From: Bifidobacterium tsurumiense
GTDB lineage: Bacteria; Actinomycetota; Actinomycetes; Actinomycetales; Bifidobacteriaceae
Length of the DNA stretch: 64,000 nucleotides
Direction of reading: 5' to 3'
Assembly (NCBI RefSeq): GCF_000741765.1
Contig: NZ_JGZU01000003.1
Span: 124,001 to 188,000, forward strand
How positions within the stretch are numbered: position 1 is the stretch's first letter; each line of letters opens with the position of its first letter. Made by a program: the position numbers and the translations under genes. The notes below the pieces were generated by a model. That model was not told the origin of the DNA, made no database searches, and saw only the letters and a program-made list of their open reading frames with translations. Positions 1 through 64,000 of the stretch are shown here, piece by piece.

Positions 1-763
1 CTTCAAAAAGCTCCTCGTTCTTTTTGTCGAAGGTCTCTGCCGTGGCGTTTTCATGGTTGAACACCTTGATGACCTTCTGACCGTTCACCGATTCCTCGAC
101 GAAGGCATTCACATCACCCAGCGAAACCTGCTGCTTGATGAAATACATGCCGCTTCTGGTCACCAACACTCGCACAATCACGATAAGCAACGCGGTGAAT
201 ACCAAAGTGAACAGGGCAAAAGGAATGGAAAGCCACAACATGGCAATCATGGCGGCCAAGGCGCTTATGGCCGAAGAGAACATCTGAGGGAAAGACTGCG
301 AGATCGCCTGACGCAAAGTATCGGTATCGTTCGTGTACCGGCTCATGGTGTCGCCATGCTCATGCGTATCGAAATACACAATCGGCAGATGCTGCTGATG
401 AGCGAACATTTCGTCACGGATGGCTTTCAACGTGCCTTGTTCGACAGTGACGACGAGCCAGCCCCACAGCCAGGTGCTGAAGGTACCCAGGGCATAAAGG
501 ATTCCCATAAGGGTAAGCGCCTGAATCAACGGCCACCAGTCAGGCTGGCTGGATCCAACCAAGGGCAGGATATACGTGTCGATCAGGGATTGGAGGAACA
601 GAGCTGCGCCAGCCTGGGCTATTGCACCAATCACTATGCACAGCACAATAATGGCCACGCGCCACTTGTATTGGAAAATGTAGCCGAAAATACGCCTGGT
701 TGTGCCTGGAGCCGCCTTGTCCATGCCGCGCTTGCTATTGTCTCGTTCGCGTGACTCACTCAT
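1..763 (-). CDS. ABC exporter half-transporter, second subunit (partial, 3' end outside window)
   Basis: The reading frame opens at an ATG ending at 763 and runs off the left edge, giving about 254 residues of a membrane domain of the ABC exporter type. After a short charged N-terminus come hydrophobic segments, then an exporter-like stretch containing 'FDTHEHGDTMSRYTND', typical of the first cytoplasmic loop of bacterial multidrug/lipid ABC exporters. The nucleotide-binding domain must lie outside the window. The start overlaps the stop of the upstream ABC gene by 8 bases (ATGAGTGA), so the two are translationally coupled and probably form a heterodimeric exporter. Substrate unknown. The MarR gene at the operon head suggests a drug or toxic-compound efflux role (inference). 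Confidence 0.88.
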   Translation of the reverse strand, partial: MSESRERDNSKRGMDKAAPGTTRRIFGYIFQYKWRVAIIVLCIVIGAIAQAGAALFLQSLIDTYILPLVGSSQPDWWPLIQALTLMGILYALGTFSTWLWGWLVVTVEQGTLKAIRDEMFAHQQHLPIVYFDTHEHGDTMSRYTNDTDTLRQAISQSFPQMFSSAISALAAMIAMLWLSIPFALFTLVFTALLIVIVRVLVTRSGMYFIKQQVSLGDVNAFVEESVNGQKVIKVFNHENATAETFDKKNEELFE

Positions 764-2630
764 TGACTTCCCCCTTTTCTTCCGTTCCTTGATTTGACTG
801 TGTGCCCTCAATCTGTTCCGGAGATGCCGAATTACGCACCTGGGATTCGTAGATGGACCGATATTCCTCGCAACTGCGCAGCAATTCGTCATGCGTACCC
901 ATATCCATGATCTGACCATCGTTCATCACAACGATCACATCGGATTCCTGCACAGAAGCCACGCGCTGAGCGATAATGATCTTGGTGGTATGGGGAATTT
1001 CGTGATGGAATGCCTCACGAATGGACTGATCGGTTTTGGTATCAACAGCGCTTGTGGAATCATCCAAAATCAAAATCTTTGGATTCTTGAGCAATGCCCT
1101 GGCAATGCACAGTCGCTGACGCTGACCGCCAGAAACATTGGTTCCTCCCTGTTCGATATATGTGTCGTATTTGTCAGGGAACTCCTGAATGAATCCATCC
1201 GCCTGAGCAAGTCGGCAGGCATGACGAATCTCTTCATCAGTGGCATTCGGATTGCCCCAGCGAAGGTTCTCCGCAATGGTTCCGCTGAAGAGCACATTCT
1301 TTTGCAAAACCATGGCCACATTGTCTCGCAGCACCGTCAGATCATAGTCACGCACATCGTGACCGCCCACTTTCAGCGAGCCATCGGTGACGTCATACAA
1401 TCTTGCAATCAACTGCACCAAGCTGGACTTGGAGGAACCAGTGCCGCCCACAATACCCAAGGTCTGTCCGGACTTGATATGCAGGTTGATGTCGTTCAAA
1501 ACCGGTTTTTGCGCCTGCTTGGCGTATTTGAAGGTCACATGGTCGAAGTCGATGCTGCCGTCCTTCACCTCCATGATGGGGTTGTCAGGAGTGGTCACCG
1601 TGCTCTGCTCTTGCAATACGCTGACGATACGCTCCGCAGAAGCCTGCGAAATGATGAACATGACGAAGACTACGGAAAGCATCATCATCGACATCAGAAT
1701 CTGCATGGCATAGGTCACCAAAGCGGTCAGATCGCCTGTGGTCAATCCCAGAGCCCCGTTGTTGCCCGAAGCGACGATCTGCTGGGCGCCGAGCCAAGCG
1801 ATCAAAATCATGCTTACATACATGCAGAACTGCAGCAGTGGCATATTGAAGCTCAGAATCTTTTCCGCCTTGACGAAATCCTTGAAGATGCGCTCGGAAA
1901 TCTTGGAGAATTTGGAGACCTCATAGGATTCGCGGTTATAGGACTTCACCACGCGCATTCCCTGAAGATTCTCATCAACCACGGAGTTCAGGCGATCATA
2001 GGTGTGGAATACTCGTTCGAATACCGGATGCACCAAAACGACCAGACCGATCAAGCCCACTCCGAGCACAGGGATCGCACCGAGGAAGACCATGGAGATC
2101 GACGGTGAAATACGGTAGGCGAACAGCCAGGAAATAATCACCATAATCGGGGCTCTGACTCCCAATCGCAGAATCATCTGATATGAATTCTGCAAATTGG
2201 TGACATCAGTGGTCAGCCTGGTGATTATTGAACCTGTAGAAAACTTGTCAATATTGGTAAAGCTGAAATTCTGCACTTGCTGGAACAAATCATGGCGCAG
2301 ATTCTTGGCGAATCCCGCAGAAGCGATTGCGGAGAATCGTCCCGCCATAAATCCACAGAGCAAAGAAACCGCCGACATACACACCAATATCAGACCGAAG
2401 CGCCATACCATCGGCATCGATCCGCCACTGATGCCTTGATCAATCAAAGCCGCCATAATCGTCGGAATCAAAATCTCCAGAATGCCTTCAACCACCACAA
2501 AAGCCGGTGTCAGCAATGTGGCTTTTCGATATTCTCGCAGGCTGTTCAGCAGTGTATGAATCACGTGTTTGGGTCGTTGTTGCTGGCTCATCTGTGCCAG
2601 CTCTTCTGTCTGGGTTGCAACTTCTGCCAT
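756..2630 (-). CDS. ABC exporter ATP-binding/permease protein, first subunit
   Basis: A 624-residue half-transporter. The N-terminal half is a six-helix exporter membrane domain, including 'FSTGSIITRLTTDVTNLQNSY'-like coupling-helix sequence; the C-terminal half is the nucleotide-binding domain. Visible motifs are a Walker A variant GGTGSSKSS (serine where the consensus has glycine before the lysine), a VSGGQRQR signature, and a Walker B region ILILDDSTSAVD with aspartate where the catalytic glutamate is expected. That Asp suggests a degenerate ATP site, as is usual in one subunit of heterodimeric exporters. It starts one base into the MarR stop codon (TAATG), with an AGGAGG ribosome site inside the end of marR. 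It forms an operon with the MarR gene and the downstream half-transporter. Confidence 0.93.
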   Translation of the reverse strand: MAEVATQTEELAQMSQQQRPKHVIHTLLNSLREYRKATLLTPAFVVVEGILEILIPTIMAALIDQGISGGSMPMVWRFGLILVCMSAVSLLCGFMAGRFSAIASAGFAKNLRHDLFQQVQNFSFTNIDKFSTGSIITRLTTDVTNLQNSYQMILRLGVRAPIMVIISWLFAYRISPSISMVFLGAIPVLGVGLIGLVVLVHPVFERVFHTYDRLNSVVDENLQGMRVVKSYNRESYEVSKFSKISERIFKDFVKAEKILSFNMPLLQFCMYVSMILIAWLGAQQIVASGNNGALGLTTGDLTALVTYAMQILMSMMMLSVVFVMFIISQASAERIVSVLQEQSTVTTPDNPIMEVKDGSIDFDHVTFKYAKQAQKPVLNDINLHIKSGQTLGIVGGTGSSKSSLVQLIARLYDVTDGSLKVGGHDVRDYDLTVLRDNVAMVLQKNVLFSGTIAENLRWGNPNATDEEIRHACRLAQADGFIQEFPDKYDTYIEQGGTNVSGGQRQRLCIARALLKNPKILILDDSTSAVDTKTDQSIREAFHHEIPHTTKIIIAQRVASVQESDVIVVMNDGQIMDMGTHDELLRSCEEYRSIYESQVRNSASPEQIEGTQSNQGTEEKGEVNE

Positions 2631-3139
2631 TATCGTTCCTCCTTATCCTCTTGTTCGGAGCGCCGTTCGCGTTCCTGCTTGGTATCGTCTTCAAGCACTT
2701 CAAGCAATGCCTCATCGATATTTGCACGCATCTGACGTATGGTGTCTTTGGTTTGGCGCAGTTCCCCCTCGGTGATTCCCTCGAGTAGCAGCTCTTCCAT
2801 ACGGTGCGCGTTACCCCTGAGGTCCTCGACGATTGCATTGGCATCATCAGTCAAAACGATGCGTTTGAGCCTAGCGTCCTGCGGAACGCTTATGCGTTCT
2901 ATCAGCCCTTTCTTCTCCATAAGCGAAAGCACTCGGGATGCCGTGGATCTTGTTATGCCGAAATGTTCCTCGATATCCATTTGAAAGATCTCCCGATCAC
3001 GATCACGCGCAAGGAACATGATGATGCGAGCATTGCCATTGGTGGCATTATGCGCCTTTTCCGGCATGGTCAACGACAGATATCGTTTAATGGCCTTAAC
3101 AAGATTCTGCAACTCAATACTCAATGGTGGAGCATCCAT
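2630..3139 (-). CDS. MarR-family transcriptional regulator
   Basis: Winged-helix MarR regulator of 169 residues from the start chosen here. The recognition region reads 'IEEHFGITRSTASRVLSLMEKKGLIER', followed by the wing 'DARLKRIVLT', both typical of the family; the charged C-terminal tail is dispensable-looking. The frame is open further upstream to 3295. However, a promoter and a 23-bp palindrome lie inside that extension (3213-3256), so I place the start at the ATG ending at 3139, preceded by GAGG at fair spacing. A start at 3211 is the alternative. It heads the operon with two ABC half-transporters and most likely represses it, with a drug-like ligand releasing the DNA (family knowledge). 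Confidence 0.9.
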   Translation of the reverse strand: MDAPPLSIELQNLVKAIKRYLSLTMPEKAHNATNGNARIIMFLARDRDREIFQMDIEEHFGITRSTASRVLSLMEKKGLIERISVPQDARLKRIVLTDDANAIVEDLRGNAHRMEELLLEGITEGELRQTKDTIRQMRANIDEALLEVLEDDTKQERERRSEQEDKEER

Positions 3140-3212
3140 ATTGATTACAACCTCGATTGATACATCAGGAATATACCTGTTATTTAAGCGATCGGTTTCA
3201 TCATAATGCATA

Positions 3213-3256
3213 GCATATACAACTGTTGTATATGCTTCATATATTGAACATATCAA
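3213..3256 (-). promoter_or_regulatory. MarR-operon promoter with 23-bp palindromic operator
   Basis: On the minus strand, a -35 TTGATA (3251-3256) and a -10 TATACA (3227-3232) are 18 bp apart. The -10 lies inside a perfect inverted repeat, arms GCATATACAAC (3213-3223) and GTTGTATATGC (3225-3235) around one central T. An operator covering the -10 of the marR-ABC-ABC operon is the classic layout for MarR autorepression. The palindrome is seen directly; its binding protein is inferred. Confidence 0.78.
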
Positions 3257-3337
3257 CTCAGGCAATGTGCAGTCACCATCGGTTGGAACTGCCAAATATC
3301 AAGGAATCTGGCATGCATGAATTGAGAGACAACACAA

Positions 3338-3385
3338 ATGCTCCCCGCAGGATAGACAGATATTCAGTCCGTCCTGCAGGGAGCA
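3338..3385 (-). terminator. Hairpin terminator downstream of the first GH3 gene
   Basis: Arms 3338-3352 and 3372-3385 pair over about 14 positions with one internal mismatch. In the minus direction the stem is followed by TTTGTGTTG. It sits about 100 bases after the GH3 stop at 3485, before the MarR operon promoter. Confidence 0.6.
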
Positions 3386-3484
3386 TCTTGACCTTGACTT
3401 GCTTTTCGCGATGCTTTAGATCGACGACAAACCTGTTTCACCTATCTCATGCATCGTTGCCATCTTGCACATCCAGAATCGTAT

Positions 3485-5752
3485 TCAGTGAAGACCGTCG
3501 GTTTCCTTTGCATATTCATCCAATAGGAATTGGGTCAACACCTTGCCATCCTTGCCCAGCAAAACCGACATGGAATTGATGGGCATGGCGTCCAGGAACA
3601 GCTCAGCGCCTAGATTGTTCTCCGGCAGAGCGGGGATGCGGCCGTCCCGGCCTTCTTCGAACATGCGCTTGACGATGGGACCGCCAACCGGATCCTTGCG
3701 CCACTCGGACATATTGGACCACTCATTCAAAGGAAGGCTCTTGCCGTCACCTTCCAGCTCAATATCCAAGCGTTCGACGATATCGCGACTCGAGGTCGCC
3801 ACCTCGATGCCATACGTTCCGGCTTCGATATGCCAATCATTGAAACGTTCGGACCAATATGCGAAGGCCCGCTCATCCAAATCGATGCTGATTTCCTTGG
3901 ATTCCCCGGCTTCCAGGAACACCTTGGCGAAGCCCTTGAGCTCATGCACAGGGCGAGCCACTTCTGATCGGCCCGGAGCCACATATATTTGCACCGTCTG
4001 AGCTCCGGCAGTCTGAGAGACATTGGTCACCGTCGCACGCACACATGCCGTATTGGCTCCTGTGCGCTCCACAGACACATTGTCAATGGAGAAATCGGAG
4101 TAGCTCAACCCAAATCCGAAGGGATATGCAACTTCCTTGGCATAGGTGTCGTAGTACCGATAGCCTACGAACACTCCCTCGCCATAATCGACATGACCCT
4201 CTTCGCCAGGCCAATTGAGCATGCTCGGATCGTCGAGGATGTTCAGCGGGATGGTTTGGGAGAGCTTTCCAGAAGGATTGACATCACCAAAGAGCATATC
4301 GGCGATCGCACCGCCACCGGACTGTCCCAGCAACCAGGTTTCCACAACGGCCTTGGCCTGATCTTGCCATGGCGTAAGCGAAACAACGGAACCATTGGAA
4401 AGCAATACGACCACATTGGCATTGGATTCCCGCACCTTGGACAACAATTCCAGTTGCTTTGCAGGAATATCCAATGACGTGCGGTCGAATCCTTCGGATT
4501 CCGCATATTCAGGCAGACCAAGGCACATCACTACCGCATCTGCTTTCGATGCAATATTCACCGCTTCATCGACAAGCGACTGCTCCTGCTCACCATCTTC
4601 CAAAGTGAATCCCGGAGCAAAATCATATTCGATGCCACGCTGCTGCAGAGCATCGAGCAGACTCGTCAACTGCGTAGGCGTGATATGCGAGGAACCACCA
4701 CCCTGATAACGCGGCGTACGCGCAAACTCACCGATTACCGCCACACGGGCATTCTTGGACAATGGCAATATATGTTCATCATTCTTCAAAAGCACCATGG
4801 ACTCGGCCGCGGCACGGCGCGCGATATCGTCATGAACCTGCGCATCAAAGCGATAGTCCTCAACGCTCATAGCCTGACGCGTCTTATTCACCAGACCGAT
4901 CATGCCCTGAGCCATGTCATCAAGCTGCTTTGGACTGATTCGACCATCTCGGGCCGCAGACACAATCTGATCATCGGTGAAGCTTGGAGGCATTTCCAGA
5001 TTCAGACCGGCATTCAACGAGGCCACTCGATCATGATCGGCACCCCAGTCACTCATGACGATGCCCTTGAATCCCCACTCCTTGCGCAGCACATCAGTGA
5101 GCAGCCAGCGGTTCTGTGCTGCATACACTCCATTGATGCGATTGTATGCGCACATAACCGTCCATGGCTGTGCGGTTTTGACAATATGCTCGAAAGCGGG
5201 CAGGTAAATCTCACGCAAAGCGCGTTGAGAAACGCGAGCATCGATGCGCAGACGATCCGTTTCCTGGTTATTGACGGCAAAATGCTTGAGCGAAGTGCCG
5301 ACACCCTTGGACTGCACGCCTTTGACAATGCCCACGGCTTCGTGACCAGCCAAATACGGATCCTCTGACCAATACTCGAAGCAGCGCCCGCCCAAAGGAT
5401 TGCGTTTGATATTGACTCCAGGCCCCAGAATCACCGCAACCTTTTCCTGAATGCACTCTTCGGCCATGGCCTGACCGACCTCTTCGACGAGTTCGGGATT
5501 CCATGTGCTTGACATCCCAGCCGCAGGAGGGAAGCATGTCGCCGGCACGGTATGCTCCAGATCAATGGCGCCTGTGTCGCCTGCGGTTTTGCGTAGGCCA
5601 TGAGGACCATCGGTAATCATATATCCCGGAATGCCTCGCTCCTCAATGGGCTGCAAATGCCATGCATCACCACCGGATGTCAAAGAAGCCTTCTCTTCCA
5701 AGCTCAGATCGTTGACACTTGGATATGTGGAAGATGATGTCTGCTCACTCAT
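3485..5752 (-). CDS. Glycoside hydrolase family 3, beta-glucosidase type
   Basis: A 755-residue GH3 enzyme without a signal peptide, so cytoplasmic. Order: N-terminal (alpha/beta)8-like domain with the catalytic nucleophile Asp235 in 'GIVMSDWGADHD', an alpha/beta sandwich domain with 'CLGLPEYAESEGFDR', and a C-terminal fibronectin-III-like domain around 'VTNVSQTAGAQTVQIYVAPG'. This is the full beta-glucosidase architecture; the upstream substrate-binding sequence 'KHFAVNNQETDR' is also typical. It should remove terminal beta-linked glucose (or another beta-hexose or pentose) from short glycosides. A GAGGAG ribosome site precedes the ATG. It is divergent from a TetR gene at 6003, with a 26-bp palindrome between them. 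Confidence 0.94.
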   Translation of the reverse strand: MSEQTSSSTYPSVNDLSLEEKASLTSGGDAWHLQPIEERGIPGYMITDGPHGLRKTAGDTGAIDLEHTVPATCFPPAAGMSSTWNPELVEEVGQAMAEECIQEKVAVILGPGVNIKRNPLGGRCFEYWSEDPYLAGHEAVGIVKGVQSKGVGTSLKHFAVNNQETDRLRIDARVSQRALREIYLPAFEHIVKTAQPWTVMCAYNRINGVYAAQNRWLLTDVLRKEWGFKGIVMSDWGADHDRVASLNAGLNLEMPPSFTDDQIVSAARDGRISPKQLDDMAQGMIGLVNKTRQAMSVEDYRFDAQVHDDIARRAAAESMVLLKNDEHILPLSKNARVAVIGEFARTPRYQGGGSSHITPTQLTSLLDALQQRGIEYDFAPGFTLEDGEQEQSLVDEAVNIASKADAVVMCLGLPEYAESEGFDRTSLDIPAKQLELLSKVRESNANVVVLLSNGSVVSLTPWQDQAKAVVETWLLGQSGGGAIADMLFGDVNPSGKLSQTIPLNILDDPSMLNWPGEEGHVDYGEGVFVGYRYYDTYAKEVAYPFGFGLSYSDFSIDNVSVERTGANTACVRATVTNVSQTAGAQTVQIYVAPGRSEVARPVHELKGFAKVFLEAGESKEISIDLDERAFAYWSERFNDWHIEAGTYGIEVATSSRDIVERLDIELEGDGKSLPLNEWSNMSEWRKDPVGGPIVKRMFEEGRDGRIPALPENNLGAELFLDAMPINSMSVLLGKDGKVLTQFLLDEYAKETDGLH

Positions 5753-5854
5753 AAGCTAACTCCTCGTTGCGGTATCAATCTCGGCGTTGAGCGCACGCTG
5801 TGCGGTTGATCGGCTGGAACCCGTTGCAATATGCCCATAACGGCCTATCCAAAT

Positions 5855-5880
5855 CTGTACCTACCGGTCGGTAGGTACAG
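5855..5880. promoter_or_regulatory. 26-bp palindromic operator between GH3 and TetR genes
   Basis: Perfect inverted repeat with 12-base arms CTGTACCTACCG (5855-5866) and CGGTAGGTACAG (5869-5880) around GT. It lies in the 250-bp divergent intergenic region between the GH3 gene (5752, minus) and the TetR gene (6003, plus). A -10-like TACACT on the minus strand (5879-5884) overlaps its edge, but no convincing -35 is visible. Most likely the binding site of the adjacent TetR protein. Confidence 0.8.
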
Positions 5881-6002
5881 TGTATCATGAATGTATTCGA
5901 CACACCACTCGCGACGAAGCGCAATTCGCTTCCGCAGGCGATATGTCAGGAAACAGGTATGGTAGAGGCATTCTCTACTGATTCCAGCAAGGACGGACAC
6001 GG

Positions 6003-6620
6003 ATGGCAACGGGCAGAGCATACGCCGGCACTTTTCAAGATGATCCCCACGGGGAATTGGATCGCAAGGCGCAGATCATGCGGTCCGCCGTGGAATGCTT
6101 CGGCAATCTGGGCTATTACGGCACATCCTTGCAACGCATCGCCAACCAAGTTGGCTTGACCAAACCCGGTCTGCTCCATTACATCGGCAGCAAAGAAGGC
6201 CTGCTGAATATGGTGCTCACCGAAATGTATGATATGGAAACCGACCGTATCGTCTCTGATCAATCCAAAGCCGGCCCCTTGCGCATCCCCTCGGTTATGA
6301 GAGCCATAGTCGCAGTGAACGCCCAACGCCCTCAACTCGTGCACATGTTCTCAACTTTGAGCGCCGAAGCACTCTCTCCAGAGCACCCAGCGCATGAATA
6401 CTTCCGTAACCGCGAGCGCGAAGGCGTTGATGCCATGATGAATATTGCATGGCTTGTCCCCGATGGAATCGATCTGAAAACGACCATCATTACGGCATGG
6501 AGTGCCATGGACGGCATCCAATTGCGTTGGCTGCGCTCCCCCGGCCAAGACCTCAATGCCATGTGGGCCGATTGCGAAAATACATTATTCCCACTGCCGG
6601 TTTGGGAGCACTACCGGTAA
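6003..6620 (+). CDS. TetR/AcrR-family regulator (glycosidase-associated, paralog 1)
   Basis: 205 residues. An N-terminal TetR helix-turn-helix is visible as 'TSLQRIANQVGLTKPGLLHYIGSKEGLL' (roughly residues 41-68), followed by an all-helical ligand domain. The C-terminus has 'MDGIQLRWL' and ends in 'FPLPVWEHYR'. The same two signatures occur in the TetR proteins at 9317-9958 and 15381-16016, so the three are paralogs. The start has AAGGA 9 bases upstream (5989-5993). It is divergent from the GH3 gene at 3485-5752 and presumably represses it through the palindrome at 5855-5880, with a sugar or glycoside as inducer (inference). Confidence 0.9.
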   Translation: MATGRAYAGTFQDDPHGELDRKAQIMRSAVECFGNLGYYGTSLQRIANQVGLTKPGLLHYIGSKEGLLNMVLTEMYDMETDRIVSDQSKAGPLRIPSVMRAIVAVNAQRPQLVHMFSTLSAEALSPEHPAHEYFRNREREGVDAMMNIAWLVPDGIDLKTTIITAWSAMDGIQLRWLRSPGQDLNAMWADCENTLFPLPVWEHYR

Positions 6621-6784
6621 TCAATCGACAATATTGCCGCCTGTTGGGCACTGCCCTCTTCCACAGTGCGGCACGATGCCATACACAACCGCCGCATGAC
6701 ATCGCACAGGCAATCGCAAGGGAATAATGGCATTTCATACGCCGGCAGGATCTCACGAAAACCTCTTCACACCGCCGAAAACAC

Positions 6785-6832
6785 CATTGCCGTTCGCCTG
6801 TACACACCATATTTCACAGACGAACGGCAATG
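6785..6832. terminator. Hairpin between convergent TetR and GH3 genes
   Basis: 12-base arms CATTGCCGTTCG (6785-6796) and CGAACGGCAATG (6821-6832) with a 24-base loop, located between the TetR stop (6620, plus) and the second GH3 stop (6850, minus). There is no T-tract, so its termination strength is uncertain. Confidence 0.5.
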
Positions 6833-6849
6833 AATGGTGATTCTGTAGA

Positions 6850-9186
6850 TCACACCACCATGAAGGTTGTGCGATGCAGGTCATCACGTCGACTCGAATG
6901 GCCGATCAGCAATTCGAATTCTCCCGGTTCGACAATGCGTTCCGCCCGGGCGTTCACAATCGTGCATTGCGCGACCGGAATATCGAATTCCACGGTCTTG
7001 CTCTCACCAGGCTCAAGGCTTACGCGCTTGAAGGCTTTGAGTTCACGGTCGGTCCAACTGTAGGACGTGACCATATCCCCGATATAGAGCTGCACCACTT
7101 CCGTTCCTGCGATATCACTCTCATTGCTCAGGGTGATTTCCGCATGGACCACATCGCCTTCTCGGAAATTGCCCTGCTCTCCCGTTCCCTCATTGGTTAT
7201 GAGAGGCTCAGAATAGGAGAATTTCGAATAGCTCAGTCCCTCACCGAAGGCAAATGCCGGATCCTGAGTCAGATCAGCGTAACGATTGCCATGCTGTCCG
7301 CGAATCTGGTTGTAATACACCGGCAGTTGTCCTGCATGACGCGGGAAGGTTATGGGCAGTCGGCCACTTGGGTTTGTTATACCGAGGATGATTTCGGCTA
7401 TGGCCTGACCGCCCTTCATGCCAGGGCTGGGAGCCCACAGCAGAGCGCTCGTGCCATTGGCTTTCGATTCATCGACTATCACTCCATTGGCACCGATAAC
7501 ACATGCGGGCAACACCATGGGCTTGGAACTCATCAACACCACGACCAACGGCCTCCCCGTTGTTTCTGCGACATGAGCAAGTGCCTCAAGCAGTGCATTC
7601 TGGCCACCCAGAAGTTCCAAAGTAGCCGTGGAACAGGTCTCACCGATGGTTTGCACCACATCGCCTACAACCGCAACCACCAGATCGCTTCGCTTCGCAT
7701 TATCCACGGCCTTGTCAATGAGCTTCTGGTCGACCTGCGCTGACACGCCGATCTTGGGACGAGGCTGCCCGTCGGGGAAGGTCTCCCCTTCCGGATCGGG
7801 AACCAAATCGACGATATTGGCGCCGCGCGAATACACCACTTCAGTGCTTTCATCCACCAAGGACCTGAAAGCGTCGAGCACCGTCGTGATCATATGACGA
7901 GGATGACCATCCGGCATCCAATTCACCTGACCTGAGTTGCCCGCCCAGTCACCCAGCTGACCTTGCGCATCGTCAGCCAATGGGCCGACCACTGCAATGC
8001 GCTTTGCATCCTTGCGTTGGAACGGCAAGGCGCCATCATTCTTCAACAATGTCACTGATTCCCTTGCCACCTGGAGATTCACTTCCTGGTGTTCAGCTGT
8101 TCCTATTTCTTGTTGTATGCGTTGCGCATCGGGAAGCCGTGGATCTTCGAAGAGACCCAAACGGAATTTCAGTGCCAAAATACGTTCCACGGCGGCATCG
8201 ATCAACCCTTCATCAAGCAGTCCACGATGCACCGCCTCGATTGCACCCTCATAGAATTGCGGCGTGGTCATGACCAAATCGTTGCCGGCTTTCACGGCAT
8301 CAGCTGCAGCATGCACATAATCCGGTTTGATATGCTGCTCCCACACGGCACGTCCGACATTATCCCAATCGGTTATCAGCGTGCCACGATAATCCCACTC
8401 GCCACGCAGCTTGTCAGACAGCAACCAGGAGTTGAAAGTTACCGGAACGCCGTCGATCGCCTCATATCCAAGCATGAAAGTTGCGCACCCCTCTTTGGCC
8501 ACGCGCTCAAAAGGAGGCAGGAACCAAGATTCCAGCTTGCGATGAGACAGATCTGCTTCAGAAGCATCACGGCCTCCCTGAGTCTCGGAATACCCCGCAA
8601 AATGCTTGGCACAAGCCAAAATGGCATCCTTAGGAAGTTCCTCACCTGCTTTGGCGCCGCCTTGGTATCCCCTCACCATTGCGGAGGCAAGCTCACCGAT
8701 GAGCATCGGATCCTCGCCGAAGGTCTCCCCCACACGACCCCAACGAGTATCGCGTCCTATGCACAGAACCGGAGAGAATGTCCAATGTACGCCAGTGGCA
8801 GACACTTCCTTTGCGGTAACGCGACCCAAAGCCTCGACTTTTTCAGGATCCCAACTCACGGCCATTCCCAACTGCTCAGGAAATATGGTCGCCCCGGGCC
8901 AGAAAGAATATCCATGGATGCAGTCATCGCCTATGACCAAAGGGATATGCAGACGTGTCTGAGTATTCACCATATCCACTGCGCGAGGAAGGTCTTTCGG
9001 CGAAGTATGCAGAATCGAACCGACATGTTTGTTGACGATGAGTTCTTCCAACTCGCCGCCACGGGCGTCAAGCTGCAGCATCTGCCCGACCTTCTCCTCC
9101 AGCGTCATACGCCCGAGCAAATCGGCTATGCGCTCTTGTGTTGGAAGATCAGGGTTCATATATGACAATTGGGTTTCGCCTGTCAT
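6850..9186 (-). CDS. Glycoside hydrolase family 3, second copy
   Basis: 778 residues from the start chosen. Starting at 9186 places GGAGG five bases upstream; the longer frame to 9258 would run through the promoter (-10 at 9230-9235) and operator, so I reject it. GH3 features: N-terminal domain with 'LPRAVDMVNTQTRLHIPLVIGDD', 'CAKHFAGYSETQGGRDASE', the nucleophile Asp273 in 'GTLITDWDNVGR', a middle sandwich domain with 'VAVVGDVVQTIGE', and a C-terminal fibronectin-III-like domain 'HAEITLSNESDIAGTEVVQLY'. There is no signal peptide, so it acts in the cytoplasm. The 'SRDTRWGR'-type loop (here GRDTRWGRVGETFGEDP) resembles GH3 enzymes active on beta-glucosides or beta-xylosides; specificity cannot be read from sequence alone. 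Confidence 0.93.
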   Translation of the reverse strand: MTGETQLSYMNPDLPTQERIADLLGRMTLEEKVGQMLQLDARGGELEELIVNKHVGSILHTSPKDLPRAVDMVNTQTRLHIPLVIGDDCIHGYSFWPGATIFPEQLGMAVSWDPEKVEALGRVTAKEVSATGVHWTFSPVLCIGRDTRWGRVGETFGEDPMLIGELASAMVRGYQGGAKAGEELPKDAILACAKHFAGYSETQGGRDASEADLSHRKLESWFLPPFERVAKEGCATFMLGYEAIDGVPVTFNSWLLSDKLRGEWDYRGTLITDWDNVGRAVWEQHIKPDYVHAAADAVKAGNDLVMTTPQFYEGAIEAVHRGLLDEGLIDAAVERILALKFRLGLFEDPRLPDAQRIQQEIGTAEHQEVNLQVARESVTLLKNDGALPFQRKDAKRIAVVGPLADDAQGQLGDWAGNSGQVNWMPDGHPRHMITTVLDAFRSLVDESTEVVYSRGANIVDLVPDPEGETFPDGQPRPKIGVSAQVDQKLIDKAVDNAKRSDLVVAVVGDVVQTIGETCSTATLELLGGQNALLEALAHVAETTGRPLVVVLMSSKPMVLPACVIGANGVIVDESKANGTSALLWAPSPGMKGGQAIAEIILGITNPSGRLPITFPRHAGQLPVYYNQIRGQHGNRYADLTQDPAFAFGEGLSYSKFSYSEPLITNEGTGEQGNFREGDVVHAEITLSNESDIAGTEVVQLYIGDMVTSYSWTDRELKAFKRVSLEPGESKTVEFDIPVAQCTIVNARAERIVEPGEFELLIGHSSRRDDLHRTTFMVV

Positions 9187-9210
9187 CAGAACCTCCACAT
9201 TGAAGTTAGT

Positions 9211-9258
9211 TACCAGTTGGTAGTTATAAATAGTAACAATAAGCTTTATGCTTGTCAA
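9211..9258 (-). promoter_or_regulatory. Promoter and palindromic operator of the second GH3 gene
   Basis: Minus strand: -35 TTGACA (9253-9258), 17-bp spacer, -10 TACTAT (9230-9235). Seven bases downstream comes the palindrome TACCAACTGGTA (9211-9222), placing it over the likely transcription start and 24 bases before the ATG. The core matches the operator at 5855-5880: both read CTACC-R-AC-Y-GGTA on the minus strand. A TetR-type repressor bound here would block initiation. Confidence 0.78.
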
Positions 9259-9316
9259 TTGCTTGATTTACCGAGGTTCCGCAGCGTGTCTTATGGCTCA
9301 CTCACCCATGCCACAC

Positions 9317-9958
9317 TCAACGATAACCATCCCACTGCGGAGAGGGGAACAGCATGGGTTCAAGGCTCATCCACTCCTCGACCAAATCCACTTCCGTATT
9401 GCTCAACCATTGCAACTGCACACCATCCATGACTTCCATGGCACGTCGAACCACCGGTTTCATATGCGCCTGCCATGGACGCAATGGCTCCGGAATAAGC
9501 CAGGGCAGAAGACTGTAGCCCTGCCATATCCCCTCATAGCGTTGCGCGAATTCGTCATGCAATGGGTGACTGGGATTGAACGACTCCGTTTGCAACATCG
9601 TAAACATCTGCACAAGCATGCGTCGTTGGGCATTGTATTGGACAAGATATCGCAGATATGCGGGGAACAACAGCCGATCCCGGGCACTACCGGGCAGTCC
9701 GGATGCCATGAAATCCTCAGGGCTTCCCATGCGGTTGTAATATTCCCGATACACCATGGACAGCAGATTGTCTTTGTTGCCCACATATCGGAGCACTCCC
9801 TGCTTGGAGATTCCGACACGATCCGCGACATCCTGAATCGATATTCCGTTGAATCCTCGCTCACTGATCAGCCGCACCGCTGCATCGAGGACTTCCGCAC
9901 GCCGTTCCTCCGGAGATTTGCGAACACGTTTCGCCGTCGACTTGATTGCCATATTCAT
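9317..9958 (-). CDS. TetR/AcrR-family regulator (glycosidase-associated, paralog 2)
   Basis: 213 residues. Helix-turn-helix 'ISIQDVADRVGISKQGVLRYVGNKDNLL' near residues 37-64; the C-terminus carries 'MDGVQLQWL' and ends 'FPSPQWDGYR', shared with the other two TetR proteins here. It lies 89 bases after the GH42 gene in the same direction and 130 bases before the GH3 gene, whose promoter-operator (9211-9258) follows it directly. It may be the last gene of the MFS-GH30-GH42 operon and control the downstream GH3. No clear ribosome site is seen; TTACACT ends just before the ATG. Confidence 0.9.
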   Translation of the reverse strand: MNMAIKSTAKRVRKSPEERRAEVLDAAVRLISERGFNGISIQDVADRVGISKQGVLRYVGNKDNLLSMVYREYYNRMGSPEDFMASGLPGSARDRLLFPAYLRYLVQYNAQRRMLVQMFTMLQTESFNPSHPLHDEFAQRYEGIWQGYSLLPWLIPEPLRPWQAHMKPVVRRAMEVMDGVQLQWLSNTEVDLVEEWMSLEPMLFPSPQWDGYR

Positions 9959-9974
9959 GAGTGTAATGCCTCTT

Positions 9975-10009
9975 GCCCAGCCATAACGACACGGTCATCA
10001 CAGCTGGGC
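9975..10009 (-). terminator. Weak hairpin between GH42 and TetR genes
   Basis: 7-base arms GCCCAGC (9975-9981) and GCTGGGC (10003-10009) with a 21-base loop, in the 89-bp gap between the GH42 stop and the TetR start. It could be an attenuator that lowers TetR expression relative to the enzymes, or a binding site. It is weak as a terminator. Confidence 0.3.
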
Positions 10010-10047
10010 GCAAGGACAATCAGACATATCGAACAGTAATCCTCGAT

Positions 10048-12186
10048 TCAACTCATGACTACGACCAGATTCCATGCAGGCACGACCAGATCCTCACCTT
10101 GAGAGACCTGATGGCCTTGCTGAAGAGCCTGGTTTCGGGTGGCCTCCTCATCCACTGTGCCATCGAATGAGATGATGCGCGGCGCAACTACCACCGTGCC
10201 GGAGACAGGACTTGGCGCCGAAACCTCAGCATCCGAATAATTCAACATGTAGGTCAGCGTGCGACCTTGAGCATTTTCGCCTTGCCGCACGCTCAATACC
10301 CCCGCGAGCGCCAAGCCGACTCCCGCAACTCCCGCATGTTCCACAGCTTCACGCATTACATTGCGCAGCACATCCTCTTGAAGATCGGTAGCGATCCATT
10401 CAGCATCTCCATCACCGAAGGAATGTCTGGTTATCGCGGCGTAAGCGCCCCACGCATAGTGTCGGTAGCGCGCCAACACTTCGCAGTCAGTGTCCGGTTT
10501 GAGCAACTCGATGATGTCTCGCGCCTCGGCTCCGTCCAAATCATCCAATGGGCCGTTGAATTCCACAGCAACCGATTGCGGACGAGTGAACTGGTTGTAA
10601 CTCATGCCGAACACATCATGCAGGTCATGCGGCGCCTTGTCATGCCAAACAGTGACATCCTCGTTCGAGACAAAAGATCGCATGGTCGAGACCAAATGCC
10701 CTCCTTGACGAACGTAATCTCGCAGAGCGTCTATCGTGTTTTGCGAAGCGCAATACAATGCCGGAGTAATAACCATGCCATAGCGCGAAAGCGTGTCGTT
10801 CGAGGCATCCGTCGGAATGAAATCGCACTCAACATTCAAATCGAATAATGCGTCATACACTCGCCGCACCACTTCGTTATATCCAGTCTGTTCCTCCCCG
10901 GAGCCGAGCCGACTCCCACTGCCCGCACCATACGGATAGAAGCGCTGCATAGCATTCAACGATTCATTGGACACCATAATCGCCACCGCATTATGTTTGC
11001 GCATATGAATCAGCTGCGAAGCCAATGGATCCTGCGCAATTTCGCGACCGAATACGCCTGCTTCGCGATATGTGGGATTGGGTTCCAAATCATGGCTCAG
11101 CAGTCCACGCCAATAGGTTTCGAAGGAGTTATGAATGGAATGCCAATGCCAATACATCACACCATCGGCACCTGACGCCAGATGGCTGTAGGCCTGCAGC
11201 CTCAATTGCCCGGGGTACGGCAGCCATCCATGCTGCCCCTGCGCTTCGGTTTCCAGGACGATGTAATTGCGTCCTCCCTTGACACTGCGCGAGACATCAC
11301 CGCCGAAGGCAATTTCCTTGCCAGTCAAGCCGTCTTCTGAGGGATGATAGATATCCACGCCGGCGATATCCACGGCTTCGGCGGCTTTGAAATGATCTAC
11401 CGCAGGTTGAATGCCGAAGGAATATCCACGCCAGTCGTAATCGAAGTTATGCGTTATGAACTGGTCATCTCGCGCAACCTCGCGCACGATATCGCCCTGC
11501 CATTGGAGGAATTTGGCGACCTGGGACCTACGGAAAGCGTCAAATGCGCCACTGAGCGAAGCGTTGATGGAGTTGGAAACATCCGGGAAGTCCTCCCACG
11601 CATCAATGCGATTCGACCAATAATCCAAGCCGAATGCGGCATTCATGGCATCCAGGTCATCATGGAAGCGCTTGCGCAGATGCTTGACGAACAGCATCTG
11701 CATATCAGGACTGACCGAATCGTAATACTTGGTTTCATTGTCGATTTGATACCCGATAACCGAGGGATGATAGGCGACATGAGAGATCAGTGCGCGTATC
11801 ACCCGCTCTCCGTAATATCGATATGCGGGGTTGACGATATCCATAATCTGGCGAGGACCGTATTTGCCTTGGCCGGCGGGGGTTTGGGCCAGAACATCAG
11901 GATGCATTCGCACCAGCCACGCCGGAACGGCATAGGTCGGCGTTCCAACGATTACCTGAATGCCATATCGCCGTGCCGCATCCAGGGCCCTGTCAATATG
12001 GGTGAAATCAAACTCCCCCGGCTGCGGTTCACATGTGCTCCAGGTGGATTCGGCGATACGGATCACATTGATTCCCGCATCGCGCATCATCTGCATATCA
12101 GTATCAATGCGATCGATATCGCGCGGAATGTATTCGTCATAGTATGCAGCACCGAACAATATGCGATCTACTGCTGTTTTGGCCAT
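10048..12186 (-). CDS. Glycoside hydrolase family 42, beta-galactosidase type
   Basis: 712 residues. Three GH42 parts are visible: an N-terminal (alpha/beta)8 barrel starting 'FGAAYYDEYI', a trimerisation domain, and a C-terminal beta domain. Catalytic acid/base is Glu151 in 'QIDNE'; the nucleophile is Glu312 in 'IVLETEAQGQHGW'. 'YWHWHSIHNSFETYWRG' is the conserved substrate-site region. There is no signal peptide. The enzyme should cleave terminal beta-galactosyl (or a related beta-glycosyl) residues in the cytoplasm. AAGGAG precedes the ATG. It follows the GH30 gene by 83 bp in what looks like one operon with the MFS carrier, so transport and hydrolysis are co-expressed. Confidence 0.93.
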   Translation of the reverse strand: MAKTAVDRILFGAAYYDEYIPRDIDRIDTDMQMMRDAGINVIRIAESTWSTCEPQPGEFDFTHIDRALDAARRYGIQVIVGTPTYAVPAWLVRMHPDVLAQTPAGQGKYGPRQIMDIVNPAYRYYGERVIRALISHVAYHPSVIGYQIDNETKYYDSVSPDMQMLFVKHLRKRFHDDLDAMNAAFGLDYWSNRIDAWEDFPDVSNSINASLSGAFDAFRRSQVAKFLQWQGDIVREVARDDQFITHNFDYDWRGYSFGIQPAVDHFKAAEAVDIAGVDIYHPSEDGLTGKEIAFGGDVSRSVKGGRNYIVLETEAQGQHGWLPYPGQLRLQAYSHLASGADGVMYWHWHSIHNSFETYWRGLLSHDLEPNPTYREAGVFGREIAQDPLASQLIHMRKHNAVAIMVSNESLNAMQRFYPYGAGSGSRLGSGEEQTGYNEVVRRVYDALFDLNVECDFIPTDASNDTLSRYGMVITPALYCASQNTIDALRDYVRQGGHLVSTMRSFVSNEDVTVWHDKAPHDLHDVFGMSYNQFTRPQSVAVEFNGPLDDLDGAEARDIIELLKPDTDCEVLARYRHYAWGAYAAITRHSFGDGDAEWIATDLQEDVLRNVMREAVEHAGVAGVGLALAGVLSVRQGENAQGRTLTYMLNYSDAEVSAPSPVSGTVVVAPRIISFDGTVDEEATRNQALQQGHQVSQGEDLVVPAWNLVVVMS

Positions 12187-12269
12187 GGGATCTCCTTAGA
12201 TTCCGCTTGATCAACTCGATTGGCGACTGTGCCGTTCCCGCGCCAATTCGAGTATCAGTTCTTCTTTGG

Positions 12270-13616
12270 CTATTTCTCGAGTACGAATGTATTGAAGGAC
12301 CGTGGTGCCAGCTTCACCGATACCGCCAAGGACGGGTTGCGCGGATCGGCAAAATCGAATGGCAATTCACGTTCCAAGGCATTCTGCACCACAATGACCA
12401 CTGAGCCATCGGGATTGCGCAAGGCGATGCCCATGGCATTGAAGTGACCTGTTGCGCCCAGCACCACTGCGCCAGGGCGCACATACTTCGAGAAGTGCCG
12501 CATAACATACCACTCCGGATTGCGTGTGATCTCGCCCGTCTTGCTATCCACGCTGTAGAGCGAATTTTGCTGCCATCCCCAGGTGCTCACGATCTCGGTC
12601 AGCACCATATTCCAATAGGTATATGCTGTCGCGCCATTGCGCAGATAATGATTGATGAGGTGGAAAATGTATTCCGCATATTCCCAGGAATTATCGCCCA
12701 TGCCGCATTCCGACTCGGTCATGAGCAGCTCAAGCTCGGGCCATGACTGGTGCGTGCGCGCGATGGCATGCTGCCCTGCCCACTGGTAGCCCACCCCTGC
12801 GATGTATTTCCTGGCTTCATCATCAAAGAGGATATTGTCGACATAGCGACTGTAATTATCCAATTTCATGCCATAGCCGCCACCTGTCCAGGACATATCC
12901 TCAGGACCATTCAGCGTACCTAGGAAAATGGCGGTATCAATGCCTTCCTGTGCGAAAATCGGCCCCAGATAATCACGCACGAACACTCTCATATCCTCGC
13001 TCGACCACAGACAGCTGGGGAATTTCTGGTCAGCGAAAACCTCATTCTGCACATGGAGCTGATTGATGTGAATGCCTCGCTCCGCATACGTCTTGATGTA
13101 TTTGACGAAATAATGGGCATATGCGGTCAGGTTTTCAGGCGTCATCACGATGCGACCGAAATTGTATACCTTGGGGAACTTCATCCAAGTGGGCGGACTC
13201 CAAGGACTTGCAAAGAGTTGCAGATCGGGCTGATATTGCTGCGCCTTGCGAATATACGGCACCAATGTGGAATCATCGTGCTCCACACTGAAATGCTTGA
13301 GATCGTAATCGCCATCCTCTTCGTCGTAGCTATACCACTGTTCCGCGAAATCATTGGCTCCCACAGGCGTGCGATTGAAGGTGAAATTCAATTCTTCCGG
13401 ACTGAACAGCTCGCGGAACACGGTTTCTCGGTCTTCGGCACTGACGTATTTGGTAAGCGCTTGGTATCCGAGCTCATTGAAGCATCCCCCGAAGCCGCGT
13501 AGCTTCTGGAATTCTTCACCGTTGAGTTGCAGCCCCTGAGCGCTTGAGGCAGAGAGCCGTTCCAGAGTCGTTTCCACTAGGCGATGTTCGGGCGTGGATG
13601 CGATCCATATTGACAT
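12270..13616 (-). CDS. Glycoside hydrolase family 30 (glucosylceramidase / beta-1,6-glucanase type)
   Basis: 448 residues with the GH30 plan: a catalytic barrel beginning 'LRGFGGCFNELG' and a C-terminal beta domain. Acid/base Glu192 lies in 'HVQNE' and the nucleophile is Glu301 in 'LMTESECG'. Related enzymes act on beta-glucosides, beta-1,6-glucans or beta-xylosides; the exact substrate is unknown. There is no signal peptide, so the substrate must be imported, presumably by the MFS protein 49 bases upstream. AAGGA at 7-base spacing precedes the start. Together with GH42 and the GH3 enzymes it points to a beta-linked heteroglycan or gentio-type oligosaccharide (inference). Confidence 0.92.
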   Translation of the reverse strand: MSIWIASTPEHRLVETTLERLSASSAQGLQLNGEEFQKLRGFGGCFNELGYQALTKYVSAEDRETVFRELFSPEELNFTFNRTPVGANDFAEQWYSYDEEDGDYDLKHFSVEHDDSTLVPYIRKAQQYQPDLQLFASPWSPPTWMKFPKVYNFGRIVMTPENLTAYAHYFVKYIKTYAERGIHINQLHVQNEVFADQKFPSCLWSSEDMRVFVRDYLGPIFAQEGIDTAIFLGTLNGPEDMSWTGGGYGMKLDNYSRYVDNILFDDEARKYIAGVGYQWAGQHAIARTHQSWPELELLMTESECGMGDNSWEYAEYIFHLINHYLRNGATAYTYWNMVLTEIVSTWGWQQNSLYSVDSKTGEITRNPEWYVMRHFSKYVRPGAVVLGATGHFNAMGIALRNPDGSVVIVVQNALERELPFDFADPRNPSLAVSVKLAPRSFNTFVLEK

Positions 13617-13665
13617 GACGACGTCCTTTCTTGAGAAGATCGATGCGATATTGCGGCGGAAATCA

Positions 13666-14994
13666 TTAATCCACAGACTTGATAGACATTATGAAAATGC
13701 AGCCAAGCAGTGCGAATACGATGGCCACGGGGAACGCGACGGAATACCCCACGCTGACCACCAAGGTCGACATGACCACAGGACCCAGCATCTGGCCAAT
13801 TGTTGTGGCCAGATTCAGCACTCCCAGATCCTTGCCGGCTTCTTCCTTATTGGGCAGCACATCCACATTGAGCGCCTGATCGACCGAGGAATACACCCCA
13901 TACCCCAGACCGCCGATGCCCGCGAACAGATACATGCCCAAGGTCGAATGCAGAACCCACGGCAAGACGATACCAATTGCAAACAGCACCGACGCCACCA
14001 CCACTGGGATCTTCCTGCGACCAATAAGATCAGAAATCGGACCTGCCAGAAGCGAGCCCAACAATGAGACCACCATGGTGATTACAGACATTGTGGCAAT
14101 GGCGACGCCTGCATCGGTTACGCTGAGTCCCACGTAGTTTTCCAGAATGAACAATTGATAGATGGATATCATCTGATAGCTCAGCAGCATGCACAAACGC
14201 CCTGCAAACGCCTTGTAAAAATCATGAGCGACGGAAAAACGCGGCGGAGTAAAGCTTTTGAGCACATCAAGGAAGGTTTCCTTATCCGTGGGCAGATAGT
14301 CAGCCGGCCCTTCTTTGGGCAATATGATCACGGCAACGATGCCGCCAAGGAACATCAATACGCCCGCGAGCGCGAATCCCGGCGCACGATTGGTGATGAA
14401 GTATGCACCCAACAATGTGCCTATAGGTGCGCCAACCGTCTGTCCTGCTCCGAAGAACGCCGACATGGTGCCGCGCATTCCTGAGGGAATTCTGTCGGAA
14501 ATCATGGCGACCATGGGCGCCAGCATGCAGTTCAATCCGAACATGCACAGGCAATACACCACAGTAAGCAGAACAGGGTTAAACGTCATGCCGGTGAGAA
14601 ATAGCGTCACACCACCCAGAACCGCTCCCGCAAGGATAAACGGCGTTCGCCTTCCCCTCCGCGAACGGGAACGGTCGGAGAAGTTGCCGAACAGGAGGTT
14701 GGCGATAAGGGATGCGAAAGCCGTGAATGCATTCACCACACCCACCAAAACGTCCGGAGATACGCCCTCGACGCTTTTGTAATGTTCCGGGAGTAGGACT
14801 GCAGAGACCATGCCCAATCCCGACATCCACAGTATGCCGAACACCAGGAAACCGATTCCAAAACGGATTCTGGTCTGGGACGGCATCGGTTTGCCGGTTT
14901 CCGGAGAAAGCGTTGGATCTGCTTCTGCAGCCATAACCGCATTGCGATGAAGAGCCCACCGCAATCCCATATCCATGGGCATCCTATCTTCCAT
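13666..14994 (-). CDS. MFS sugar transporter (GH30/GH42 operon)
   Basis: 442 residues from the start preceded by GGAAAGG at 7-base spacing. The frame is open to 15030 but without a ribosome site there. Twelve hydrophobic segments; after the second comes the MFS loop 'GNFSDRSRSRRGRRTPFI', and a second copy 'GPISDLIGRRKIPVV' occurs between helices 8 and 9. This arrangement suits a proton-coupled sugar or glycoside carrier. It is the first gene of the operon with GH30 and GH42, directly behind the promoter-operator at 15061-15116, and most likely imports their substrate. Confidence 0.9.
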   Translation of the reverse strand: MEDRMPMDMGLRWALHRNAVMAAEADPTLSPETGKPMPSQTRIRFGIGFLVFGILWMSGLGMVSAVLLPEHYKSVEGVSPDVLVGVVNAFTAFASLIANLLFGNFSDRSRSRRGRRTPFILAGAVLGGVTLFLTGMTFNPVLLTVVYCLCMFGLNCMLAPMVAMISDRIPSGMRGTMSAFFGAGQTVGAPIGTLLGAYFITNRAPGFALAGVLMFLGGIVAVIILPKEGPADYLPTDKETFLDVLKSFTPPRFSVAHDFYKAFAGRLCMLLSYQMISIYQLFILENYVGLSVTDAGVAIATMSVITMVVSLLGSLLAGPISDLIGRRKIPVVVASVLFAIGIVLPWVLHSTLGMYLFAGIGGLGYGVYSSVDQALNVDVLPNKEEAGKDLGVLNLATTIGQMLGPVVMSTLVVSVGYSVAFPVAIVFALLGCIFIMSIKSVD

Positions 14995-15060
14995 GACGAG
15001 GCCTTTCCAATATTGATATTCAATGGTCATCTTTGACGATGCATCGTTGCTTATCCAATT

Positions 15061-15116
15061 TATCTAATAATTATTAGATATAAAATGAGCATATGCTTCT
15101 TTGCCATGGATGTCAA
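15061..15116 (-). promoter_or_regulatory. Promoter and 20-bp palindromic operator of the MFS-GH30-GH42 operon
   Basis: Minus strand: perfect -35 TTGACA (15111-15116), 17-bp spacer, -10 TATGCT (15088-15093), then after seven bases the perfect palindrome TATCTAATAATTATTAGATA (15061-15080). The spacing (17 bp, then 7 bp to the operator) is the same as at the second GH3 promoter (9211-9258). The operator would cover the transcription start. Confidence 0.82.
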
Positions 15117-15380
15117 TCCCGCAATATGAATACAAGATGGAATAATAGCAACAAAGGCTGCAAAACAAGCTAGTTGATTGATAATCCTAATAGACTATGG
15201 CAGTCAAAGACCTCGTAAACGCAAGTCTCCATATTCGCCGACCATGGTTCCATATATGAAATATATCGCAATAATTCGCAAATATATTGAATATTTATTA
15301 AGTATCAAAATGCGGCATCTCCCCATACCAAAACAGCGCCATAGTATCCCTGCTACGAGCGTTCATGCCAAGACATTGTG
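15117..15380. other. AT-rich intergenic stretch between TetR and MFS genes
   Basis: With the promoter-operator this makes a 386-base gene-free gap (14995-15380). The remainder is AT-rich with short in-frame stops in all frames and no convincing gene, hairpin terminator or RNA. It may hold a long 3' end of the TetR transcript. Confidence 0.5.
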
Positions 15381-16016
15381 TCAGCGATATAAATCCCACA
15401 GAGGCGAGGGGAAAATCATTCGCTCGAATGTCACCCACTCATCCACCAGATCGATGGGTGGCTCACGCAGCCATCTGAGCTGAATGCCATCCATGGCTTC
15501 CAGGCTTCGACGCACAATCGGCCTCATATTCGCATCCCAAGACCCCATATGCGGAGGAATTCTCCATGGGATTTCGCTGTATTTCTCCCATACCGAGTCC
15601 GGGCGATGCAGGAAATAATCATAGAGCGGATGCTCCGGATTAAACGCCTCGGTTTCCAAAACCATATACAACCGAACCAAAGACCGGCGTTGAGCATTAT
15701 GGCGCACCAAAAAACGCAGGTATGCGGGGAAGAACGGCCCATCCGGATCGCTGCCGGGCAGACCCGATGCCATAAAATCAGCAGGTGTGCCTGAAGTATC
15801 GTAAATATCGGTGACCAAGAGGGAAAGCAAGCCTTCGCGATTGCCCACATAATGCAGCAATCCCGGTTGAGAAATCCCCACTTCCTGTGCAATATCCTTC
15901 AGGGACAATCCGTTGAATCCCCCACGCTCAGTCACCAGACGAGCGGTGACCTCTACGATTTCGCGCTTGCGTTCTTCAGGATCCTTGCGGATACGCTTCT
16001 TTGTCCCTTGAGCCAT
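15381..16016 (-). CDS. TetR/AcrR-family regulator (glycosidase-associated, paralog 3)
   Basis: 211 residues. Helix-turn-helix 'LSLKDIAQEVGISQPGLLHYVGNREGLL' around residues 38-65; the C-terminus contains 'MDGIQLRWL' and ends 'FPSPLWDLYR', matching the two other TetR proteins in this window. It lies upstream of, and in the same direction as, the MFS-GH30-GH42 operon, whose promoter-operator follows it. It probably represses that operon through the 20-bp palindrome. There is no Shine-Dalgarno sequence; TACACT ends six bases before the ATG, so a leaderless transcript is possible, although no good -35 is seen. Confidence 0.9.
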   Translation of the reverse strand: MAQGTKKRIRKDPEERKREIVEVTARLVTERGGFNGLSLKDIAQEVGISQPGLLHYVGNREGLLSLLVTDIYDTSGTPADFMASGLPGSDPDGPFFPAYLRFLVRHNAQRRSLVRLYMVLETEAFNPEHPLYDYFLHRPDSVWEKYSEIPWRIPPHMGSWDANMRPIVRRSLEAMDGIQLRWLREPPIDLVDEWVTFERMIFPSPLWDLYR

Positions 16017-16073
16017 ATCGCTAGTGTAAACCGTCGAAACCGACCACGGCGTGTCACATCGACTGCGATCGTC

Positions 16074-17345
16074 TTAAGCCTGGAAAACCTCAGGATGGGC
16101 ATCATCCCCCGGCACATCGGAAAGCAAGCCTTCCAACCCAAGGAACTCCTTCCAGAATTCCAAAGGCTGTCCATATGGCTTGCTGTCTTGGCCATGGGCC
16201 TGCAAATCAGCCTTGGCCGCAAGCACATCCAACTCGTTCACGCCATCAAAATACGAGGTGAGTCTCGAGAATTGCTCATCGCGATAGAACAGTGAAGAGA
16301 CCATTTCCATCAATCGTCCCACCCCTGGCAGAGGCAAGGAATCCCAATGTCGCAGCTCGACGAAATTCTTGAGGCGAACGTCATTGAAATGCGTGGACAG
16401 CACATGGTTGATCTCATATGCATTGAATTCGCGATCAGGATAGACTTCTGCGGCATTGTCCCTGAATGCGGCGCGATGCTGCTGAGCCACAGGCAGGTCG
16501 GCAGCCTCCGGCGTATGTGTCAGATCGGCGAACATCATCGGTGTGGATAGCACATCCACTGCATAATCCTCCCAGCCGAAGCGTTCATCATACAAACCGG
16601 GGATTATGCCGGTTCTTTGCGGGTCGATAGCATCCCACATCCGTTGACGAAGCAATGGATACGGATTGTCACGTCCTTCAAAATATGGACTGTTCCTGAA
16701 GAACCATGCCGTAATCGGCCCTATTGCCGTGCCGATTCGCAGCTTTGCCAAGGCGTCACGTTCATCACAATAATCGATGCTTATCTGAGTCGCGGCCGAA
16801 CACCGCATCATGCACAGACCGTACTGACCCACACGACCCAAATAATCGGTCATGGCATCATAACGACTCTTCGGATTCACTCGCACATCTCGCCAACTTG
16901 ATTGCGGCTGATAACCGTAATTCACCAAACGAAAGCCCAGTTCGTCGGCAATCGGATCAACTTCGGAACGGAATGCGCGATACAAACTGCGCAGCTCATC
17001 GATACGGTGAATCACGCCCAATGAGCATTCCAACTGCGCACCGGGCTCCAAAGAAACCGAGACACCTTCACGCCCCAAACCGACCAATCGGCCGTTATCC
17101 CAATATTCTTCAGATTTATCATAGAACGGGCGGAGCCTATGCAGGAGGACTTCAATACCCGCATCCCCGTAATATCCCACCGCAGCATCATCAGCGTTGC
17201 TCACCGGCAGATGCTCGATTTCCACGCCGTAGCCCTCATGGCTTGCATCGGTGCATCCCTGTTCAAAGAACCTCAGCAAGCTGTCAACATGCTTGGGATT
17301 CACCGTCGCGTTCATATGAGCATAACTGATCTGTGCAGTATTCAT
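16074..17345 (-). CDS. Glutamate-cysteine ligase, GCS2 type
   Basis: 423 residues from the ATG at 17345; the frame is open to a GTG at 17453 without a ribosome site in either place, so the start is uncertain. Features fit the GCS2/plant-type ligase family: 'VSVSLEPGAQLECSLGVIHRIDEL', 'MTDYLGRVGQYGLCMMRCSAATQISIDY', and 'ELRHWDSLPLPGVGRLMEMVS' near the end. These enzymes join glutamate and cysteine with ATP, giving gamma-glutamylcysteine. I see no glutathione synthetase nearby. In actinobacteria related proteins (EgtA) serve ergothioneine synthesis, but no egt neighbours are present; the actual thiol product is open. Confidence 0.82.
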   Translation of the reverse strand: MNTAQISYAHMNATVNPKHVDSLLRFFEQGCTDASHEGYGVEIEHLPVSNADDAAVGYYGDAGIEVLLHRLRPFYDKSEEYWDNGRLVGLGREGVSVSLEPGAQLECSLGVIHRIDELRSLYRAFRSEVDPIADELGFRLVNYGYQPQSSWRDVRVNPKSRYDAMTDYLGRVGQYGLCMMRCSAATQISIDYCDERDALAKLRIGTAIGPITAWFFRNSPYFEGRDNPYPLLRQRMWDAIDPQRTGIIPGLYDERFGWEDYAVDVLSTPMMFADLTHTPEAADLPVAQQHRAAFRDNAAEVYPDREFNAYEINHVLSTHFNDVRLKNFVELRHWDSLPLPGVGRLMEMVSSLFYRDEQFSRLTSYFDGVNELDVLAAKADLQAHGQDSKPYGQPLEFWKEFLGLEGLLSDVPGDDAHPEVFQA

Positions 17346-17485
17346 AGTCGGTATGGTAATCGAGGCTCTGCAGCCACACGAGCCATGAGGTATACGAATA
17401 ATCGATAACGCTTTGCCAAGGCTCGGATGGCCGCCTTCCTCAACACGCCTCACACAATAGGTTCTGCCCGGTATTCCCCCGCGAC

Positions 17486-18502
17486 CTACCTGTTCTTCGG
17501 TACCGTAGTGCCTGCCAGAGCCTTCTCCCCTGGACGCGCAAGAACTCCGACAAGGTCATGGGCCACATATGGCTCCTCAAGAAACGCTATTTCCTCTTCA
17601 CTCAATGAAATATCCACTGCATCGGCTGCTTCATCCACACGTTGCGGCTTTGAGCAGCCAACGATCGGCGCCGATGCACCGTGCACCCAATGCCAAGCAA
17701 GTGCGATCTGAGCCATAGAAACACCGCGACGCTTCGCCAATTCGTCAACACGCTGCACGATCTGCATGTCATTGTCACGTGCGGAATCGTATTTGCCGCG
17801 TACCACCGAATCCGTTTTGCCACGCACGGATTCACTCTCCCACGTCGGACGTGCAAGATGCCCGGAAGCCAACGGCGAGTATGGGGTCGGCAAAATGCCA
17901 TATTGCCTGCAAACAGGCAGCATCTCTCGCTCATCCTCACGGTACAGCAGATTATAGTGGCATTGCATCGTGGAGAAACCAGCCCAGCCATGCTCCTGAG
18001 CGGCATGAATCATATTGTGGAACTGATAGGCATACATGGCACTTGCACCTAAAGCACGCACCTTGCCTTCTTTCACCAGCTCGTCAAGCGCTTGCAAGGT
18101 TTCTTCGATAGGGGTGTTGTAATCGAAACGATGAAGAATATACAAATCGAGATAATCCGTGCCCAAGCGTTTGAGGCTCCCCTCTATCTCGCGCTTAATC
18201 GCCGGGGCGGAACTGCCGCCTTCGTTGAAGAAGACCTTACTGGCTAGCACCACGTCTTCGCGTCGAACGCCCAGTTTGCGTAGGGTCTGACCAATGTATT
18301 CCTCACTGGTCCCATGCGCATAGACATTCGCCGTGTCGATGAAATTGATTCCCCGCTCTAATGCGCGGGCTATCACTTCCCTAGTTCCCTCGGGATCCAG
18401 CGTCCATTGATGCCAGTCTCCACCGGCCTTACCAAAACTCATACCCCCAAGGCACACCTGCGAAACCTTGATATCGGTATTGCCTAATGTCGTGTACTTC
18501 AT
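17486..18502 (-). CDS. Aldo/keto reductase
   Basis: 338 residues. Typical single-domain NADPH-dependent oxidoreductase: 'FIDTANVYAHGTSEEYIG' with the catalytic Asp and Tyr, the Lys in 'VVLASKVF', and the His in 'DLYILHRFD'. 'GCSKPQRVDEA' is the cofactor-phosphate binding end. This subgroup resembles the YajO/Gpr and potassium-channel-beta-like enzymes reducing aldehydes or ketosugars; substrate unknown. The ATG at 18502 has AAGGA at 8-base spacing, whereas an in-frame ATG at 18511 would abut it, so 18502 is preferred. It stands alone between the ligase gene and the large activase gene. Confidence 0.9.
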   Translation of the reverse strand: MKYTTLGNTDIKVSQVCLGGMSFGKAGGDWHQWTLDPEGTREVIARALERGINFIDTANVYAHGTSEEYIGQTLRKLGVRREDVVLASKVFFNEGGSSAPAIKREIEGSLKRLGTDYLDLYILHRFDYNTPIEETLQALDELVKEGKVRALGASAMYAYQFHNMIHAAQEHGWAGFSTMQCHYNLLYREDEREMLPVCRQYGILPTPYSPLASGHLARPTWESESVRGKTDSVVRGKYDSARDNDMQIVQRVDELAKRRGVSMAQIALAWHWVHGASAPIVGCSKPQRVDEAADAVDISLSEEEIAFLEEPYVAHDLVGVLARPGEKALAGTTVPKNR

Positions 18503-18850
18503 GATGACCATCCTTCATATATGATGCCACTTCGATGACAAGAAGTCACATTGCACTACGCAGTGTCTTCTTCATCCTAAAACTTCAAGCCCACTTGAAG
18601 TCAAGAGAAGATATCTATACGAAATGATCCCTCGGCTCAGGCCGCATACGAGCGAGAATTGGAAGCTTAGGAATCTGAGCTCAATTAAAGCGCATGCATA
18701 GAGCACATCAGCGCAAGCAAAACCAATAATCATTGAAAAAACACGACAACCAAATATCAGGGTTATGGGCCAAATATCGCCAACCGAAAGGACGGCTGGC
18801 GATATTCATGGTTTGGGCGGCAACGTGACGGGAGCTATTGCGTTTATTGC
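18503..18850. other. Intergenic region upstream of the aldo/keto reductase
   Basis: A 348-base gap holding the terminator of the large activase gene (18773-18806) and, presumably, the reductase promoter. No open frame with coding character and no RNA gene was recognised. Confidence 0.5.
18773..18806 (-). terminator. Hairpin terminator of the activase gene
   Basis: 10-base arms AATATCGCCA (18773-18782) and TGGCGATATT (18797-18806), extended inward by CCG/CGG across one mismatch. On the minus strand the stem is followed by TTGG. It sits 45 bases after the stop at 18851. Confidence 0.6.
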
Positions 18851-21800
18851 TCAGAAGACTGGCGTAGCCGCCTTTTTTGCCGCGGCGATCATCAGCTTGA
18901 TGCGATTGAGCTGATTGGCCTCGGATGCGCCCGGATCGTAATCGATGCTTACGATATTGGCCTGAGGATGCAAGCGCCGTATCTTGCCGAACATGCCTCG
19001 CCCCGTCACGTGGTTGGGCAGACATGCGAAGGGCTGTGCGCACACGATATTAGGACAACCCGACTCAATGAGCTCCACGATTTCGGCAGTGAGCAGCCAT
19101 CCTTCCCCTGCCTGAACGCCGACAGAGGTTACTTCTGCCGCCTTTTCCACCAATTCGGGCATCGGCAGATCCTGACTGAATTTGCCGTGGGATGCAGCTA
19201 TGGCCTTGCGGACCGGGCTGAGATATCGATCGACGCCCCACCTCATGATGGCATAGACCACGGGATTACCCTTCATGCCCAGATTGTGTTCATTCCAATC
19301 AGCTGTGTATGGCCTGGTGGTCATGAACTCCATGATTCCTGGCACCACGGCCTCGCAATCCTGTGATTCGATGACATCAACCAAATGGTTATTGGCATCG
19401 GGATGGTATTTCACCAGGATCTCGCCGACCACACCAACCCGCGGCTTGCGTGGGATATCACGCAAGGGCAAGGCGTCGAAGCTACGCACTATCTCCTTGA
19501 CCAGAACCCCATATGGCAAATATCGCTTGCCAATATTGCGTGCCGCAGTATCCGAGAACCCGTGATGTTCCAAAGTCTCTCGCACTATGGCATCCCACAT
19601 GCCATACAATGCGTCAGCACTGCCCGCCTCTTGTTCGTACGGCCTTACGCGTCTGAGGCATTTGAGCAGCAGATCGCCGATGACCAAGGCCTTCACAGCC
19701 CTATGCAGCAGCGCCGGAGTCACTGAAAAACCGGGATTATCCGCAATTCCCTGCGTAGTGAGCGCCAATACAGGCACTTGCGGGTAGCCGGCATCGATAA
19801 GGGCCTTGCGAATCAGGCCGAAGTAGTTGGTCGCCCTGCACATGCCACCGGTTTGCGTGATGGCCAATGCCACGTGATCGGGGTCATATTTGCCTTGGAC
19901 GATGGCGTCAACCAATTGACCTACCACCATAATCGCCGGATAACACGCATCGTTATTCACATATTTCAGGCCTATTTCCACATCATCACGGTCGGCTTGT
20001 TTCAAAATGTCGAATTTGTATCCGCCGGAACGAATGACCGATTCGATAAGTGACATATGAATAGGGCTCATCTGCGGGGCGACAATGGTGTAATCCTTGC
20101 GCATCCGCTTGGTGAAGGCAACCTTATGCGCATATCGCGAGAGCGTGGCCGCATGCGCAGGGGAAGTCTGCGATTGGTGAGACTGCCCCTCTCGTTTCGT
20201 TGGATGCACAGTCTTGCCTTTGCCGTTGAGATGTTTGCTGGATTGCAATACCGCATCAAGCATGGCTTGACGCCCCGGAGTCGGCGCAGGTTTGCCCGTT
20301 GCCCGGAAATGGGATGTTGGCACGTCATGATCAAGACCCGTGTCCTGCGTCTGTTCCGCAACTTTGAGGCGCTCTTCAGCTTTGGCCAACGCCTGACGTG
20401 CCTGTTCGACCTGCTGCCGAGCCGCTTTCAAAGCCGCGTCGTTTTCGGATTGACCATTGACGCTAGCTTCGTGCTGAACATGTGCAATACGTCTCTGATT
20501 GGCTTCACGTTCCTCAACAGCAGCCTTCAAGGAGCGCAACCTGATCTTTGCAGCTCCCAGATTGCTGACCTCGTCGATTTTCAGCAGCGTGTAGACATCT
20601 GCCTTGTCCGCAAGGATCTCACTGACCTGATCTGTGGTGATGGCGTCCAAACCGCAGCCGAAGGAATTGAGCTGAACCAGTTCCAAGCCTGGATACGAAG
20701 CGACAAATTGCGCCGCCGCATACAATCGTGAATGATACGCCCACTGATTGGTGACGCGCAGCGGCATCTTCGTCACCTTGCGGTCTTCGACATGCCGGAA
20801 GCCCGCCTTATCTTTGGCACGCGGATTGAGTTCATCCCTGTCGAGATATTCACTGATCTGCAAGGTATCTTCAGGATTCAGATTGCTTATTGAATCCTCA
20901 GAAAGCACCACCATGCCCAGAGAGCAAATGGTTTCAGGAATGCCGTGATTGACCTCGGGATCGATATGATACGGCCGTCCTGCCAGCACAATTCCACGGC
21001 AATGGTGTTCCTTCATATAAGCCAAGGCACGCACGCCTTCTTTGCGGACATCATCGCGGAATACCACACTTTCCGCGTATGCCGCCTTGACTGCGACTTG
21101 TGCCTCTTCACGACTGACATTGGCCCACGCGAATTCCTCCACTATGCGATCCACCATCAGTTCATGATCGGCCATATTGAAATACGGCTTCATAAATCGA
21201 ATGCCAGGCTGCCTCAACTGCGGCATATTCGCTTCGATAACCACAGGGTAATTGGCGACGATCGGGCAGTTGTAATGGTTATCCGCATCATCCACGAACT
21301 GTTCCTCATAGGATACGCAAGGATAGAAAATCGTCTTGATGCCCTTGTCCAAAAGCCATGTGATATGCCCGTGCACAAGCTTCGCAGGATAGCAGATATT
21401 CTCCGAGGCTATGGACTCTATGCCTTTCTCAAACAGCTCATGATTGGATCTGCCGGAGATGACCACTTTGAATCCCAGAGACGTCAGCAGGGTGAACCAG
21501 AAGGGGTAATTCTCATACATGTTGAGCACGCGCGGAATGCCGATCTCCCTTCGCGTGGCCTTCTTGTCGGTAAGTCGGCGGTATGCGAAGCAACGCTTGT
21601 ATTTGTAGTCGTAGAGATTGGGTCTGTCAGAACGCTGCTTGGTGGCATCGCCGCCGCGCTCGCATCGATTCCCGCTGACATATCGCGAACCATCATGGAA
21701 TGTGGTAATGGTTAGTTTGCAATGGTTTTGGCATAGCTTGCACACATCACGCTCAGTGGTCATGGACAGTTCATCCAGTTCCTCACCGCTCAGAATGCTC

Positions 21801-23674
21801 GACTGAGTGTGCTGTGCAGGATCGTTGGCATCGTGACCATCAGTAGCAGCGAAATCGCCTTGTTCGAACTCATCCACATAATGCATGCGGGCGGTCAGCG
21901 CTGCGCCATATGCGCCCATCAATCCGGCGATATTAGGACGTGTGACTTCCCTGCCGGTAAGCAATTCGAATGCACGCAGCACCGCATCATTCAAGAATGT
22001 GCCGCCTTGAACCACGACGGTGTCTCCCAGCTCTCCGGCATCACGAAGCTTGATTACCTTGTACAGGGCATTACGCACCACCGAATAGCACAATCCAGCG
22101 GCGATATCTTCGATTGAGGCACCCTCTTTTTGGGCCTGCTTCACCGATGAATTCATAAATACCGTGCAACGGGAGCCCAAATCCACCGGATGCTCAGAGC
22201 GCAGAGCGGCCTGCGTGAATTCCTCAATGCTCAGTCCCATGGAACGGGCGAAGGTCTGCAGGAATGAACCGCAGCCCGCCGAACAGGCCTCATTGACGGC
22301 TATCGAATCGATAACGCCATCGGTTATGGCCAGATATTTCATATCCTGACCGCCTATGTCGATAACCGCGGTGACTCCTGGACTGACCAGTTCCGCACCG
22401 CGATAATGGGCCATGGTTTCCACCACTCCCTCATCAAGATGCAAACCCGTCGAAATCAGCCCTTCGCCATAGCCTGTGGCGCAACTGCGCGCAATATATG
22501 CACCTTGAGGAAGGCTCGACTGAACACGTTTGACGATATCCACAGCAGCAGTCAAAGGGTTGCCGTCATTCGTGGCATATGAGGACCACAAAATATCGCG
22601 GTCATCATTGACCAGTGTTGCTTTGATGGTCGTCGAACCGGCATCGATCCCGAGGAAATGCGGGCCGCTGGCGCCATCGAGATTCCCTATCTGGACGTGT
22701 GACTTGTTATGCCTTGCCTCGAATGCATGACGCTTCTCGTCTGAGGCAAATAAAGTGGGCATAGTAGGCGTATTGCCAATCACATTCTGCAGCGATTTCA
22801 CTTCGTCGATAAGCGCCTGGCATGATTCTGCACGAAGAGGCGTGTCGAGGCTTTCAGGCTCCCCTGCCATCAATGCCGCACCGAAGGCCACATACAAATG
22901 GGCGCTCTTAGGCACCACAAACTCATCGACTTTGCCTTCCAGAGCGCGGTGGAAGGCCTCGCGCAACTGCGAAAGGAAGAACAGCGGGCCTCCAAGGAAA
23001 ATAACCGTGCCATGGATGGGTCTGCCCGATGCCAAACCTGCAATGGTTTGCGTTGCGACAGCGGTAAAAATAGAAGCGGCCAGATCAGGCTTCTCGGCAC
23101 CGTCATTGATCAGTGGCTGCAAATCAGATTTGGCAAATACTCCGCAACGCGAGGCAATGGGATAGAGCGTCGTGTATTGCTTGGCATAAGCATCCAAACC
23201 CGAGGCATCAGTATCGAGCAGAGTGGCCATCTGATCGATAAAAGCGCCGGTTCCTCCTGCACAGGAGCCGTTCATGCGCTGCTCAGGAGTTGGTTTCAGA
23301 TAGGTTATTTTGGCGTCTTCGCCACCGAGTTCGATAATCACATCGGCTTGAGGATATTCCTGATCAATGGCTCTTGTTTCTGCAATGACCTCCTGCACAA
23401 AAGGCACATGCAGGCTATCCGCCAGTCCCAGACCGCCCGATCCGGTTATGGTGAGCGCCAGCTGCTGATCCTCTCTGCCCTGCTTGCGCAATTCGGACTG
23501 CACATCCTGAAGCAGTTCAGCCACTGTTGCGCGCACATTGGCGTGGTGACGACGGTAATCTGCAAACAATACTTGTTCCAGACTGTCTCCGTCTTCCAAC
23601 ACCACGGCCTTTACGGTGGTCGAACCAATATCGAGCCCGACACGCAGAGTTGCTGAATCAGATTTCGTGTGCAT
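18851..23674 (-). CDS. Giant 2-hydroxyacyl-CoA dehydratase activase-like protein
   Basis: About 1607 residues. Two ASKHA ATPase (BcrA/BadF/BadG/BzdQ) domains in tandem: 'GLDIGSTTVKAV' near residue 15 and 'GIDAGSTTIKATL' near 340. Each has the two cysteines that bridge a [4Fe-4S] cluster in HgdC-type activators (SCAGGTGAF with SRCGVF; ACSAGCGSF with SRCTVF). Then follow a DUF2229-type region with 'CKLCQNHCKL' and a C-terminal part like the dehydratase subunits ('YPAIMVVGQLVDA'), joined by a charged coiled-coil linker rich in Ala, Glu and Gln. The start at 23674 has GAGGG upstream. Such long activases occur in many anaerobes. No dehydratase partner lies in this window, so its target is unknown. 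Expected oxygen-sensitive and cytoplasmic. Confidence 0.88.
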   Translation of the reverse strand: MHTKSDSATLRVGLDIGSTTVKAVVLEDGDSLEQVLFADYRRHHANVRATVAELLQDVQSELRKQGREDQQLALTITGSGGLGLADSLHVPFVQEVIAETRAIDQEYPQADVIIELGGEDAKITYLKPTPEQRMNGSCAGGTGAFIDQMATLLDTDASGLDAYAKQYTTLYPIASRCGVFAKSDLQPLINDGAEKPDLAASIFTAVATQTIAGLASGRPIHGTVIFLGGPLFFLSQLREAFHRALEGKVDEFVVPKSAHLYVAFGAALMAGEPESLDTPLRAESCQALIDEVKSLQNVIGNTPTMPTLFASDEKRHAFEARHNKSHVQIGNLDGASGPHFLGIDAGSTTIKATLVNDDRDILWSSYATNDGNPLTAAVDIVKRVQSSLPQGAYIARSCATGYGEGLISTGLHLDEGVVETMAHYRGAELVSPGVTAVIDIGGQDMKYLAITDGVIDSIAVNEACSAGCGSFLQTFARSMGLSIEEFTQAALRSEHPVDLGSRCTVFMNSSVKQAQKEGASIEDIAAGLCYSVVRNALYKVIKLRDAGELGDTVVVQGGTFLNDAVLRAFELLTGREVTRPNIAGLMGAYGAALTARMHYVDEFEQGDFAATDGHDANDPAQHTQSSILSGEELDELSMTTERDVCKLCQNHCKLTITTFHDGSRYVSGNRCERGGDATKQRSDRPNLYDYKYKRCFAYRRLTDKKATRREIGIPRVLNMYENYPFWFTLLTSLGFKVVISGRSNHELFEKGIESIASENICYPAKLVHGHITWLLDKGIKTIFYPCVSYEEQFVDDADNHYNCPIVANYPVVIEANMPQLRQPGIRFMKPYFNMADHELMVDRIVEEFAWANVSREEAQVAVKAAYAESVVFRDDVRKEGVRALAYMKEHHCRGIVLAGRPYHIDPEVNHGIPETICSLGMVVLSEDSISNLNPEDTLQISEYLDRDELNPRAKDKAGFRHVEDRKVTKMPLRVTNQWAYHSRLYAAAQFVASYPGLELVQLNSFGCGLDAITTDQVSEILADKADVYTLLKIDEVSNLGAAKIRLRSLKAAVEEREANQRRIAHVQHEASVNGQSENDAALKAARQQVEQARQALAKAEERLKVAEQTQDTGLDHDVPTSHFRATGKPAPTPGRQAMLDAVLQSSKHLNGKGKTVHPTKREGQSHQSQTSPAHAATLSRYAHKVAFTKRMRKDYTIVAPQMSPIHMSLIESVIRSGGYKFDILKQADRDDVEIGLKYVNNDACYPAIMVVGQLVDAIVQGKYDPDHVALAITQTGGMCRATNYFGLIRKALIDAGYPQVPVLALTTQGIADNPGFSVTPALLHRAVKALVIGDLLLKCLRRVRPYEQEAGSADALYGMWDAIVRETLEHHGFSDTAARNIGKRYLPYGVLVKEIVRSFDALPLRDIPRKPRVGVVGEILVKYHPDANNHLVDVIESQDCEAVVPGIMEFMTTRPYTADWNEHNLGMKGNPVVYAIMRWGVDRYLSPVRKAIAASHGKFSQDLPMPELVEKAAEVTSVGVQAGEGWLLTAEIVELIESGCPNIVCAQPFACLPNHVTGRGMFGKIRRLHPQANIVSIDYDPGASEANQLNRIKLMIAAAKKAATPVF

Positions 23675-24110
23675 TCCCACCCTCATTCATTGAATTGCCA
23701 TACGGTAAACCGTTGCTTTCCAACGTTTCTCGGAATATGGTAACCCGACGACACGTCAGCATATGAATATGCATATAGAAGCTTACGAGCATCCAAAACC
23801 CAAGAACGACAAGGGAAACGTGAATTTCGTGTAGGCATTGCGCTCGCGTGTTGTCTATCACCGCAATTGTTGTCAATGCGGGCATCGATGCCATATCCAC
23901 GAAGCTAGGCCGTCTCACGAAAAATGGCATTACACATACCAGGCATACGCGCAGTAAACAGCAAAAGAACATCACCCGCAGTTATTCGGATATAAGCCTT
24001 CGAGCACAATCCTTCGGGCGCAATTATTTAGGCGCAATTCTTTAAGCGCAATTCTTTAAGCGCAATGCAACCCAAGGTGAATGCGCCAAATCAACCGAAA
24101 CCGACGAATC
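23675..24110. other. Gap upstream of the activase gene, with tandem repeats
   Basis: A 436-base gap between the activase start and the nrdG stop. It contains the 14-bp tandem repeats at 24004-24065 and should contain the activase promoter. No convincing small gene was seen. Confidence 0.5.
24004..24065. repeat. 14-bp tandem repeats downstream of nrdG
   Basis: Two identical adjacent copies of GCGCAATTCTTTAA (24032-24045, 24046-24059), preceded by the variants GCGCAATTATTTAG (24018-24031) and GCACAATCCTTCGG (24004-24017), and followed by a partial unit GCGCAAT starting at 24060. The period is exactly 14 bases over more than four units. Function unknown. Confidence 0.8.
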
Positions 24111-24809
24111 TCAGGCTTTTCCTTCGCCCTCGGCTCTTTCCTGACCGTAGATCTCGGGGATGAAGCGTTCCTGATCATGCAGTTTGCTCCACTGCACAGG
24201 AGCCCCTTGTGCCAATGATTGCGGCACATCCAGGATCCGCTGATTTCGGGAACCGCGGAATTGCAATAGCGAATCATGAAGAGTTGCGATATATCGGCCG
24301 TCAACCAGAATATCGACATAGCTCAGCAACTCCATTTTGTCCTGGCTTTCGCCGGGGCGCATAAGTTCTTCCCATGTGTATCCGGTCCAGCACCAGATAT
24401 CCTTGTCATGGCCGAATTCACTGCGAATGCGCTTTGACAGCCTGAGCAGGACACGGGTATTCAAAAGCGGTTCTCCGCCCAAATAGGTTATTCCCTGAAC
24501 GAATGGCTGCGCCAGATCCTCAATAATATGATCTTCCAATGCCTGGGTGTATTCATGCCCTGCCTTGAAATCCCATATGGAAGAGTTGAAGCAATCCTTG
24601 CAATGGAATGGACATCCGGAAACGTACAGCGAACAGCGGATCCCTTCGCCATCGGTCATGAGGAATCGTTTGTAATCGGCCACCATATCCTGACTTAACC
24701 GCTCGCTGGTCCACTGCCCTGCACGTGGATTATTGGCAAGCTTCGTCGGAATAAAAGGTCCGCGATCGGTCTCATTCGCAGCGAAATCATGCAATTTCAT
24801 CTCAGCCAT
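24111..24809 (-). CDS. nrdG: Anaerobic ribonucleoside-triphosphate reductase activating protein
   Basis: 232 residues. A radical-SAM activase with the cluster motif Cys66-x3-Cys70-x2-Cys73 in 'SGCPFHCKDC' and the SAM-contact sequence 'YLGGEPLL'. It installs the glycyl radical in NrdD, using S-adenosylmethionine and a reduced [4Fe-4S] cluster. GAGGG at 7-base spacing supports the ATG at 24809. The frame stays open upstream to 24995 but would cross the intercistronic hairpin at 24894-24931. It is the second gene after nrdD, separated by 133 bases. The protein is longer than the E. coli enzyme, mainly at the N-terminus. Confidence 0.95.
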   Translation of the reverse strand: MAEMKLHDFAANETDRGPFIPTKLANNPRAGQWTSERLSQDMVADYKRFLMTDGEGIRCSLYVSGCPFHCKDCFNSSIWDFKAGHEYTQALEDHIIEDLAQPFVQGITYLGGEPLLNTRVLLRLSKRIRSEFGHDKDIWCWTGYTWEELMRPGESQDKMELLSYVDILVDGRYIATLHDSLLQFRGSRNQRILDVPQSLAQGAPVQWSKLHDQERFIPEIYGQERAEGEGKA

Positions 24810-24893
24810 GACATATCCCTCATTCACACATTCCAATACAAACGCCGTATGCGGCGCAACACTCCTCGCAGAGCCTGCGTCACTGCATACAAA

Positions 24894-24931
24894 TGGGGTG
24901 CATCGCAGCGAGTCACCAACGATGCACCCCA
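24894..24931 (-). terminator. Intercistronic hairpin between nrdD and nrdG
   Basis: 12-base arms TGGGGTGCATCG (24894-24905) and CGATGCACCCCA (24920-24931), 14-base loop, followed on the minus strand by TTTGTATG. It lies 12 bases after the nrdD stop and could be a partial terminator or an mRNA-stabilising stem that keeps nrdG expression below nrdD. Confidence 0.65.
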
Positions 24932-24942
24932 GTAACTTCACA

Positions 24943-27333
24943 TCACTTAGTGTCTTGGAACCATTCGCGATCAGTGCCATCCTTAAGCGTGACATGGCCA
25001 GTTTCTCCGGCCATATGCTTTACACGATGTGCGATCTCCTCATGACGTCCATGAACCATAGGACGCTGAACCGGATTGCCCAAGTAACCGCATGTGCGCT
25101 TGGTGACATTGCACTTGTCTGGATCGTTATTGCCGCACTCCGGGCACTTGAAGCCTTCTTCGGTCGGCTCAAAATCACCCTGGAAACCGCATACGAAGCA
25201 GTGGTCGATTGGAGTATTCGTACCCAAATAGCCGATGCCGATGTTGTAGGCGTAATCCCAGACCGCTTCCAATGCCTTCGGATTGTCTTGCAAGCAAGGG
25301 AACTCGCAATAGTTGATGAAACCACCCGATGCAAGATACGGGAAGTCCTTCTCATAATCGAGCTTCTCCATAGGAGTCGGCTGCAGCCAGACCGGATAGT
25401 GGAAGGAGTTCGTGTAGAAGTCGTGATCCGTTACGCCTTCGATCTTGCCGAACTTCTCACGATCCATACGGTTGAAGCGGTCGGTCAGTGACTCGGCGGG
25501 AGTGGAATACACCGAGTAATGGTAGCCTTCGGCGGCACTCCACTGCTTGCACAGCTCATTCATGCGGCGTACCAGAGAAAGCGCAAACTCCTTGCCTTCC
25601 TCATCCCAGCCATGATCGCGCATCCAGTCTTTGCCATAGAACACAGCGGTCGCCTCGTAGAGGCCGATATATCCCAAAGAAACGGTTGCACGCTCATTGC
25701 GGAAGAGCTGATCCACATTGTCATTGGCGCCCAAACGTCCGAATGCACCGTGACGGAAGAGCGTTGGGGCATTCACAGGAGAAGCCTGCTTGCAACGCAT
25801 GATGCGGAATTGCAGGGCCTGGTGAGCCACTTCCATGCGCTCTTCAAAGGTCTTCCAGAAACGATCGCGATCTCCATGGGATTCGAGCGCGATACGCGGA
25901 ATATTGACCGTCACCACACCCAAATTCATACGGCCGTCTTCGACGTTTTCACCGGTTTCGGGATCCTTCCAACCTTGCAGGAAGGAACGGCAACCCATAG
26001 GGGCCTTGAATGAACCGGTGATCTTGATGATGTTCTCGTAGAACACCACATCCGGATACATGCGCTTGGTGGAGCATTCCAAAGCAAGCTGCTTCAGATC
26101 ATAATTCGGGTCATTCTTGTCAGCATTCACACCATGCTTCACCGTGAAGACCAACTTGGGGAAGATCGCAGTGTGGCGGTCCTTGCCCAGACCGCGGATA
26201 CGGTTGAGCAAGATTGCACGCTGAATCTCACGGGCGAACCATGAGGTTCCCAGACCGAAGCCCACAGTGACGAAAGGAGTCTGACCGTTGGACACACGGT
26301 TGGAATTGATCTGATATTCCATGGTCTGCATGGCGTCATAAATTGCCTTGCGAGTCATGATCTTGGCATAGATCTCGCGCAGCTGCTCGATTGGCGAAGC
26401 ATCTTCATTGAAAGGAGTATCCGCTGGCAATGGAGCACGGTTCTCAAAGTGCAGGCTATCGGGCTCCTGGGCCTTCATGCCGTCCACCATATTACGAATC
26501 ACTTCGATCGGCGTGGAATCAGGAATCATGGCACGAGCCATTTTCAGATTCTTGTCATAGTCGCGTCGTGCATATGGTTCCAACATTTCATCGGCACGGT
26601 TGACGGTCTGACCGCCGTATTGGGCGCCCGCAATATCCTTGATAATCTGCGTGATCTGCGTAGCTGCGGTACCGATGGACTTTGGTGAATCCATCATGGC
26701 ATTGCCCAATGCGAAGCCATGGGCCAACATATCGCCGAAATCAGGCAAAGAACAGTTGGTCATTGCGGTAAACGGCGAATAATCAGCGTCATGGAAATGA
26801 ATATCGCCCTTCATATGTGCGTTCGACACCACGTCAGGAAGCATCGAGAACGCCGATGCCTTGGACACCGCACCCGCCAGCAAATCACGCTGGGTGGCAT
26901 AGACATTGGAGTCCTTGTTTGCATTCTCACGCACCAGCGACTCGTCATGATTGACCAAACGGCTCACCGCTTCGTTGATATCGGTGGCCTTCGCCCGGTC
27001 GATATCCTTGTTCAAGCGATAATTGGTATAGGTTCGCGCCACTTCATACAAGTGGTTCTCAATCAAACCATGTTCCACCAAATTCTGGATATCCTCGATT
27101 TTGGCCGGACCGTTGTATCGTTCCTTGATTTCGCCCTCTATTTGGTCGGCCAATTCGCGGATCATGCTTTCCTCTTCAGGACCGACTTCTTTGCCCAGAT
27201 CCTTGAAAGCCGATTTCACAGCACTGATGATATTGATGGAATCGAATTCCACGATGCGACCGTCGCGCTTTTCCACCAACACCGTTTCCTTTGTTTGTGT
27301 GGCAGTAAGCGTATGCAACATTTGCGTCTCCAT
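24943..27333 (-). CDS. nrdD: Anaerobic ribonucleoside-triphosphate reductase
   Basis: 796 residues from the ATG at 27333, which has AAGGA at 7-base spacing. The N-terminal ATP-cone regulatory domain ('VEKRDGRIVEFDSINI') is followed by the catalytic ten-stranded barrel. The C-terminal zinc site has paired CxxC motifs ('CFVCGF' and 'CPECG'), and the glycyl-radical loop is 'RTCGYLGNP' with Gly749. It reduces ribonucleoside triphosphates to deoxy forms under anaerobic conditions, activated by NrdG encoded next. Candidate NrdR boxes 31 bp apart lie upstream (27421-27467). Confidence 0.97.
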   Translation of the reverse strand: METQMLHTLTATQTKETVLVEKRDGRIVEFDSINIISAVKSAFKDLGKEVGPEEESMIRELADQIEGEIKERYNGPAKIEDIQNLVEHGLIENHLYEVARTYTNYRLNKDIDRAKATDINEAVSRLVNHDESLVRENANKDSNVYATQRDLLAGAVSKASAFSMLPDVVSNAHMKGDIHFHDADYSPFTAMTNCSLPDFGDMLAHGFALGNAMMDSPKSIGTAATQITQIIKDIAGAQYGGQTVNRADEMLEPYARRDYDKNLKMARAMIPDSTPIEVIRNMVDGMKAQEPDSLHFENRAPLPADTPFNEDASPIEQLREIYAKIMTRKAIYDAMQTMEYQINSNRVSNGQTPFVTVGFGLGTSWFAREIQRAILLNRIRGLGKDRHTAIFPKLVFTVKHGVNADKNDPNYDLKQLALECSTKRMYPDVVFYENIIKITGSFKAPMGCRSFLQGWKDPETGENVEDGRMNLGVVTVNIPRIALESHGDRDRFWKTFEERMEVAHQALQFRIMRCKQASPVNAPTLFRHGAFGRLGANDNVDQLFRNERATVSLGYIGLYEATAVFYGKDWMRDHGWDEEGKEFALSLVRRMNELCKQWSAAEGYHYSVYSTPAESLTDRFNRMDREKFGKIEGVTDHDFYTNSFHYPVWLQPTPMEKLDYEKDFPYLASGGFINYCEFPCLQDNPKALEAVWDYAYNIGIGYLGTNTPIDHCFVCGFQGDFEPTEEGFKCPECGNNDPDKCNVTKRTCGYLGNPVQRPMVHGRHEEIAHRVKHMAGETGHVTLKDGTDREWFQDTK

Positions 27334-27420
27334 CGTTTCATCCTTTCCTAATCCCGACATGCTTCGCCCAAATCACATTCATGTAATTTGTGGGCCTTGT
27401 CATACTGTACCCCATTCCAA

Positions 27421-27467
27421 ACACGACATCTAGTACATCAACACTGCCAATCACCCAGATATAGTGG
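27421..27467 (-). promoter_or_regulatory. Pair of candidate NrdR boxes upstream of nrdD
   Basis: On the minus strand, box 1 CCACTATATCTGGGTG (27452-27467) and box 2 GTACTAGATGTCGTGT (27421-27436) both resemble the NrdR box (core C-W-A-t-A-T-a-T-w-G). Their equivalent positions are exactly 31 bases apart, the three-helical-turn spacing known for NrdR box pairs. NrdR is the repressor of ribonucleotide reductase genes that senses ATP/dATP; its gene is not in this window. Confidence 0.62.
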
Positions 27468-27502
27468 TCGATTGGCTTGAAGCCGCCACTCCCACGAATT
27501 GT

Positions 27503-27519
27503 GAATTCCTAGGGAATTC
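27503..27519. repeat. 17-bp palindrome between nrdD and xseA
   Basis: Arms GAATTCC (27503-27509) and GGAATTC (27513-27519) around TAG. It is symmetric and lies in a regulatory gap, but has no known factor; it could bind a regulator or be chance. Confidence 0.45.
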
Positions 27520-27732
27520 CACCCATCCGCGTGTCGCCGGAACAAGTCGCGGACCTTCGGATTGGATCGGCTCCGGCAAGGCCGCAACAACCATACGCGC
27601 CGTGGCAGAAGAGTGAACTCGAAGATCTTGCCAATCAGTGAATTTCCCCACGCACATCACCGAACACACCGGCAACGCAGGACGTTCGGCACAGAGCATG
27701 CACTGCGAGTGCCCCGGCGGAATGTCCCTTGA

Positions 27733-29073
27733 ATGAGAGAATCTGAATGCATGAGTTTTACCGGTTATGACGCGACTTCATCGCTAGGCATGGGGATGGA
27801 TGCCAAGCAAGCACCGACGCCGGATCGCCTCCCTCGATTGGCTCGCGACACCACCGCCCGATCCCCTTGGCCAGTCAGTGTGCTCAGCCAGAAATTCCAT
27901 GACGCCGTGACCAAATGGCCCGGCGCATGGATCGAAGGGCAGATCGTCGAGATTAATATGCGACGCGAATCTTCGGTATACATCACACTGCGCGATAATT
28001 TCGAAGACGTCTCGATCAATGTCATGGGTTTTCGCAACTTAGTCGCCATGGCACGCGATTTCCGCCAGGGCGATCGAGTGGTCGTTCATGGTCGACCGGA
28101 TATCTGGATCAAGGCCACGCGACTGAGCTTTGTCGCCGACGACATTCGGCGCGTGGGTGCCGGAGATCTGAAAGCACAGATCGACGAGCTTCGCAAGAAG
28201 CTTAAAGGCGAGGGTCTTTTTGACGCAGATCGTAAGGTGCCGATACCCGAATTCCCTTCATGCATCGGGCTGGTCTGCGCCCCGCAGGCACGAGCAGAAG
28301 GCGATGTCATCACCAATGTCAATCTGCGTTGGCCTGCGGTACGGTTCAACGTGGTCCACGCCCATGTGCAGGGACCTCAATGCCCTCCTGATGTCATCAA
28401 AGCTATCCGACAACTGGATGCCGATCCTTCTGTCGACGTGATTATCGTCGCAAGAGGCGGCGGCAGCTTCGAAGATCTTATCGGCTTTTCAGACGAAGGG
28501 GTGATCCGTGCGACAGCGGTCTGCCAGACTCCGATTATTTCGGCCATCGGCCATGAAGATGATTGGACGCTTATCGATCTGGCCGCCGATTTGCGCGCAT
28601 CCACTCCTACTGACGCCGCCAAGAAAGTCGTACCTGACGTTCGCGAGCAATGGCAGTTAATCGTCGGCGCCCAACAGCAAATGCGCATGCGCATTTCCGC
28701 CAATATCAATAATGAACTGCGATTGGTCGAGGGATATGCCAGCAGGCCGAGCCTGACCAAACCGCACACCATGCTCGAGCCGCATGAAAGGTTCCTGGAA
28801 GATAGCGTGCGGCGTATTCGTCAGGGATTGACGAGAATCGTTGACGATGCCTCGTTCACCGTTGAAAAGCGGTTGGCCACATTGACTGCGCTCAGCCCAC
28901 AATCCACATTGAATCGAGGTTATGCCGTCATCCAGTCTGCAGATGGGCATGTGTTGGATGATGCCGCAACCGTGCATGCCGGAGACAAACTCACCTTGAC
29001 ACTCAGAAAGGGCAGCGTTGTCGCCACAGCGGATGCGGATGGACAAACCGTGGATACTACTTCCCAAGCCTGA
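27733..29073 (+). CDS. xseA: Exodeoxyribonuclease VII large subunit
   Basis: 446 residues. An N-terminal OB-fold domain ('PWPVSVLSQKFHDAVTKWPGAWIEGQI', residues about 40-140) precedes the XseA catalytic region with 'ARGGGSFEDLIGFSDEGVIRA' and 'AIGHEDDWTLIDLAADLRASTPTDAA', then a helical C-terminal part. With XseB it degrades single-stranded DNA in both directions. Ribosome sites are weak at both the first ATG and a second ATG at 27751, so the start may be 18 bases downstream. xseB follows after 120 bases. Confidence 0.95.
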   Translation: MRESECMSFTGYDATSSLGMGMDAKQAPTPDRLPRLARDTTARSPWPVSVLSQKFHDAVTKWPGAWIEGQIVEINMRRESSVYITLRDNFEDVSINVMGFRNLVAMARDFRQGDRVVVHGRPDIWIKATRLSFVADDIRRVGAGDLKAQIDELRKKLKGEGLFDADRKVPIPEFPSCIGLVCAPQARAEGDVITNVNLRWPAVRFNVVHAHVQGPQCPPDVIKAIRQLDADPSVDVIIVARGGGSFEDLIGFSDEGVIRATAVCQTPIISAIGHEDDWTLIDLAADLRASTPTDAAKKVVPDVREQWQLIVGAQQQMRMRISANINNELRLVEGYASRPSLTKPHTMLEPHERFLEDSVRRIRQGLTRIVDDASFTVEKRLATLTALSPQSTLNRGYAVIQSADGHVLDDAATVHAGDKLTLTLRKGSVVATADADGQTVDTTSQA

Positions 29074-29105
29074 GCAATACCGCAACCAAGGCATTGACGG
29101 CAGCT

Positions 29106-29129
29106 GGAGGCAATCAACCAACTGCCTCC
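29106..29129. other. Small hairpin between xseA and xseB
   Basis: 7-base arms GGAGGCA (29106-29112) and TGCCTCC (29123-29129), 10-base loop. There is no T-tract immediately after. Possibly an mRNA processing stem that balances the two subunits. Confidence 0.35.
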
Positions 29130-29193
29130 CTCCTTCCGCACAAGCAATTCATTCAGCACACAGTCAAACCATCAACACAAGAAGGAGTCAATA

Positions 29194-29496
29194 ATGAGCA
29201 AGGAACAATCCTCAACCACCCCAGCAACCACCGCTTCAACTCTGAGCGACAGTGAGCGCGAGGCCATCGCCACAATGCCATATGAGGAGGCACGAGACAA
29301 GCTCATTCAAGCCGTGCAAGCCTTGGAAGCAGGCGGCTTGAACCTTGATCAGTCCATGCGCCAGTGGGAGTTGGGGGAGGCTTTAGCCAAGCGTGCACAG
29401 ACTCTTCTGAACGAGGTTCGCGCCAAATTGGACGCGGCACAAGCCGAGCAGGAAGCCACTGCAGACACGGCTGGCACGCAGGCCAATCTGGACTGA
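29194..29496 (+). CDS. xseB: Exodeoxyribonuclease VII small subunit
   Basis: 100 residues with the compact XseB helical hairpin 'MPYEEARDKLIQAVQALEAGGLNLDQSMRQWELGEALAKRAQTLL' at residues 29-73, flanked by low-complexity ends. Several copies bind each XseA chain. AAGGAG ribosome site before the ATG. A very strong bidirectional terminator follows (29528-29578). Confidence 0.93.
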   Translation: MSKEQSSTTPATTASTLSDSEREAIATMPYEEARDKLIQAVQALEAGGLNLDQSMRQWELGEALAKRAQTLLNEVRAKLDAAQAEQEATADTAGTQANLD

Positions 29497-29527
29497 TAGC
29501 GTTCATCTCTTTGCAAGTTCGCACTGA

Positions 29528-29578
29528 ATAAGGAGTGGGGGTTCTGGATGCCGGTCATCCAGAACCCCCACTCCTTAT
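29528..29578. terminator. Strong bidirectional terminator between xseB and the EEP gene
   Basis: Perfect 23-base-pair stem (29528-29550 with 29556-29578) and a 5-base loop, placed between convergent genes. It contains a G5/C5 run. It is the longest uninterrupted stem in the window. Confidence 0.9.
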
Positions 29579-29597
29579 GGCATATGGCATAAGCGAG

Positions 29598-30647
29598 CTA
29601 TTGCACTTCCAATGTTGCAAGCAATGCCTTGTGGTCAGATCCGGATATGCTTCTGGTGCTCACTTGCCCGGCAACGATGCCTGTATCCATCACCACATGA
29701 TCAATGGCTGTGAATGCTGGAATACCGGAATGATTCGCAGGCCATGTGAAGGTGAATCCTGTACCAGCCTGATAGGCCGCATCCGAGAATCTGTTCCCCA
29801 AGAAGTTCCTAAACGGCGTGTGATCCATGGTGGCGTTGAAATCGCCCATGAACACATATCGATACTGCGTATTTGAACGAAGTTGGGCCAATTCATCCAA
29901 GGATTTGCGCCATTGTGACCAATAACCCTGAACAGGTGATGTGGTATGCACAGAGACAAAGCGTAATTTGCTGTTTCCTCCATTCAATGTCACCGTGCCT
30001 CCCGGCATGAATGATGCACTTGAATCCACATCGTCGTCCGAAGGCGAACCCAGAGCAGTCGCCGACCACAAACCATTGCCATACACACCATCCGAGGATG
30101 AGACCTGTGAATACGGCAGATAGGAATGGATGCCGGCATCCTCCAAGGATTGCACGAAAGAGTCAGTGGTCTCTTGCAAGGCCAAAACCTCTATCCGCTC
30201 ATCGCGCACAGCCTCGACGATTTGCTGCGCATCGGCGTTGCCTTTGTACACATTCAGCGTCATCACTCGCAGATACGCATCATCGGTATTGGGGTTGGCA
30301 GAGGAAACCGCAGCAATGGCCGCCTGGGAGAGTCGATTGGAAGCATTGAAGAACGGCTGCTGCCACCACACCTGAACGCCTATGCAAGCGAGCGCAAGCA
30401 ACGCCACTCCCCATCGCCGCGACCCGAGCGCACACAGCAAGGAAATCGCTGCGATAACGGCAAACCATGGTGTCAATGCCACGATATTGGGCACATATGG
30501 CAAGGCTTGGAGTTGTTCCGGCAATATGCGCGCAATGCAGCCTGCCACGGCGACAAGTGAGAGCAACGCCGCCAGCACTCCCAAAATGAAGCGAGGAAAG
30601 CGCAGAGGTGCCGGTGCAGATACAGGCTTGGGTGCAGTTCGTGCCAT
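29598..30647 (-). CDS. Membrane-anchored endonuclease/exonuclease/phosphatase family protein
   Basis: 349 residues. An N-terminal membrane segment (about residues 18-40), then two more (58-76, 80-95), precede an EEP-fold domain with 'RVMTLNVYKGNAD', the metal-binding Glu in 'VLALQETTDSF', 'FMGDFNATMDHTPF' and the C-terminal 'SGSDHKALLATL'. This is the DNase I/sphingomyelinase-like fold; the catalytic domain would face outward. Substrate unknown (nucleic acid, phospholipid or inositol phosphate are possible). AAGGA at 9-base spacing precedes the ATG. It stands alone. Confidence 0.87.
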   Translation of the reverse strand: MARTAPKPVSAPAPLRFPRFILGVLAALLSLVAVAGCIARILPEQLQALPYVPNIVALTPWFAVIAAISLLCALGSRRWGVALLALACIGVQVWWQQPFFNASNRLSQAAIAAVSSANPNTDDAYLRVMTLNVYKGNADAQQIVEAVRDERIEVLALQETTDSFVQSLEDAGIHSYLPYSQVSSSDGVYGNGLWSATALGSPSDDDVDSSASFMPGGTVTLNGGNSKLRFVSVHTTSPVQGYWSQWRKSLDELAQLRSNTQYRYVFMGDFNATMDHTPFRNFLGNRFSDAAYQAGTGFTFTWPANHSGIPAFTAIDHVVMDTGIVAGQVSTRSISGSDHKALLATLEVQ

Positions 30648-30788
30648 TCGGTCGATTCCTTTCGTTCATGCACAGACGGTACAGCAGCAATCTGCAAGAC
30701 GCCATCATCCTGAAGAACCATATGCCATATCATCACGAGTTGCGCTTAAGTCAGGCATCGCGGCAGAACCCAATATCGACACCGAAGA

Positions 30789-30818
30789 TTGAAAGGCCGT
30801 CTGCCCTTGCTGTACAAT
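30789..30818 (+). promoter_or_regulatory. Promoter of tRNA-Arg
   Basis: -35 TTGAAA (30789-30794), 18-bp spacer, -10 TACAAT (30813-30818), ending ten bases before the mature 5' end of the tRNA. Confidence 0.7.
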
Positions 30819-30828
30819 GCAACATGTT

Positions 30829-30901
30829 GCCCGGGTAGCTCAGTGGATAGAGCACCGCTCTCCTAAAGCGGGTGTCGCGCGTTCGAATCGCGTTCCGGGC
30901 A
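30829..30901 (+). tRNA. tRNA-Arg (anticodon CCU)
   Basis: A 73-base cloverleaf. Acceptor GCCCGGG pairs with TCCGGGC (one G-U). The anticodon stem CCGCT/AGCGG encloses the loop CTCCTAA with anticodon CCT. The T arm contains GTTCGAATC. The discriminator base is A30901; CCA is not encoded. It reads AGG codons. Confidence 0.95.
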
Positions 30902-31305
30902 CGATTTCTTGCACAACAGACCCGTGCATCATCCTGCGGGGTTTCACGTCATCCGGCCATGCACAATCGCCAATCCAATTTGTCATCGGATCGACATCAC
31001 CAAAAACGAAGCTCTGCAATACAATCTTTGTCATATTCATAATGAATACGATCATTCAAAAATCCCAAGCAAATATGATTACGATATTTCCGTGTCATTT
31101 TCCTTCTTTCCGGGAGCGAGGCGATGAGAGCGGTCCCCTTGGCATGTATTGCCCGAGGAAAGCCTCGCCTTTGTGGGAGCTTGTTTACTTTGAACGCACC
31201 TTTTGCATTTCAAAATTCCCTTATATTGCGGCATTCCCTCTATGTCTTGCTTCATGCGGCTGAACCATGTATGAAGCAACTGAGCCACTAGCGTGAGGCA
31301 TCGAG
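30902..31305. other. Gene-free stretch after tRNA-Arg
   Basis: About 400 bases with no convincing gene on either strand. A 7-base inverted repeat GCGAGGC/GCCTCGC (31116-31122, 31162-31168) is followed by CTTTG and may be a weak terminator. No copy of the tRNA 3' end was found nearby, so integration at this tRNA is not supported. Confidence 0.5.
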
Positions 31306-31346
31306 TTGCAAAAGTGATATCATTTTCATATCATTCTAATATCATC
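31306..31346 (+). promoter_or_regulatory. SPFH promoter with three phased 8-bp direct repeats
   Basis: -35 TTGCAA (31306-31311), 17-bp spacer, -10 TATCAT (31329-31334). Over the -10 lie three direct repeats: ATATCATT (31317-31324), ATATCATT (31328-31335) and ATATCATC (31339-31346), spaced exactly 11 bp, about one helical turn. Tandem direct repeats of this kind are a typical target of ribbon-helix-helix proteins; one is encoded at 32676. Confidence 0.68.
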
Positions 31347-31384
31347 AAAGATGATGCCGAATGGCATCGAAGGAAAGGACCTTA

Positions 31385-32413
31385 ATGATGAGCGCCAACA
31401 CCACCACCCCCGCAACCGACACCTCCCCCACCGCTGAACGCCAGGGAAAGGCTGGCTCCGGCTGGCCCGTATTGTTCTGGGATCTCCTTGGATTCGTCGC
31501 GTCCATAGCACTATTCGTCGCATCGATTATTATGGCGAACATCTCCGAGGATCCGCTCGCTTTTGCATTGATGACCATCTCCATCCTGCTGTTCATCGTC
31601 ATGTGGATTGTTGCCATCGGATTCTTCACACTGCAGCCCAATGAGGCGAAATTGCTGGTGCTCTTCGGAGAATACAAAGGCACGATTCGTGGAACCGGTT
31701 TTTATTGGGCCAATCCATTTTTCTCAAAAACGCTTTCCACGTCATCCGCAGCATTGAATGACGACGACGAAGACGGCAAATCCAAAACGGCCGAAAAGCC
31801 CATCAAATCCAAGATTTCACTTAGGGCTCGCACCCTCACCGGCCCCAAACTCAAAGTGAATGACAAAAACGGCAATCCGATTCAGATCGCAAATGTCATC
31901 GTATGGCATGTCAGCGATACCGCTCGAGCCGCCTTCGATGTCGATCACTATGAAGAATTCGTCGCGATGCAGTCAGAAACCGCACTGCGCCACGTCGCCA
32001 GCCAATACGCCTATGACCACTACGAAGACACTGACGACAAGGCACAAGGCCAAATCACGCTGCGTTCAAATATCACCGAAGTCTCTCAAGCTCTGAAAAC
32101 AGAACTTTCTGAACGTCTGGCACAGGCCGGAGTCACTGTGGATGACGCCAGACTGACACACTTGGCCTATGCCCCTGAAATCGCCCAAGTAATGTTGCGG
32201 CGCCAGCAGGCCGAAGCCATTATCGCAGCTCGCACCAAAATCGTTCAGGGTGCAGTGTCAATGGTCAATGAGGCCATAACCGAACTTGACCGAGAAGGCA
32301 CCATAACACTGGACGAAGAGCGCAAAGCCGCCATGGTTTCCAATCTCATGGTGGTGTTGTGCGGCGATAATGATGCCCAGCCTGTTATCAACACCGGCAC
32401 TCTGTACAACTGA
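31385..32413 (+). CDS. SPFH (band 7/stomatin-like) membrane protein
   Basis: 342 residues from the ATG at 31385, which has GGAAAGGA a few bases upstream; the frame is open back to 31361 without one. After an acidic/Thr-Pro-rich N-terminus come two membrane segments (about residues 24-48 and 54-75), then the SPFH domain '[18 protein letters not shown]...[30 protein letters not shown]', a helical region and '[19 protein letters not shown]'. The family forms membrane scaffolds or microdomains. A terminator follows, then a small ribbon-helix-helix gene, a pairing I recall from other actinobacteria. Confidence 0.92.
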
Positions 32414-32456
32414 TCCGACGTATCCAACGAGGTCGGCACTCATCGGTTACGCAGCA

Positions 32457-32504
32457 CTTGGGGTATTCGTGTCCTCTTTCACACGACAACACGAATACCC
32501 CAAG
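32457..32504 (+). terminator. Terminator of the SPFH gene
   Basis: 16-base arms 32457-32472 and 32489-32504 (beginning CTTGGGGTATTCGTGT), perfectly paired around a 16-base loop, 44 bases after the SPFH stop. Confidence 0.8.
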
Positions 32505-32675
32505 GCATTTCGATTCATGCGTGCCAGCTCAGCTGAATTGCTGCTACGGTAACGCAGCAATATCCCTTGAATGCGATGAAAGTCACCCTGCGTCAATGGA
32601 TTTGCACATCCTCAGAGCATCCACACGCGATATGCGGACATCGACTACACTTATCACACCGTAAAGGAGGTCCCC

Positions 32676-32876
32676 GTGGCAGGGAAAAAACAATACCCGC
32701 TCAGGGTCAATCCTGAAATATGGGCGGCGGTTGAACGATGGGCCAACGACGAGCTGCGCAGCGTCAACGGCCAGATGGAATACATTATCCAAGACGCATT
32801 GCGACGTGCCGGCCGCCTGCCCAAAAATGCCAAACCCGGCAAAACCAATGCTCGCCGCACACCTTCACAAGAGTGA
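32676..32876 (+). CDS. Small ribbon-helix-helix (Arc/CopG-like) protein
   Basis: 66 residues starting at GTG with an excellent AAAGGAGG site. The core 'KKQYPLRVNPEIWAAVERWANDELRSVNGQMEYIIQDALRRAGRL' has the short N-terminal strand and two helices of the ribbon-helix-helix fold; the tail is Lys/Arg-rich. Probably a dimeric DNA-binding protein or a solitary antitoxin-like regulator; no toxin gene adjoins it. It lies 262 bases after the SPFH gene, beyond that gene's terminator, so it likely has its own promoter. It may bind the phased repeats at 31317-31346 (inference). Confidence 0.85.
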   Translation: MAGKKQYPLRVNPEIWAAVERWANDELRSVNGQMEYIIQDALRRAGRLPKNAKPGKTNARRTPSQE

Positions 32877-32955
32877 GCCAGATTGCAGATCGGGTCTTGC
32901 TGTCACCTACCCACGCATCGAACCCACACCCATCGATCCCACACACTGACCACAC

Positions 32956-33215
32956 GAATTGTCCCTAGCCTTTCAACCGCAATCGTTGCTGTTCCTTGTG
33001 CTCTCCGGCCTTGCAACAGGCACTTCATGGATCTGCTATTTCAAGGCGCTTTCACAAGGCAATGTCAATGTCGTGGTCCCCCGTTGACAAGCTCAGCATC
33101 CTGGTCTCGATCGCTTTTTCCCATGTGGCATTCAGGGAAAAGCTCACACTGCGCCTCTTCGTGTGGCTTGGCGCTTATGGTGATCAGCACCTTGGCCATG
33201 ACGATATTTGCCTAA
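32956..33215 (+). pseudogene. Decayed EamA/DMT-type transporter, C-terminal half
   Basis: Three reading frames must be joined to follow the protein: 'LAFQPQSLLFLVLSGLATG' with 'TSWICYFKALSQGNVNVVVP' (from 32965), then a +1 slip in a run of five C (33078-33082), then 'VDKLSILVSIAFSHVAFREK' with 'LTLRLFVWLG', then a second shift near 33163-33172 into 'LALMVISTLAMTIFA' ending at the TAA at 33215. This is the C-terminal half of a small EamA-family membrane transporter. The N-terminal half is not visible upstream, so the gene is truncated as well as frameshifted. Confidence 0.8.
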
Positions 33216-33282
33216 CAACCTTTGCAGCACGGATTTTGCCCAACAACTTCGCATAACGGACTTTGCCTACGATCTTTGCGCA
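33201..33282. repeat. Degenerate 27-28-bp tandem repeat, three units
   Basis: Units start at 33201, 33229 and 33256, each beginning ACG(G)A followed by TTTGCC, with the first two also sharing CAACAAC. The first unit overlaps the end of the transporter pseudogene. Origin unknown; possibly local duplication during gene decay. Confidence 0.55.
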
Positions 33283-33508
33283 GTGCTCTTTCGTTACAAG
33301 ACCTCAGGCAACCGAATGATGCATTCATAGCTCATAACCCGGCGCGGAATAACGCGGCAGCGTAGAACATAATGTAATTCAGCGCCGACTCATCATTGCC
33401 GGTCGCGTCCTTACCACTTAACCGTGGATAAACAACATGTGCCGGAGCGACTCTTTTCGTCACTCCGGCACACGGCTATCAAATACTCGACACGCGATAC
33501 CTCAGCAC
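33283..33508. other. Non-coding stretch ending in a terminator
   Basis: Continuation of the 632-base gap that begins after the ribbon-helix-helix gene. Apart from the pseudogene, the repeats and the terminator at 33438-33472, nothing was recognised. Confidence 0.5.
33438..33472 (-). terminator. Terminator of the AEC transporter gene
   Basis: 10-base arms TGTGCCGGAG (33438-33447) and CTCCGGCACA (33463-33472) with an inner GAC/GTC pairing, 37 bases after the gene's stop; followed on the minus strand by TGTTGTTT. Confidence 0.75.
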
Positions 33509-34450
33509 TCAGCCCAGCAAAGTGAGCACCACAGGAATCACCACAACGAATAGCACCGTACTGATGGTGACCAGGTTGGTGGCATATTCGCGATCTCCAT
33601 CGCCTTGATCGGCAAGAATAGGAAGCACTGCCAAGGCGGGTGCCGCCGACTGGACAATGAAGGTCTTGAACTCGTTCGCAGGCAAATTGCCGCCAGCGAT
33701 GCTCAAAATGGCAAGCATAACCAATGGCGCCACAATATATCGTCCAGCCAATGCGCCAATCGTATCCTTGTCCACACGAATGCTCTTGAACCCTGCACGG
33801 GCCAGCACAATACCGATATACAGCAGCGACATAGGCGTCACGATGTTACCGATATAGGTCAATGTATTGATGGCAAATGTCGGCACTGGAATATCAAGAA
33901 ACAGGAACATCAAAGCAATCAGGAATCCAACGAGAGGCGGCGGAAGCAGCTTCTTCCAATCGAATTTCGCGCCGGCCTTCTTGCCTTCTTTGGAATCCGC
34001 GGTGATCAAATAGACACCGACCGTCCACGTAGACACTGTGTTGGCGATGTAGTAGATCAGGAAGTACGGCAGCGCTTCATTGCCGAATAACGCAATATTC
34101 AATGGCAGACCGATGAAAATAGTATTGGCATTGACCACCATATTGACGAAGACGCCGCGCCTGCCTGCAGGCACTCTCAAAATGGCGATCATAATGAATG
34201 CAAAGACGTAGCTTATGACAAATGCCCCGAAGACATAGAGCAGGCCACTGGAAAGGCCAACCAACATGCTTCTGTTGAGATACTTGAGTACCGAAACAAA
34301 AATTGATGCCGGCAGGCCCACATTCATAATCAATTTGGAAATATTGCCGCTGAACTGGTCAGAAAACCAGCCCCGCACTTGGAGAAAATATCCCAACGCA
34401 ATAATCAGAATGATTGGAAGGATATTTTCGAGTGAAGTGAGGAAAATCAT
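33509..34450 (-). CDS. AEC-family (auxin efflux carrier/malate permease-like) transporter
   Basis: 313 residues with about ten hydrophobic segments in two halves. 'LIMNVGLPASIFVSVL' and 'VNANTIFIGLPLNIALFG' match the two halves of the AEC fold. Prokaryotic members move malate, malonate or other small organic acids; the substrate here is not determined by context. A GGAGG site five bases before the ATG is optimal. It is a single-gene unit. Confidence 0.9.
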   Translation of the reverse strand: MIFLTSLENILPIILIIALGYFLQVRGWFSDQFSGNISKLIMNVGLPASIFVSVLKYLNRSMLVGLSSGLLYVFGAFVISYVFAFIMIAILRVPAGRRGVFVNMVVNANTIFIGLPLNIALFGNEALPYFLIYYIANTVSTWTVGVYLITADSKEGKKAGAKFDWKKLLPPPLVGFLIALMFLFLDIPVPTFAINTLTYIGNIVTPMSLLYIGIVLARAGFKSIRVDKDTIGALAGRYIVAPLVMLAILSIAGGNLPANEFKTFIVQSAAPALAVLPILADQGDGDREYATNLVTISTVLFVVVIPVVLTLLG

Positions 34451-34743
34451 TAGAACCTCCTACCCAAACCAAATGTGTATTCGAATTATTATTCGCCCCG
34501 TTCAGCCATGCGTTCTAACCCCAGTCCAAACGGCACGGCCGGCTTTGCTTCATCACCAAGAGATGAAGAACACGTATATGTTATAAAAGAAATCGAGGCG
34601 AGAACCCAATTATCGCTGACTGTATATGTGATATTAAGAACATTTAAGCTTTGAGATTCAGAGGGCGAACTCGGCAAATATCAACGACTTTGTTGCTTTG
34701 TCAATATTTTCTTCCTAATGGCCAGACACTGTTCGTACACCAA

Positions 34744-35322
34744 TTAGGGATACTGCTCTAGAGTAGGAGATCCATCTTCGGAATTCTCAGCCCACTCCCC
34801 CACGATTTGCGAATACAATCGGTCCAATCGTGCTTCACGTTCGGCTTTGCGCAACTCGCACTCCCAAACCACGATGACATGCCATCCCATGGCTTCCAGC
34901 TCTGCATGCTGACGTGCATCCCTGTCCTTATTCCTGTTCAGTTTCGCCGTCCAGAACTCCACATTGGATTTGGGGATGGTGCATCCCTTGCATCCCTCGT
35001 GCATATGCCAAAAACATCCGTTGACGAATACCACGGTTCGCCAGCGCGGCAGCACGATATCGGGATGCCCCGGATATCGCCTGTCGTTCTTGCGGAAACG
35101 CAAGCCCCGGGCAAAGAGATATCGCCGAACCATGACCTCGATTGAAGTGTCCTTGCCGCGTATTTTCGACATGATATAGCTTCGCGTGCCGCGCCGATAC
35201 CGCGAATCCGCAGTGCCGTCCTTCTCTGCCTTGGATCTACGAGCCGTCCCATCCCCGTTTGCTGTGGCGCCCATGCCATGTTCAGGCAACAACGGCTTGC
35301 CATCAACCACATTGCGGGACAT
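34744..35322 (-). CDS. vsr: Very short patch repair endonuclease (Vsr)
   Basis: 192 residues. After an N-terminal tail of about 45 residues comes the Vsr core: 'RSYIMSKIRGKDTSIE', the catalytic Asp in 'GHPDIVLPRWRTVVFVNGC', the His/Cys cluster 'CFWHMHEGCKGCTIP' and 'WTAKLNRNKDRD'. Vsr nicks 5' of T in T:G mismatches made by deamination of 5-methylcytosine. No cytosine methyltransferase or restriction gene lies in the neighbourhood, so this is an orphan copy here. GGGGAGGG precedes the ATG at 35322. It is divergent from the oxidoreductase gene at 35475. Confidence 0.93.
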   Translation of the reverse strand: MSRNVVDGKPLLPEHGMGATANGDGTARRSKAEKDGTADSRYRRGTRSYIMSKIRGKDTSIEVMVRRYLFARGLRFRKNDRRYPGHPDIVLPRWRTVVFVNGCFWHMHEGCKGCTIPKSNVEFWTAKLNRNKDRDARQHAELEAMGWHVIVVWECELRKAEREARLDRLYSQIVGEWAENSEDGSPTLEQYP

Positions 35323-35474
35323 GCCCTCCCCTTTCCAACGAACAGACGTTCATCATACGTCATATTCCCAACGATCAGCCTTGCGACAAGCACATCGTCA
35401 CACAGCGATAGCATGGTTGGGACAGACAAGATGCGTTCGGGCATTGCATGTAAAGCCCGTTCAAGGAGGAACAT

Positions 35475-36521
35475 ATGAGTCGTCTCAATGGAAAACGCAG
35501 CGAAGCCGAGTCCCAGGGTTTGAAGGTGAATGTCGCCATTCTCGGCGCAGGCGGAATCGCTCATGCCATGTCGAAAACCTTGGTTGGAATGGCAAAGGAT
35601 CCCAAATATTCCGCGCTTGTCGCACCATATGCTGTGGCGGCACGCGATCTTGACCGCGCCACCGAATTTGCCAAGCAATACGATTTTCCGGTTGCCTATG
35701 GATCATACGAAGAACTGCTTGCCGACCCACAAGTCGATCTGGTATACATCGCCACGCCGCACAGCTTCCATGCAGAACAATCGATCGCATGCCTGAAAGC
35801 AGGCAAGAACGTCCTTGTTGAAAAGTCGTTCACGGCGAATGCCGAACAGGCACGACAACTGCTTGATGTTGCCCAATCGTCTGGATTGCTGTGCACCGAA
35901 GCCATTTGGACCCGATACATGCCTTCACGCACAATGCTCGATGACATCGTGGCTTCCGGAGAGATCGGCGAAGTTCACTCGGTATCAGCGAATCTGTGCT
36001 ACCCGATTACCCGCAAAGAGCGCCTTACCGATCCGGCCTTGGCTGGCGGCGCTTTGCTCGATGTCGGTGTATACCCTCTGAACTTCATCGATATGGTGCT
36101 GCAGGGTCGTCGTCCGGACCGCATCGTCACCTCGATGCAGCCTTATGAGACCGGAGTGGATGCTCAGAACTCAACCACATTGTATTACGGTGATGGTGTA
36201 ATGGCCGTATCAACTTCTTCTATGCTCAATACATCCGACCGCGACGGCGTTGTCTGGGGCACTGAAGGATATATCAAATGCCAAAACATCAACAATATTG
36301 AGTCGATTGACATCTATGGCAATGACCATCAGATCAAGCGCCATGTCGACATCCCCCAGCAGATCACTGGATATGAATACGAAGTCGCCTCTGCTGCGAA
36401 TGCCATCTTGGACGGCAAGCAAGAATGCTCCGAGATGCCGCATTCCGACACTCTCCGCATTATGGAACTTATGGATTCCCTGCGTGCCGAATGGGGTCTG
36501 CAATATCCCTTCGAAGCCTAA
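35475..36521 (+). CDS. Gfo/Idh/MocA-family oxidoreductase
   Basis: 348 residues. N-terminal Rossmann domain with 'VAILGAGGIAHAMSKTL', then the conserved 'GKNVLVEKSFTANAEQARQL' with the family Glu-Lys, and a C-terminal alpha/beta substrate domain with 'GGALLDVGVYPLNF'. Members oxidise or reduce sugars, inositols or dihydrodiols with NAD(P). The protein resembles dihydrodiol/D-xylose dehydrogenase-type members; substrate unknown. AAGGAGG site. It is followed by two hairpins (36530-36570, 36584-36625). Confidence 0.9.
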   Translation: MSRLNGKRSEAESQGLKVNVAILGAGGIAHAMSKTLVGMAKDPKYSALVAPYAVAARDLDRATEFAKQYDFPVAYGSYEELLADPQVDLVYIATPHSFHAEQSIACLKAGKNVLVEKSFTANAEQARQLLDVAQSSGLLCTEAIWTRYMPSRTMLDDIVASGEIGEVHSVSANLCYPITRKERLTDPALAGGALLDVGVYPLNFIDMVLQGRRPDRIVTSMQPYETGVDAQNSTTLYYGDGVMAVSTSSMLNTSDRDGVVWGTEGYIKCQNINNIESIDIYGNDHQIKRHVDIPQQITGYEYEVASAANAILDGKQECSEMPHSDTLRIMELMDSLRAEWGLQYPFEA

Positions 36522-36529
36522 AATCATGC

Positions 36530-36570
36530 GATCGACAGCATAGCGGCGAAATAGGCCACTACTGTCGATC
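36530..36570 (+). terminator. First hairpin after the oxidoreductase gene
   Basis: 9-base arms GATCGACAG (36530-36538) and CTGTCGATC (36562-36570), immediately after the stop. Long loop; weak alone. Confidence 0.4.
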
Positions 36571-36583
36571 ACTTCTGAATATG

Positions 36584-36625
36584 AGCGGTATGCGCAATCC
36601 AACACATCGGGTTGCGCATACCGCT
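36584..36625 (+). terminator. Main terminator after the oxidoreductase gene
   Basis: 14-base arms AGCGGTATGCGCAA (36584-36597) and TTGCGCATACCGCT (36612-36625), 14-base loop, followed by TT. It separates the convergent oxidoreductase and CPBP genes. Confidence 0.8.
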
Positions 36626-36778
36626 TTGCCTATCTCATATCCTCGATTCGCCTATGCGATGAACCATCAATATGCATCGCTCGCCCGCGGTGACTCCTCG
36701 CATCATTCGCGAAATGAATCACTTATGGCGCCTGCCTCGGATCGGTTCATCGATGCAATAATCCGTTTGCATTCACCA

Positions 36779-37528
36779 TCACTCATGCGATGAATCTTCA
36801 GCCTCCGCCTTCGGCAGAGTATGCATGAGCACAATGGCATATGCGAGCGCAATGCCGATCATGACCACACTTGCCATGATGCCGCCAATACTGAAGGCTT
36901 GACTCTCGGCAGAGAAAACGCTGGTGGCATTGATCACGGCATGAGCGATAATGCATGGCCACAAGCTCCCTCCCCGATAGAACATCATCACGAAGAGGAA
37001 TCCTATGGCGATTGCGCCGACTATCTGGGAGAGGTTTTCAACCAGTCCAGCCCCATTGCCGTTGAACATATTCACGATATGACCTAAGCCAAAGGTCAGG
37101 CTGGAGACGATAATCGCGGGATTCACATTGCTGCGTGCCATTGCCTTGAAAAGGAACCCTCGGAATATCAGCTCTTCGACGAATCCCACGAAGAGCATTC
37201 CGACCATCGTGCACACCATCCCAGCCCAAGGCAAAGATATGGTCACGCCATTCCAAAAATTCCTGGTCATCAGAATCACGAGCGGCACATAATAGAGGAA
37301 TTGTCGTGCCGAAACACGGGGAGCCTGAAGCCCGTAACGCTCGCTCAGACCATTCTTGTGCACAAAGCACCACAGCAATCCCGCTTGGATGGCACAGGCT
37401 ACTGCACTTGCCAAATAGGGAACACCAATGAGCTCATCCAATGAAAGAGCCGCAGATTGCACAACCACATATACGACGATGCATACGATGGCGAATGTCA
37501 ATTCACTGCGCTGATATAACCGTTTCAT
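36779..37528 (-). CDS. CPBP-family intramembrane metalloprotease (CAAX protease-like)
   Basis: 249 residues from the ATG at 37528, which has AGGAGG at 7-base spacing; the long upstream extension of the frame has no membrane character and is rejected. About eight membrane segments, with the three Abi/CPBP motifs: 'EELIFRGFLF' (EExxxR), 'FGLGHIVN' (FxxxH) and 'HAVINA'. Bacterial members are linked to protein processing, bacteriocin immunity or pheromone maturation; no bacteriocin gene is visible nearby. It is divergent from the gene at 37844. Confidence 0.9.
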   Translation of the reverse strand: MKRLYQRSELTFAIVCIVVYVVVQSAALSLDELIGVPYLASAVACAIQAGLLWCFVHKNGLSERYGLQAPRVSARQFLYYVPLVILMTRNFWNGVTISLPWAGMVCTMVGMLFVGFVEELIFRGFLFKAMARSNVNPAIIVSSLTFGLGHIVNMFNGNGAGLVENLSQIVGAIAIGFLFVMMFYRGGSLWPCIIAHAVINATSVFSAESQAFSIGGIMASVVMIGIALAYAIVLMHTLPKAEAEDSSHE

Positions 37529-37843
37529 CACTCTTCCTCCTATGCCGTCGATGGCACCACTACGAAGGGATAATCGCGAGTCATCAGTCTCTCTCATATG
37601 ATTCTCGCTCATATCCACTGTAAAAAAGAAGTTCGCCGGTGAACGCCTTGGGGCGTCGGATAGCAGTGCGGCAAAGACCGTTGAGCGCTTTGTGCACAGC
37701 AGAACGCCTTGCACACAGCTGAGTGCTTTGTGCACAGCCGTCTGAGCGTATTCAACCCAAAGCAAAGAGCTGCGCTGTTTCATGGATACAATGCCATAGT
37801 GAATACGACTGCGTGCAAGCGTCACGATTAAGGAAGGTACAGC
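37529..37843. other. Divergent intergenic region with iteron-like repeats
   Basis: 315 bases between the CPBP gene and the 509-residue gene. It contains the 19-bp repeats at 37683-37739 and must contain both promoters. No gene recognised. Confidence 0.5.
37683..37739. repeat. Three 19-bp iteron-like repeats
   Basis: Units start at 37683 (GAGCGCTTTGTGCACAGC), 37702 (GAACGCCTTGCACACAGC) and 37721 (GAGTGCTTTGTGCACAGC), period exactly 19. Units 1 and 3 differ at one base. Each carries TTGTGCACA or TTGCACACA, one or two mismatches from the actinobacterial DnaA box TTGTCCACA. Binding factor unknown. Confidence 0.78.
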
Positions 37844-39373
37844 GTGGATTTTGCCGGGCAACGTGCTCAACACGACGATGAGTCCTTCGACACACATGCG
37901 CAGAGCATGTCTTCGGATGGCCTTGATCCTTGGCAGGATTTGAGTGATTTATTGACTTTCGCCAACGAAAGCTGGCTACACAGCGAGGAATTCAACGGCC
38001 CGACACTGCTCTGGTCCCACACTCTCGCCGAGGCCTCGGTGCATGCTGATGAGGTGCGCAATGACGCGCCGGTCGCCATGCCATCCGAAGCGGAAACGGT
38101 GATGACCCTTCCCATGCAATGGTATGTGCAATCCTTGGCGTCGACGATTCCCACTGCGCAGAGTATGGACGGAGCCACGGAAATCCCGCGTAACGACATG
38201 CCCACATTCCATTTGGATTCGCGTGCTCTTTCTGGCGTCGAGGCCGTGGTGGGCAACGCCCTGAGCAGCACACGTTGGGATGATTCGACACAAAATCTCG
38301 CCAAGGCCTTGTCTCTCACTGCTCATTTTCTCGGAAGCGTCGCAGACCGAGACAATGAGGGCTTTGATTTCATCAAGGATCTCATCGACGATGTTCGCAT
38401 GTATATGGATGCCGTCGCCCGTCATGCCGATCCCGCAACTGCGGAACATGCCTTACGAACCATAACCCAAGTGGCTTGTAATGAGGATTTCCAGCTCAAT
38501 CCCATTCAAATGGTGGAACTACTAGCTTCCGGCCTTTCGTTCGCCAGATGGGATGACAGCAGGGTGCTGGCTTATGACGCTCTCAATAGCGCCATTGCTG
38601 TTATGGATGAACTTGCCCGCAAGGAATCCGATACCACTACGACACAGTCGGCTGGAATGGCACCGGAACCACAAGCGTCACATCAGGAAATAAACACAGA
38701 GCTGAGCGATGAGGACCTCATCGACATGGGCGTGCTCGACGCATTCGCATCCATGACCGATGACAATATCAGCGCTTTGATGAGCGAACGTGATATGGCC
38801 CAGTTGGCCCATCGCCAATTCGAACAAGCGGTGCTCTTCCTGCGCCATGATCTGCTACGCATAAGCGGCGACATGGCCGAAGCGGATAAACTGCTCTTCG
38901 ACCATCGCGATATCGAACCTCTGGCCGACGCATATGCGGTCCGTTGCATAGAAGCGACCAAATGGGAAGATCTGCTGTCGTTCATCGACCTCATCGAAGC
39001 AGAGCACCCCAATCAAACCACCATGATGTTCCCACAGGAACTCGTGCCGTATGAATGGGACAGTCTCAGGGAATTGGCATTGCTCTCTATGGGTGATCAT
39101 GATGCTCTTATGGCCATGTATCGTGAACGGGTCGTTGAAGCCTATGATCCCGAGGATATTGTGGCAGCTTCCCGATTGAAGAGTCTCAGTGGCACCCATT
39201 GGCAGGAACAGTTGCGAGCCATCGTGCTGGAATACGCCGATGGCGAGGGACGGTATGCCCGCAATATGCCATACGAACACTTGATGATCAGCGAAGAACT
39301 GCATGATGCCGCTGTGCGATATTGCGAGAACTTCCCAGATGCCCGCGAAGACCTCTCCCCTGTGCTGCAGTGA
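37844..39373 (+). CDS. Unrecognised 509-residue acidic protein
   Basis: I do not recognise this family. It starts at GTG with AAGGAAGG upstream. No signal peptide or membrane segment is visible; it is acidic and predicted largely helical. An internal duplication is apparent: 'ALSSTRWDDSTQNLAKAL' near 139-156 and 'GLSFARWDDSRVLAYDAL' near 230-247, spaced about 91 residues, with a weaker 'CIEATKWEDLL' further on. This suggests a TPR-like or other helical repeat scaffold. The N-terminal 'DPWQDLSDLLTFANESWLHS' is rich in Trp. A charged linker lies near 260-290. It is tail-to-tail with def. Confidence 0.8.
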   Translation: MDFAGQRAQHDDESFDTHAQSMSSDGLDPWQDLSDLLTFANESWLHSEEFNGPTLLWSHTLAEASVHADEVRNDAPVAMPSEAETVMTLPMQWYVQSLASTIPTAQSMDGATEIPRNDMPTFHLDSRALSGVEAVVGNALSSTRWDDSTQNLAKALSLTAHFLGSVADRDNEGFDFIKDLIDDVRMYMDAVARHADPATAEHALRTITQVACNEDFQLNPIQMVELLASGLSFARWDDSRVLAYDALNSAIAVMDELARKESDTTTTQSAGMAPEPQASHQEINTELSDEDLIDMGVLDAFASMTDDNISALMSERDMAQLAHRQFEQAVLFLRHDLLRISGDMAEADKLLFDHRDIEPLADAYAVRCIEATKWEDLLSFIDLIEAEHPNQTTMMFPQELVPYEWDSLRELALLSMGDHDALMAMYRERVVEAYDPEDIVAASRLKSLSGTHWQEQLRAIVLEYADGEGRYARNMPYEHLMISEELHDAAVRYCENFPDAREDLSPVLQ

Positions 39374-39388
39374 TATTCCTGATTCGAA

Positions 39389-40039
39389 TCAGAGTTCGAA
39401 TCCCAATTCCTTCGCAGCAAGGCTTGGCACCGGATCATCGCACCAAAAATCTTCGAGATTTTCATTGGTGCTCAGTGAGCGAATCTCAGCCTGGTCGATA
39501 TACAATTCACCGCTCAAATGATCGGTTTCATGCTGGAAAATACGTGCCGGCCAACCGTGAAGTCTCTCTTCATGCTTGGTGCCGTTCTCATCCTGCCAGC
39601 GTGCGGTAATATCCAGCCAACGCTTGCGTACCGCCTGATATCCGTCGAAGCTCAGGCAGCCTTCAAAAAAACTGCGTGTCTGTGTTCCCACCGGCTCGTA
39701 TACAGGATTGATAATGGTATGGAACGGGAATTCTGCAATCTCCCTGGGGTCGCCATCATCATCGCGAACATGATCCTCAACCACGGCTATGGCCAAGCCT
39801 AATCCGATTTGGGGAGCCGCCAATCCCACGCCCGGTGCCTCGAGCATCGTCGTGCGCATAGACTCGATCAACTTATGCAGGGTCTGCTTACGCAGTTGAC
39901 CGCGATACGCTTCGCATTTGACGCGCAAAACTGGCTCACCGGCCTGTACAATCGGCAAAACACCGTCTTCGCCGGATTTGAGGAGCATTTCCACGTCTCG
40001 ATTCAACGCAATATCGACTTTGCCATTGAGGTTGAACAT
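39389..40039 (-). CDS. def: Peptide deformylase
   Basis: 216 residues. The three deformylase motifs are intact: 'GVGLAAPQIG', 'EGCLS' (as FEGCLSFDG) and 'HETDHLSG' containing the metal-binding HExxH. It removes the formyl group from new N-terminal formyl-methionine using Fe2+ or Ni2+. AAGGA at 6-base spacing supports the start at 40039 rather than the upstream ATG at 40087. It has a longer N-terminus than E. coli Def, as in other actinobacterial forms. It follows glmM in the same direction after about 185 bases. Confidence 0.95.
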   Translation of the reverse strand: MFNLNGKVDIALNRDVEMLLKSGEDGVLPIVQAGEPVLRVKCEAYRGQLRKQTLHKLIESMRTTMLEAPGVGLAAPQIGLGLAIAVVEDHVRDDDGDPREIAEFPFHTIINPVYEPVGTQTRSFFEGCLSFDGYQAVRKRWLDITARWQDENGTKHEERLHGWPARIFQHETDHLSGELYIDQAEIRSLSTNENLEDFWCDDPVPSLAAKELGFEL

Positions 40040-40146
40040 CGCAATTCCTTTCACCGGTTTTCGGCTGTGATGGGCGGGCCTAGGCATGCCAACCCATCAA
40101 AGCCGAATACATCAATACTGCCGAACAATACTTTATGTCTTAGAGA

Positions 40147-40213
40147 GCCAGCACCTTGAAAGAGCTAGCGTCTTGAAAAGCTAGCATCTTGAAAGAACCA
40201 GCGCCTTGGTGGG
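40147..40213. repeat. Degenerate 16-18-bp tandem repeat between def and glmM
   Basis: Four units start at 40147, 40164, 40180 and 40198, each of the form GCYAGCRYCTTGAAARA (the last is more diverged). They lie immediately after the glmM stop, in the gap before def. Function unknown. Confidence 0.6.
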
Positions 40214-40223
40214 CCAACCTGTC

Positions 40224-41609
40224 TTATAGGGCCAACTCTTCCAAAACCACAGCGGCCAGACGCTCGCACACTTCATTGGCCTGCTGCTGCGTTTCCGCCT
40301 CAGCCATGACTCGGACCAATGGTTCAGTGCCGCTAGGACGCAGCAATACGCGGCCAGTATCGCCAAGCAGAGCGGTTTCACGCTCAACGGCGGCCTGCAC
40401 CTTGGCATTGCTGGAAACCGCATTCTTGTCCACATTGGAAACATTCACCAACTGCTGTGGAAGTTGCGGGAAATCAGCGGCCAATTCCTTCAGGCTCTTG
40501 CCCGAGCGCACGATCTCATTGCACAGGGTCAGAGCCGTCAATGTGCCGTCTCCTGCTTGTCGCAAACTCACGGTTGATGACATGGCCTGACTGCTCGCCA
40601 CCCAATGAGTAGTCGCCTCGCAGCATTTCTTCAAGCACATAGCGATCACCGACATTGGTCTGAACCGTGGCAATGCCATATCCTTCAAAGCGAGCTTGAG
40701 ACCAAGATTGCTCATAACCGTCACCACCAAGGTATCGTGGTTGAGCTTTCCCGCTTGCTTCTTGGCACGGGCGAGTATGCCCATGATCTGGTCGCCGTTG
40801 ACCATATTGCCGTCTTCGTCCACGGCGAGGCAACGATCGGCATCGCCGTCGAATGCCACGCCCAGAGCCGCATCCGTCGCCCTCACCATTGCCTGCAACT
40901 GTTCAGGATGGGTGGATCCAGCGTTCTTATTGATGTTGTAGCCATCCGGAGAAGCGTTGATGACCACGACTTCAGCACCTGCTCGACGCAAAGCCTCAGG
41001 AGCGACCACCGAAGTGGCACCATTGGCGCAATCAGCAACAACCTTCAAGCCGGACAACGGCTTCGGCTGCACCTTGTCAGCACCCACAGGAGCGATTGTG
41101 GATACCAAGTGGTCAATATACAAATTCGTTGCTGTCACCGTGTCATGGCTGACACGACCGACCCCGGCGCCTGTGGGACGTTCCCAATCCTGCCCTAGAA
41201 CCGCTTCGATTTCATCTTCTTTGGTATCAGGAAGCTTGAAACCTCCGCGTGCAAAGAATTTGATGCCATTATCGGGCATGGGATTATGCGAAGCGGAAAT
41301 CACCGCGCCCATTTCCACATTCAACACAGAAGTCAGATAGGCAACACCCGGTGTCGGAATAATGCCCGCATCGATGACATCAAACCCTCCGGCACTCATT
41401 CCCGCAGACAGGGCAGATGACAGAAAATCACCGGAGACACGCGTATCACGGCCGACCAGAGCACGCCGACGTCCCTCAGGACGATCATCTTGTGTGCCAG
41501 AATCTCCTAAAACGCGCACTGCTGCATCGCCCAAATCAAGAGCCAGGCGAGCCGTCAAATCACGGTTGGCCAATCCACGAACACCATCAGTTCCGAACAT
41601 TCTCGGCAT
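40224..41609 (-). CDS. glmM: Phosphoglucosamine mutase, with two compensating frameshifts
   Basis: 461 residues from the ATG at 41609 (AAGGA upstream, [13 protein letters not shown]-terminus). The catalytic serine loop '[16 protein letters not shown]', the metal-binding '[11 protein letters not shown]' and the phosphate-binding '[12 protein letters not shown]' are intact. Between them, about 40 residues are out of frame: after 'LALKDM' one G is missing (near 40676), and the normal frame returns near 40553-40558 before 'GDGTLTAL'. The displaced frame still encodes '[18 protein letters not shown]' and the sugar-contact loop GEQSGH (40582-40599). As written, the product lacks GEQSGH and would probably be inactive. 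GlmM makes glucosamine-1-phosphate for the cell wall and is normally essential, so sequence errors are the first suspicion. Confidence 0.85.
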
Positions 41610-41945
41610 GCTATTCCATCCTTGTTCTGTCAACAGATCTGCCACCCATCGTACCCGTGGGGCACCCGCCCGTCACTACTGCCCAGTATTCATGCCCGTT
41701 TTCATCGCATTTCACATCTGAGAATCCTCAATGCATAGGATTGCGCAATGTTCAACGACAGGCAAAGACGTCAGCATTCCTGCATGATTGATGTACACAT
41801 GAAGTCTCATGAGACTGATCAGCGAATCCTGCCGCAATGAATTGACTCACAAACGTGTGTGGGCCGCACCCATTGGAGTGCGGCCCACACACAAGCCACC
41901 ATACGAATCGGTGATCACCCGATCATATGCTGTGCCTTGCGCAAA
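41610..41945. other. Intergenic region upstream of glmM
   Basis: 336 bases holding the pepN terminator (41855-41892) and, presumably, the glmM promoter. No gene or RNA recognised. Confidence 0.5.
41855..41892. terminator. Terminator downstream of pepN
   Basis: 15-base arms GTGTGTGGGCCGCAC (41855-41869) and GTGCGGCCCACACAC (41878-41892), 8-base loop; GC-rich and symmetric, 54 bases after the pepN stop. Confidence 0.85.
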
Positions 41946-44552
41946 TTACTTGGTATTGGCCTTGCGGACCATAACCATACGCTGCGATGTTTCGACATTG
42001 CCGGCAACGATACGGCGCAATGCATTATCCGCCTGCTCATGGCTGTTCAACCACTGCTGGCCGAGTTCGACCAAGGTCGCTGCATCGGCATGCACAGGGT
42101 ACAGGCCTTCGAGCAAGGATTCTGCCATATGGAAGGTCTTGTGCTCCCAAATCCAATCCACCGCATCGTAATAGCGCGCCGCGAACGGAGCTGCCAAATC
42201 GCTACGTGGAGTCGAAGCGAATCCCAGGGACACTGCCTCCATCTGCATATTGGTCAATTCATCATTGTGAATGGCCTGATCAAATGCCCACTCCTTGGCT
42301 TCGACCGTGGCGCGTGAAGCGCGAGCGCCCAGTGCAAACTCACGGTTTTGCGTGGTGTCACGACGAGCCAGCTCCTCGTCGATCGACTGCTCGTCCATGG
42401 CATTGACGCTTGCCAACGCCTTGATAACCGTCCAGCGCAGATTGTTGTCGATATCCAATCCATCGAGCTTGACGCTTCCATCAAGCAGTCCTTGGGCATT
42501 GGCGGCAAACTGCTCATCGCCTTCTTCGCCATAGCCAAGGTATGCGCTGACGAGCTGGAACTGTTCGTCCGAACCGGGGGCTGCGGCATTTGCCAATTCC
42601 CACAACTGCTCTGCCACATGACGAACCACGGCATCCACACGATCGGCAGCAACATAATGCCATGCCGTGGTGCGAATTTGATTCAATGCATAGCGGAATG
42701 TGGTGGACTCATGCTCAGTGGACAAAGCCTTCAGGCTCAGCTCAATGAAACGCTCTGCCGGGAATTCTCCATCGCGGGTCATATCCCAGAAGGACAGCCA
42801 CACCACCGAGCGAGCCAGTGCGTCGGAGAAGCGATACAGATTCTCAGCTGCGAATTCCAGCGAGTTGCTGTCGAAACGCAGCTTGGTGTATGTCAGATCG
42901 TCATCATTGACCAGGATGAATGCAGGACGACGCTTGCCAACCACTTGTTCGACCGTGGTGGTCTCGCCTTCCACATCCAATTCAAATCGATCGGTGCGCA
43001 CGATTTGGCCGCGGCTCTCATCAAGATCATAGAATCCGATGGCAAGACGGTGAGGACGCAACACCGCATGGTCTGCCGGCGCACTCTGCTTGAGTGTCAA
43101 TGCAGCGATGGTGCCGTCTTCATTCTCTTCAACTTCGGCAGCGATGGTGTTGATGCCGGCCTGTTCCAGCCACTTGGCGCTCCATGTCTTCAGATCGCGT
43201 CCGGAGGTGGCTTCGAGCTCAACCAGAAGATCGGCCAATGTGGCATTGCCGTATGCATGCTTCTCAAGATATTGGTGAATGCCTTCGAAGAAGCGCTCGC
43301 GGCCCACATACGCAACCAATTGCTTGAGCACCGAAGCACCCTTGGCGTAGGTGATGCCATCGAAGTTCACATACGTATCGTTCAGATCGTTGATAGGCGC
43401 CACAATGGGGTGCGTGGTTGACAGCTGATCCTGGTTCAGCGCCCAGCTCTTCTCCCCTGCAGAGAAGGTCGCCCAGGCATCATGCCAATCGGTGGCTTCG
43501 GCGGTCGCCAGAGTTGAAGTGAATTCGGCGAAGGACTCGTTCAGCCACAGATCGTTCCACCACTTCATGGTGACGTAATCGCCGAACCACATGTGCGCCA
43601 ACTCGTGAAGCACAGTGACCACACGGCGTTCCGCCATCGCGTCGGTCACCTTGGAATCAAAGACATAGGAATCACGGAAGGTCACCATGCCAATGTTTTC
43701 CATGGCGCCGGCATTGTATTCCGGAACATAGATCTGGTCATACTTGGCATAGGGATATGGCACACCCCACGTGGCGGCATAGAACGCGAATCCCTTCTTC
43801 GTGATATCGAAGAGGTATTCCACATCCTTGTCAAACGCGTCCTTCAAGGATTGACGGCAATACATTGCCATAGGGATGGTGCGACCATCCTCATTGGCGT
43901 ATTCGCTCGTCCACTCGGCATACGGTCCTGCGCAGATAGCAGTGAGATACGAGCTCATAACAGGCGTCGATTCGAAGACCCAACGCTTGGAGGATTCAAC
44001 GGCTCCTCTTTCCAGAGCGCCTTCGGCAGTCTGTCGGTCGAGTGCTTCCTCGGAATCCACGGGCATATTGGAAGTGACGATCCAGCTCTGCGGTGCGATT
44101 ACGGAGAAATCGAATACGGCCTTTAAGTCAGGCTGATCGAATACTGCGTATACGCGGCGCGCATCAGGAACTTCGAATTGGGTGTACATATACACATTGC
44201 CATCCGATGGATCAACGCTGCGATGCAAACCCTCACCGGTATTGGAATAACGGCATACCGCCTTGACTCTCACTTCATTGGTGGATGCAAGATTGTTCAG
44301 CTCGATACGGCTATCTGCGAATACTTCGGCCGGATCAAGCTTCTCGCCATTCAGCGTCACTTCACTGACTTCATCGGCTATCAAGTCAAGGAAGCTCTTC
44401 GAGCCTTCTTCAGCAGAAAAAGTGATGGTGGTATCGGAAAGGAAGGTCTTTCCACCCGTGGTGAGGTCAAGTGCCACCGTGTAGTGGATGGGTCCACTCA
44501 CCACACCGGCACGTTCCTGCGCTTCAAACCGAGTGAGATTTGCTCCTGGCAT
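41946..44552 (-). CDS. pepN: Aminopeptidase N (M1 metallopeptidase)
   Basis: 868 residues. M1 architecture: N-terminal beta domain, catalytic domain with the exopeptidase motif GAMEN ('EYNAGAMENIGMVTF') and the zinc site HELAH with the third ligand Glu in 'WLNESFAEF' (about residues 312-335), then a beta-sandwich and a large helical C-terminal (ERAP1-like) domain. It removes N-terminal amino acids from peptides in the cytoplasm. The start 'MPGANLTRFEAQERAG' is typical of actinobacterial PepN. It lies between two terminators, so it is a single-gene unit. Confidence 0.97.
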   Translation of the reverse strand: MPGANLTRFEAQERAGVVSGPIHYTVALDLTTGGKTFLSDTTITFSAEEGSKSFLDLIADEVSEVTLNGEKLDPAEVFADSRIELNNLASTNEVRVKAVCRYSNTGEGLHRSVDPSDGNVYMYTQFEVPDARRVYAVFDQPDLKAVFDFSVIAPQSWIVTSNMPVDSEEALDRQTAEGALERGAVESSKRWVFESTPVMSSYLTAICAGPYAEWTSEYANEDGRTIPMAMYCRQSLKDAFDKDVEYLFDITKKGFAFYAATWGVPYPYAKYDQIYVPEYNAGAMENIGMVTFRDSYVFDSKVTDAMAERRVVTVLHELAHMWFGDYVTMKWWNDLWLNESFAEFTSTLATAEATDWHDAWATFSAGEKSWALNQDQLSTTHPIVAPINDLNDTYVNFDGITYAKGASVLKQLVAYVGRERFFEGIHQYLEKHAYGNATLADLLVELEATSGRDLKTWSAKWLEQAGINTIAAEVEENEDGTIAALTLKQSAPADHAVLRPHRLAIGFYDLDESRGQIVRTDRFELDVEGETTTVEQVVGKRRPAFILVNDDDLTYTKLRFDSNSLEFAAENLYRFSDALARSVVWLSFWDMTRDGEFPAERFIELSLKALSTEHESTTFRYALNQIRTTAWHYVAADRVDAVVRHVAEQLWELANAAAPGSDEQFQLVSAYLGYGEEGDEQFAANAQGLLDGSVKLDGLDIDNNLRWTVIKALASVNAMDEQSIDEELARRDTTQNREFALGARASRATVEAKEWAFDQAIHNDELTNMQMEAVSLGFASTPRSDLAAPFAARYYDAVDWIWEHKTFHMAESLLEGLYPVHADAATLVELGQQWLNSHEQADNALRRIVAGNVETSQRMVMVRKANTK

Positions 44553-44629
44553 GAGACTCCTTTGTTCTTCTTGTTTTGGGCGTCATCCGTCTTGGTATTT
44601 CTCCGACGTTGACACCCTTGTGTCAATAT

Positions 44630-44665
44630 GAGCGGCGTGATCGGCAATTGCCGGCCACGCCGCTC
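44630..44665 (-). terminator. Terminator of the dapA-rnj operon
   Basis: 10-base arms GAGCGGCGTG (44630-44639) and CACGCCGCTC (44656-44665), with an inner GGC/GCC pairing and flanking ATATGA/TCATAT across a bulge; 87 bases after the rnj stop. Confidence 0.75.
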
Positions 44666-44751
44666 TTCATATCGCTGCAATCCTTGAGATCCAGCTTACC
44701 TCAGGTTATTCTTTCGCTTTCGCGCACCGAATAGACCGAATGCGTTCGAGC

Positions 44752-46653
44752 CTAGTCCAAGTGTGCAGAGGCAGCATCGCTGTCTGTTGCGATATCCGCC
44801 ACAACGGGAACGATCATGGGCTTGCGATGCAGCTGTCGAGCCACCCAGCTACCCAAAGTGCGGCGCATCAGCTGCTGCAACTTGTAGGTATCTCGGGTGC
44901 CTTGCATCATGGCATCCTGCAACTGCTCGACGATTTGGTGGCGAACCTTTTCAAATTCGCTTTCGTCCTCAGCCACTGCATTGAGATAGATCTTCGGTCC
45001 GGAGATCACATCGGCATGGTCGGTATCCACCACGACGAAGCTGGATACGAAGCCCTCGGTGCCGAGAATACGACGCTTTTCCAGCTCGTCTTCTGTCAAC
45101 TCGCCAACCGAATCGCCATCGACATACACATAGCCGCAGGGTACGGAACCGACAACGGCCGCCTTGCCGTGGTAGAGATCCACGACATCGCCATCCTCGG
45201 CAAGCACCACATTGCCCGGCTCGACTCCGGTCTTGACTGCAATCAGGCCATTGGCCACCAAATGGCGGTTCTCACCGTGGATTGGCATGGCGCACTTCGG
45301 CTTGACGATGTTGTACAAGTAGAGCAATTCGCCTTCGTTGCAGTGTCCGGAAACATGGATCGCCGCATTGTCTTTGTTGATAACGCGGGCACCCAACTGC
45401 ACCAACTTGTTGATGATCTTGTACACGCCGTGCTCATTTCCGGGGATCAACGAACTGGCCAAAATCACGGTATCGAATTCGTTGATGCTGATATCGCGAT
45501 GGTTGCCATCGGCGATTCGTCCCAAAGCAGCCATGGGCTCACCCTGAGAACCCGTGCACATGTAGACGATCTTGTCATCCTGAATATCGTGGGACTGCTT
45601 CAAATCCACCACGGTGCCCTCAGGAATATGCAAATATCCCATATCGGCGGCAATGGACATATTGCGCACCATGGAACGACCGACGAATACGACTTTTCTG
45701 CCATATTTATGTGCTGCGTCAACCACCTGCTGCACGCGATGCACATGGCTTGAGAAGCTGGCCACGATGATCTTGCGATTGGCTTCGGCAAAAGCACGAT
45801 CCAAAGCCGGACCGATGGTGGTTTCAGGCTTTACGAAGCCAGGAACCTCGGCATTGGTGGAATCAGCCATCAACAGATCGATGCCCTGCTCTCCCAATTT
45901 GCCGAACTCGACCAAATCGGTGATGCGGTGATCCAGTGGGAGCTGGTCAAGCTTGATATCGCCGGTATCGATGATGGTGCCAGCTGGTGTCTTCACACAC
46001 ACTGCCAAGGCATCCGGAATCGAGTGAGTGACATTGATGAACTCAAGATTGAACGGACCAGCCTTGAGCTTTTCGCGACCACGGACCTCGACCTTGGTCG
46101 GATTGATATGGTGTTCCTTGCACTTGGCATCAACAAATGCCAAGGTGAGCTTGGACCCGATCAATGGGATGTCAGGACGCAGCTTCAGCAGATACGGAAC
46201 GCCGCCGATATGGTCCTCATGACCGTGGGTGAGCACCAATGCCTCAACCTTGTCAAGACGGTCCTTGATGTAGTGGAAATCAGGCAGAATCAAATCGACG
46301 CCCGGCTGCTCCTCTTCAGGGAACAGCACACCGCAGTCAATGAGCAGAATGTGTCCGTTGTATTCGATCACATTCATATTGCGTCCGATTTCGCCCAAAC
46401 CACCCAAAGGAACGATACGCATCGATCCCTTGCGGTATTTAGGAGGCGCAATCAAGCCATTGACCTGAGTGGCGACATTGTCTTGCTTCTGCGAACGAGA
46501 ACGACGCTTCGCCGTCGACTTGTTTGACGGGGATTTTGAAGCTTCCGCCTCGGAGCGCGCGGATCCTCTTCTTGCAGTGGATTCGCGATTGCGCGTTGAA
46601 GTGGCGCGGCTACCGCGCTTGCGAGTTGTTTTATGTTCTTGTTCAGTTGCCAT
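44752..46653 (-). CDS. rnj: Ribonuclease J
   Basis: 633 residues from the ATG at 46653; an earlier ATG at 46695 is possible, neither having a strong ribosome site. A basic Lys/Arg/Ser-rich N-terminal tail (about 60 residues) precedes the metallo-beta-lactamase/beta-CASP core, with 'VLTHGHEDHIGGVPYLL', 'DTGDIKLDQ', the beta-CASP 'MCTGSQGEPMAAL', and 'HVSGHCNEGELLYL'. It is a 5'-3' exo- and endoribonuclease for RNA maturation and decay. It follows dapA closely in the same direction, the usual actinobacterial dapA-rnj order. Confidence 0.95.
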   Translation of the reverse strand: MATEQEHKTTRKRGSRATSTRNRESTARRGSARSEAEASKSPSNKSTAKRRSRSQKQDNVATQVNGLIAPPKYRKGSMRIVPLGGLGEIGRNMNVIEYNGHILLIDCGVLFPEEEQPGVDLILPDFHYIKDRLDKVEALVLTHGHEDHIGGVPYLLKLRPDIPLIGSKLTLAFVDAKCKEHHINPTKVEVRGREKLKAGPFNLEFINVTHSIPDALAVCVKTPAGTIIDTGDIKLDQLPLDHRITDLVEFGKLGEQGIDLLMADSTNAEVPGFVKPETTIGPALDRAFAEANRKIIVASFSSHVHRVQQVVDAAHKYGRKVVFVGRSMVRNMSIAADMGYLHIPEGTVVDLKQSHDIQDDKIVYMCTGSQGEPMAALGRIADGNHRDISINEFDTVILASSLIPGNEHGVYKIINKLVQLGARVINKDNAAIHVSGHCNEGELLYLYNIVKPKCAMPIHGENRHLVANGLIAVKTGVEPGNVVLAEDGDVVDLYHGKAAVVGSVPCGYVYVDGDSVGELTEDELEKRRILGTEGFVSSFVVVDTDHADVISGPKIYLNAVAEDESEFEKVRHQIVEQLQDAMMQGTRDTYKLQQLMRRTLGSWVARQLHRKPMIVPVVADIATDSDAASAHLD

Positions 46654-46710
46654 TCTTGGTTGGGTTTCTATTACTAAGTGCCCGTACCTATGCACGGGCG
46701 AGGAATTCGT

Positions 46711-47616
46711 TTAGAGTAGACCGGAATCTGCCATGCCCTGGCGAACGCGATCGAATTCATCCGTCCCGGGGCCCACATTGGGAAGCCTCATGGTGGTGTC
46801 GTCCAACAAACCGCGCACATGCAATGACGCCTTGGCCATAACAGCCTGGAAACCGTTGCCGTTCATCGCTTCCACAAGCGGAGCCAGACGAACTGCTTCA
46901 CGCTGTGCGGAATGAATATCACCAGCGTCAAATGACTGCGCCAGATGTTGCATAGGGCCGGCTGCGACGTGCGCGATGACTGAGATTATACCTGCCGCAC
47001 CTACGGAAAGGAATGGCAAGAATAGGCCGTCATCTCCTGAATACCAAGTCAATCCGGTTTCCATACGCTTACGCACAGCGCCCGCGATATCACCGGTGGC
47101 ATCCTTCACTGCAGTCACATGTTCCAGTTCTGCCATGCGGCGATAGGTCTCAAGCTGAATATGCAGACCTGTGCGTCCGGGAACATCATAGATAATAATC
47201 GGCTTGTCCGCTGAGGAATTCACTGCCTGATAGTGACGGAACACACCCTCCTGCGATGGCCGCGAATAATAGGGTGCCACCACGAGCACCGCATCGGCTC
47301 CCGCCTCTTGGGTCTGCTCGACCATGCGCACGGTATGCGCTGTGTCATTGGAACCCGCGCCGGAGATAACGGGAACGTCCACCACGTCCTTGACTGCGCG
47401 CACCAGTTCGACCTTTTCATCCATATGGGTTACTGGTGATTCTCCGGTGGTTCCATTGACCACAATGCCGTCGGCTCCATCGCTCACCAACTGCTTGGCG
47501 ATGCGTTGCGCACTGTCATAATCGACAGAACCGTCTGCATGCATCGGTGTGATCATTGCAGGCAAAATTCGCCCAAAAGGTGCAGGATCAAGAAGATGCA
47601 TAGCATTGTCACTCAT
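46711..47616 (-). CDS. dapA: 4-hydroxy-tetrahydrodipicolinate synthase
   Basis: 301 residues, an (alpha/beta)8 aldolase. 'VVNGTTGESPVTHMDEK' is the substrate/regulatory region, 'PIIIYDVPGRTGLHI' carries the catalytic Tyr, and the Schiff-base Lys lies in 'HVTAVKDATGDI'. It condenses pyruvate with aspartate semialdehyde, the first step of the lysine/diaminopimelate branch. It leads the operon with rnj. dapB, often adjacent in relatives, is here about 4.3 kb upstream, with the gluconate genes in between. Confidence 0.96.
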   Translation of the reverse strand: MSDNAMHLLDPAPFGRILPAMITPMHADGSVDYDSAQRIAKQLVSDGADGIVVNGTTGESPVTHMDEKVELVRAVKDVVDVPVISGAGSNDTAHTVRMVEQTQEAGADAVLVVAPYYSRPSQEGVFRHYQAVNSSADKPIIIYDVPGRTGLHIQLETYRRMAELEHVTAVKDATGDIAGAVRKRMETGLTWYSGDDGLFLPFLSVGAAGIISVIAHVAAGPMQHLAQSFDAGDIHSAQREAVRLAPLVEAMNGNGFQAVMAKASLHVRGLLDDTTMRLPNVGPGTDEFDRVRQGMADSGLL

Positions 47617-47709
47617 AGCAATAACCGTACTTGCGGGGTGGGACGCGGAATTGCGCTATTCCACATTTCAGCCCTGCCATCCTGAGCTCAAGCGCAAATG
47701 TGCATGACA

Positions 47710-47749
47710 AGAGGCTCGCATTCGCAAGATTTGAAGAATGCGAGCCTCT
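47710..47749 (-). terminator. Terminator of the gluconate operon
   Basis: 14-base arms AGAGGCTCGCATTC (47710-47723) and GAATGCGAGCCTCT (47736-47749), 12-base loop, 33 bases after the gnd stop and before the dapA start. Confidence 0.8.
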
Positions 47750-47781
47750 GGGCAAGAGTAAGTCATCCAATGCTGTTGTAA

Positions 47782-48660
47782 CTATTCATGCGTGACGGCA
47801 TGACCGCCGAACTGATTGCGCAATGCCGCCACAACCTTCATCGTGTTCGGATCGCCTATCTGCGAAGATTGACGAGCAAATAGAGAAGCAGCTGTCACTG
47901 GAAGCGGGATGCCCATATGCAATGCTGTTTCCACCATCCACTTAGCCTCGCCGGATTCCTGGGCATTGCCGGCGATATGGCACAGACCCTCGTCATCTTC
48001 CAAAGCACGCACCAAAAGATCAAGCAGCCATGAGCGGATGACACTGCCCTCTCTCCATGAATCGAAAACATCATGGGGGTTGTCCACTAATTCGGAGGAT
48101 TCCAACATGGAATACCCTTCGCCCAAAGCCTGCATCATGCCATATTCGATGCCGTTATGCACCATTTTGGTGAAATGGCCGGCGCCGACAGGACCTGCGT
48201 GCACGAGCCCGCTATCCCCCTGCGGCTTCAAGGTCTGGAGCGCCGGGAGCAGTCGCTCATAATCCTGTTGCGTCCCTCCAACCATCAAGGCATAGCCATT
48301 TTCACGACCCCATACGCCACCGGAAGTGCCGACATCCATAAAACCGATCTGATGTTCCGCAAGCAACTTGGCATGGCGCTGATCATCGGTGAATTTCGTA
48401 TTGCCACCATCGACAACAAGATCGCCCTCGTCCAACAACTGCGCAAGGCGTTCGACGGTATCGTCAGTCGGTTTTCCTGCCGGAACCATCAACCAAATAA
48501 CACGTGGGGCTTCAAGAGCTTCAATCAACGCCTCCAAGGATTCCACATCGCGACCCGACTGTGGCGAAAGATCAAAACCTATTACCGTGTGGCCGCCTTC
48601 ACGCAGTCGAGCCACCATATTGGCGCCCATTTTTCCCAATCCGATCATGCCCAATTGCAT
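47782..48660 (-). CDS. gnd: 6-phosphogluconate dehydrogenase, short (decarboxylating, probably NAD-dependent) type
   Basis: 292 residues, against about 470 for the long dimeric form. The Rossmann motif is 'MIGLGKMGANMVARL'; the substrate motif is 'DVGTSGGVWGRENGYALMVGG' and the catalytic Lys lies in 'GPVGAGHFTKMVHNGIEYGMMQA'. The acidic residue after the second beta-strand ('GFDLSP') suggests NAD rather than NADP preference. It converts 6-phosphogluconate to ribulose-5-phosphate and CO2. GGAGG at 7-base spacing. It is the last gene of the gntP-gntK-gnd cassette. Confidence 0.93.
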   Translation of the reverse strand: MQLGMIGLGKMGANMVARLREGGHTVIGFDLSPQSGRDVESLEALIEALEAPRVIWLMVPAGKPTDDTVERLAQLLDEGDLVVDGGNTKFTDDQRHAKLLAEHQIGFMDVGTSGGVWGRENGYALMVGGTQQDYERLLPALQTLKPQGDSGLVHAGPVGAGHFTKMVHNGIEYGMMQALGEGYSMLESSELVDNPHDVFDSWREGSVIRSWLLDLLVRALEDDEGLCHIAGNAQESGEAKWMVETALHMGIPLPVTAASLFARQSSQIGDPNTMKVVAALRNQFGGHAVTHE

Positions 48661-48804
48661 TTTCGTTCCTCCGAATTCCTATCTTTGCAATGTTTTGTAT
48701 GCAGTGCAGTTTTTACTTCATCGAATCAGCACGGCTCAGGCTTGCCAGCAACATGCATCTGTGCAGTCTTGCCATTTGCCTCAATCATGCTTTGAATTGA
48801 CACT

Positions 48805-49380
48805 TCAGTCGTGCAAACCAAGTGCCGCGATTATGGCATCGGCCTCTTGTTCAGGCGTGCCGCCTTCATTGAGATCCACGTCCAAATGCACTTCGTCTTC
48901 AGACGGCGGTTCCAGAATTGCGAACTGTGAATCCAACATATCCGCTTTCATGAAATGGCCTTGACGTGCTGACAAACGCTTCTGCACGGTGTCGTAATCG
49001 CCGTCCATATATACGAAAACCACTCCAGGCATGCGCAGCTTATCGCGATACACGCGCTTCAAAGCCGAACAAGTCACGGTTCCGGGCGCTCCGCGCTCAA
49101 TATGATCCTTGATCCATGCGGCTATCTGGTCGAGCCAACCCCAACGATCCTCATCAGTCAAAGGAATGCCTCGGGACATTTTGTCGATATTGGCTTGTGG
49201 ATGGAAGTCATCGGCTTCGGCGCTCTCCCACCCAAGGCGCTCGGCTATCTGCGTGCTCACCGTGGTTTTCCCGCAGCCGCATACTCCCATGATGACGGTG
49301 ATTGGAACTGCCTGGTCAAAATATCCTTCCGGAACAGTTGAAGTAACGCGAACCGGCGAGGTTGTGGTTGTGCTAGTCAT
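48805..49380 (-). CDS. gntK: Gluconokinase
   Basis: 191 residues from the ATG at 49380. P-loop 'IMGVCGCGKTTVSTQIAERLG', then 'ADDFHPQANIDKMSRGIPLTDEDRWGWL', the hallmark of GntK-type kinases, and 'VTCSALKRVYRDKLR'. It phosphorylates gluconate with ATP to 6-phosphogluconate. It is extended at the N-terminus by about 30 residues rich in Thr. Directly downstream of gntP. Confidence 0.94.
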   Translation of the reverse strand: MTSTTTTSPVRVTSTVPEGYFDQAVPITVIMGVCGCGKTTVSTQIAERLGWESAEADDFHPQANIDKMSRGIPLTDEDRWGWLDQIAAWIKDHIERGAPGTVTCSALKRVYRDKLRMPGVVFVYMDGDYDTVQKRLSARQGHFMKADMLDSQFAILEPPSEDEVHLDVDLNEGGTPEQEADAIIAALGLHD

Positions 49381-49443
49381 TTCGTCTCTTTCTATATCAG
49401 TAAGTAATGCGTTCATTGCGAAATACGTATGCGATTGAGGGCT

Positions 49444-50856
49444 TTAGGCTATGGGCACGAAAATGCTCGTCACCATGACCAAGGCCAGAACAACGACGGA
49501 AAGCAGGCATTCAAGAACCGTCCATGTGGAGAAGGTCTCCCCCACTTCCAGTCCGAAGTATTCCTTGATAAGCCAGAATCCAGCGTCATTGACATGGGAC
49601 AGGAATATGGAACCGGCACCAATGGCCAAGACCAACAGCGAGATGGCCGCTGGCTGCGCATTCATGGCATCCATAACCGGTTGCAGAATACCGGCTGTGG
49701 TGATGATTGCAACGGTTGCCGAACCGGTGGCAACGCGGATGAAGGCTGCAATCAACCAAGCCAGAAGGAAGATGGAGATGCTGGAATTCTCAACGAATGA
49801 ACCGATGACATCACCGATTCCGGTATCAACCAGCACGCCCTTGTAGCCGCCACCTGCGCCCACAATGAGCAGGATGCCGGCAATCGGAGGCAAAGCTGCC
49901 TTCAAAGAAGCATTCACCGTGGAGAATGGCGTATGGGTTGCTGCACCCAGACTGAACATTGCGAAAAGCACAGCAACAAGCAGTGCGATGCTGGGTTGAC
50001 CCAAGAAGGTGAGGATCTGCGCATATATCGCCTGCGATGAAGCCTGCTCAGGCGCGACTATCTGGAAAATGGCATTGCCCAGCATAAGAATTGCAGGCAT
50101 AAGAATGCATAGCACCGAAAGCCAGAATGGAGGCAGTGACTTACCTTCGGCATCGCCGTCATTTTCTGATGTCATGCCATTGTCAGGAGCCTGAACCGGC
50201 ACCCACTTCGCCGCTATGGCCGAGAATGCAGGACCCACAATGATTACGGTGGCCACGGCAATCGGGATGCCGAACATCATGGTGATGCCGACATTGGCAT
50301 TGCTGAATGAGCTCAATGCCGCGAGCGGACCGGGCTGAGGCGGCACGCAGGCATGCATAACCGAAAGACCTGCAAGCGTTGGTATCGCCACGCGCATAAG
50401 AGGCAGATTGGCGCGGCGTGAAATCAGCAGAATCACCGGCACCAGGACCACAAGACCCACTTCGAAGAACATGGGCAGGCCGATAAGCGCACCAATAAGC
50501 GCCATGGTCCATGGGATCATCGCCGGCGAGGATTTGGCCAACAAGGTGTTGACGACACTATCGGCCGCGCCAGTATCCATAAGCACGCGCCCCAGCATGG
50601 CTCCTAAACCGACAAGAATGCCGACACTCGCCATCGTGGAACCGAATGATTCCCCGAAGCTCTTCACGGTATCGACAGGGCCGAAACCGGAACCGATGCC
50701 CACCACCAGTGAGGAAATGAGCAAGGACACGAAGGGATTGAGCTTGGCTACCGTCACCAACGCAATGAGGACGATAATGCTTGCCGCCACGCTGAATCCG
50801 AGTTGCATGGTATTCAATTGCACACTGCTTTGTGCAAGCGTCATTACTGTGTTCAT
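49444..50856 (-). CDS. gntP: Gluconate permease, GntP family
   Basis: 470 residues, at least twelve hydrophobic segments with the GntP-type 'FGESFGSTMASVGILVGLGAMLGRVLMDTG' and a conserved 'GSATVAIITTAGIL'. It imports gluconate by proton symport. A charged cytoplasmic loop lies mid-protein ('PDNGMTSENDGDAEGKSLPP'). The start at 50856 has only a weak GAAGAGA site, within the 11-bp inverted repeat that may be an operator. It is divergent from the GntR regulator gene. Confidence 0.93.
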   Translation of the reverse strand: MNTVMTLAQSSVQLNTMQLGFSVAASIIVLIALVTVAKLNPFVSLLISSLVVGIGSGFGPVDTVKSFGESFGSTMASVGILVGLGAMLGRVLMDTGAADSVVNTLLAKSSPAMIPWTMALIGALIGLPMFFEVGLVVLVPVILLISRRANLPLMRVAIPTLAGLSVMHACVPPQPGPLAALSSFSNANVGITMMFGIPIAVATVIIVGPAFSAIAAKWVPVQAPDNGMTSENDGDAEGKSLPPFWLSVLCILMPAILMLGNAIFQIVAPEQASSQAIYAQILTFLGQPSIALLVAVLFAMFSLGAATHTPFSTVNASLKAALPPIAGILLIVGAGGGYKGVLVDTGIGDVIGSFVENSSISIFLLAWLIAAFIRVATGSATVAIITTAGILQPVMDAMNAQPAAISLLVLAIGAGSIFLSHVNDAGFWLIKEYFGLEVGETFSTWTVLECLLSVVVLALVMVTSIFVPIA

Positions 50857-50857
50857 A

Positions 50858-50991
50858 CGTATTCTCTTCGCTGAGTTTTGTATGCCATATAAAAATATGG
50901 CATTTATTTTGTACGTTTAATAAGAGAATACGGCATGGTTATGGAATACGCAATACAATAATCAAGGCGTGTCGCAATATGTATGCCATAA
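50858..50991. promoter_or_regulatory. Nested inverted repeats between gntP and the GntR gene
   Basis: Outer pair CGTATTCTCTT (50858-50868) with AAGAGAATACG (50922-50932). Within it lies the inner pair ATGCCATAT (50882-50890) with ATATGGCAT (50895-50903) around AAAA. A third copy of the half-site TATGCCATA occurs at 50982-50990. Probably the operators of the adjacent GntR-type regulator. Confidence 0.7.
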
Positions 50992-51788
50992 TAGAAATAT
51001 CAATTCATACTTTTGATGAAATGACGGCAGACGAGATGACACTTCGCAATGTTGCACAAACAGGATCCCCGAGTTTGCAATCCCATAGGAACGCCGACGA
51101 GGACTCTTTGCATAATCGGCTGCTCAACGAGTGGGGCACGGCAATTGTGAACGGTGACATTCCCACGGGCGAGCGCATGCCCGAACCAAGCGCTGAGTTG
51201 GGCAATCCCTCGAGAACGGTGACCAGAGAGGTCACACGTGTTTTGGAATATATGGGTCTGGTCAGCGTAAAGCGCAAAGCGGGAGCCACCGTGAATCCAC
51301 CCGAAGATTGGAATCTTTTCGACCCTCAGGTGATTGCATGGCGACTGCGCGGGCCGAATCGTGCAGCCGTTCTTCACGAGCTCTCAGAACTGCGCAATGC
51401 CGTTGAGCCAACTGCCGCACGTCTGGCGGCGCAAAGGTCGCAAGGTCAGGATTGGTCAGCATTGACCGAAGCCGCCATTGATATGGTCGCCCACTCCCAT
51501 GAGGCCAATGGCGCGGAATATCTTGATGCCGATATGCGTTTCCATACTGCGCTGCTCAACGCTTCTGGCAATAGCATGTTCATAGCACTCGGCGGAGTTA
51601 TTACCTCTACTTTGCAAGGTCGCACCGAGCATGAGCTTATGCCGGCCATAGCCGACCCTCAGGCTCTGCGCCTGCATGGAGATGTTGCTGCATACATCCG
51701 CCAAGGCAATGCACAGGCGGCACAAGCCGCGATGCGCGCAATCGTTGACGAGTCAGAAGACGCTATCGCACAACTGACCCGTCAGTGA
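50979..51788 (+). CDS. GntR-family (FadR subfamily) regulator of the gluconate genes
   Basis: 269 residues if started at 50979; ATGs at 51021 and 51036 are alternatives and no site is decisive. Winged helix: 'LHNRLLNEWGTAIVNGDIPTGERMP...NPSRTVTREVTRVLEYMGLVSVKRKAGATV'. The C-terminal FCD ligand domain has the metal-site pattern 'LRNAVEPTAARLAA', 'DADMRFHTALLNASGN' and 'LHGDVAAYIRQGN'. It is divergent from gntP across a gap carrying nested inverted repeats. It most likely represses gntP-gntK-gnd and responds to gluconate or 6-phosphogluconate. Confidence 0.9.
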   Translation: MYAIIEISIHTFDEMTADEMTLRNVAQTGSPSLQSHRNADEDSLHNRLLNEWGTAIVNGDIPTGERMPEPSAELGNPSRTVTREVTRVLEYMGLVSVKRKAGATVNPPEDWNLFDPQVIAWRLRGPNRAAVLHELSELRNAVEPTAARLAAQRSQGQDWSALTEAAIDMVAHSHEANGAEYLDADMRFHTALLNASGNSMFIALGGVITSTLQGRTEHELMPAIADPQALRLHGDVAAYIRQGNAQAAQAAMRAIVDESEDAIAQLTRQ

Positions 51789-51873
51789 GTAACTGCCCTG
51801 GGCGTAGCGCCTTCCAAGCTCGGCTGCACGCCGCCAAGGTTCGGGACTATGCCGCTGAAATGAAGTGAGAATC

Positions 51874-52626
51874 TCACAGATCCAAGAATGCGTCCAACCC
51901 AACGGTAAGTCCCGCATGGCCGCCGCCAGCAAGCGTGCGCACTGCAAGGAGCACTCCCGGCATAAAGGATATGCGATCAAAGCTGTCAGCGCGGATGCTG
52001 AGCTGTTCTCCGGCATTGCCCAGCAGCACTTCCTCATGAGCGTTCAGGCCACGAAGACGGACCGCATGCACATGAACTCCGTCAACAACCTGTCCGCGCG
52101 AGCCTCCGTCACTTTGCGTATTGTCAGGCATAGCTGGCATACCAGCTTCCTGCCGCGCCTGCGCAATTGCTCGGGCAGTGTGCAGAGCGGTTCCGGAAGG
52201 CGCATCGACTTTGTCCGGATGATGCAATTCGATAACCTCGGCGGATTCAAAATACTTGGCGGCTTTGGCGGCAAAATAATCTGCCAGCACTGCCGATATG
52301 GCAAAATTCGGTGCGATGAAAACAGCCTGATCAGCCCTCGGCGCATGCGACAAGGCTTCACGAACCTGTTCGAGCTTGTCATCATCCCAACCGGTTGTGC
52401 CCACAACCACATCAACACCCTGTTCGATAAGAGCCAAGACGTTGCCCAGCGACACAGCGGGAACGGTGAATTCCACAACGACATCAGTGTTATCTTTTGA
52501 GATTTGCTTGATATCGTCACCGGCATCCAGGCTCTCGGTCAACTCCATATCAGAAGCCGAACGAACCGCTTCCACCACATGAGAACCCATACGCCCGCGA
52601 GCGCCAACCACCGCTACTCTGATCAT
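51874..52626 (-). CDS. dapB: 4-hydroxy-tetrahydrodipicolinate reductase
   Basis: 250 residues from the ATG at 52626 (AAGGAG, 5-base spacing); an upstream ATG at 52659 lacks a site. Rossmann 'VAVVGARGRMGSHVVEAV', then 'VVVGTTGWDDDKLEQV' and the substrate motif 'ELHHPDKVDAPSGTALHTA'. It reduces the DapA product with NAD(P)H in lysine/diaminopimelate synthesis. It is convergent with the GntR gene and separated from dapA by the gluconate cassette. Confidence 0.96.
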   Translation of the reverse strand: MIRVAVVGARGRMGSHVVEAVRSASDMELTESLDAGDDIKQISKDNTDVVVEFTVPAVSLGNVLALIEQGVDVVVGTTGWDDDKLEQVREALSHAPRADQAVFIAPNFAISAVLADYFAAKAAKYFESAEVIELHHPDKVDAPSGTALHTARAIAQARQEAGMPAMPDNTQSDGGSRGQVVDGVHVHAVRLRGLNAHEEVLLGNAGEQLSIRADSFDRISFMPGVLLAVRTLAGGGHAGLTVGLDAFLDL

Positions 52627-52867
52627 CACTGCTCCTTGCTGCCATGAACCAATTCTCAATCTAGGTTATCCTGACTCTTCGCCAAACAAGCTCTCATAAT
52701 GCGAGAAAGCGAGTATCACCGCTTCACCGCAGAGGCGCTTTGCCGCGCTTGGCAGTCGATTGCTTACCTAACGCGCGTGTTCACATTGTGGCATCACACT
52801 TGAGGCAAGACGAGTGTCGACCTAGTGTTTTCGCCCACATACCATTCCTGCAAGAGAGAGGAACACC

Positions 52868-53881
52868 GTGGGAAAGGTCACTACATTCGCATCTTGGTTG
52901 ACCAAATGGTTTACCGCAATCGTCATTGTGTGGGCGGTATTCAATTATGTGGTTCCGCAGGCGAGTCTGTGGGGCAAAAGCTATACAGGCTATCTGTTGA
53001 GCATTGTGCTCTTCGGTATGGGTTTGACGCTCTCCTTGGATGATTTTGCCCGCATTCTCAAGCAGCCTCTTATGATCATCCTCGGCACTGTTGCGCACTA
53101 TGTCATCATGCCGTTGATTGCCGTGGTATTGTGCTGGATTTTCCATCTGGATGGCCCTCTGGCCGTAGGTGTGATTCTGGTAGGATGCTGCCCCTCCGGT
53201 ACGTCGTCGAATGTGATGTCATTCCTTTCGCGCGGTGACGTGGCGCTTGACGTGTCAATCGGCATTCTCTCAACGCTGTGCGCACCGTTTATGATTCCGT
53301 TGCTTATGCAATTCCTGGCCAGCCAGTACGTCGAGATTCCGGCCCAGCAATTGTTCCTGACCGCACTCAAGGTCGTGCTGATCCCTGTGGCTCTGGGCGT
53401 TATTTGCCATATGATATTCGGAGAATCGATTGCCAAGGTGACACCATTCTTGCCAATCGTTTCCCAGCTTGCAATATTGCTGATTATCGGCGTGGTCGTT
53501 GCCGTCAATCAAGGCAAGCTCTTCTCACCAGAAACCGCGTTGGCGATTCCAGTGGTGATTCTGCACAATCTCAGCGGATATGGATTGGGATACGGATTCA
53601 GCAAGCTGATGTACAAGGTGTATCCCAAGGGATTCCGCTATGCTCAGCAGAAAGCGATCACCTTCGAAGTCGGCATGCAGGATTCCGCATTGGGCGCGAC
53701 GCTGGCCATGTCGGCATTCGCGGCTTCGCCTATCACCGCCATCCCATCCACATTCTTTAGTGTCTGGCACAATATCTCGGGTTCCATCCTCTCCTCGTGG
53801 TGGAGGAATCACGATGACCGCCACGGTATCGACGCCGAATCCGCAAACGGCGAGCATGGCGAGATGGCGAAGCAGGGTTAA
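52868..53881 (+). CDS. BASS-family (bile acid:sodium symporter-like) transporter
   Basis: 337 residues starting at GTG, with GAGAGGA upstream. Nine or ten hydrophobic segments with BASS features 'VLFGMGLTLSLDDFARILKQP', 'VILVGCCPSGTSSNVMSFLSRGD' and 'ITFEVGMQDSALGATLA'. Family members move bile acids, pantothenate, pyruvate or other organic anions with sodium; the substrate here is not evident. The tail is polar and may be regulatory. It stands alone, divergent from dapB. Confidence 0.92.
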   Translation: MGKVTTFASWLTKWFTAIVIVWAVFNYVVPQASLWGKSYTGYLLSIVLFGMGLTLSLDDFARILKQPLMIILGTVAHYVIMPLIAVVLCWIFHLDGPLAVGVILVGCCPSGTSSNVMSFLSRGDVALDVSIGILSTLCAPFMIPLLMQFLASQYVEIPAQQLFLTALKVVLIPVALGVICHMIFGESIAKVTPFLPIVSQLAILLIIGVVVAVNQGKLFSPETALAIPVVILHNLSGYGLGYGFSKLMYKVYPKGFRYAQQKAITFEVGMQDSALGATLAMSAFAASPITAIPSTFFSVWHNISGSILSSWWRNHDDRHGIDAESANGEHGEMAKQG

Positions 53882-54021
53882 TAGTTTGTTTAGGTTCGGG
53901 CTCGACTGAGGGTATCAAACCAGCCAAATTCGATATTCCTCATCGCCTACTGTGACGACAGCAACGTAACTGCAAACTTGCACAAAGTCGGACGTCCATC
54001 TTTCAGCATTTACCAAAATGA

Positions 54022-54120
54022 TATAATGTTCGACGGTACCTTTGCGGTGTTCAACCGTTTGGATACCCCGACTAGCGGCTGCCTCTCGAGTATTCTGTGC
54101 TCGAGAGGCAGTTTGACTTT
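54022..54120 (+). ncRNA. Candidate small RNA (promoter and terminator pair)
   Basis: A consensus -10 TATAAT (54022-54027) is followed about 85 bases later by a terminator: 12-base arms CTGCCTCTCGAG (54079-54090) and CTCGAGAGGCAG (54100-54111), then TTTGACTTTT. The span has no open frame with a ribosome site. The -35 is poor. A transcript of about 85 bases starting near 54034 is predicted; not matched to any known RNA family by me. Confidence 0.45.
54079..54111 (+). terminator. Intrinsic terminator in the BASS-relB gap
   Basis: Perfect 12-bp stem, 9-base loop, followed by a T-rich tract to 54120. It ends the candidate small RNA; read-through transcripts from the BASS gene would also stop here. 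Confidence 0.85.
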
Positions 54121-54402
54121 TGACCAATTAGTATGACTTGCGGATTCCATCGTGCGGTAAGAGATTCATTCCCAACCGACCACAACTCTGCAACATCGAG
54201 CAGCCCCGCGGGATTAAACGCATATTAAGGGCCACACATAAGAGTTGCATCATCCAACGGCTCATCTTTGAACATATTGTTCGTTTCCCTCAGCACACTA
54301 CTATCACCATGATGCTGTAATCTATATTATGCCTAGAGTACATCTACAATAAAGTGAATTAATATAAAATGTACCTGTATTAGAAATAGAAAGAACAACA
54401 TC

Positions 54403-54669
54403 ATGACTCAGACAGTAACAGTAAATTTTAAACTTGACCCCGCCGTAAAGCGGGACATGGAACAGGCGTGTCAGGCAATGGGTCTCACCATGAGTGCTGC
54501 ATTCACCGTATTTGCCAAAAAAGTTGCTTCAGAGAGACGCATTCCTTTCGAAATTTCAGCACCTGATTCTTTCTACGATCCTCGTAACATTGCATATCTG
54601 AAAAATAAGATGCGTGAATACAAAGAAGGTAATCTTCAACTGGTAGAACACGAGCTCATTGAAGGCTGA
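54403..54669 (+). CDS. RelB/DinJ-family antitoxin
   Basis: 88 residues. N-terminal ribbon-helix-helix 'VTVNFKLDPAVKRDMEQACQAMGLTMSAAFTVFAKKVASERRIPF' is the RelB/DinJ signature; the C-terminal part ('SFYDPRNIAYLKNKMREYKEG') would wrap the toxin. It neutralises the YoeB-type toxin encoded 5 bases downstream and probably represses the operon with it. The usual YoeB partner is YefM (Phd family), so the pairing with a RelB/DinJ antitoxin is less common. The locus is AT-rich, suggesting transfer. Confidence 0.93.
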   Translation: MTQTVTVNFKLDPAVKRDMEQACQAMGLTMSAAFTVFAKKVASERRIPFEISAPDSFYDPRNIAYLKNKMREYKEGNLQLVEHELIEG

Positions 54670-54674
54670 TTAAT

Positions 54675-54935
54675 ATGCGCCGCATTCAATGGGATTACGA
54701 CGCATGGGAAGACTACTTGAACTGGCAATCGCGTGATAAACGAATGCTCAAACGCATAAACCAGCTTATTAGAGACATTGCGAGATCGCCTTTCGACGGA
54801 ATAGGCAAACCTGAAGCCTTAAAAAACGATCTCCAAGGTTTCTGGAGTCGAAGAATTGATAATGAACATCGAATCGTATATGCAGTCGAAGAAGAGCTCA
54901 TCGTTATAATCGCATGCAGAGGACATTACGGATGA
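54675..54935 (+). CDS. yoeB: YoeB/Txe-family mRNA interferase toxin
   Basis: 86 residues. Full-length YoeB fold ending '...VIIACRGHYG'. The catalytic residues match E. coli YoeB with a one-residue offset: Glu47 in 'GKPEAL', Arg66 in 'EHRIVY', and His84-Tyr85 near the C-terminus, so the toxin appears intact. It is a ribosome-dependent mRNA endonuclease. It follows the antitoxin gene after 5 bases; its stop overlaps the stem of a terminator. Confidence 0.95.
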   Translation: MRRIQWDYDAWEDYLNWQSRDKRMLKRINQLIRDIARSPFDGIGKPEALKNDLQGFWSRRIDNEHRIVYAVEEELIVIIACRGHYG

Positions 54936-54976
54936 ACGCTGGAGGACCCAATCCAAAACGGTACTCCAGCGTTCAT
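54932..54976. terminator. Terminator after the toxin-antitoxin operon
   Basis: 13-base arms ATGAACGCTGGAG (54932-54944) and CTCCAGCGTTCAT (54964-54976), 19-base loop. It overlaps the yoeB stop codon and lies before the convergent MFS gene end. Confidence 0.75.
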
Positions 54977-55024
54977 TGATATGGATACGGCAATATGCGC
55001 AAATTCCTCTTACACCGCCGCACA

Positions 55025-56410
55025 TCAATTCTCATGAGACTGCTCGGCATCCCGCTTGCGCGAGCGCTTTGAAAGCACCCAGCCGAGCACAGCCAATGGG
55101 ATGGCGCATCCTGTGGCGATCCATGGAATCATCATGGATACATGTGGGTTGCTGGCATCGATAACCGCTCCGGCCAGGGTGGATCCCATGGCAACGCCGA
55201 CCGTACCGGCTGTCGTCACCCACGAAAGTCCTTCGGTCAGCGAGCTGGCCGGGACAATATCCTTGACGATGAGATTTCCCGTCGCAAACAGCGGAGATAC
55301 GCACAGACCTGCCAATATCTCAAAGGCACCAAGCAACACCAAATTATCCATTGACAAGCGGAAAGCAATGAATCCGACCGTAAGCAGACTCAGGAACAGG
55401 ATCATATGCGACCAATTCGAGCCTTTGAACTGCCTCGACCCAAAGATGAAGGCTCCGATAAGCGATCCAAGCGCAAACATGGCAAGCTGCAAGCCAAGGA
55501 ATTGCTCAACACCCATAGCCTTCATGGTGGCTGTCATGGATACATCAAAAGCATTGAAGCTCACATTGAATACCACGAATACCGCCAATACAGGAATGAT
55601 GCCTGGATACAGCAGCACGCTTTTCGGTTTCGCACCTTGTCGATGCAGTGATCGCAATTCAAGGCTATCGGCAGCATCCTCACCTGCACCAGAACGCGAA
55701 GCATTCGACGCATCATCGCTGGCCATAGCCCTGCGCACATCGTCATCATCGGCAGGTGCAGCAGCGACCTGCACTTCCCGCATAACCGGCGGCTGAGTGT
55801 CGCGCAGAGATAGGAATATCGTGCCTCCAATTCCACATGCCAAAGTCGGCACGAACAGCTGTGATACCGGATGAACCGAGGTTGCCAAGAATGCCGACAG
55901 AATAGGCCCCATAATGAAGACGACCTCATCAATCGCGGCTTCTAAAGCATACGCCGTATTCAGCAATTGCTTATCGACCTCATTGCGCAAAGCATAGGTC
56001 CATCTGGTTCTCACCAAAGCACCGAAGGCGAACTGGGTTGAGCCCATGACCACGGCCAATACAAACAGCCACGGAATGGGAACGCGCATCAGCACAGCCG
56101 CGGCGAACCCAAGCATGGAAAGCACTTGGAGCGTCAAAGCGAAACGACCGACGCGATACTGCCCAAAACGGTCAAACAAGCGCGCGTACAACGGTGTCAC
56201 AGCAGCAACGGCGAGAATATACACCGCGCTCATACTTCCTGCGACAGTCCAATTGTTATACACATGATTCAAAGCCAACACAATGCCCAAGCTCATCATG
56301 GACATGGGCAGTCTGGCGACGGCTCCTGAAAAACAAAATGCCTTGGCGCCAGGAATGGCAAATAACCGAGCATACGGCGAAACAGGGCGAGCTTGCACAG
56401 TCGTCATCAT
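55025..56410 (-). CDS. MFS transporter
   Basis: 461 residues with twelve predicted membrane segments and the MFS loop 'ARLFDRFGQYRVGRFAL' after helix 2. A long acidic central cytoplasmic loop ('APADDDDVRRAMASDDASNAS') separates the two halves. Sequence character is that of drug or metabolite exporters; substrate unknown. Its start overlaps the stop of the GNAT gene by four bases (ATGA), so the two are translated together. Confidence 0.9.
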   Translation of the reverse strand: MMTTVQARPVSPYARLFAIPGAKAFCFSGAVARLPMSMMSLGIVLALNHVYNNWTVAGSMSAVYILAVAAVTPLYARLFDRFGQYRVGRFALTLQVLSMLGFAAAVLMRVPIPWLFVLAVVMGSTQFAFGALVRTRWTYALRNEVDKQLLNTAYALEAAIDEVVFIMGPILSAFLATSVHPVSQLFVPTLACGIGGTIFLSLRDTQPPVMREVQVAAAPADDDDVRRAMASDDASNASRSGAGEDAADSLELRSLHRQGAKPKSVLLYPGIIPVLAVFVVFNVSFNAFDVSMTATMKAMGVEQFLGLQLAMFALGSLIGAFIFGSRQFKGSNWSHMILFLSLLTVGFIAFRLSMDNLVLLGAFEILAGLCVSPLFATGNLIVKDIVPASSLTEGLSWVTTAGTVGVAMGSTLAGAVIDASNPHVSMMIPWIATGCAIPLAVLGWVLSKRSRKRDAEQSHEN

Positions 56411-57192
56411 CGCACCTCCGCGAATTGCTTGACGTCACCGGCATAGATAAACAAATCCTCAGGCAGGACTCCTTCATCCGCCAAGGTCGAGTGACTGGGA
56501 CGGATATCTCGATGATTGATGCGGTTCAATCCCTTATGGTCATAGAATCCCACATCGCATGTGGAGTCTGTGTGCAAAAAGAATCCGGACTTGCGCTCTT
56601 GCGCGAAATATTGCATGGCATGGCGCCACAGCGATCCACCAACACCATGACCTCGGGCTGAAGCATCAACCAGGAAAAGCTCCAACTCACCCTGTGCAGT
56701 ATCCGGCAAGCCGCATTCGGCCTCCATCTGCAATTCAATATCGAAGCCTTGATTTGCCTGATCCAACATCATGCTTCCGGCATCGCTTGCTCGCAATGCA
56801 AAAGCCGTGCGATCCATCCACTCTTCCACATCAGGGAAGAGGATCTCCGCGCCCTGTGCCCGGGAAAGCGCCACTCCCATAAATGAGCCATTCAACTGTG
56901 CTATCCGAGCATCGGTGGCAGGCTGCAGATAGTGCAAGACATAATATCGTGACAAGAGCGACGATGCTACAGAAGCGGCATTAGCATCCGCCACTCCCCA
57001 TGTTTGGTCAAAGCTGCGCACAATGTCATCAAGATCTTCTATGCGCATTGGACGATATTCAACTGAAGTGGCGCCAAGCCCTTCGCGAATACCGTGGTCT
57101 TCTCGATGCATGGCGTGTGCATGCGGTGTTCGCTCAGCAGCTTCTGCTGAGACGCTTGGTTTGCCGTTCGCGGAATAGCCGTTCCCGACCAT
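56407..57192 (-). CDS. GNAT-family N-acetyltransferase
   Basis: 261 residues. After a variable N-terminal 40 residues, the GNAT fold starts at 'VEYRPMRIEDLDDIVRSFDQTWG'; the acetyl-CoA site is 'ELFLVDASARGHGVGGSLWRHA' and the C-terminus has 'CDVGFYDHKGLNRI'. It transfers acetyl from acetyl-CoA to an amine. The overlap with the MFS gene suggests acetylation linked to export, for example self-protection against an amine compound (inference). AAGGAG 8 bases before the ATG. Confidence 0.9.
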   Translation of the reverse strand: MVGNGYSANGKPSVSAEAAERTPHAHAMHREDHGIREGLGATSVEYRPMRIEDLDDIVRSFDQTWGVADANAASVASSLLSRYYVLHYLQPATDARIAQLNGSFMGVALSRAQGAEILFPDVEEWMDRTAFALRASDAGSMMLDQANQGFDIELQMEAECGLPDTAQGELELFLVDASARGHGVGGSLWRHAMQYFAQERKSGFFLHTDSTCDVGFYDHKGLNRINHRDIRPSHSTLADEGVLPEDLFIYAGDVKQFAEVR

Positions 57193-57330
57193 AGCGATAA
57201 CTCCTTGTCATATCTGTTTCGCACCTTCGGCATGCGTGTCCGCCCACGCATGCGCTCGAGGGTCGCGGCACCCCGCAATGGACTTCACGACGCGTTTTAC
57301 AGTCGCGACCAAGGCATTATCGCCTTCGTC

Positions 57331-60300
57331 CTAGTCAACATCGCTTGCTTCCGGGATGCCGGAGCTCAACTCGGCAAGGATTTCCTGTTCTGTTTTCGCC
57401 CGGGCATGCAATTCCCGAGCGTCCTCATTGGATTCACTTAGATAGTAAAGGGTGGCATCGATACTGTCCAGTGGAACCTGTTCTATTCTCGCCAATAGCA
57501 AACGATACATATCCAACTGCGCGAGTTTATGGTCGATATCTTCTTGCGAGCGCGGTTTCACACCGGTTTTCCAGTCCACAATAGTGAAGGATTTTGAGGA
57601 ATCCGACTCATCGAGGCCTCCACGGAACACGGCATCGAGCTTGCCATTGACGATGATATCGCCCAATTGAGGAATGGATACGACGATTTGACGTTCCACC
57701 GCAACCGGCACTCGCTTGGCCCATCTCGACGACGCCAGACGTCGCTGCCATTGAATGAGGTGCCTGTCAGCCTGCGATGATCCGGCTGCGATATCGCTTC
57801 GTTCGAGATCCTCCAACATGGCATCCCTGCTCGTGAAGAACACCCCATCCATATCCGCCGATTCGCTGCTGCCATCTCGAGCATCGACATCGAACGAATT
57901 ACCGTTGAAAGCACCGATGAATCGCTCGGCCCAAGCGTGAAACACAGTTCCTTCCTGTGCTGCCGGCGATGACACATGCGGAATGGGACGGATTATTCCG
58001 CGCCAATACATGGATGCCTCATGTTGAGACATATGACCGGCACGGGCTTGCACTGCAGTGACGCTTTGCCGCCTTCCAGCAAGCACACGTTCCGCCTGCT
58101 TGCGCACCCAAGCATCGATTTCTTTGGAACGAGCACTGCCGTCAGCAATGTTACGAGGCATCAGATCCTCATCATCCGCCACCATAAGCGCACTCTCGAG
58201 CAAAGGATGCTGTGGGATTGCATTCTCATCCAATGCGGGCAAATGCTCCATGGAACGAGATCCCACTGCTTGGTATGCCTGTTGCAAGCGTTCGCGCACA
58301 TGCTCAGAAAGCTGGTACGGCCATGGCAGGCTACCCTCTGTCCCCGCTTCCCGATCAACAGGCGCATTCCAGGCTTCGCCAACCACCGTGTCCATCAACT
58401 CTTGCGCATTGTCACCGATGAAGAATCCATCCGGCAGGTCAATATTCGCCTTGTTCAAATCCGACTGTGGATCCAAGTTGCTGGGCTCGCTCACAGCAGC
58501 AGAACAATTCAGCGCATCATGGACTTCCTGCCAGAAATTCGATGGGGCCTTCTTGATCGGGCCGGGATAATCACACTGCATGCTCCCATCTCCACGATAC
58601 GTGAGGAGCACATCTGCACGAGCGCGCGTAATCGCCACATATGCCAACCTTCGCTCGTCGGCATGCAGCCTCCTGCCAGCCTCTTCTTCCTGGGTCAGAT
58701 ACCATGTGTTGGGATCGACGGCATCCATGCTTTCACCCAAGTCGCTTGCCCCGCGCATACTACCGAATATTTCGTCATCGATAAGTTCCACATCATCAAG
58801 CGCAGACAGCGCCTGTATGGGATCCTGTGATGGGTCGACATCATGTGGGAACCGAGGCAGAATATCACGGTCCACACGAATAGGAACCGGCACTGCAGTC
58901 GGATCACTTAACCAAGTTTTTGCAGTTTCCGAGTATTCCGGTGGTATCCATCCCTCATATGCTTCATCAATGACACTGCTGTTATCAAGAGTCGAACTCT
59001 GCTTTCCCTCCTGCCCGTCGCGGACTTTTACAGATAAATTATCGCCCTGATTGCTGGGGAATGTCTTATCTTCAAGCTCCACAACAGCCACTGCATCCCA
59101 TTCCAATCCCTTGGACTGATGCACGGTCATAAGTGCCACATCAGCAGGCATATCAGGCGTAGCAGCCGTTGGATCATCAATGGTGTCAAGGGCATCGACC
59201 CATGCCATAAAACCACGCAGACTTGGCGACTGGCCTTGCGACAATTCCTGCTGATAGGTATCCACCATAGTGTCCAAGGCTTCGAGCGACGCCCTGGCTT
59301 CGGCAGGAACCACGGGCTTATCCGGATTGCGCAGCGCCTGAGCGACCACCAGATCCACATCGAGATTCAAAGCTTCCACAGCGGTACGCACCACTTGGGA
59401 AACACCCTGGTGCATGGAGTTTCGAACCTTTGACAGCGCTTGCGAGGCCTGGAATATGGATCGTCGCCCATGGTCCGAGATAGATGCCTTGTCAATGGTC
59501 TTCGCGCAATCCTGCTGACCTAGCACATCGCTGAGGAACACCATATTGGGCACGCTATCGCTATGTTCCCTGACGATACGGGGCCAATCTGCTCTTGATT
59601 CTTCTTCTGAGACCAATCCGGCTTGGACCAATGACGCGAAACGCCGCTCAACATTCAGGTTATCCACGATTTTGGCCAGTGCTCGCAGATCCTGCGCTCC
59701 GACACCATATCGCGGCGTAGCCAGCAGTCGCATAAGCGAAGCAGCATCCGTGCGATCGGACGCTGCATGCAGCAAGGCGATCACATCTCGAATTTCCGGA
59801 CGTTCCAGTACCGCGGAATATCCCACAACGAGCGTTGACAAACCCGCCTCTTGCAAAGCATCCGCAAATTTCGGCATATACGTTTTGCTACGGAAAAGCA
59901 CCGCCGCATGCGGTCGCTGGTCGCGCACATTGGGGTCGCTTGGGGTGAATCGCGCAATGGCATGCTCGGCAAAGCGCACAACCGCATCAATCTCTTGCCC
60001 TAGGGATGCAAATCCGAGAACGCCCACATTCCCTGTCGGCGCTTCATCCAATGTGTGCAATTGAGCCACATCAACTTCACGCATCAGTGAACTACTCGCA
60101 CGTTTCGGTTCGACGCGCAATGCCTTGGTGAGAATATTGGCTGATTGAAGCACCAATCGGGAATTTCTTCGTGTCACGGAAAGTGATTTCACCGATTGCT
60201 CATCCAATGAGAAGTCTCGTTGGAACATTCGGAAAGCTCCGGGACTCGCGCCGCGCCATGCATAGATGGATTGCAAAGGATCCCCTACTGCATTCACCGC

Positions 60301-61332
60301 ACTGTGAGCGGGCCCCTGCCCTTCAGCGTCGAAATCGTGATGGAATAGCGTGGCGAGAAGGGATGCCTGTGTTCCGGAAGTGTCTTGGTATTCATCCAAT
60401 AACACATGAGTGAATTGCTGTCGATATCGAGCACCAATCGAGGGAAATCTCATCACCAGCTGGTACGCGGCAATGGCGAAATCGCTGAATTCTGCCAGAT
60501 TGCGGCGTTTCTTCTCTTGGTCGTATGCAGCAACCAATTCGAGGAGCACATCCCTTTTGCGCACCACGTCAAGCAACTGAGCACACTTATAGACACAATA
60601 TGCATGCCATTGAGCACGGTACTCCTCAAATACCGCTTCGTATTCAGCATCGCTTTGGCGCTTCGTCCGCTTCTTCAGTTTTGGTGTCTTCACCTCTGTA
60701 TCAGGAATCGTCTCGTCCTTCAAAACGGCATTCAATTGTGCTTCGAAAGCCTTGTCCCACTCTCGAATTCTAGAAATCGCCTCTTGGATATCGGTGCATT
60801 CCCCACCGATCATCGAGCTGGAAATCGCACTGGCGAGCGCCGCAGTAGAATTCACGACATTATTGAAACCACCAAAATCCTGCGAACGCGCAATATCCAG
60901 ATGTTCTCCCACCACTTCAGATATAAGCTGCCTTATGCCCGCGCTGCTCAACGGCTGCGTGTTCTGATCGAATCCGACAAGCAGGCCGTACTGACGCACT
61001 ATGGACTGGAAGAAGGCATCATAGGTCATTACTCCGGGCTTCATAAAGGCCGCTGCGCCCTGATTTCCTGTGCTGTCAGAATGCTCCTGTCTTGATTGAG
61101 CCACTGCCGCCGAAACACGGGTCAGCAGTTCGGCCGCTGCCTTTTTGGTAAAGGTCAATCCGAGTATGCACTCTGCCGGCACATGCTCGGTAGTGATGAG
61201 ATTGATGATACGGCGTGTCATCGTGTAGGTTTTGCCACTACCGGCTCCTGCCACAACTAGCACATCCGAATCCGCTCTCTCTCGGATTACCGCTGCCTGC
61301 TCGGGACTATCCGTTATCCGCGCTGCGCTCAT
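57331..61332 (-). CDS. AdnB-like UvrD-family helicase with RecB-type nuclease domain
   Basis: 1333 residues. Walker A 'VVAGAGSGKTYTMTRRI' near the N-terminus, Walker B 'LLDEYQDTSGTQ', UvrD motifs 'DPLQSIYAWRGASPG', 'TVHQSKGLEWDAVAVVELED' and 'RRLAYVAITRARADVLLTY', then a C-terminal PD-(D/E)xK nuclease with 'NGKLDAVFRG' and 'IVDWKTG'. This is the layout of actinobacterial AdnB, which with AdnA resects double-strand ends. The start at 61332 overlaps the adnA-like stop by four bases (ATGA); the longer frame to 61383 would lie inside the upstream gene. Confidence 0.93.
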   Translation of the reverse strand: MSAARITDSPEQAAVIRERADSDVLVVAGAGSGKTYTMTRRIINLITTEHVPAECILGLTFTKKAAAELLTRVSAAVAQSRQEHSDSTGNQGAAAFMKPGVMTYDAFFQSIVRQYGLLVGFDQNTQPLSSAGIRQLISEVVGEHLDIARSQDFGGFNNVVNSTAALASAISSSMIGGECTDIQEAISRIREWDKAFEAQLNAVLKDETIPDTEVKTPKLKKRTKRQSDAEYEAVFEEYRAQWHAYCVYKCAQLLDVVRKRDVLLELVAAYDQEKKRRNLAEFSDFAIAAYQLVMRFPSIGARYRQQFTHVLLDEYQDTSGTQASLLATLFHHDFDAEGQGPAHSAVNAVGDPLQSIYAWRGASPGAFRMFQRDFSLDEQSVKSLSVTRRNSRLVLQSANILTKALRVEPKRASSSLMREVDVAQLHTLDEAPTGNVGVLGFASLGQEIDAVVRFAEHAIARFTPSDPNVRDQRPHAAVLFRSKTYMPKFADALQEAGLSTLVVGYSAVLERPEIRDVIALLHAASDRTDAASLMRLLATPRYGVGAQDLRALAKIVDNLNVERRFASLVQAGLVSEEESRADWPRIVREHSDSVPNMVFLSDVLGQQDCAKTIDKASISDHGRRSIFQASQALSKVRNSMHQGVSQVVRTAVEALNLDVDLVVAQALRNPDKPVVPAEARASLEALDTMVDTYQQELSQGQSPSLRGFMAWVDALDTIDDPTAATPDMPADVALMTVHQSKGLEWDAVAVVELEDKTFPSNQGDNLSVKVRDGQEGKQSSTLDNSSVIDEAYEGWIPPEYSETAKTWLSDPTAVPVPIRVDRDILPRFPHDVDPSQDPIQALSALDDVELIDDEIFGSMRGASDLGESMDAVDPNTWYLTQEEEAGRRLHADERRLAYVAITRARADVLLTYRGDGSMQCDYPGPIKKAPSNFWQEVHDALNCSAAVSEPSNLDPQSDLNKANIDLPDGFFIGDNAQELMDTVVGEAWNAPVDREAGTEGSLPWPYQLSEHVRERLQQAYQAVGSRSMEHLPALDENAIPQHPLLESALMVADDEDLMPRNIADGSARSKEIDAWVRKQAERVLAGRRQSVTAVQARAGHMSQHEASMYWRGIIRPIPHVSSPAAQEGTVFHAWAERFIGAFNGNSFDVDARDGSSESADMDGVFFTSRDAMLEDLERSDIAAGSSQADRHLIQWQRRLASSRWAKRVPVAVERQIVVSIPQLGDIIVNGKLDAVFRGGLDESDSSKSFTIVDWKTGVKPRSQEDIDHKLAQLDMYRLLLARIEQVPLDSIDATLYYLSESNEDARELHARAKTEQEILAELSSGIPEASDVD

Positions 61333-64000
61333 ATCGCCTTCACCTCGAAAACCGTATCGACCTTGCCCGCACATGCCGGACACACATTTTCACCGCCCAA
61401 ACCGCTCCGGGAAAATCGGCAGTATTCCTTATGCGCCTTCGTTGGACGCGCCAACAAATGATCGGCTGTGCTTGCCGCCGCCGCATAAAATACGCGAGCA
61501 ATCATGGTGAGAGCCCAAATGGCCTGCGAACCCTCCAAGTCAAGAACCTTGCCCCAAGTTCGGTTATCAAATCCTTGCGGAGGTTCTTGCGGCAGAGGAT
61601 CCAATTTTGCAAGACTGCTCAGAGCTGTGTAATGATAACGGGCTGCGAACGGTGCCGTGTTGAGACTCCCTGCAGTGAATAGCGAGGGTTGGAACGCGCC
61701 TTCTGCATCATAGCTACTTGCCGGTGCATCTTTAAACGCCACGTGGAAAAGCGCACTCTGTGTAATATCCGGCATCGCCTTCAATGCATCTGTGCCTCGT
61801 TTCCCACCTTCTGGGAAGGCCAGTCCCAATTGGTAACACACCAATTGCAAATCGTTGAAGATGTTATCAAGACTCGGCACTATTCCGGTTTTATAATCGA
61901 TAACCCGCATATGCTCACTTCCATCGGCCCATCGCCGATTTTCCAAGCGATCAATGCGCCCGTGCAATCGAATGCTTATGTCTTCGCGAGCATCCACAGG
62001 CCAACCGCCCATAAGCACGCCCAGCAGCTCGAATATCTGATGGAGAGACAATGGCTCAACGCCTTTCATTGCGTTATATGCCTGCATAATGTCATCAATA
62101 TCGAAGACCGCGCTGAACTCCCGCTCGCATTCCACACTTTCGAGCGCCCCGGCATATATATTTTTCTTCGCCTGAGGATATGACGGCGCATTCGACTTTA
62201 CGAAATAACTGGCAATATTATGCAGAATTTGCGGTACCTGATCCTGCCTATGCAATAACGCGTATCGGTCGATAGCGGAAGGCACAGCCTCTGGATCGTC
62301 CTTCAGTGCATCATATATCTCTTGTAACCGTTGAGCGATTACCTCGATATTCTCCTCCTCGCTGATCGCTTTCATCGATTCGGGCAAATCTATGCCCTCT
62401 TCGCTTGCTTGCTGTGCGACGGCGTGAATAATGGTGCCGAAACTGGCAAAAATGCTACCTGGTCGAGGACCGGAGAATCTGTTTTCCAGCAACCAACACA
62501 CTGGGCATCCCCACAGATTATCGACTGCCGATGGGGAAAGGGTGATCGGATCCTTGCGACTCCCGTCCTCTGCATCAGTATCAGGACCAGAACCAACATC
62601 AGTTTCTGTATTCATACCAGTCTGAACAACCTCAGCACTGTCTGGCGCTTGAGCCTCATCAACCATATAGGGCCACGCATTCGGATCGGCTGCATCAATA
62701 CCGCGAGCGCGCAGAACCGCGAGCGCATCCGCCGCATCCTGTGACTCTGCGCTCTGCGTATCATGCGTTGCCAATGTGATACGAGCCGCTGTGACGATCC
62801 CTCTGGGATCGGCATCGAGACCTGCATAGCCGCCGGCATCCTGAACTTGGGCATATCGTCTCTTGCTGGCATCCGCATGCTCTTCTCGACTGCAATATTC
62901 AGGAAGATACATATACAAGAAGTCAGAGGGAACCATATCGTCATTGAGCACAGCACTGATATGCAGACTCTCGTCAGCACGGGTCACGGCCACCATAAAG
63001 CTTTTTTGTTCGGCATACAGCACTGAGAGCAGCCGTGGATCATTACCCTGCTGGGATTGATGGATCTTGCCATGCAGCATCGCATCGGCAAGCTCTTCTC
63101 CGCCGAACATGGTATTGCGGGCAGCCAAATTGGGCCAGACCTTCTCCTGCATAGCCGGAATCCACACACAAGGCCAATGCTGCCCTGCAGCCCCGGCAGG
63201 TGTGGTCAGAGTGATCGCTTGATCGATCGGCGCCACCGTCGCCAAGGAATCCGCTTCAATTCGCATGGAAAGTACCTGAGCTATGAAGGAAGCAATGGTG
63301 GAATCGGGCGCACTGCCTTCGGCATAGGTGAAGAGCCGCATCGCCGTGTCCAGACGATTATTTGCAGTGCGTCCCTCTTCGGTATTGTTCAATGCCGTCC
63401 TTTGCCATCTCTGGGCCACGCCACAAGCCTCCCATGCCACGGACAAGGCGTACTGCGGATGCTGGGACGGCAGCGCGTGCAAGGATTGCGAGACCTTGGA
63501 TACCAGATCCCACATAGAGCGGAAAGCTCGAATATTCGGATCGGTTCCACCGACTGCCGCGATGACATCCAGCAGCTCCTCCGCTCCTTCAGTATGCAAA
63601 GCAAGCATAAGAATCATGGCATTTGCATCAAATGGCATAGTGGCGTCACTGGGTTGAACGAGTTCATCATGTATCTCTACGGTGCTTCCAGCTGCAAGAC
63701 GCACGCGTTCCTGTGCTGCGTCCTCCGTCCACTGCTGGCGCAGCTTTTCCCATGCTGCACGCACACGACGCAAAGGGCTGTATGCCGTATCCTTATCGCT
63801 GTCGTTCTGGATCTTTTCTGAAACTGACTTTGCTTGAATCCCATCCTGAGATTGAACCGGCTGACCGGCAATTGCGGCGGTATCCTTCTTGCCGGGCTGT
63901 GGCACCGTTTTCGATATCGCTTGTTCCAGAACTCCAAGCGCTTCCAGAGCGGATTGCACCACTGTCAATCGAACGGGAACATCGCCACCGCCGTTGCGCA
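61329..64000 (-). CDS. AdnA-like helicase-nuclease subunit (partial, 5' end outside window)
   Basis: At least 889 residues; the frame continues past the right edge ('RNGGGDVPVRLTVVQSALEA' at the boundary), so the N-terminal motor is missing here. Seen: a degenerate motif V region 'TLTTPAGAAGQHWPCVWIPAMQEKVWPN', motif VI-like 'FMVAVTRADESLHI', then a C-terminal nuclease with 'RLHGRIDRLEN' and 'VIDYKTGIVPS'. Cysteines in 'WGCPVCW' and at the end ('EYCRFS', 'NVCPACAGK') could hold an iron-sulfur cluster as in AddB-type nucleases. Translationally coupled to the downstream partner. Confidence 0.9.
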   Translation of the reverse strand, partial: RNGGGDVPVRLTVVQSALEALGVLEQAISKTVPQPGKKDTAAIAGQPVQSQDGIQAKSVSEKIQNDSDKDTAYSPLRRVRAAWEKLRQQWTEDAAQERVRLAAGSTVEIHDELVQPSDATMPFDANAMILMLALHTEGAEELLDVIAAVGGTDPNIRAFRSMWDLVSKVSQSLHALPSQHPQYALSVAWEACGVAQRWQRTALNNTEEGRTANNRLDTAMRLFTYAEGSAPDSTIASFIAQVLSMRIEADSLATVAPIDQAITLTTPAGAAGQHWPCVWIPAMQEKVWPNLAARNTMFGGEELADAMLHGKIHQSQQGNDPRLLSVLYAEQKSFMVAVTRADESLHISAVLNDDMVPSDFLYMYLPEYCSREEHADASKRRYAQVQDAGGYAGLDADPRGIVTAARITLATHDTQSAESQDAADALAVLRARGIDAADPNAWPYMVDEAQAPDSAEVVQTGMNTETDVGSGPDTDAEDGSRKDPITLSPSAVDNLWGCPVCWLLENRFSGPRPGSIFASFGTIIHAVAQQASEEGIDLPESMKAISEEENIEVIAQRLQEIYDALKDDPEAVPSAIDRYALLHRQDQVPQILHNIASYFVKSNAPSYPQAKKNIYAGALESVECEREFSAVFDIDDIMQAYNAMKGVEPLSLHQIFELLGVLMGGWPVDAREDISIRLHGRIDRLENRRWADGSEHMRVIDYKTGIVPSLDNIFNDLQLVCYQLGLAFPEGGKRGTDALKAMPDITQSALFHVAFKDAPASSYDAEGAFQPSLFTAGSLNTAPFAARYHYTALSSLAKLDPLPQEPPQGFDNRTWGKVLDLEGSQAIWALTMIARVFYAAAASTADHLLARPTKAHKEYCRFSRSGLGGENVCPACAGKVDTVFEVKAI

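Follow-up and report, generated by a model that had tools for sequence, protein, structure and literature searches.

The window, by which we mean the whole 64-kb stretch of DNA analysed here, contains a compact eight-gene locus that very probably comprises three local repressor circuits of the BgrT type, controlling how plant-type glycosides are imported and then hydrolysed inside the cell. Three related TetR proteins from three separate clades are encoded among the glycoside hydrolase genes and a major facilitator (MFS) carrier gene, and three classes of predicted operator lie before genes of the same locus. From this arrangement we infer repression and induction. The locus is a well-preserved further example of the BgrT group described in 2016, not a new kind of system.

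Genes of the locus and probable substrates

The host assembly is of Bifidobacterium type, with 25 contigs adding up to 2.16 Mb, and its nearest named relatives in our searches are Bifidobacterium species. The preliminary description had reported three TetR genes interleaved with two GH3 genes, GH42, GH30 and an MFS carrier. Gene order and domain profiles (GH3, GH3, GH42, GH30, MFS) bear this out, and all three TetR genes are present with the MDG[IV]QL[RQ]WL motif and FPxPxWxxYR tails claimed for them. The genes, in order of position, are:

3485-5752, minus strand: GH3a, intracellular GH3 hydrolase, probable exo-alpha-(1->6)-L-arabinopyranosidase (beta-glucosidase-like)
6003-6620, plus strand: T1, predicted TetR repressor of BgrT1 type (PF00440), divergent from GH3a
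6850-9186, minus strand: GH3b, intracellular GH3 hydrolase, 778 aa, close to 5z9s
9317-9958, minus strand: T2, predicted TetR repressor of BgrT2 type, between GH42 and GH3b
10048-12186, minus strand: GH42, probable alpha-L-arabinopyranosidase
12270-13616, minus strand: GH30, probable glucosylceramidase-like (GH30_1-type) beta-glucosidase
13666-15030, minus strand: MFS, putative glycoside importer and first gene of the operon (PF07690, 139.7 bits)
15381-16016, minus strand: T3, predicted TetR repressor of BgrT3 type

An ABC transporter and a MarR gene adjoin GH3a. The mechanically called start of GH3b, a TTG at 9258, overlaps the promoter-like site and predicted operator of that gene. We moved the start to the ATG at 9186, because a ribosome-binding GGAGG lies just upstream of this codon and the TTG falls inside the promoter. 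Hydropathy gave no signal-peptide-like N-terminus on any of the hydrolases, in agreement with the earlier statement that the enzymes lack signal peptides.

GH3a scores 1408.6 bits against NF041610 (exo-alpha-(1->6)-L-arabinopyranosidase), above the curated cut-off of 1300; its nearest solved structure is 5wab, named a putative beta-glucosidase. The nearest solved structure to GH3b is 5z9s, which we take to be the GH3 saponin beta-glucosidase of B. longum, and its score of 1214.1 bits against NF052331 (exo-beta-1,3/1,6-glucosidase) is below the curated cut-off of 1330. GH42 matches 5xb7 at 1039 bits, whereas no other GH42 structure exceeds 177. According to a review, 5xb7 is BlArap42B, a GH42 alpha-L-arabinopyranosidase of B. 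lactis in which Trp358 replaces the histidine that contacts the C6-OH of galactose. W359 of the window enzyme, which is known from its sequence, aligns with Trp358, so that the arabinopyranosidase tryptophan is kept. GH30 resembles glucosylceramidases in the solved-structure search and is a conserved neighbour of GH42 and MFS in relatives; the same type of search with the MFS carrier gave no match. Since GH3a and GH42 look like alpha-L-arabinopyranosidases, the original label of a beta-glycoside locus is incomplete.

The locus resembles the gentiobiose cluster Balac_0052-0054 of B. animalis subsp. lactis Bl-04, in which GH30_1, GH42 and MFS genes also lie together (Andersen et al. 2013, PMC3684542); beyond these, the window holds a pair of GH3 genes and two more TetRs. 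In B. lactis, gentiobiose induced the homologous GH42 gene 6.5-fold and the homologous MFS gene 4.8-fold, with the GH30_1 gene beside them (PMC3684542), and the induced GH42 is presumably BlArap42B. The substrate set of the window enzymes would thus appear to consist of glucosides and alpha-L-arabinopyranosides. We favour the hypothesis that the enzymes act on plant disaccharide glycosides with a 1,6 linkage (gentiobiosides, arabinopyranosyl-glucosides); T3 would respond to gentiobiose or to a 1,6-linked disaccharide glycoside like it. Plant arabinopyranosides and gentiobiosides are a likely food of the host bacterium.

The TetR proteins and their predicted operators

The TetR_N domain (PF00440) is above the Pfam cut-off of 24 in T1, T2 and T3 (36.9, 43.6 and 29.0 bits). 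T3 is 54% and T1 35% identical to T2. The tree places each of T1, T2 and T3 in a supported clade of its own (23, 30 and 34 rows), which indicates that they are old paralogues. Support for the T1 clade (23 rows) is 100/98, although branches are long and the exact position of T1 inside its own clade is less sure. The window proteins group with relatives encoded in loci of this kind in Bifidobacterium, Galliscardovia and Oerskovia, the published BgrT proteins not being among the rows; the match of T1 to BgrT1, T2 to BgrT2 and T3 to BgrT3 is made on partner genes and described architecture.

The search proposed earlier for other TetR proteins with the FPxPxWxxYR tail, and for their neighbours, was run. 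The exact tail is carried by 76 of 116 BgrT-like proteins of relatives, gathered without the tail peptide as a query, and 102 of the 116 have at least PxPxW near the end; the gene neighbourhood recurs across Bifidobacterium. A TetR4-like set with a different C-terminus has no such tail. As it is common to most BgrT-like relatives, the tail is a family- or clade-wide signature and not a chance likeness. An AlphaFold model of T3 (mean pLDDT 91.5) shows the complete TetR fold; its tail (residues 202-211) does not form a helix and has a pLDDT around 90. A fold search with this model returned general TetR proteins, with no sugar-specific one at the top, and in a solved-structure search with a TetR profile the matches were mostly to the DNA-binding domain. 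Among the fold matches of T3 is GusR/UidR (6ayh), presumably the TetR-family repressor of beta-glucuronide genes; the match is weak (TM 0.55, 14% identity) and other TetR structures rank higher.

The predicted operators and the promoter-like sites are:

5855-5880, unstranded: O1, putative operator of the T1 class, palindrome CTGTACCTACCGGTCGGTAGGTACAG with perfect 12-nt arms, between the divergent GH3a and T1 (motif core 5858-5877)
9207-9226, unstranded: O2, putative operator of the T2 class, imperfect palindrome TAGTTACCAGTTGGTAGTTA, before GH3b
15061-15080, unstranded: O3, putative operator of the T3 class, perfect palindrome TATCTAATAATTATTAGATA, before MFS
9230-9258, minus strand: promoter-like site of GH3b, TTGACA-17-TACTAT, extended -10
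15088-15116, minus strand: promoter-like site of the MFS operon, TTGACA-17-TATGCT

We derived palindromic motifs from relatives, using the stretches ahead of their GH3a, GH3b and MFS genes and excluding the window sequence. The top matches of these relatives-only motifs in the 64-kb window were 28.9 bits at 5858, 26.1 bits at 9207 and 24.5 bits at 15061, compared with maxima of 18.1 (O1 motif), 20.2 (O2) and 17.8 bits (O3) in 200 first-order shuffles, a control that addresses chance matches within the window. The relatives are non-independent samples, and the motif scores are therefore descriptive. In genome-wide counts, made with relaxed patterns, O1 and O3 are each present as a single copy at up to two mismatches (control 0 for O3), whereas the O2 pattern has one exact copy, one more at one mismatch (C15:316142) and two unrelated sites at two mismatches. 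Each predicted operator is 20 bp long, within the 18-22 nt range of the BgrT group, and there is one class per TetR clade. The recognition helices are clade-specific (T3 SQPGLLHY, T2 SKQGVLRY, T1 TKAGVLHY), which fits distinct operators for the three proteins.

Both O2 and O3 lie just downstream of a -10 box, 3 bp and 7 bp from their promoter-like sites, and a bound repressor would thus block RNA polymerase. Promoter-like matches across the region do not outnumber those in shuffles; it is by their placement that the sites before GH3b and MFS gain support. T1 (BgrT1-like) on O1 would repress the divergent GH3a and T1 itself; T2 (BgrT2-like) on O2 would repress GH3b; and T3 (BgrT3-like) on O3 would repress MFS-GH30-GH42, together with T2 if transcription reads through. 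An imported glycoside, or a product of one, would release each repressor. The motif scan of the window found no operator-like site before T2, T3, GH30 or GH42, and autoregulation is accordingly suggested by position for T1 only. The predicted operators lend support to the proposal that three paralogous TetRs regulate a locus whose glycosides enter by the MFS carrier and are cleaved inside the cell. Control of unrelated genes had been named as the outcome that would speak against it; O1, O2 and O3 all lie before genes of the locus.

TetR regulators commonly control efflux. The proteins might accordingly regulate drug efflux or lipid genes, the adjacency to glycosidases being due to chance, and the ABC transporter with a MarR gene next to GH3a could be read in this way. 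Three operator classes before glycosidase and MFS genes, and a pairing kept across many species, make this extremely improbable, and we rejected it on operator placement.

Probable independence of the three circuits

A different possibility is that the three TetRs share operators and act as redundant repressors of one common switch. Every operator is a 20-bp palindrome, and the ends of the three are related; O1 reaches 15-16 bits on the O2 matrix, as does O2 on that of O1, and O1 attains 17.7 bits on the O3 matrix. The last value was obtained with a cleaned set of sites: the first O3 motif held some O2-type sites, which inflated the O1 score to 22.6 bits. Every window site nevertheless scores at least 10 bits better with the matrix of its own class, and the recognition-helix residues are unlike between the clades, so that we regard such sharing as quite unlikely. 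Leave-one-out sorting assigned 64 of 64 operators to their class; the exercise is partly circular, the sites having been sorted by type beforehand, and is not counted as proof. Some cross-binding is conceivable, since window T1 deviates from its own clade in the recognition helix (KPGLLHY) and O1 scores higher than O2 on the T3 matrix. Binding of T3 at O1 is possible on the 17.7-bit score, which is a point against three fully separate circuits.

The preliminary description had also put forward a layered switch in which successive hydrolysis products relieve successive repressors. This part gained no direct support; every TetR is paired with a separate class of predicted operator and a separate transcript. 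In the version of a relay that we weighed, T3 controls MFS-GH30-GH42-T2 and T2 controls GH3b; the first inducer opens import and at the same time raises the second repressor, and GH3b opens once a second signal, for example a hydrolysis product, removes T2. T2 shares the strand of GH42 and begins 89 bp beyond it, and neither an operator-like site nor a predicted terminator was found in this gap. T2 also lies close behind GH42 or GH30 in B. aerophilum, B. miconis, B. biavatii, B. olomucense and B. scaligerum. There is a precedent in the cascade published for two species, in which BgrT2 controls bgrT4 and bglT (PMC4746261). A T2-class site is indeed present at the corresponding divergent region, between TetR4 and MFS, in the relatives B. 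kashiwanohense, N4G05, moukalabense and pongonis; the TetR4/MFS pair is absent from the window. Against a relay, T2 stands outside the MFS operon in B. pullorum and in its subspecies gallinarum, where it is transcribed divergently from GH3b and an O2 site lies in the interval; T1, moreover, has its own operator with no visible link to T2 or T3. On balance we consider the relay doubtful, and three local switches the better description.

A true two-step cascade, in which T3 sets the amount of T2, import of a 1,6-linked glycoside primes the system and a second signal releases GH3b, is likewise an unlikely reading. If true, a T3-to-T2 cascade would be an ordered sugar-uptake programme made of TetR proteins. 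The single hint of hierarchy in the locus is that T2 follows GH42 and continues the line of the operon predicted to be under T3.

Known BgrT loci and conservation

The BgrT1-BgrT8 groups comprise 23 TetR regulators from ten bifidobacterial genomes; they are encoded next to beta-glucoside and beta-galactoside genes, and a separate palindrome of 18-22 nt belongs to each group (Khoroshkin et al. 2016, PMC4746261). The window TetRs share the traits of this group: their genes adjoin glycoside hydrolase and MFS genes, each has a distinct palindrome as its predicted operator and the regulons would be local. What sets the window apart from the published loci is that three groups are packed into one 12.5-kb block, with T2 in line with the operon predicted to be under T3. 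TetR proteins had been called unusual for bifidobacterial sugar loci. They are rarer there than LacI or ROK regulators (7% of the sugar regulators in ten genomes, compared with 63% and 16%; PMC4746261), but the arrangement is not unrecorded, as BgrT was published in 2016 (PMC4746261). In the body of literature searched, there was no experimental work on BgrT proteins beyond PMC4746261 and a paper citing it. Knowledge of the BgrT group is unchanged by the window locus. Its value is as a compact natural set of three related TetRs with three distinct, nearly genome-unique predicted operators in one locus, which could be used to study how TetRs acquired their response to glycosides and how repressors and their operators move apart as pairs.

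A bacterial genome scan with an alignment of the three proteins found 74 loci, nearly all in Bifidobacterium, with others in Galliscardovia, Bombiscardovia and Oerskovia; at least one strong match is present in 77 of 112 genomes of the genus Bifidobacterium. Many species share the gene order, with glutamate-cysteine-ligase/activator genes on one side and MarR/ABC genes on the other. In B. olomucense and B. scaligerum all three TetRs lie in one block, in the order T3-MFS-GH42-GH30-T2-GH3b-T1-GH3a.

T3-type regulators and their surroundings

A variant palindrome, TATCGAATnnnnATTCGATA, lies 5' of the gene for the TetR regulator T3 in the relatives' loci L036, L037, L039, L043, L047 and L050 and suggests that T3 is autoregulated there; the window has no such palindrome before T3. 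In Oerskovia (L064, L065), a T3-type TetR is found together with MFS, GH30 and GH42 genes. Since this protein forms a long branch nested within the Bifidobacterium T3 clade in the tree of BgrT-like proteins, it may have been transferred between families. Past T3, window 18851-23686 encodes a 1611-aa protein that resembles, as judged by eye only, the 2-hydroxyacyl-CoA dehydratase activator type.

Divergence among BgrT-like proteins

The recognition helix of the window's T1 (window 6150-6210) reads KPGLLHY, similar to that of the T3 clade, whereas most of the T1 clade has KAGVLHY. A further relative of T1, T2 and T3, the TetR4-like protein, is encoded between GH42 and MFS in L009, L018, L044, L053, L054, L058 and L062, where its C-terminus is approximately EWKxLIDLLIP and not FPxPxWxxYR.

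Elements elsewhere in the host genome

The three-protein model (T1-T3) also matched BgrT-like TetR genes outside the locus:

G000:C4:157207-157839, 177 bits
G000:C5:55131-55688, 158 bits; the tail FPLPHWEGYR is retained

Also away from the locus, G000:C15:316142-316161 is a palindrome resembling O2, the T2-class operator before GH3b, with one mismatch.
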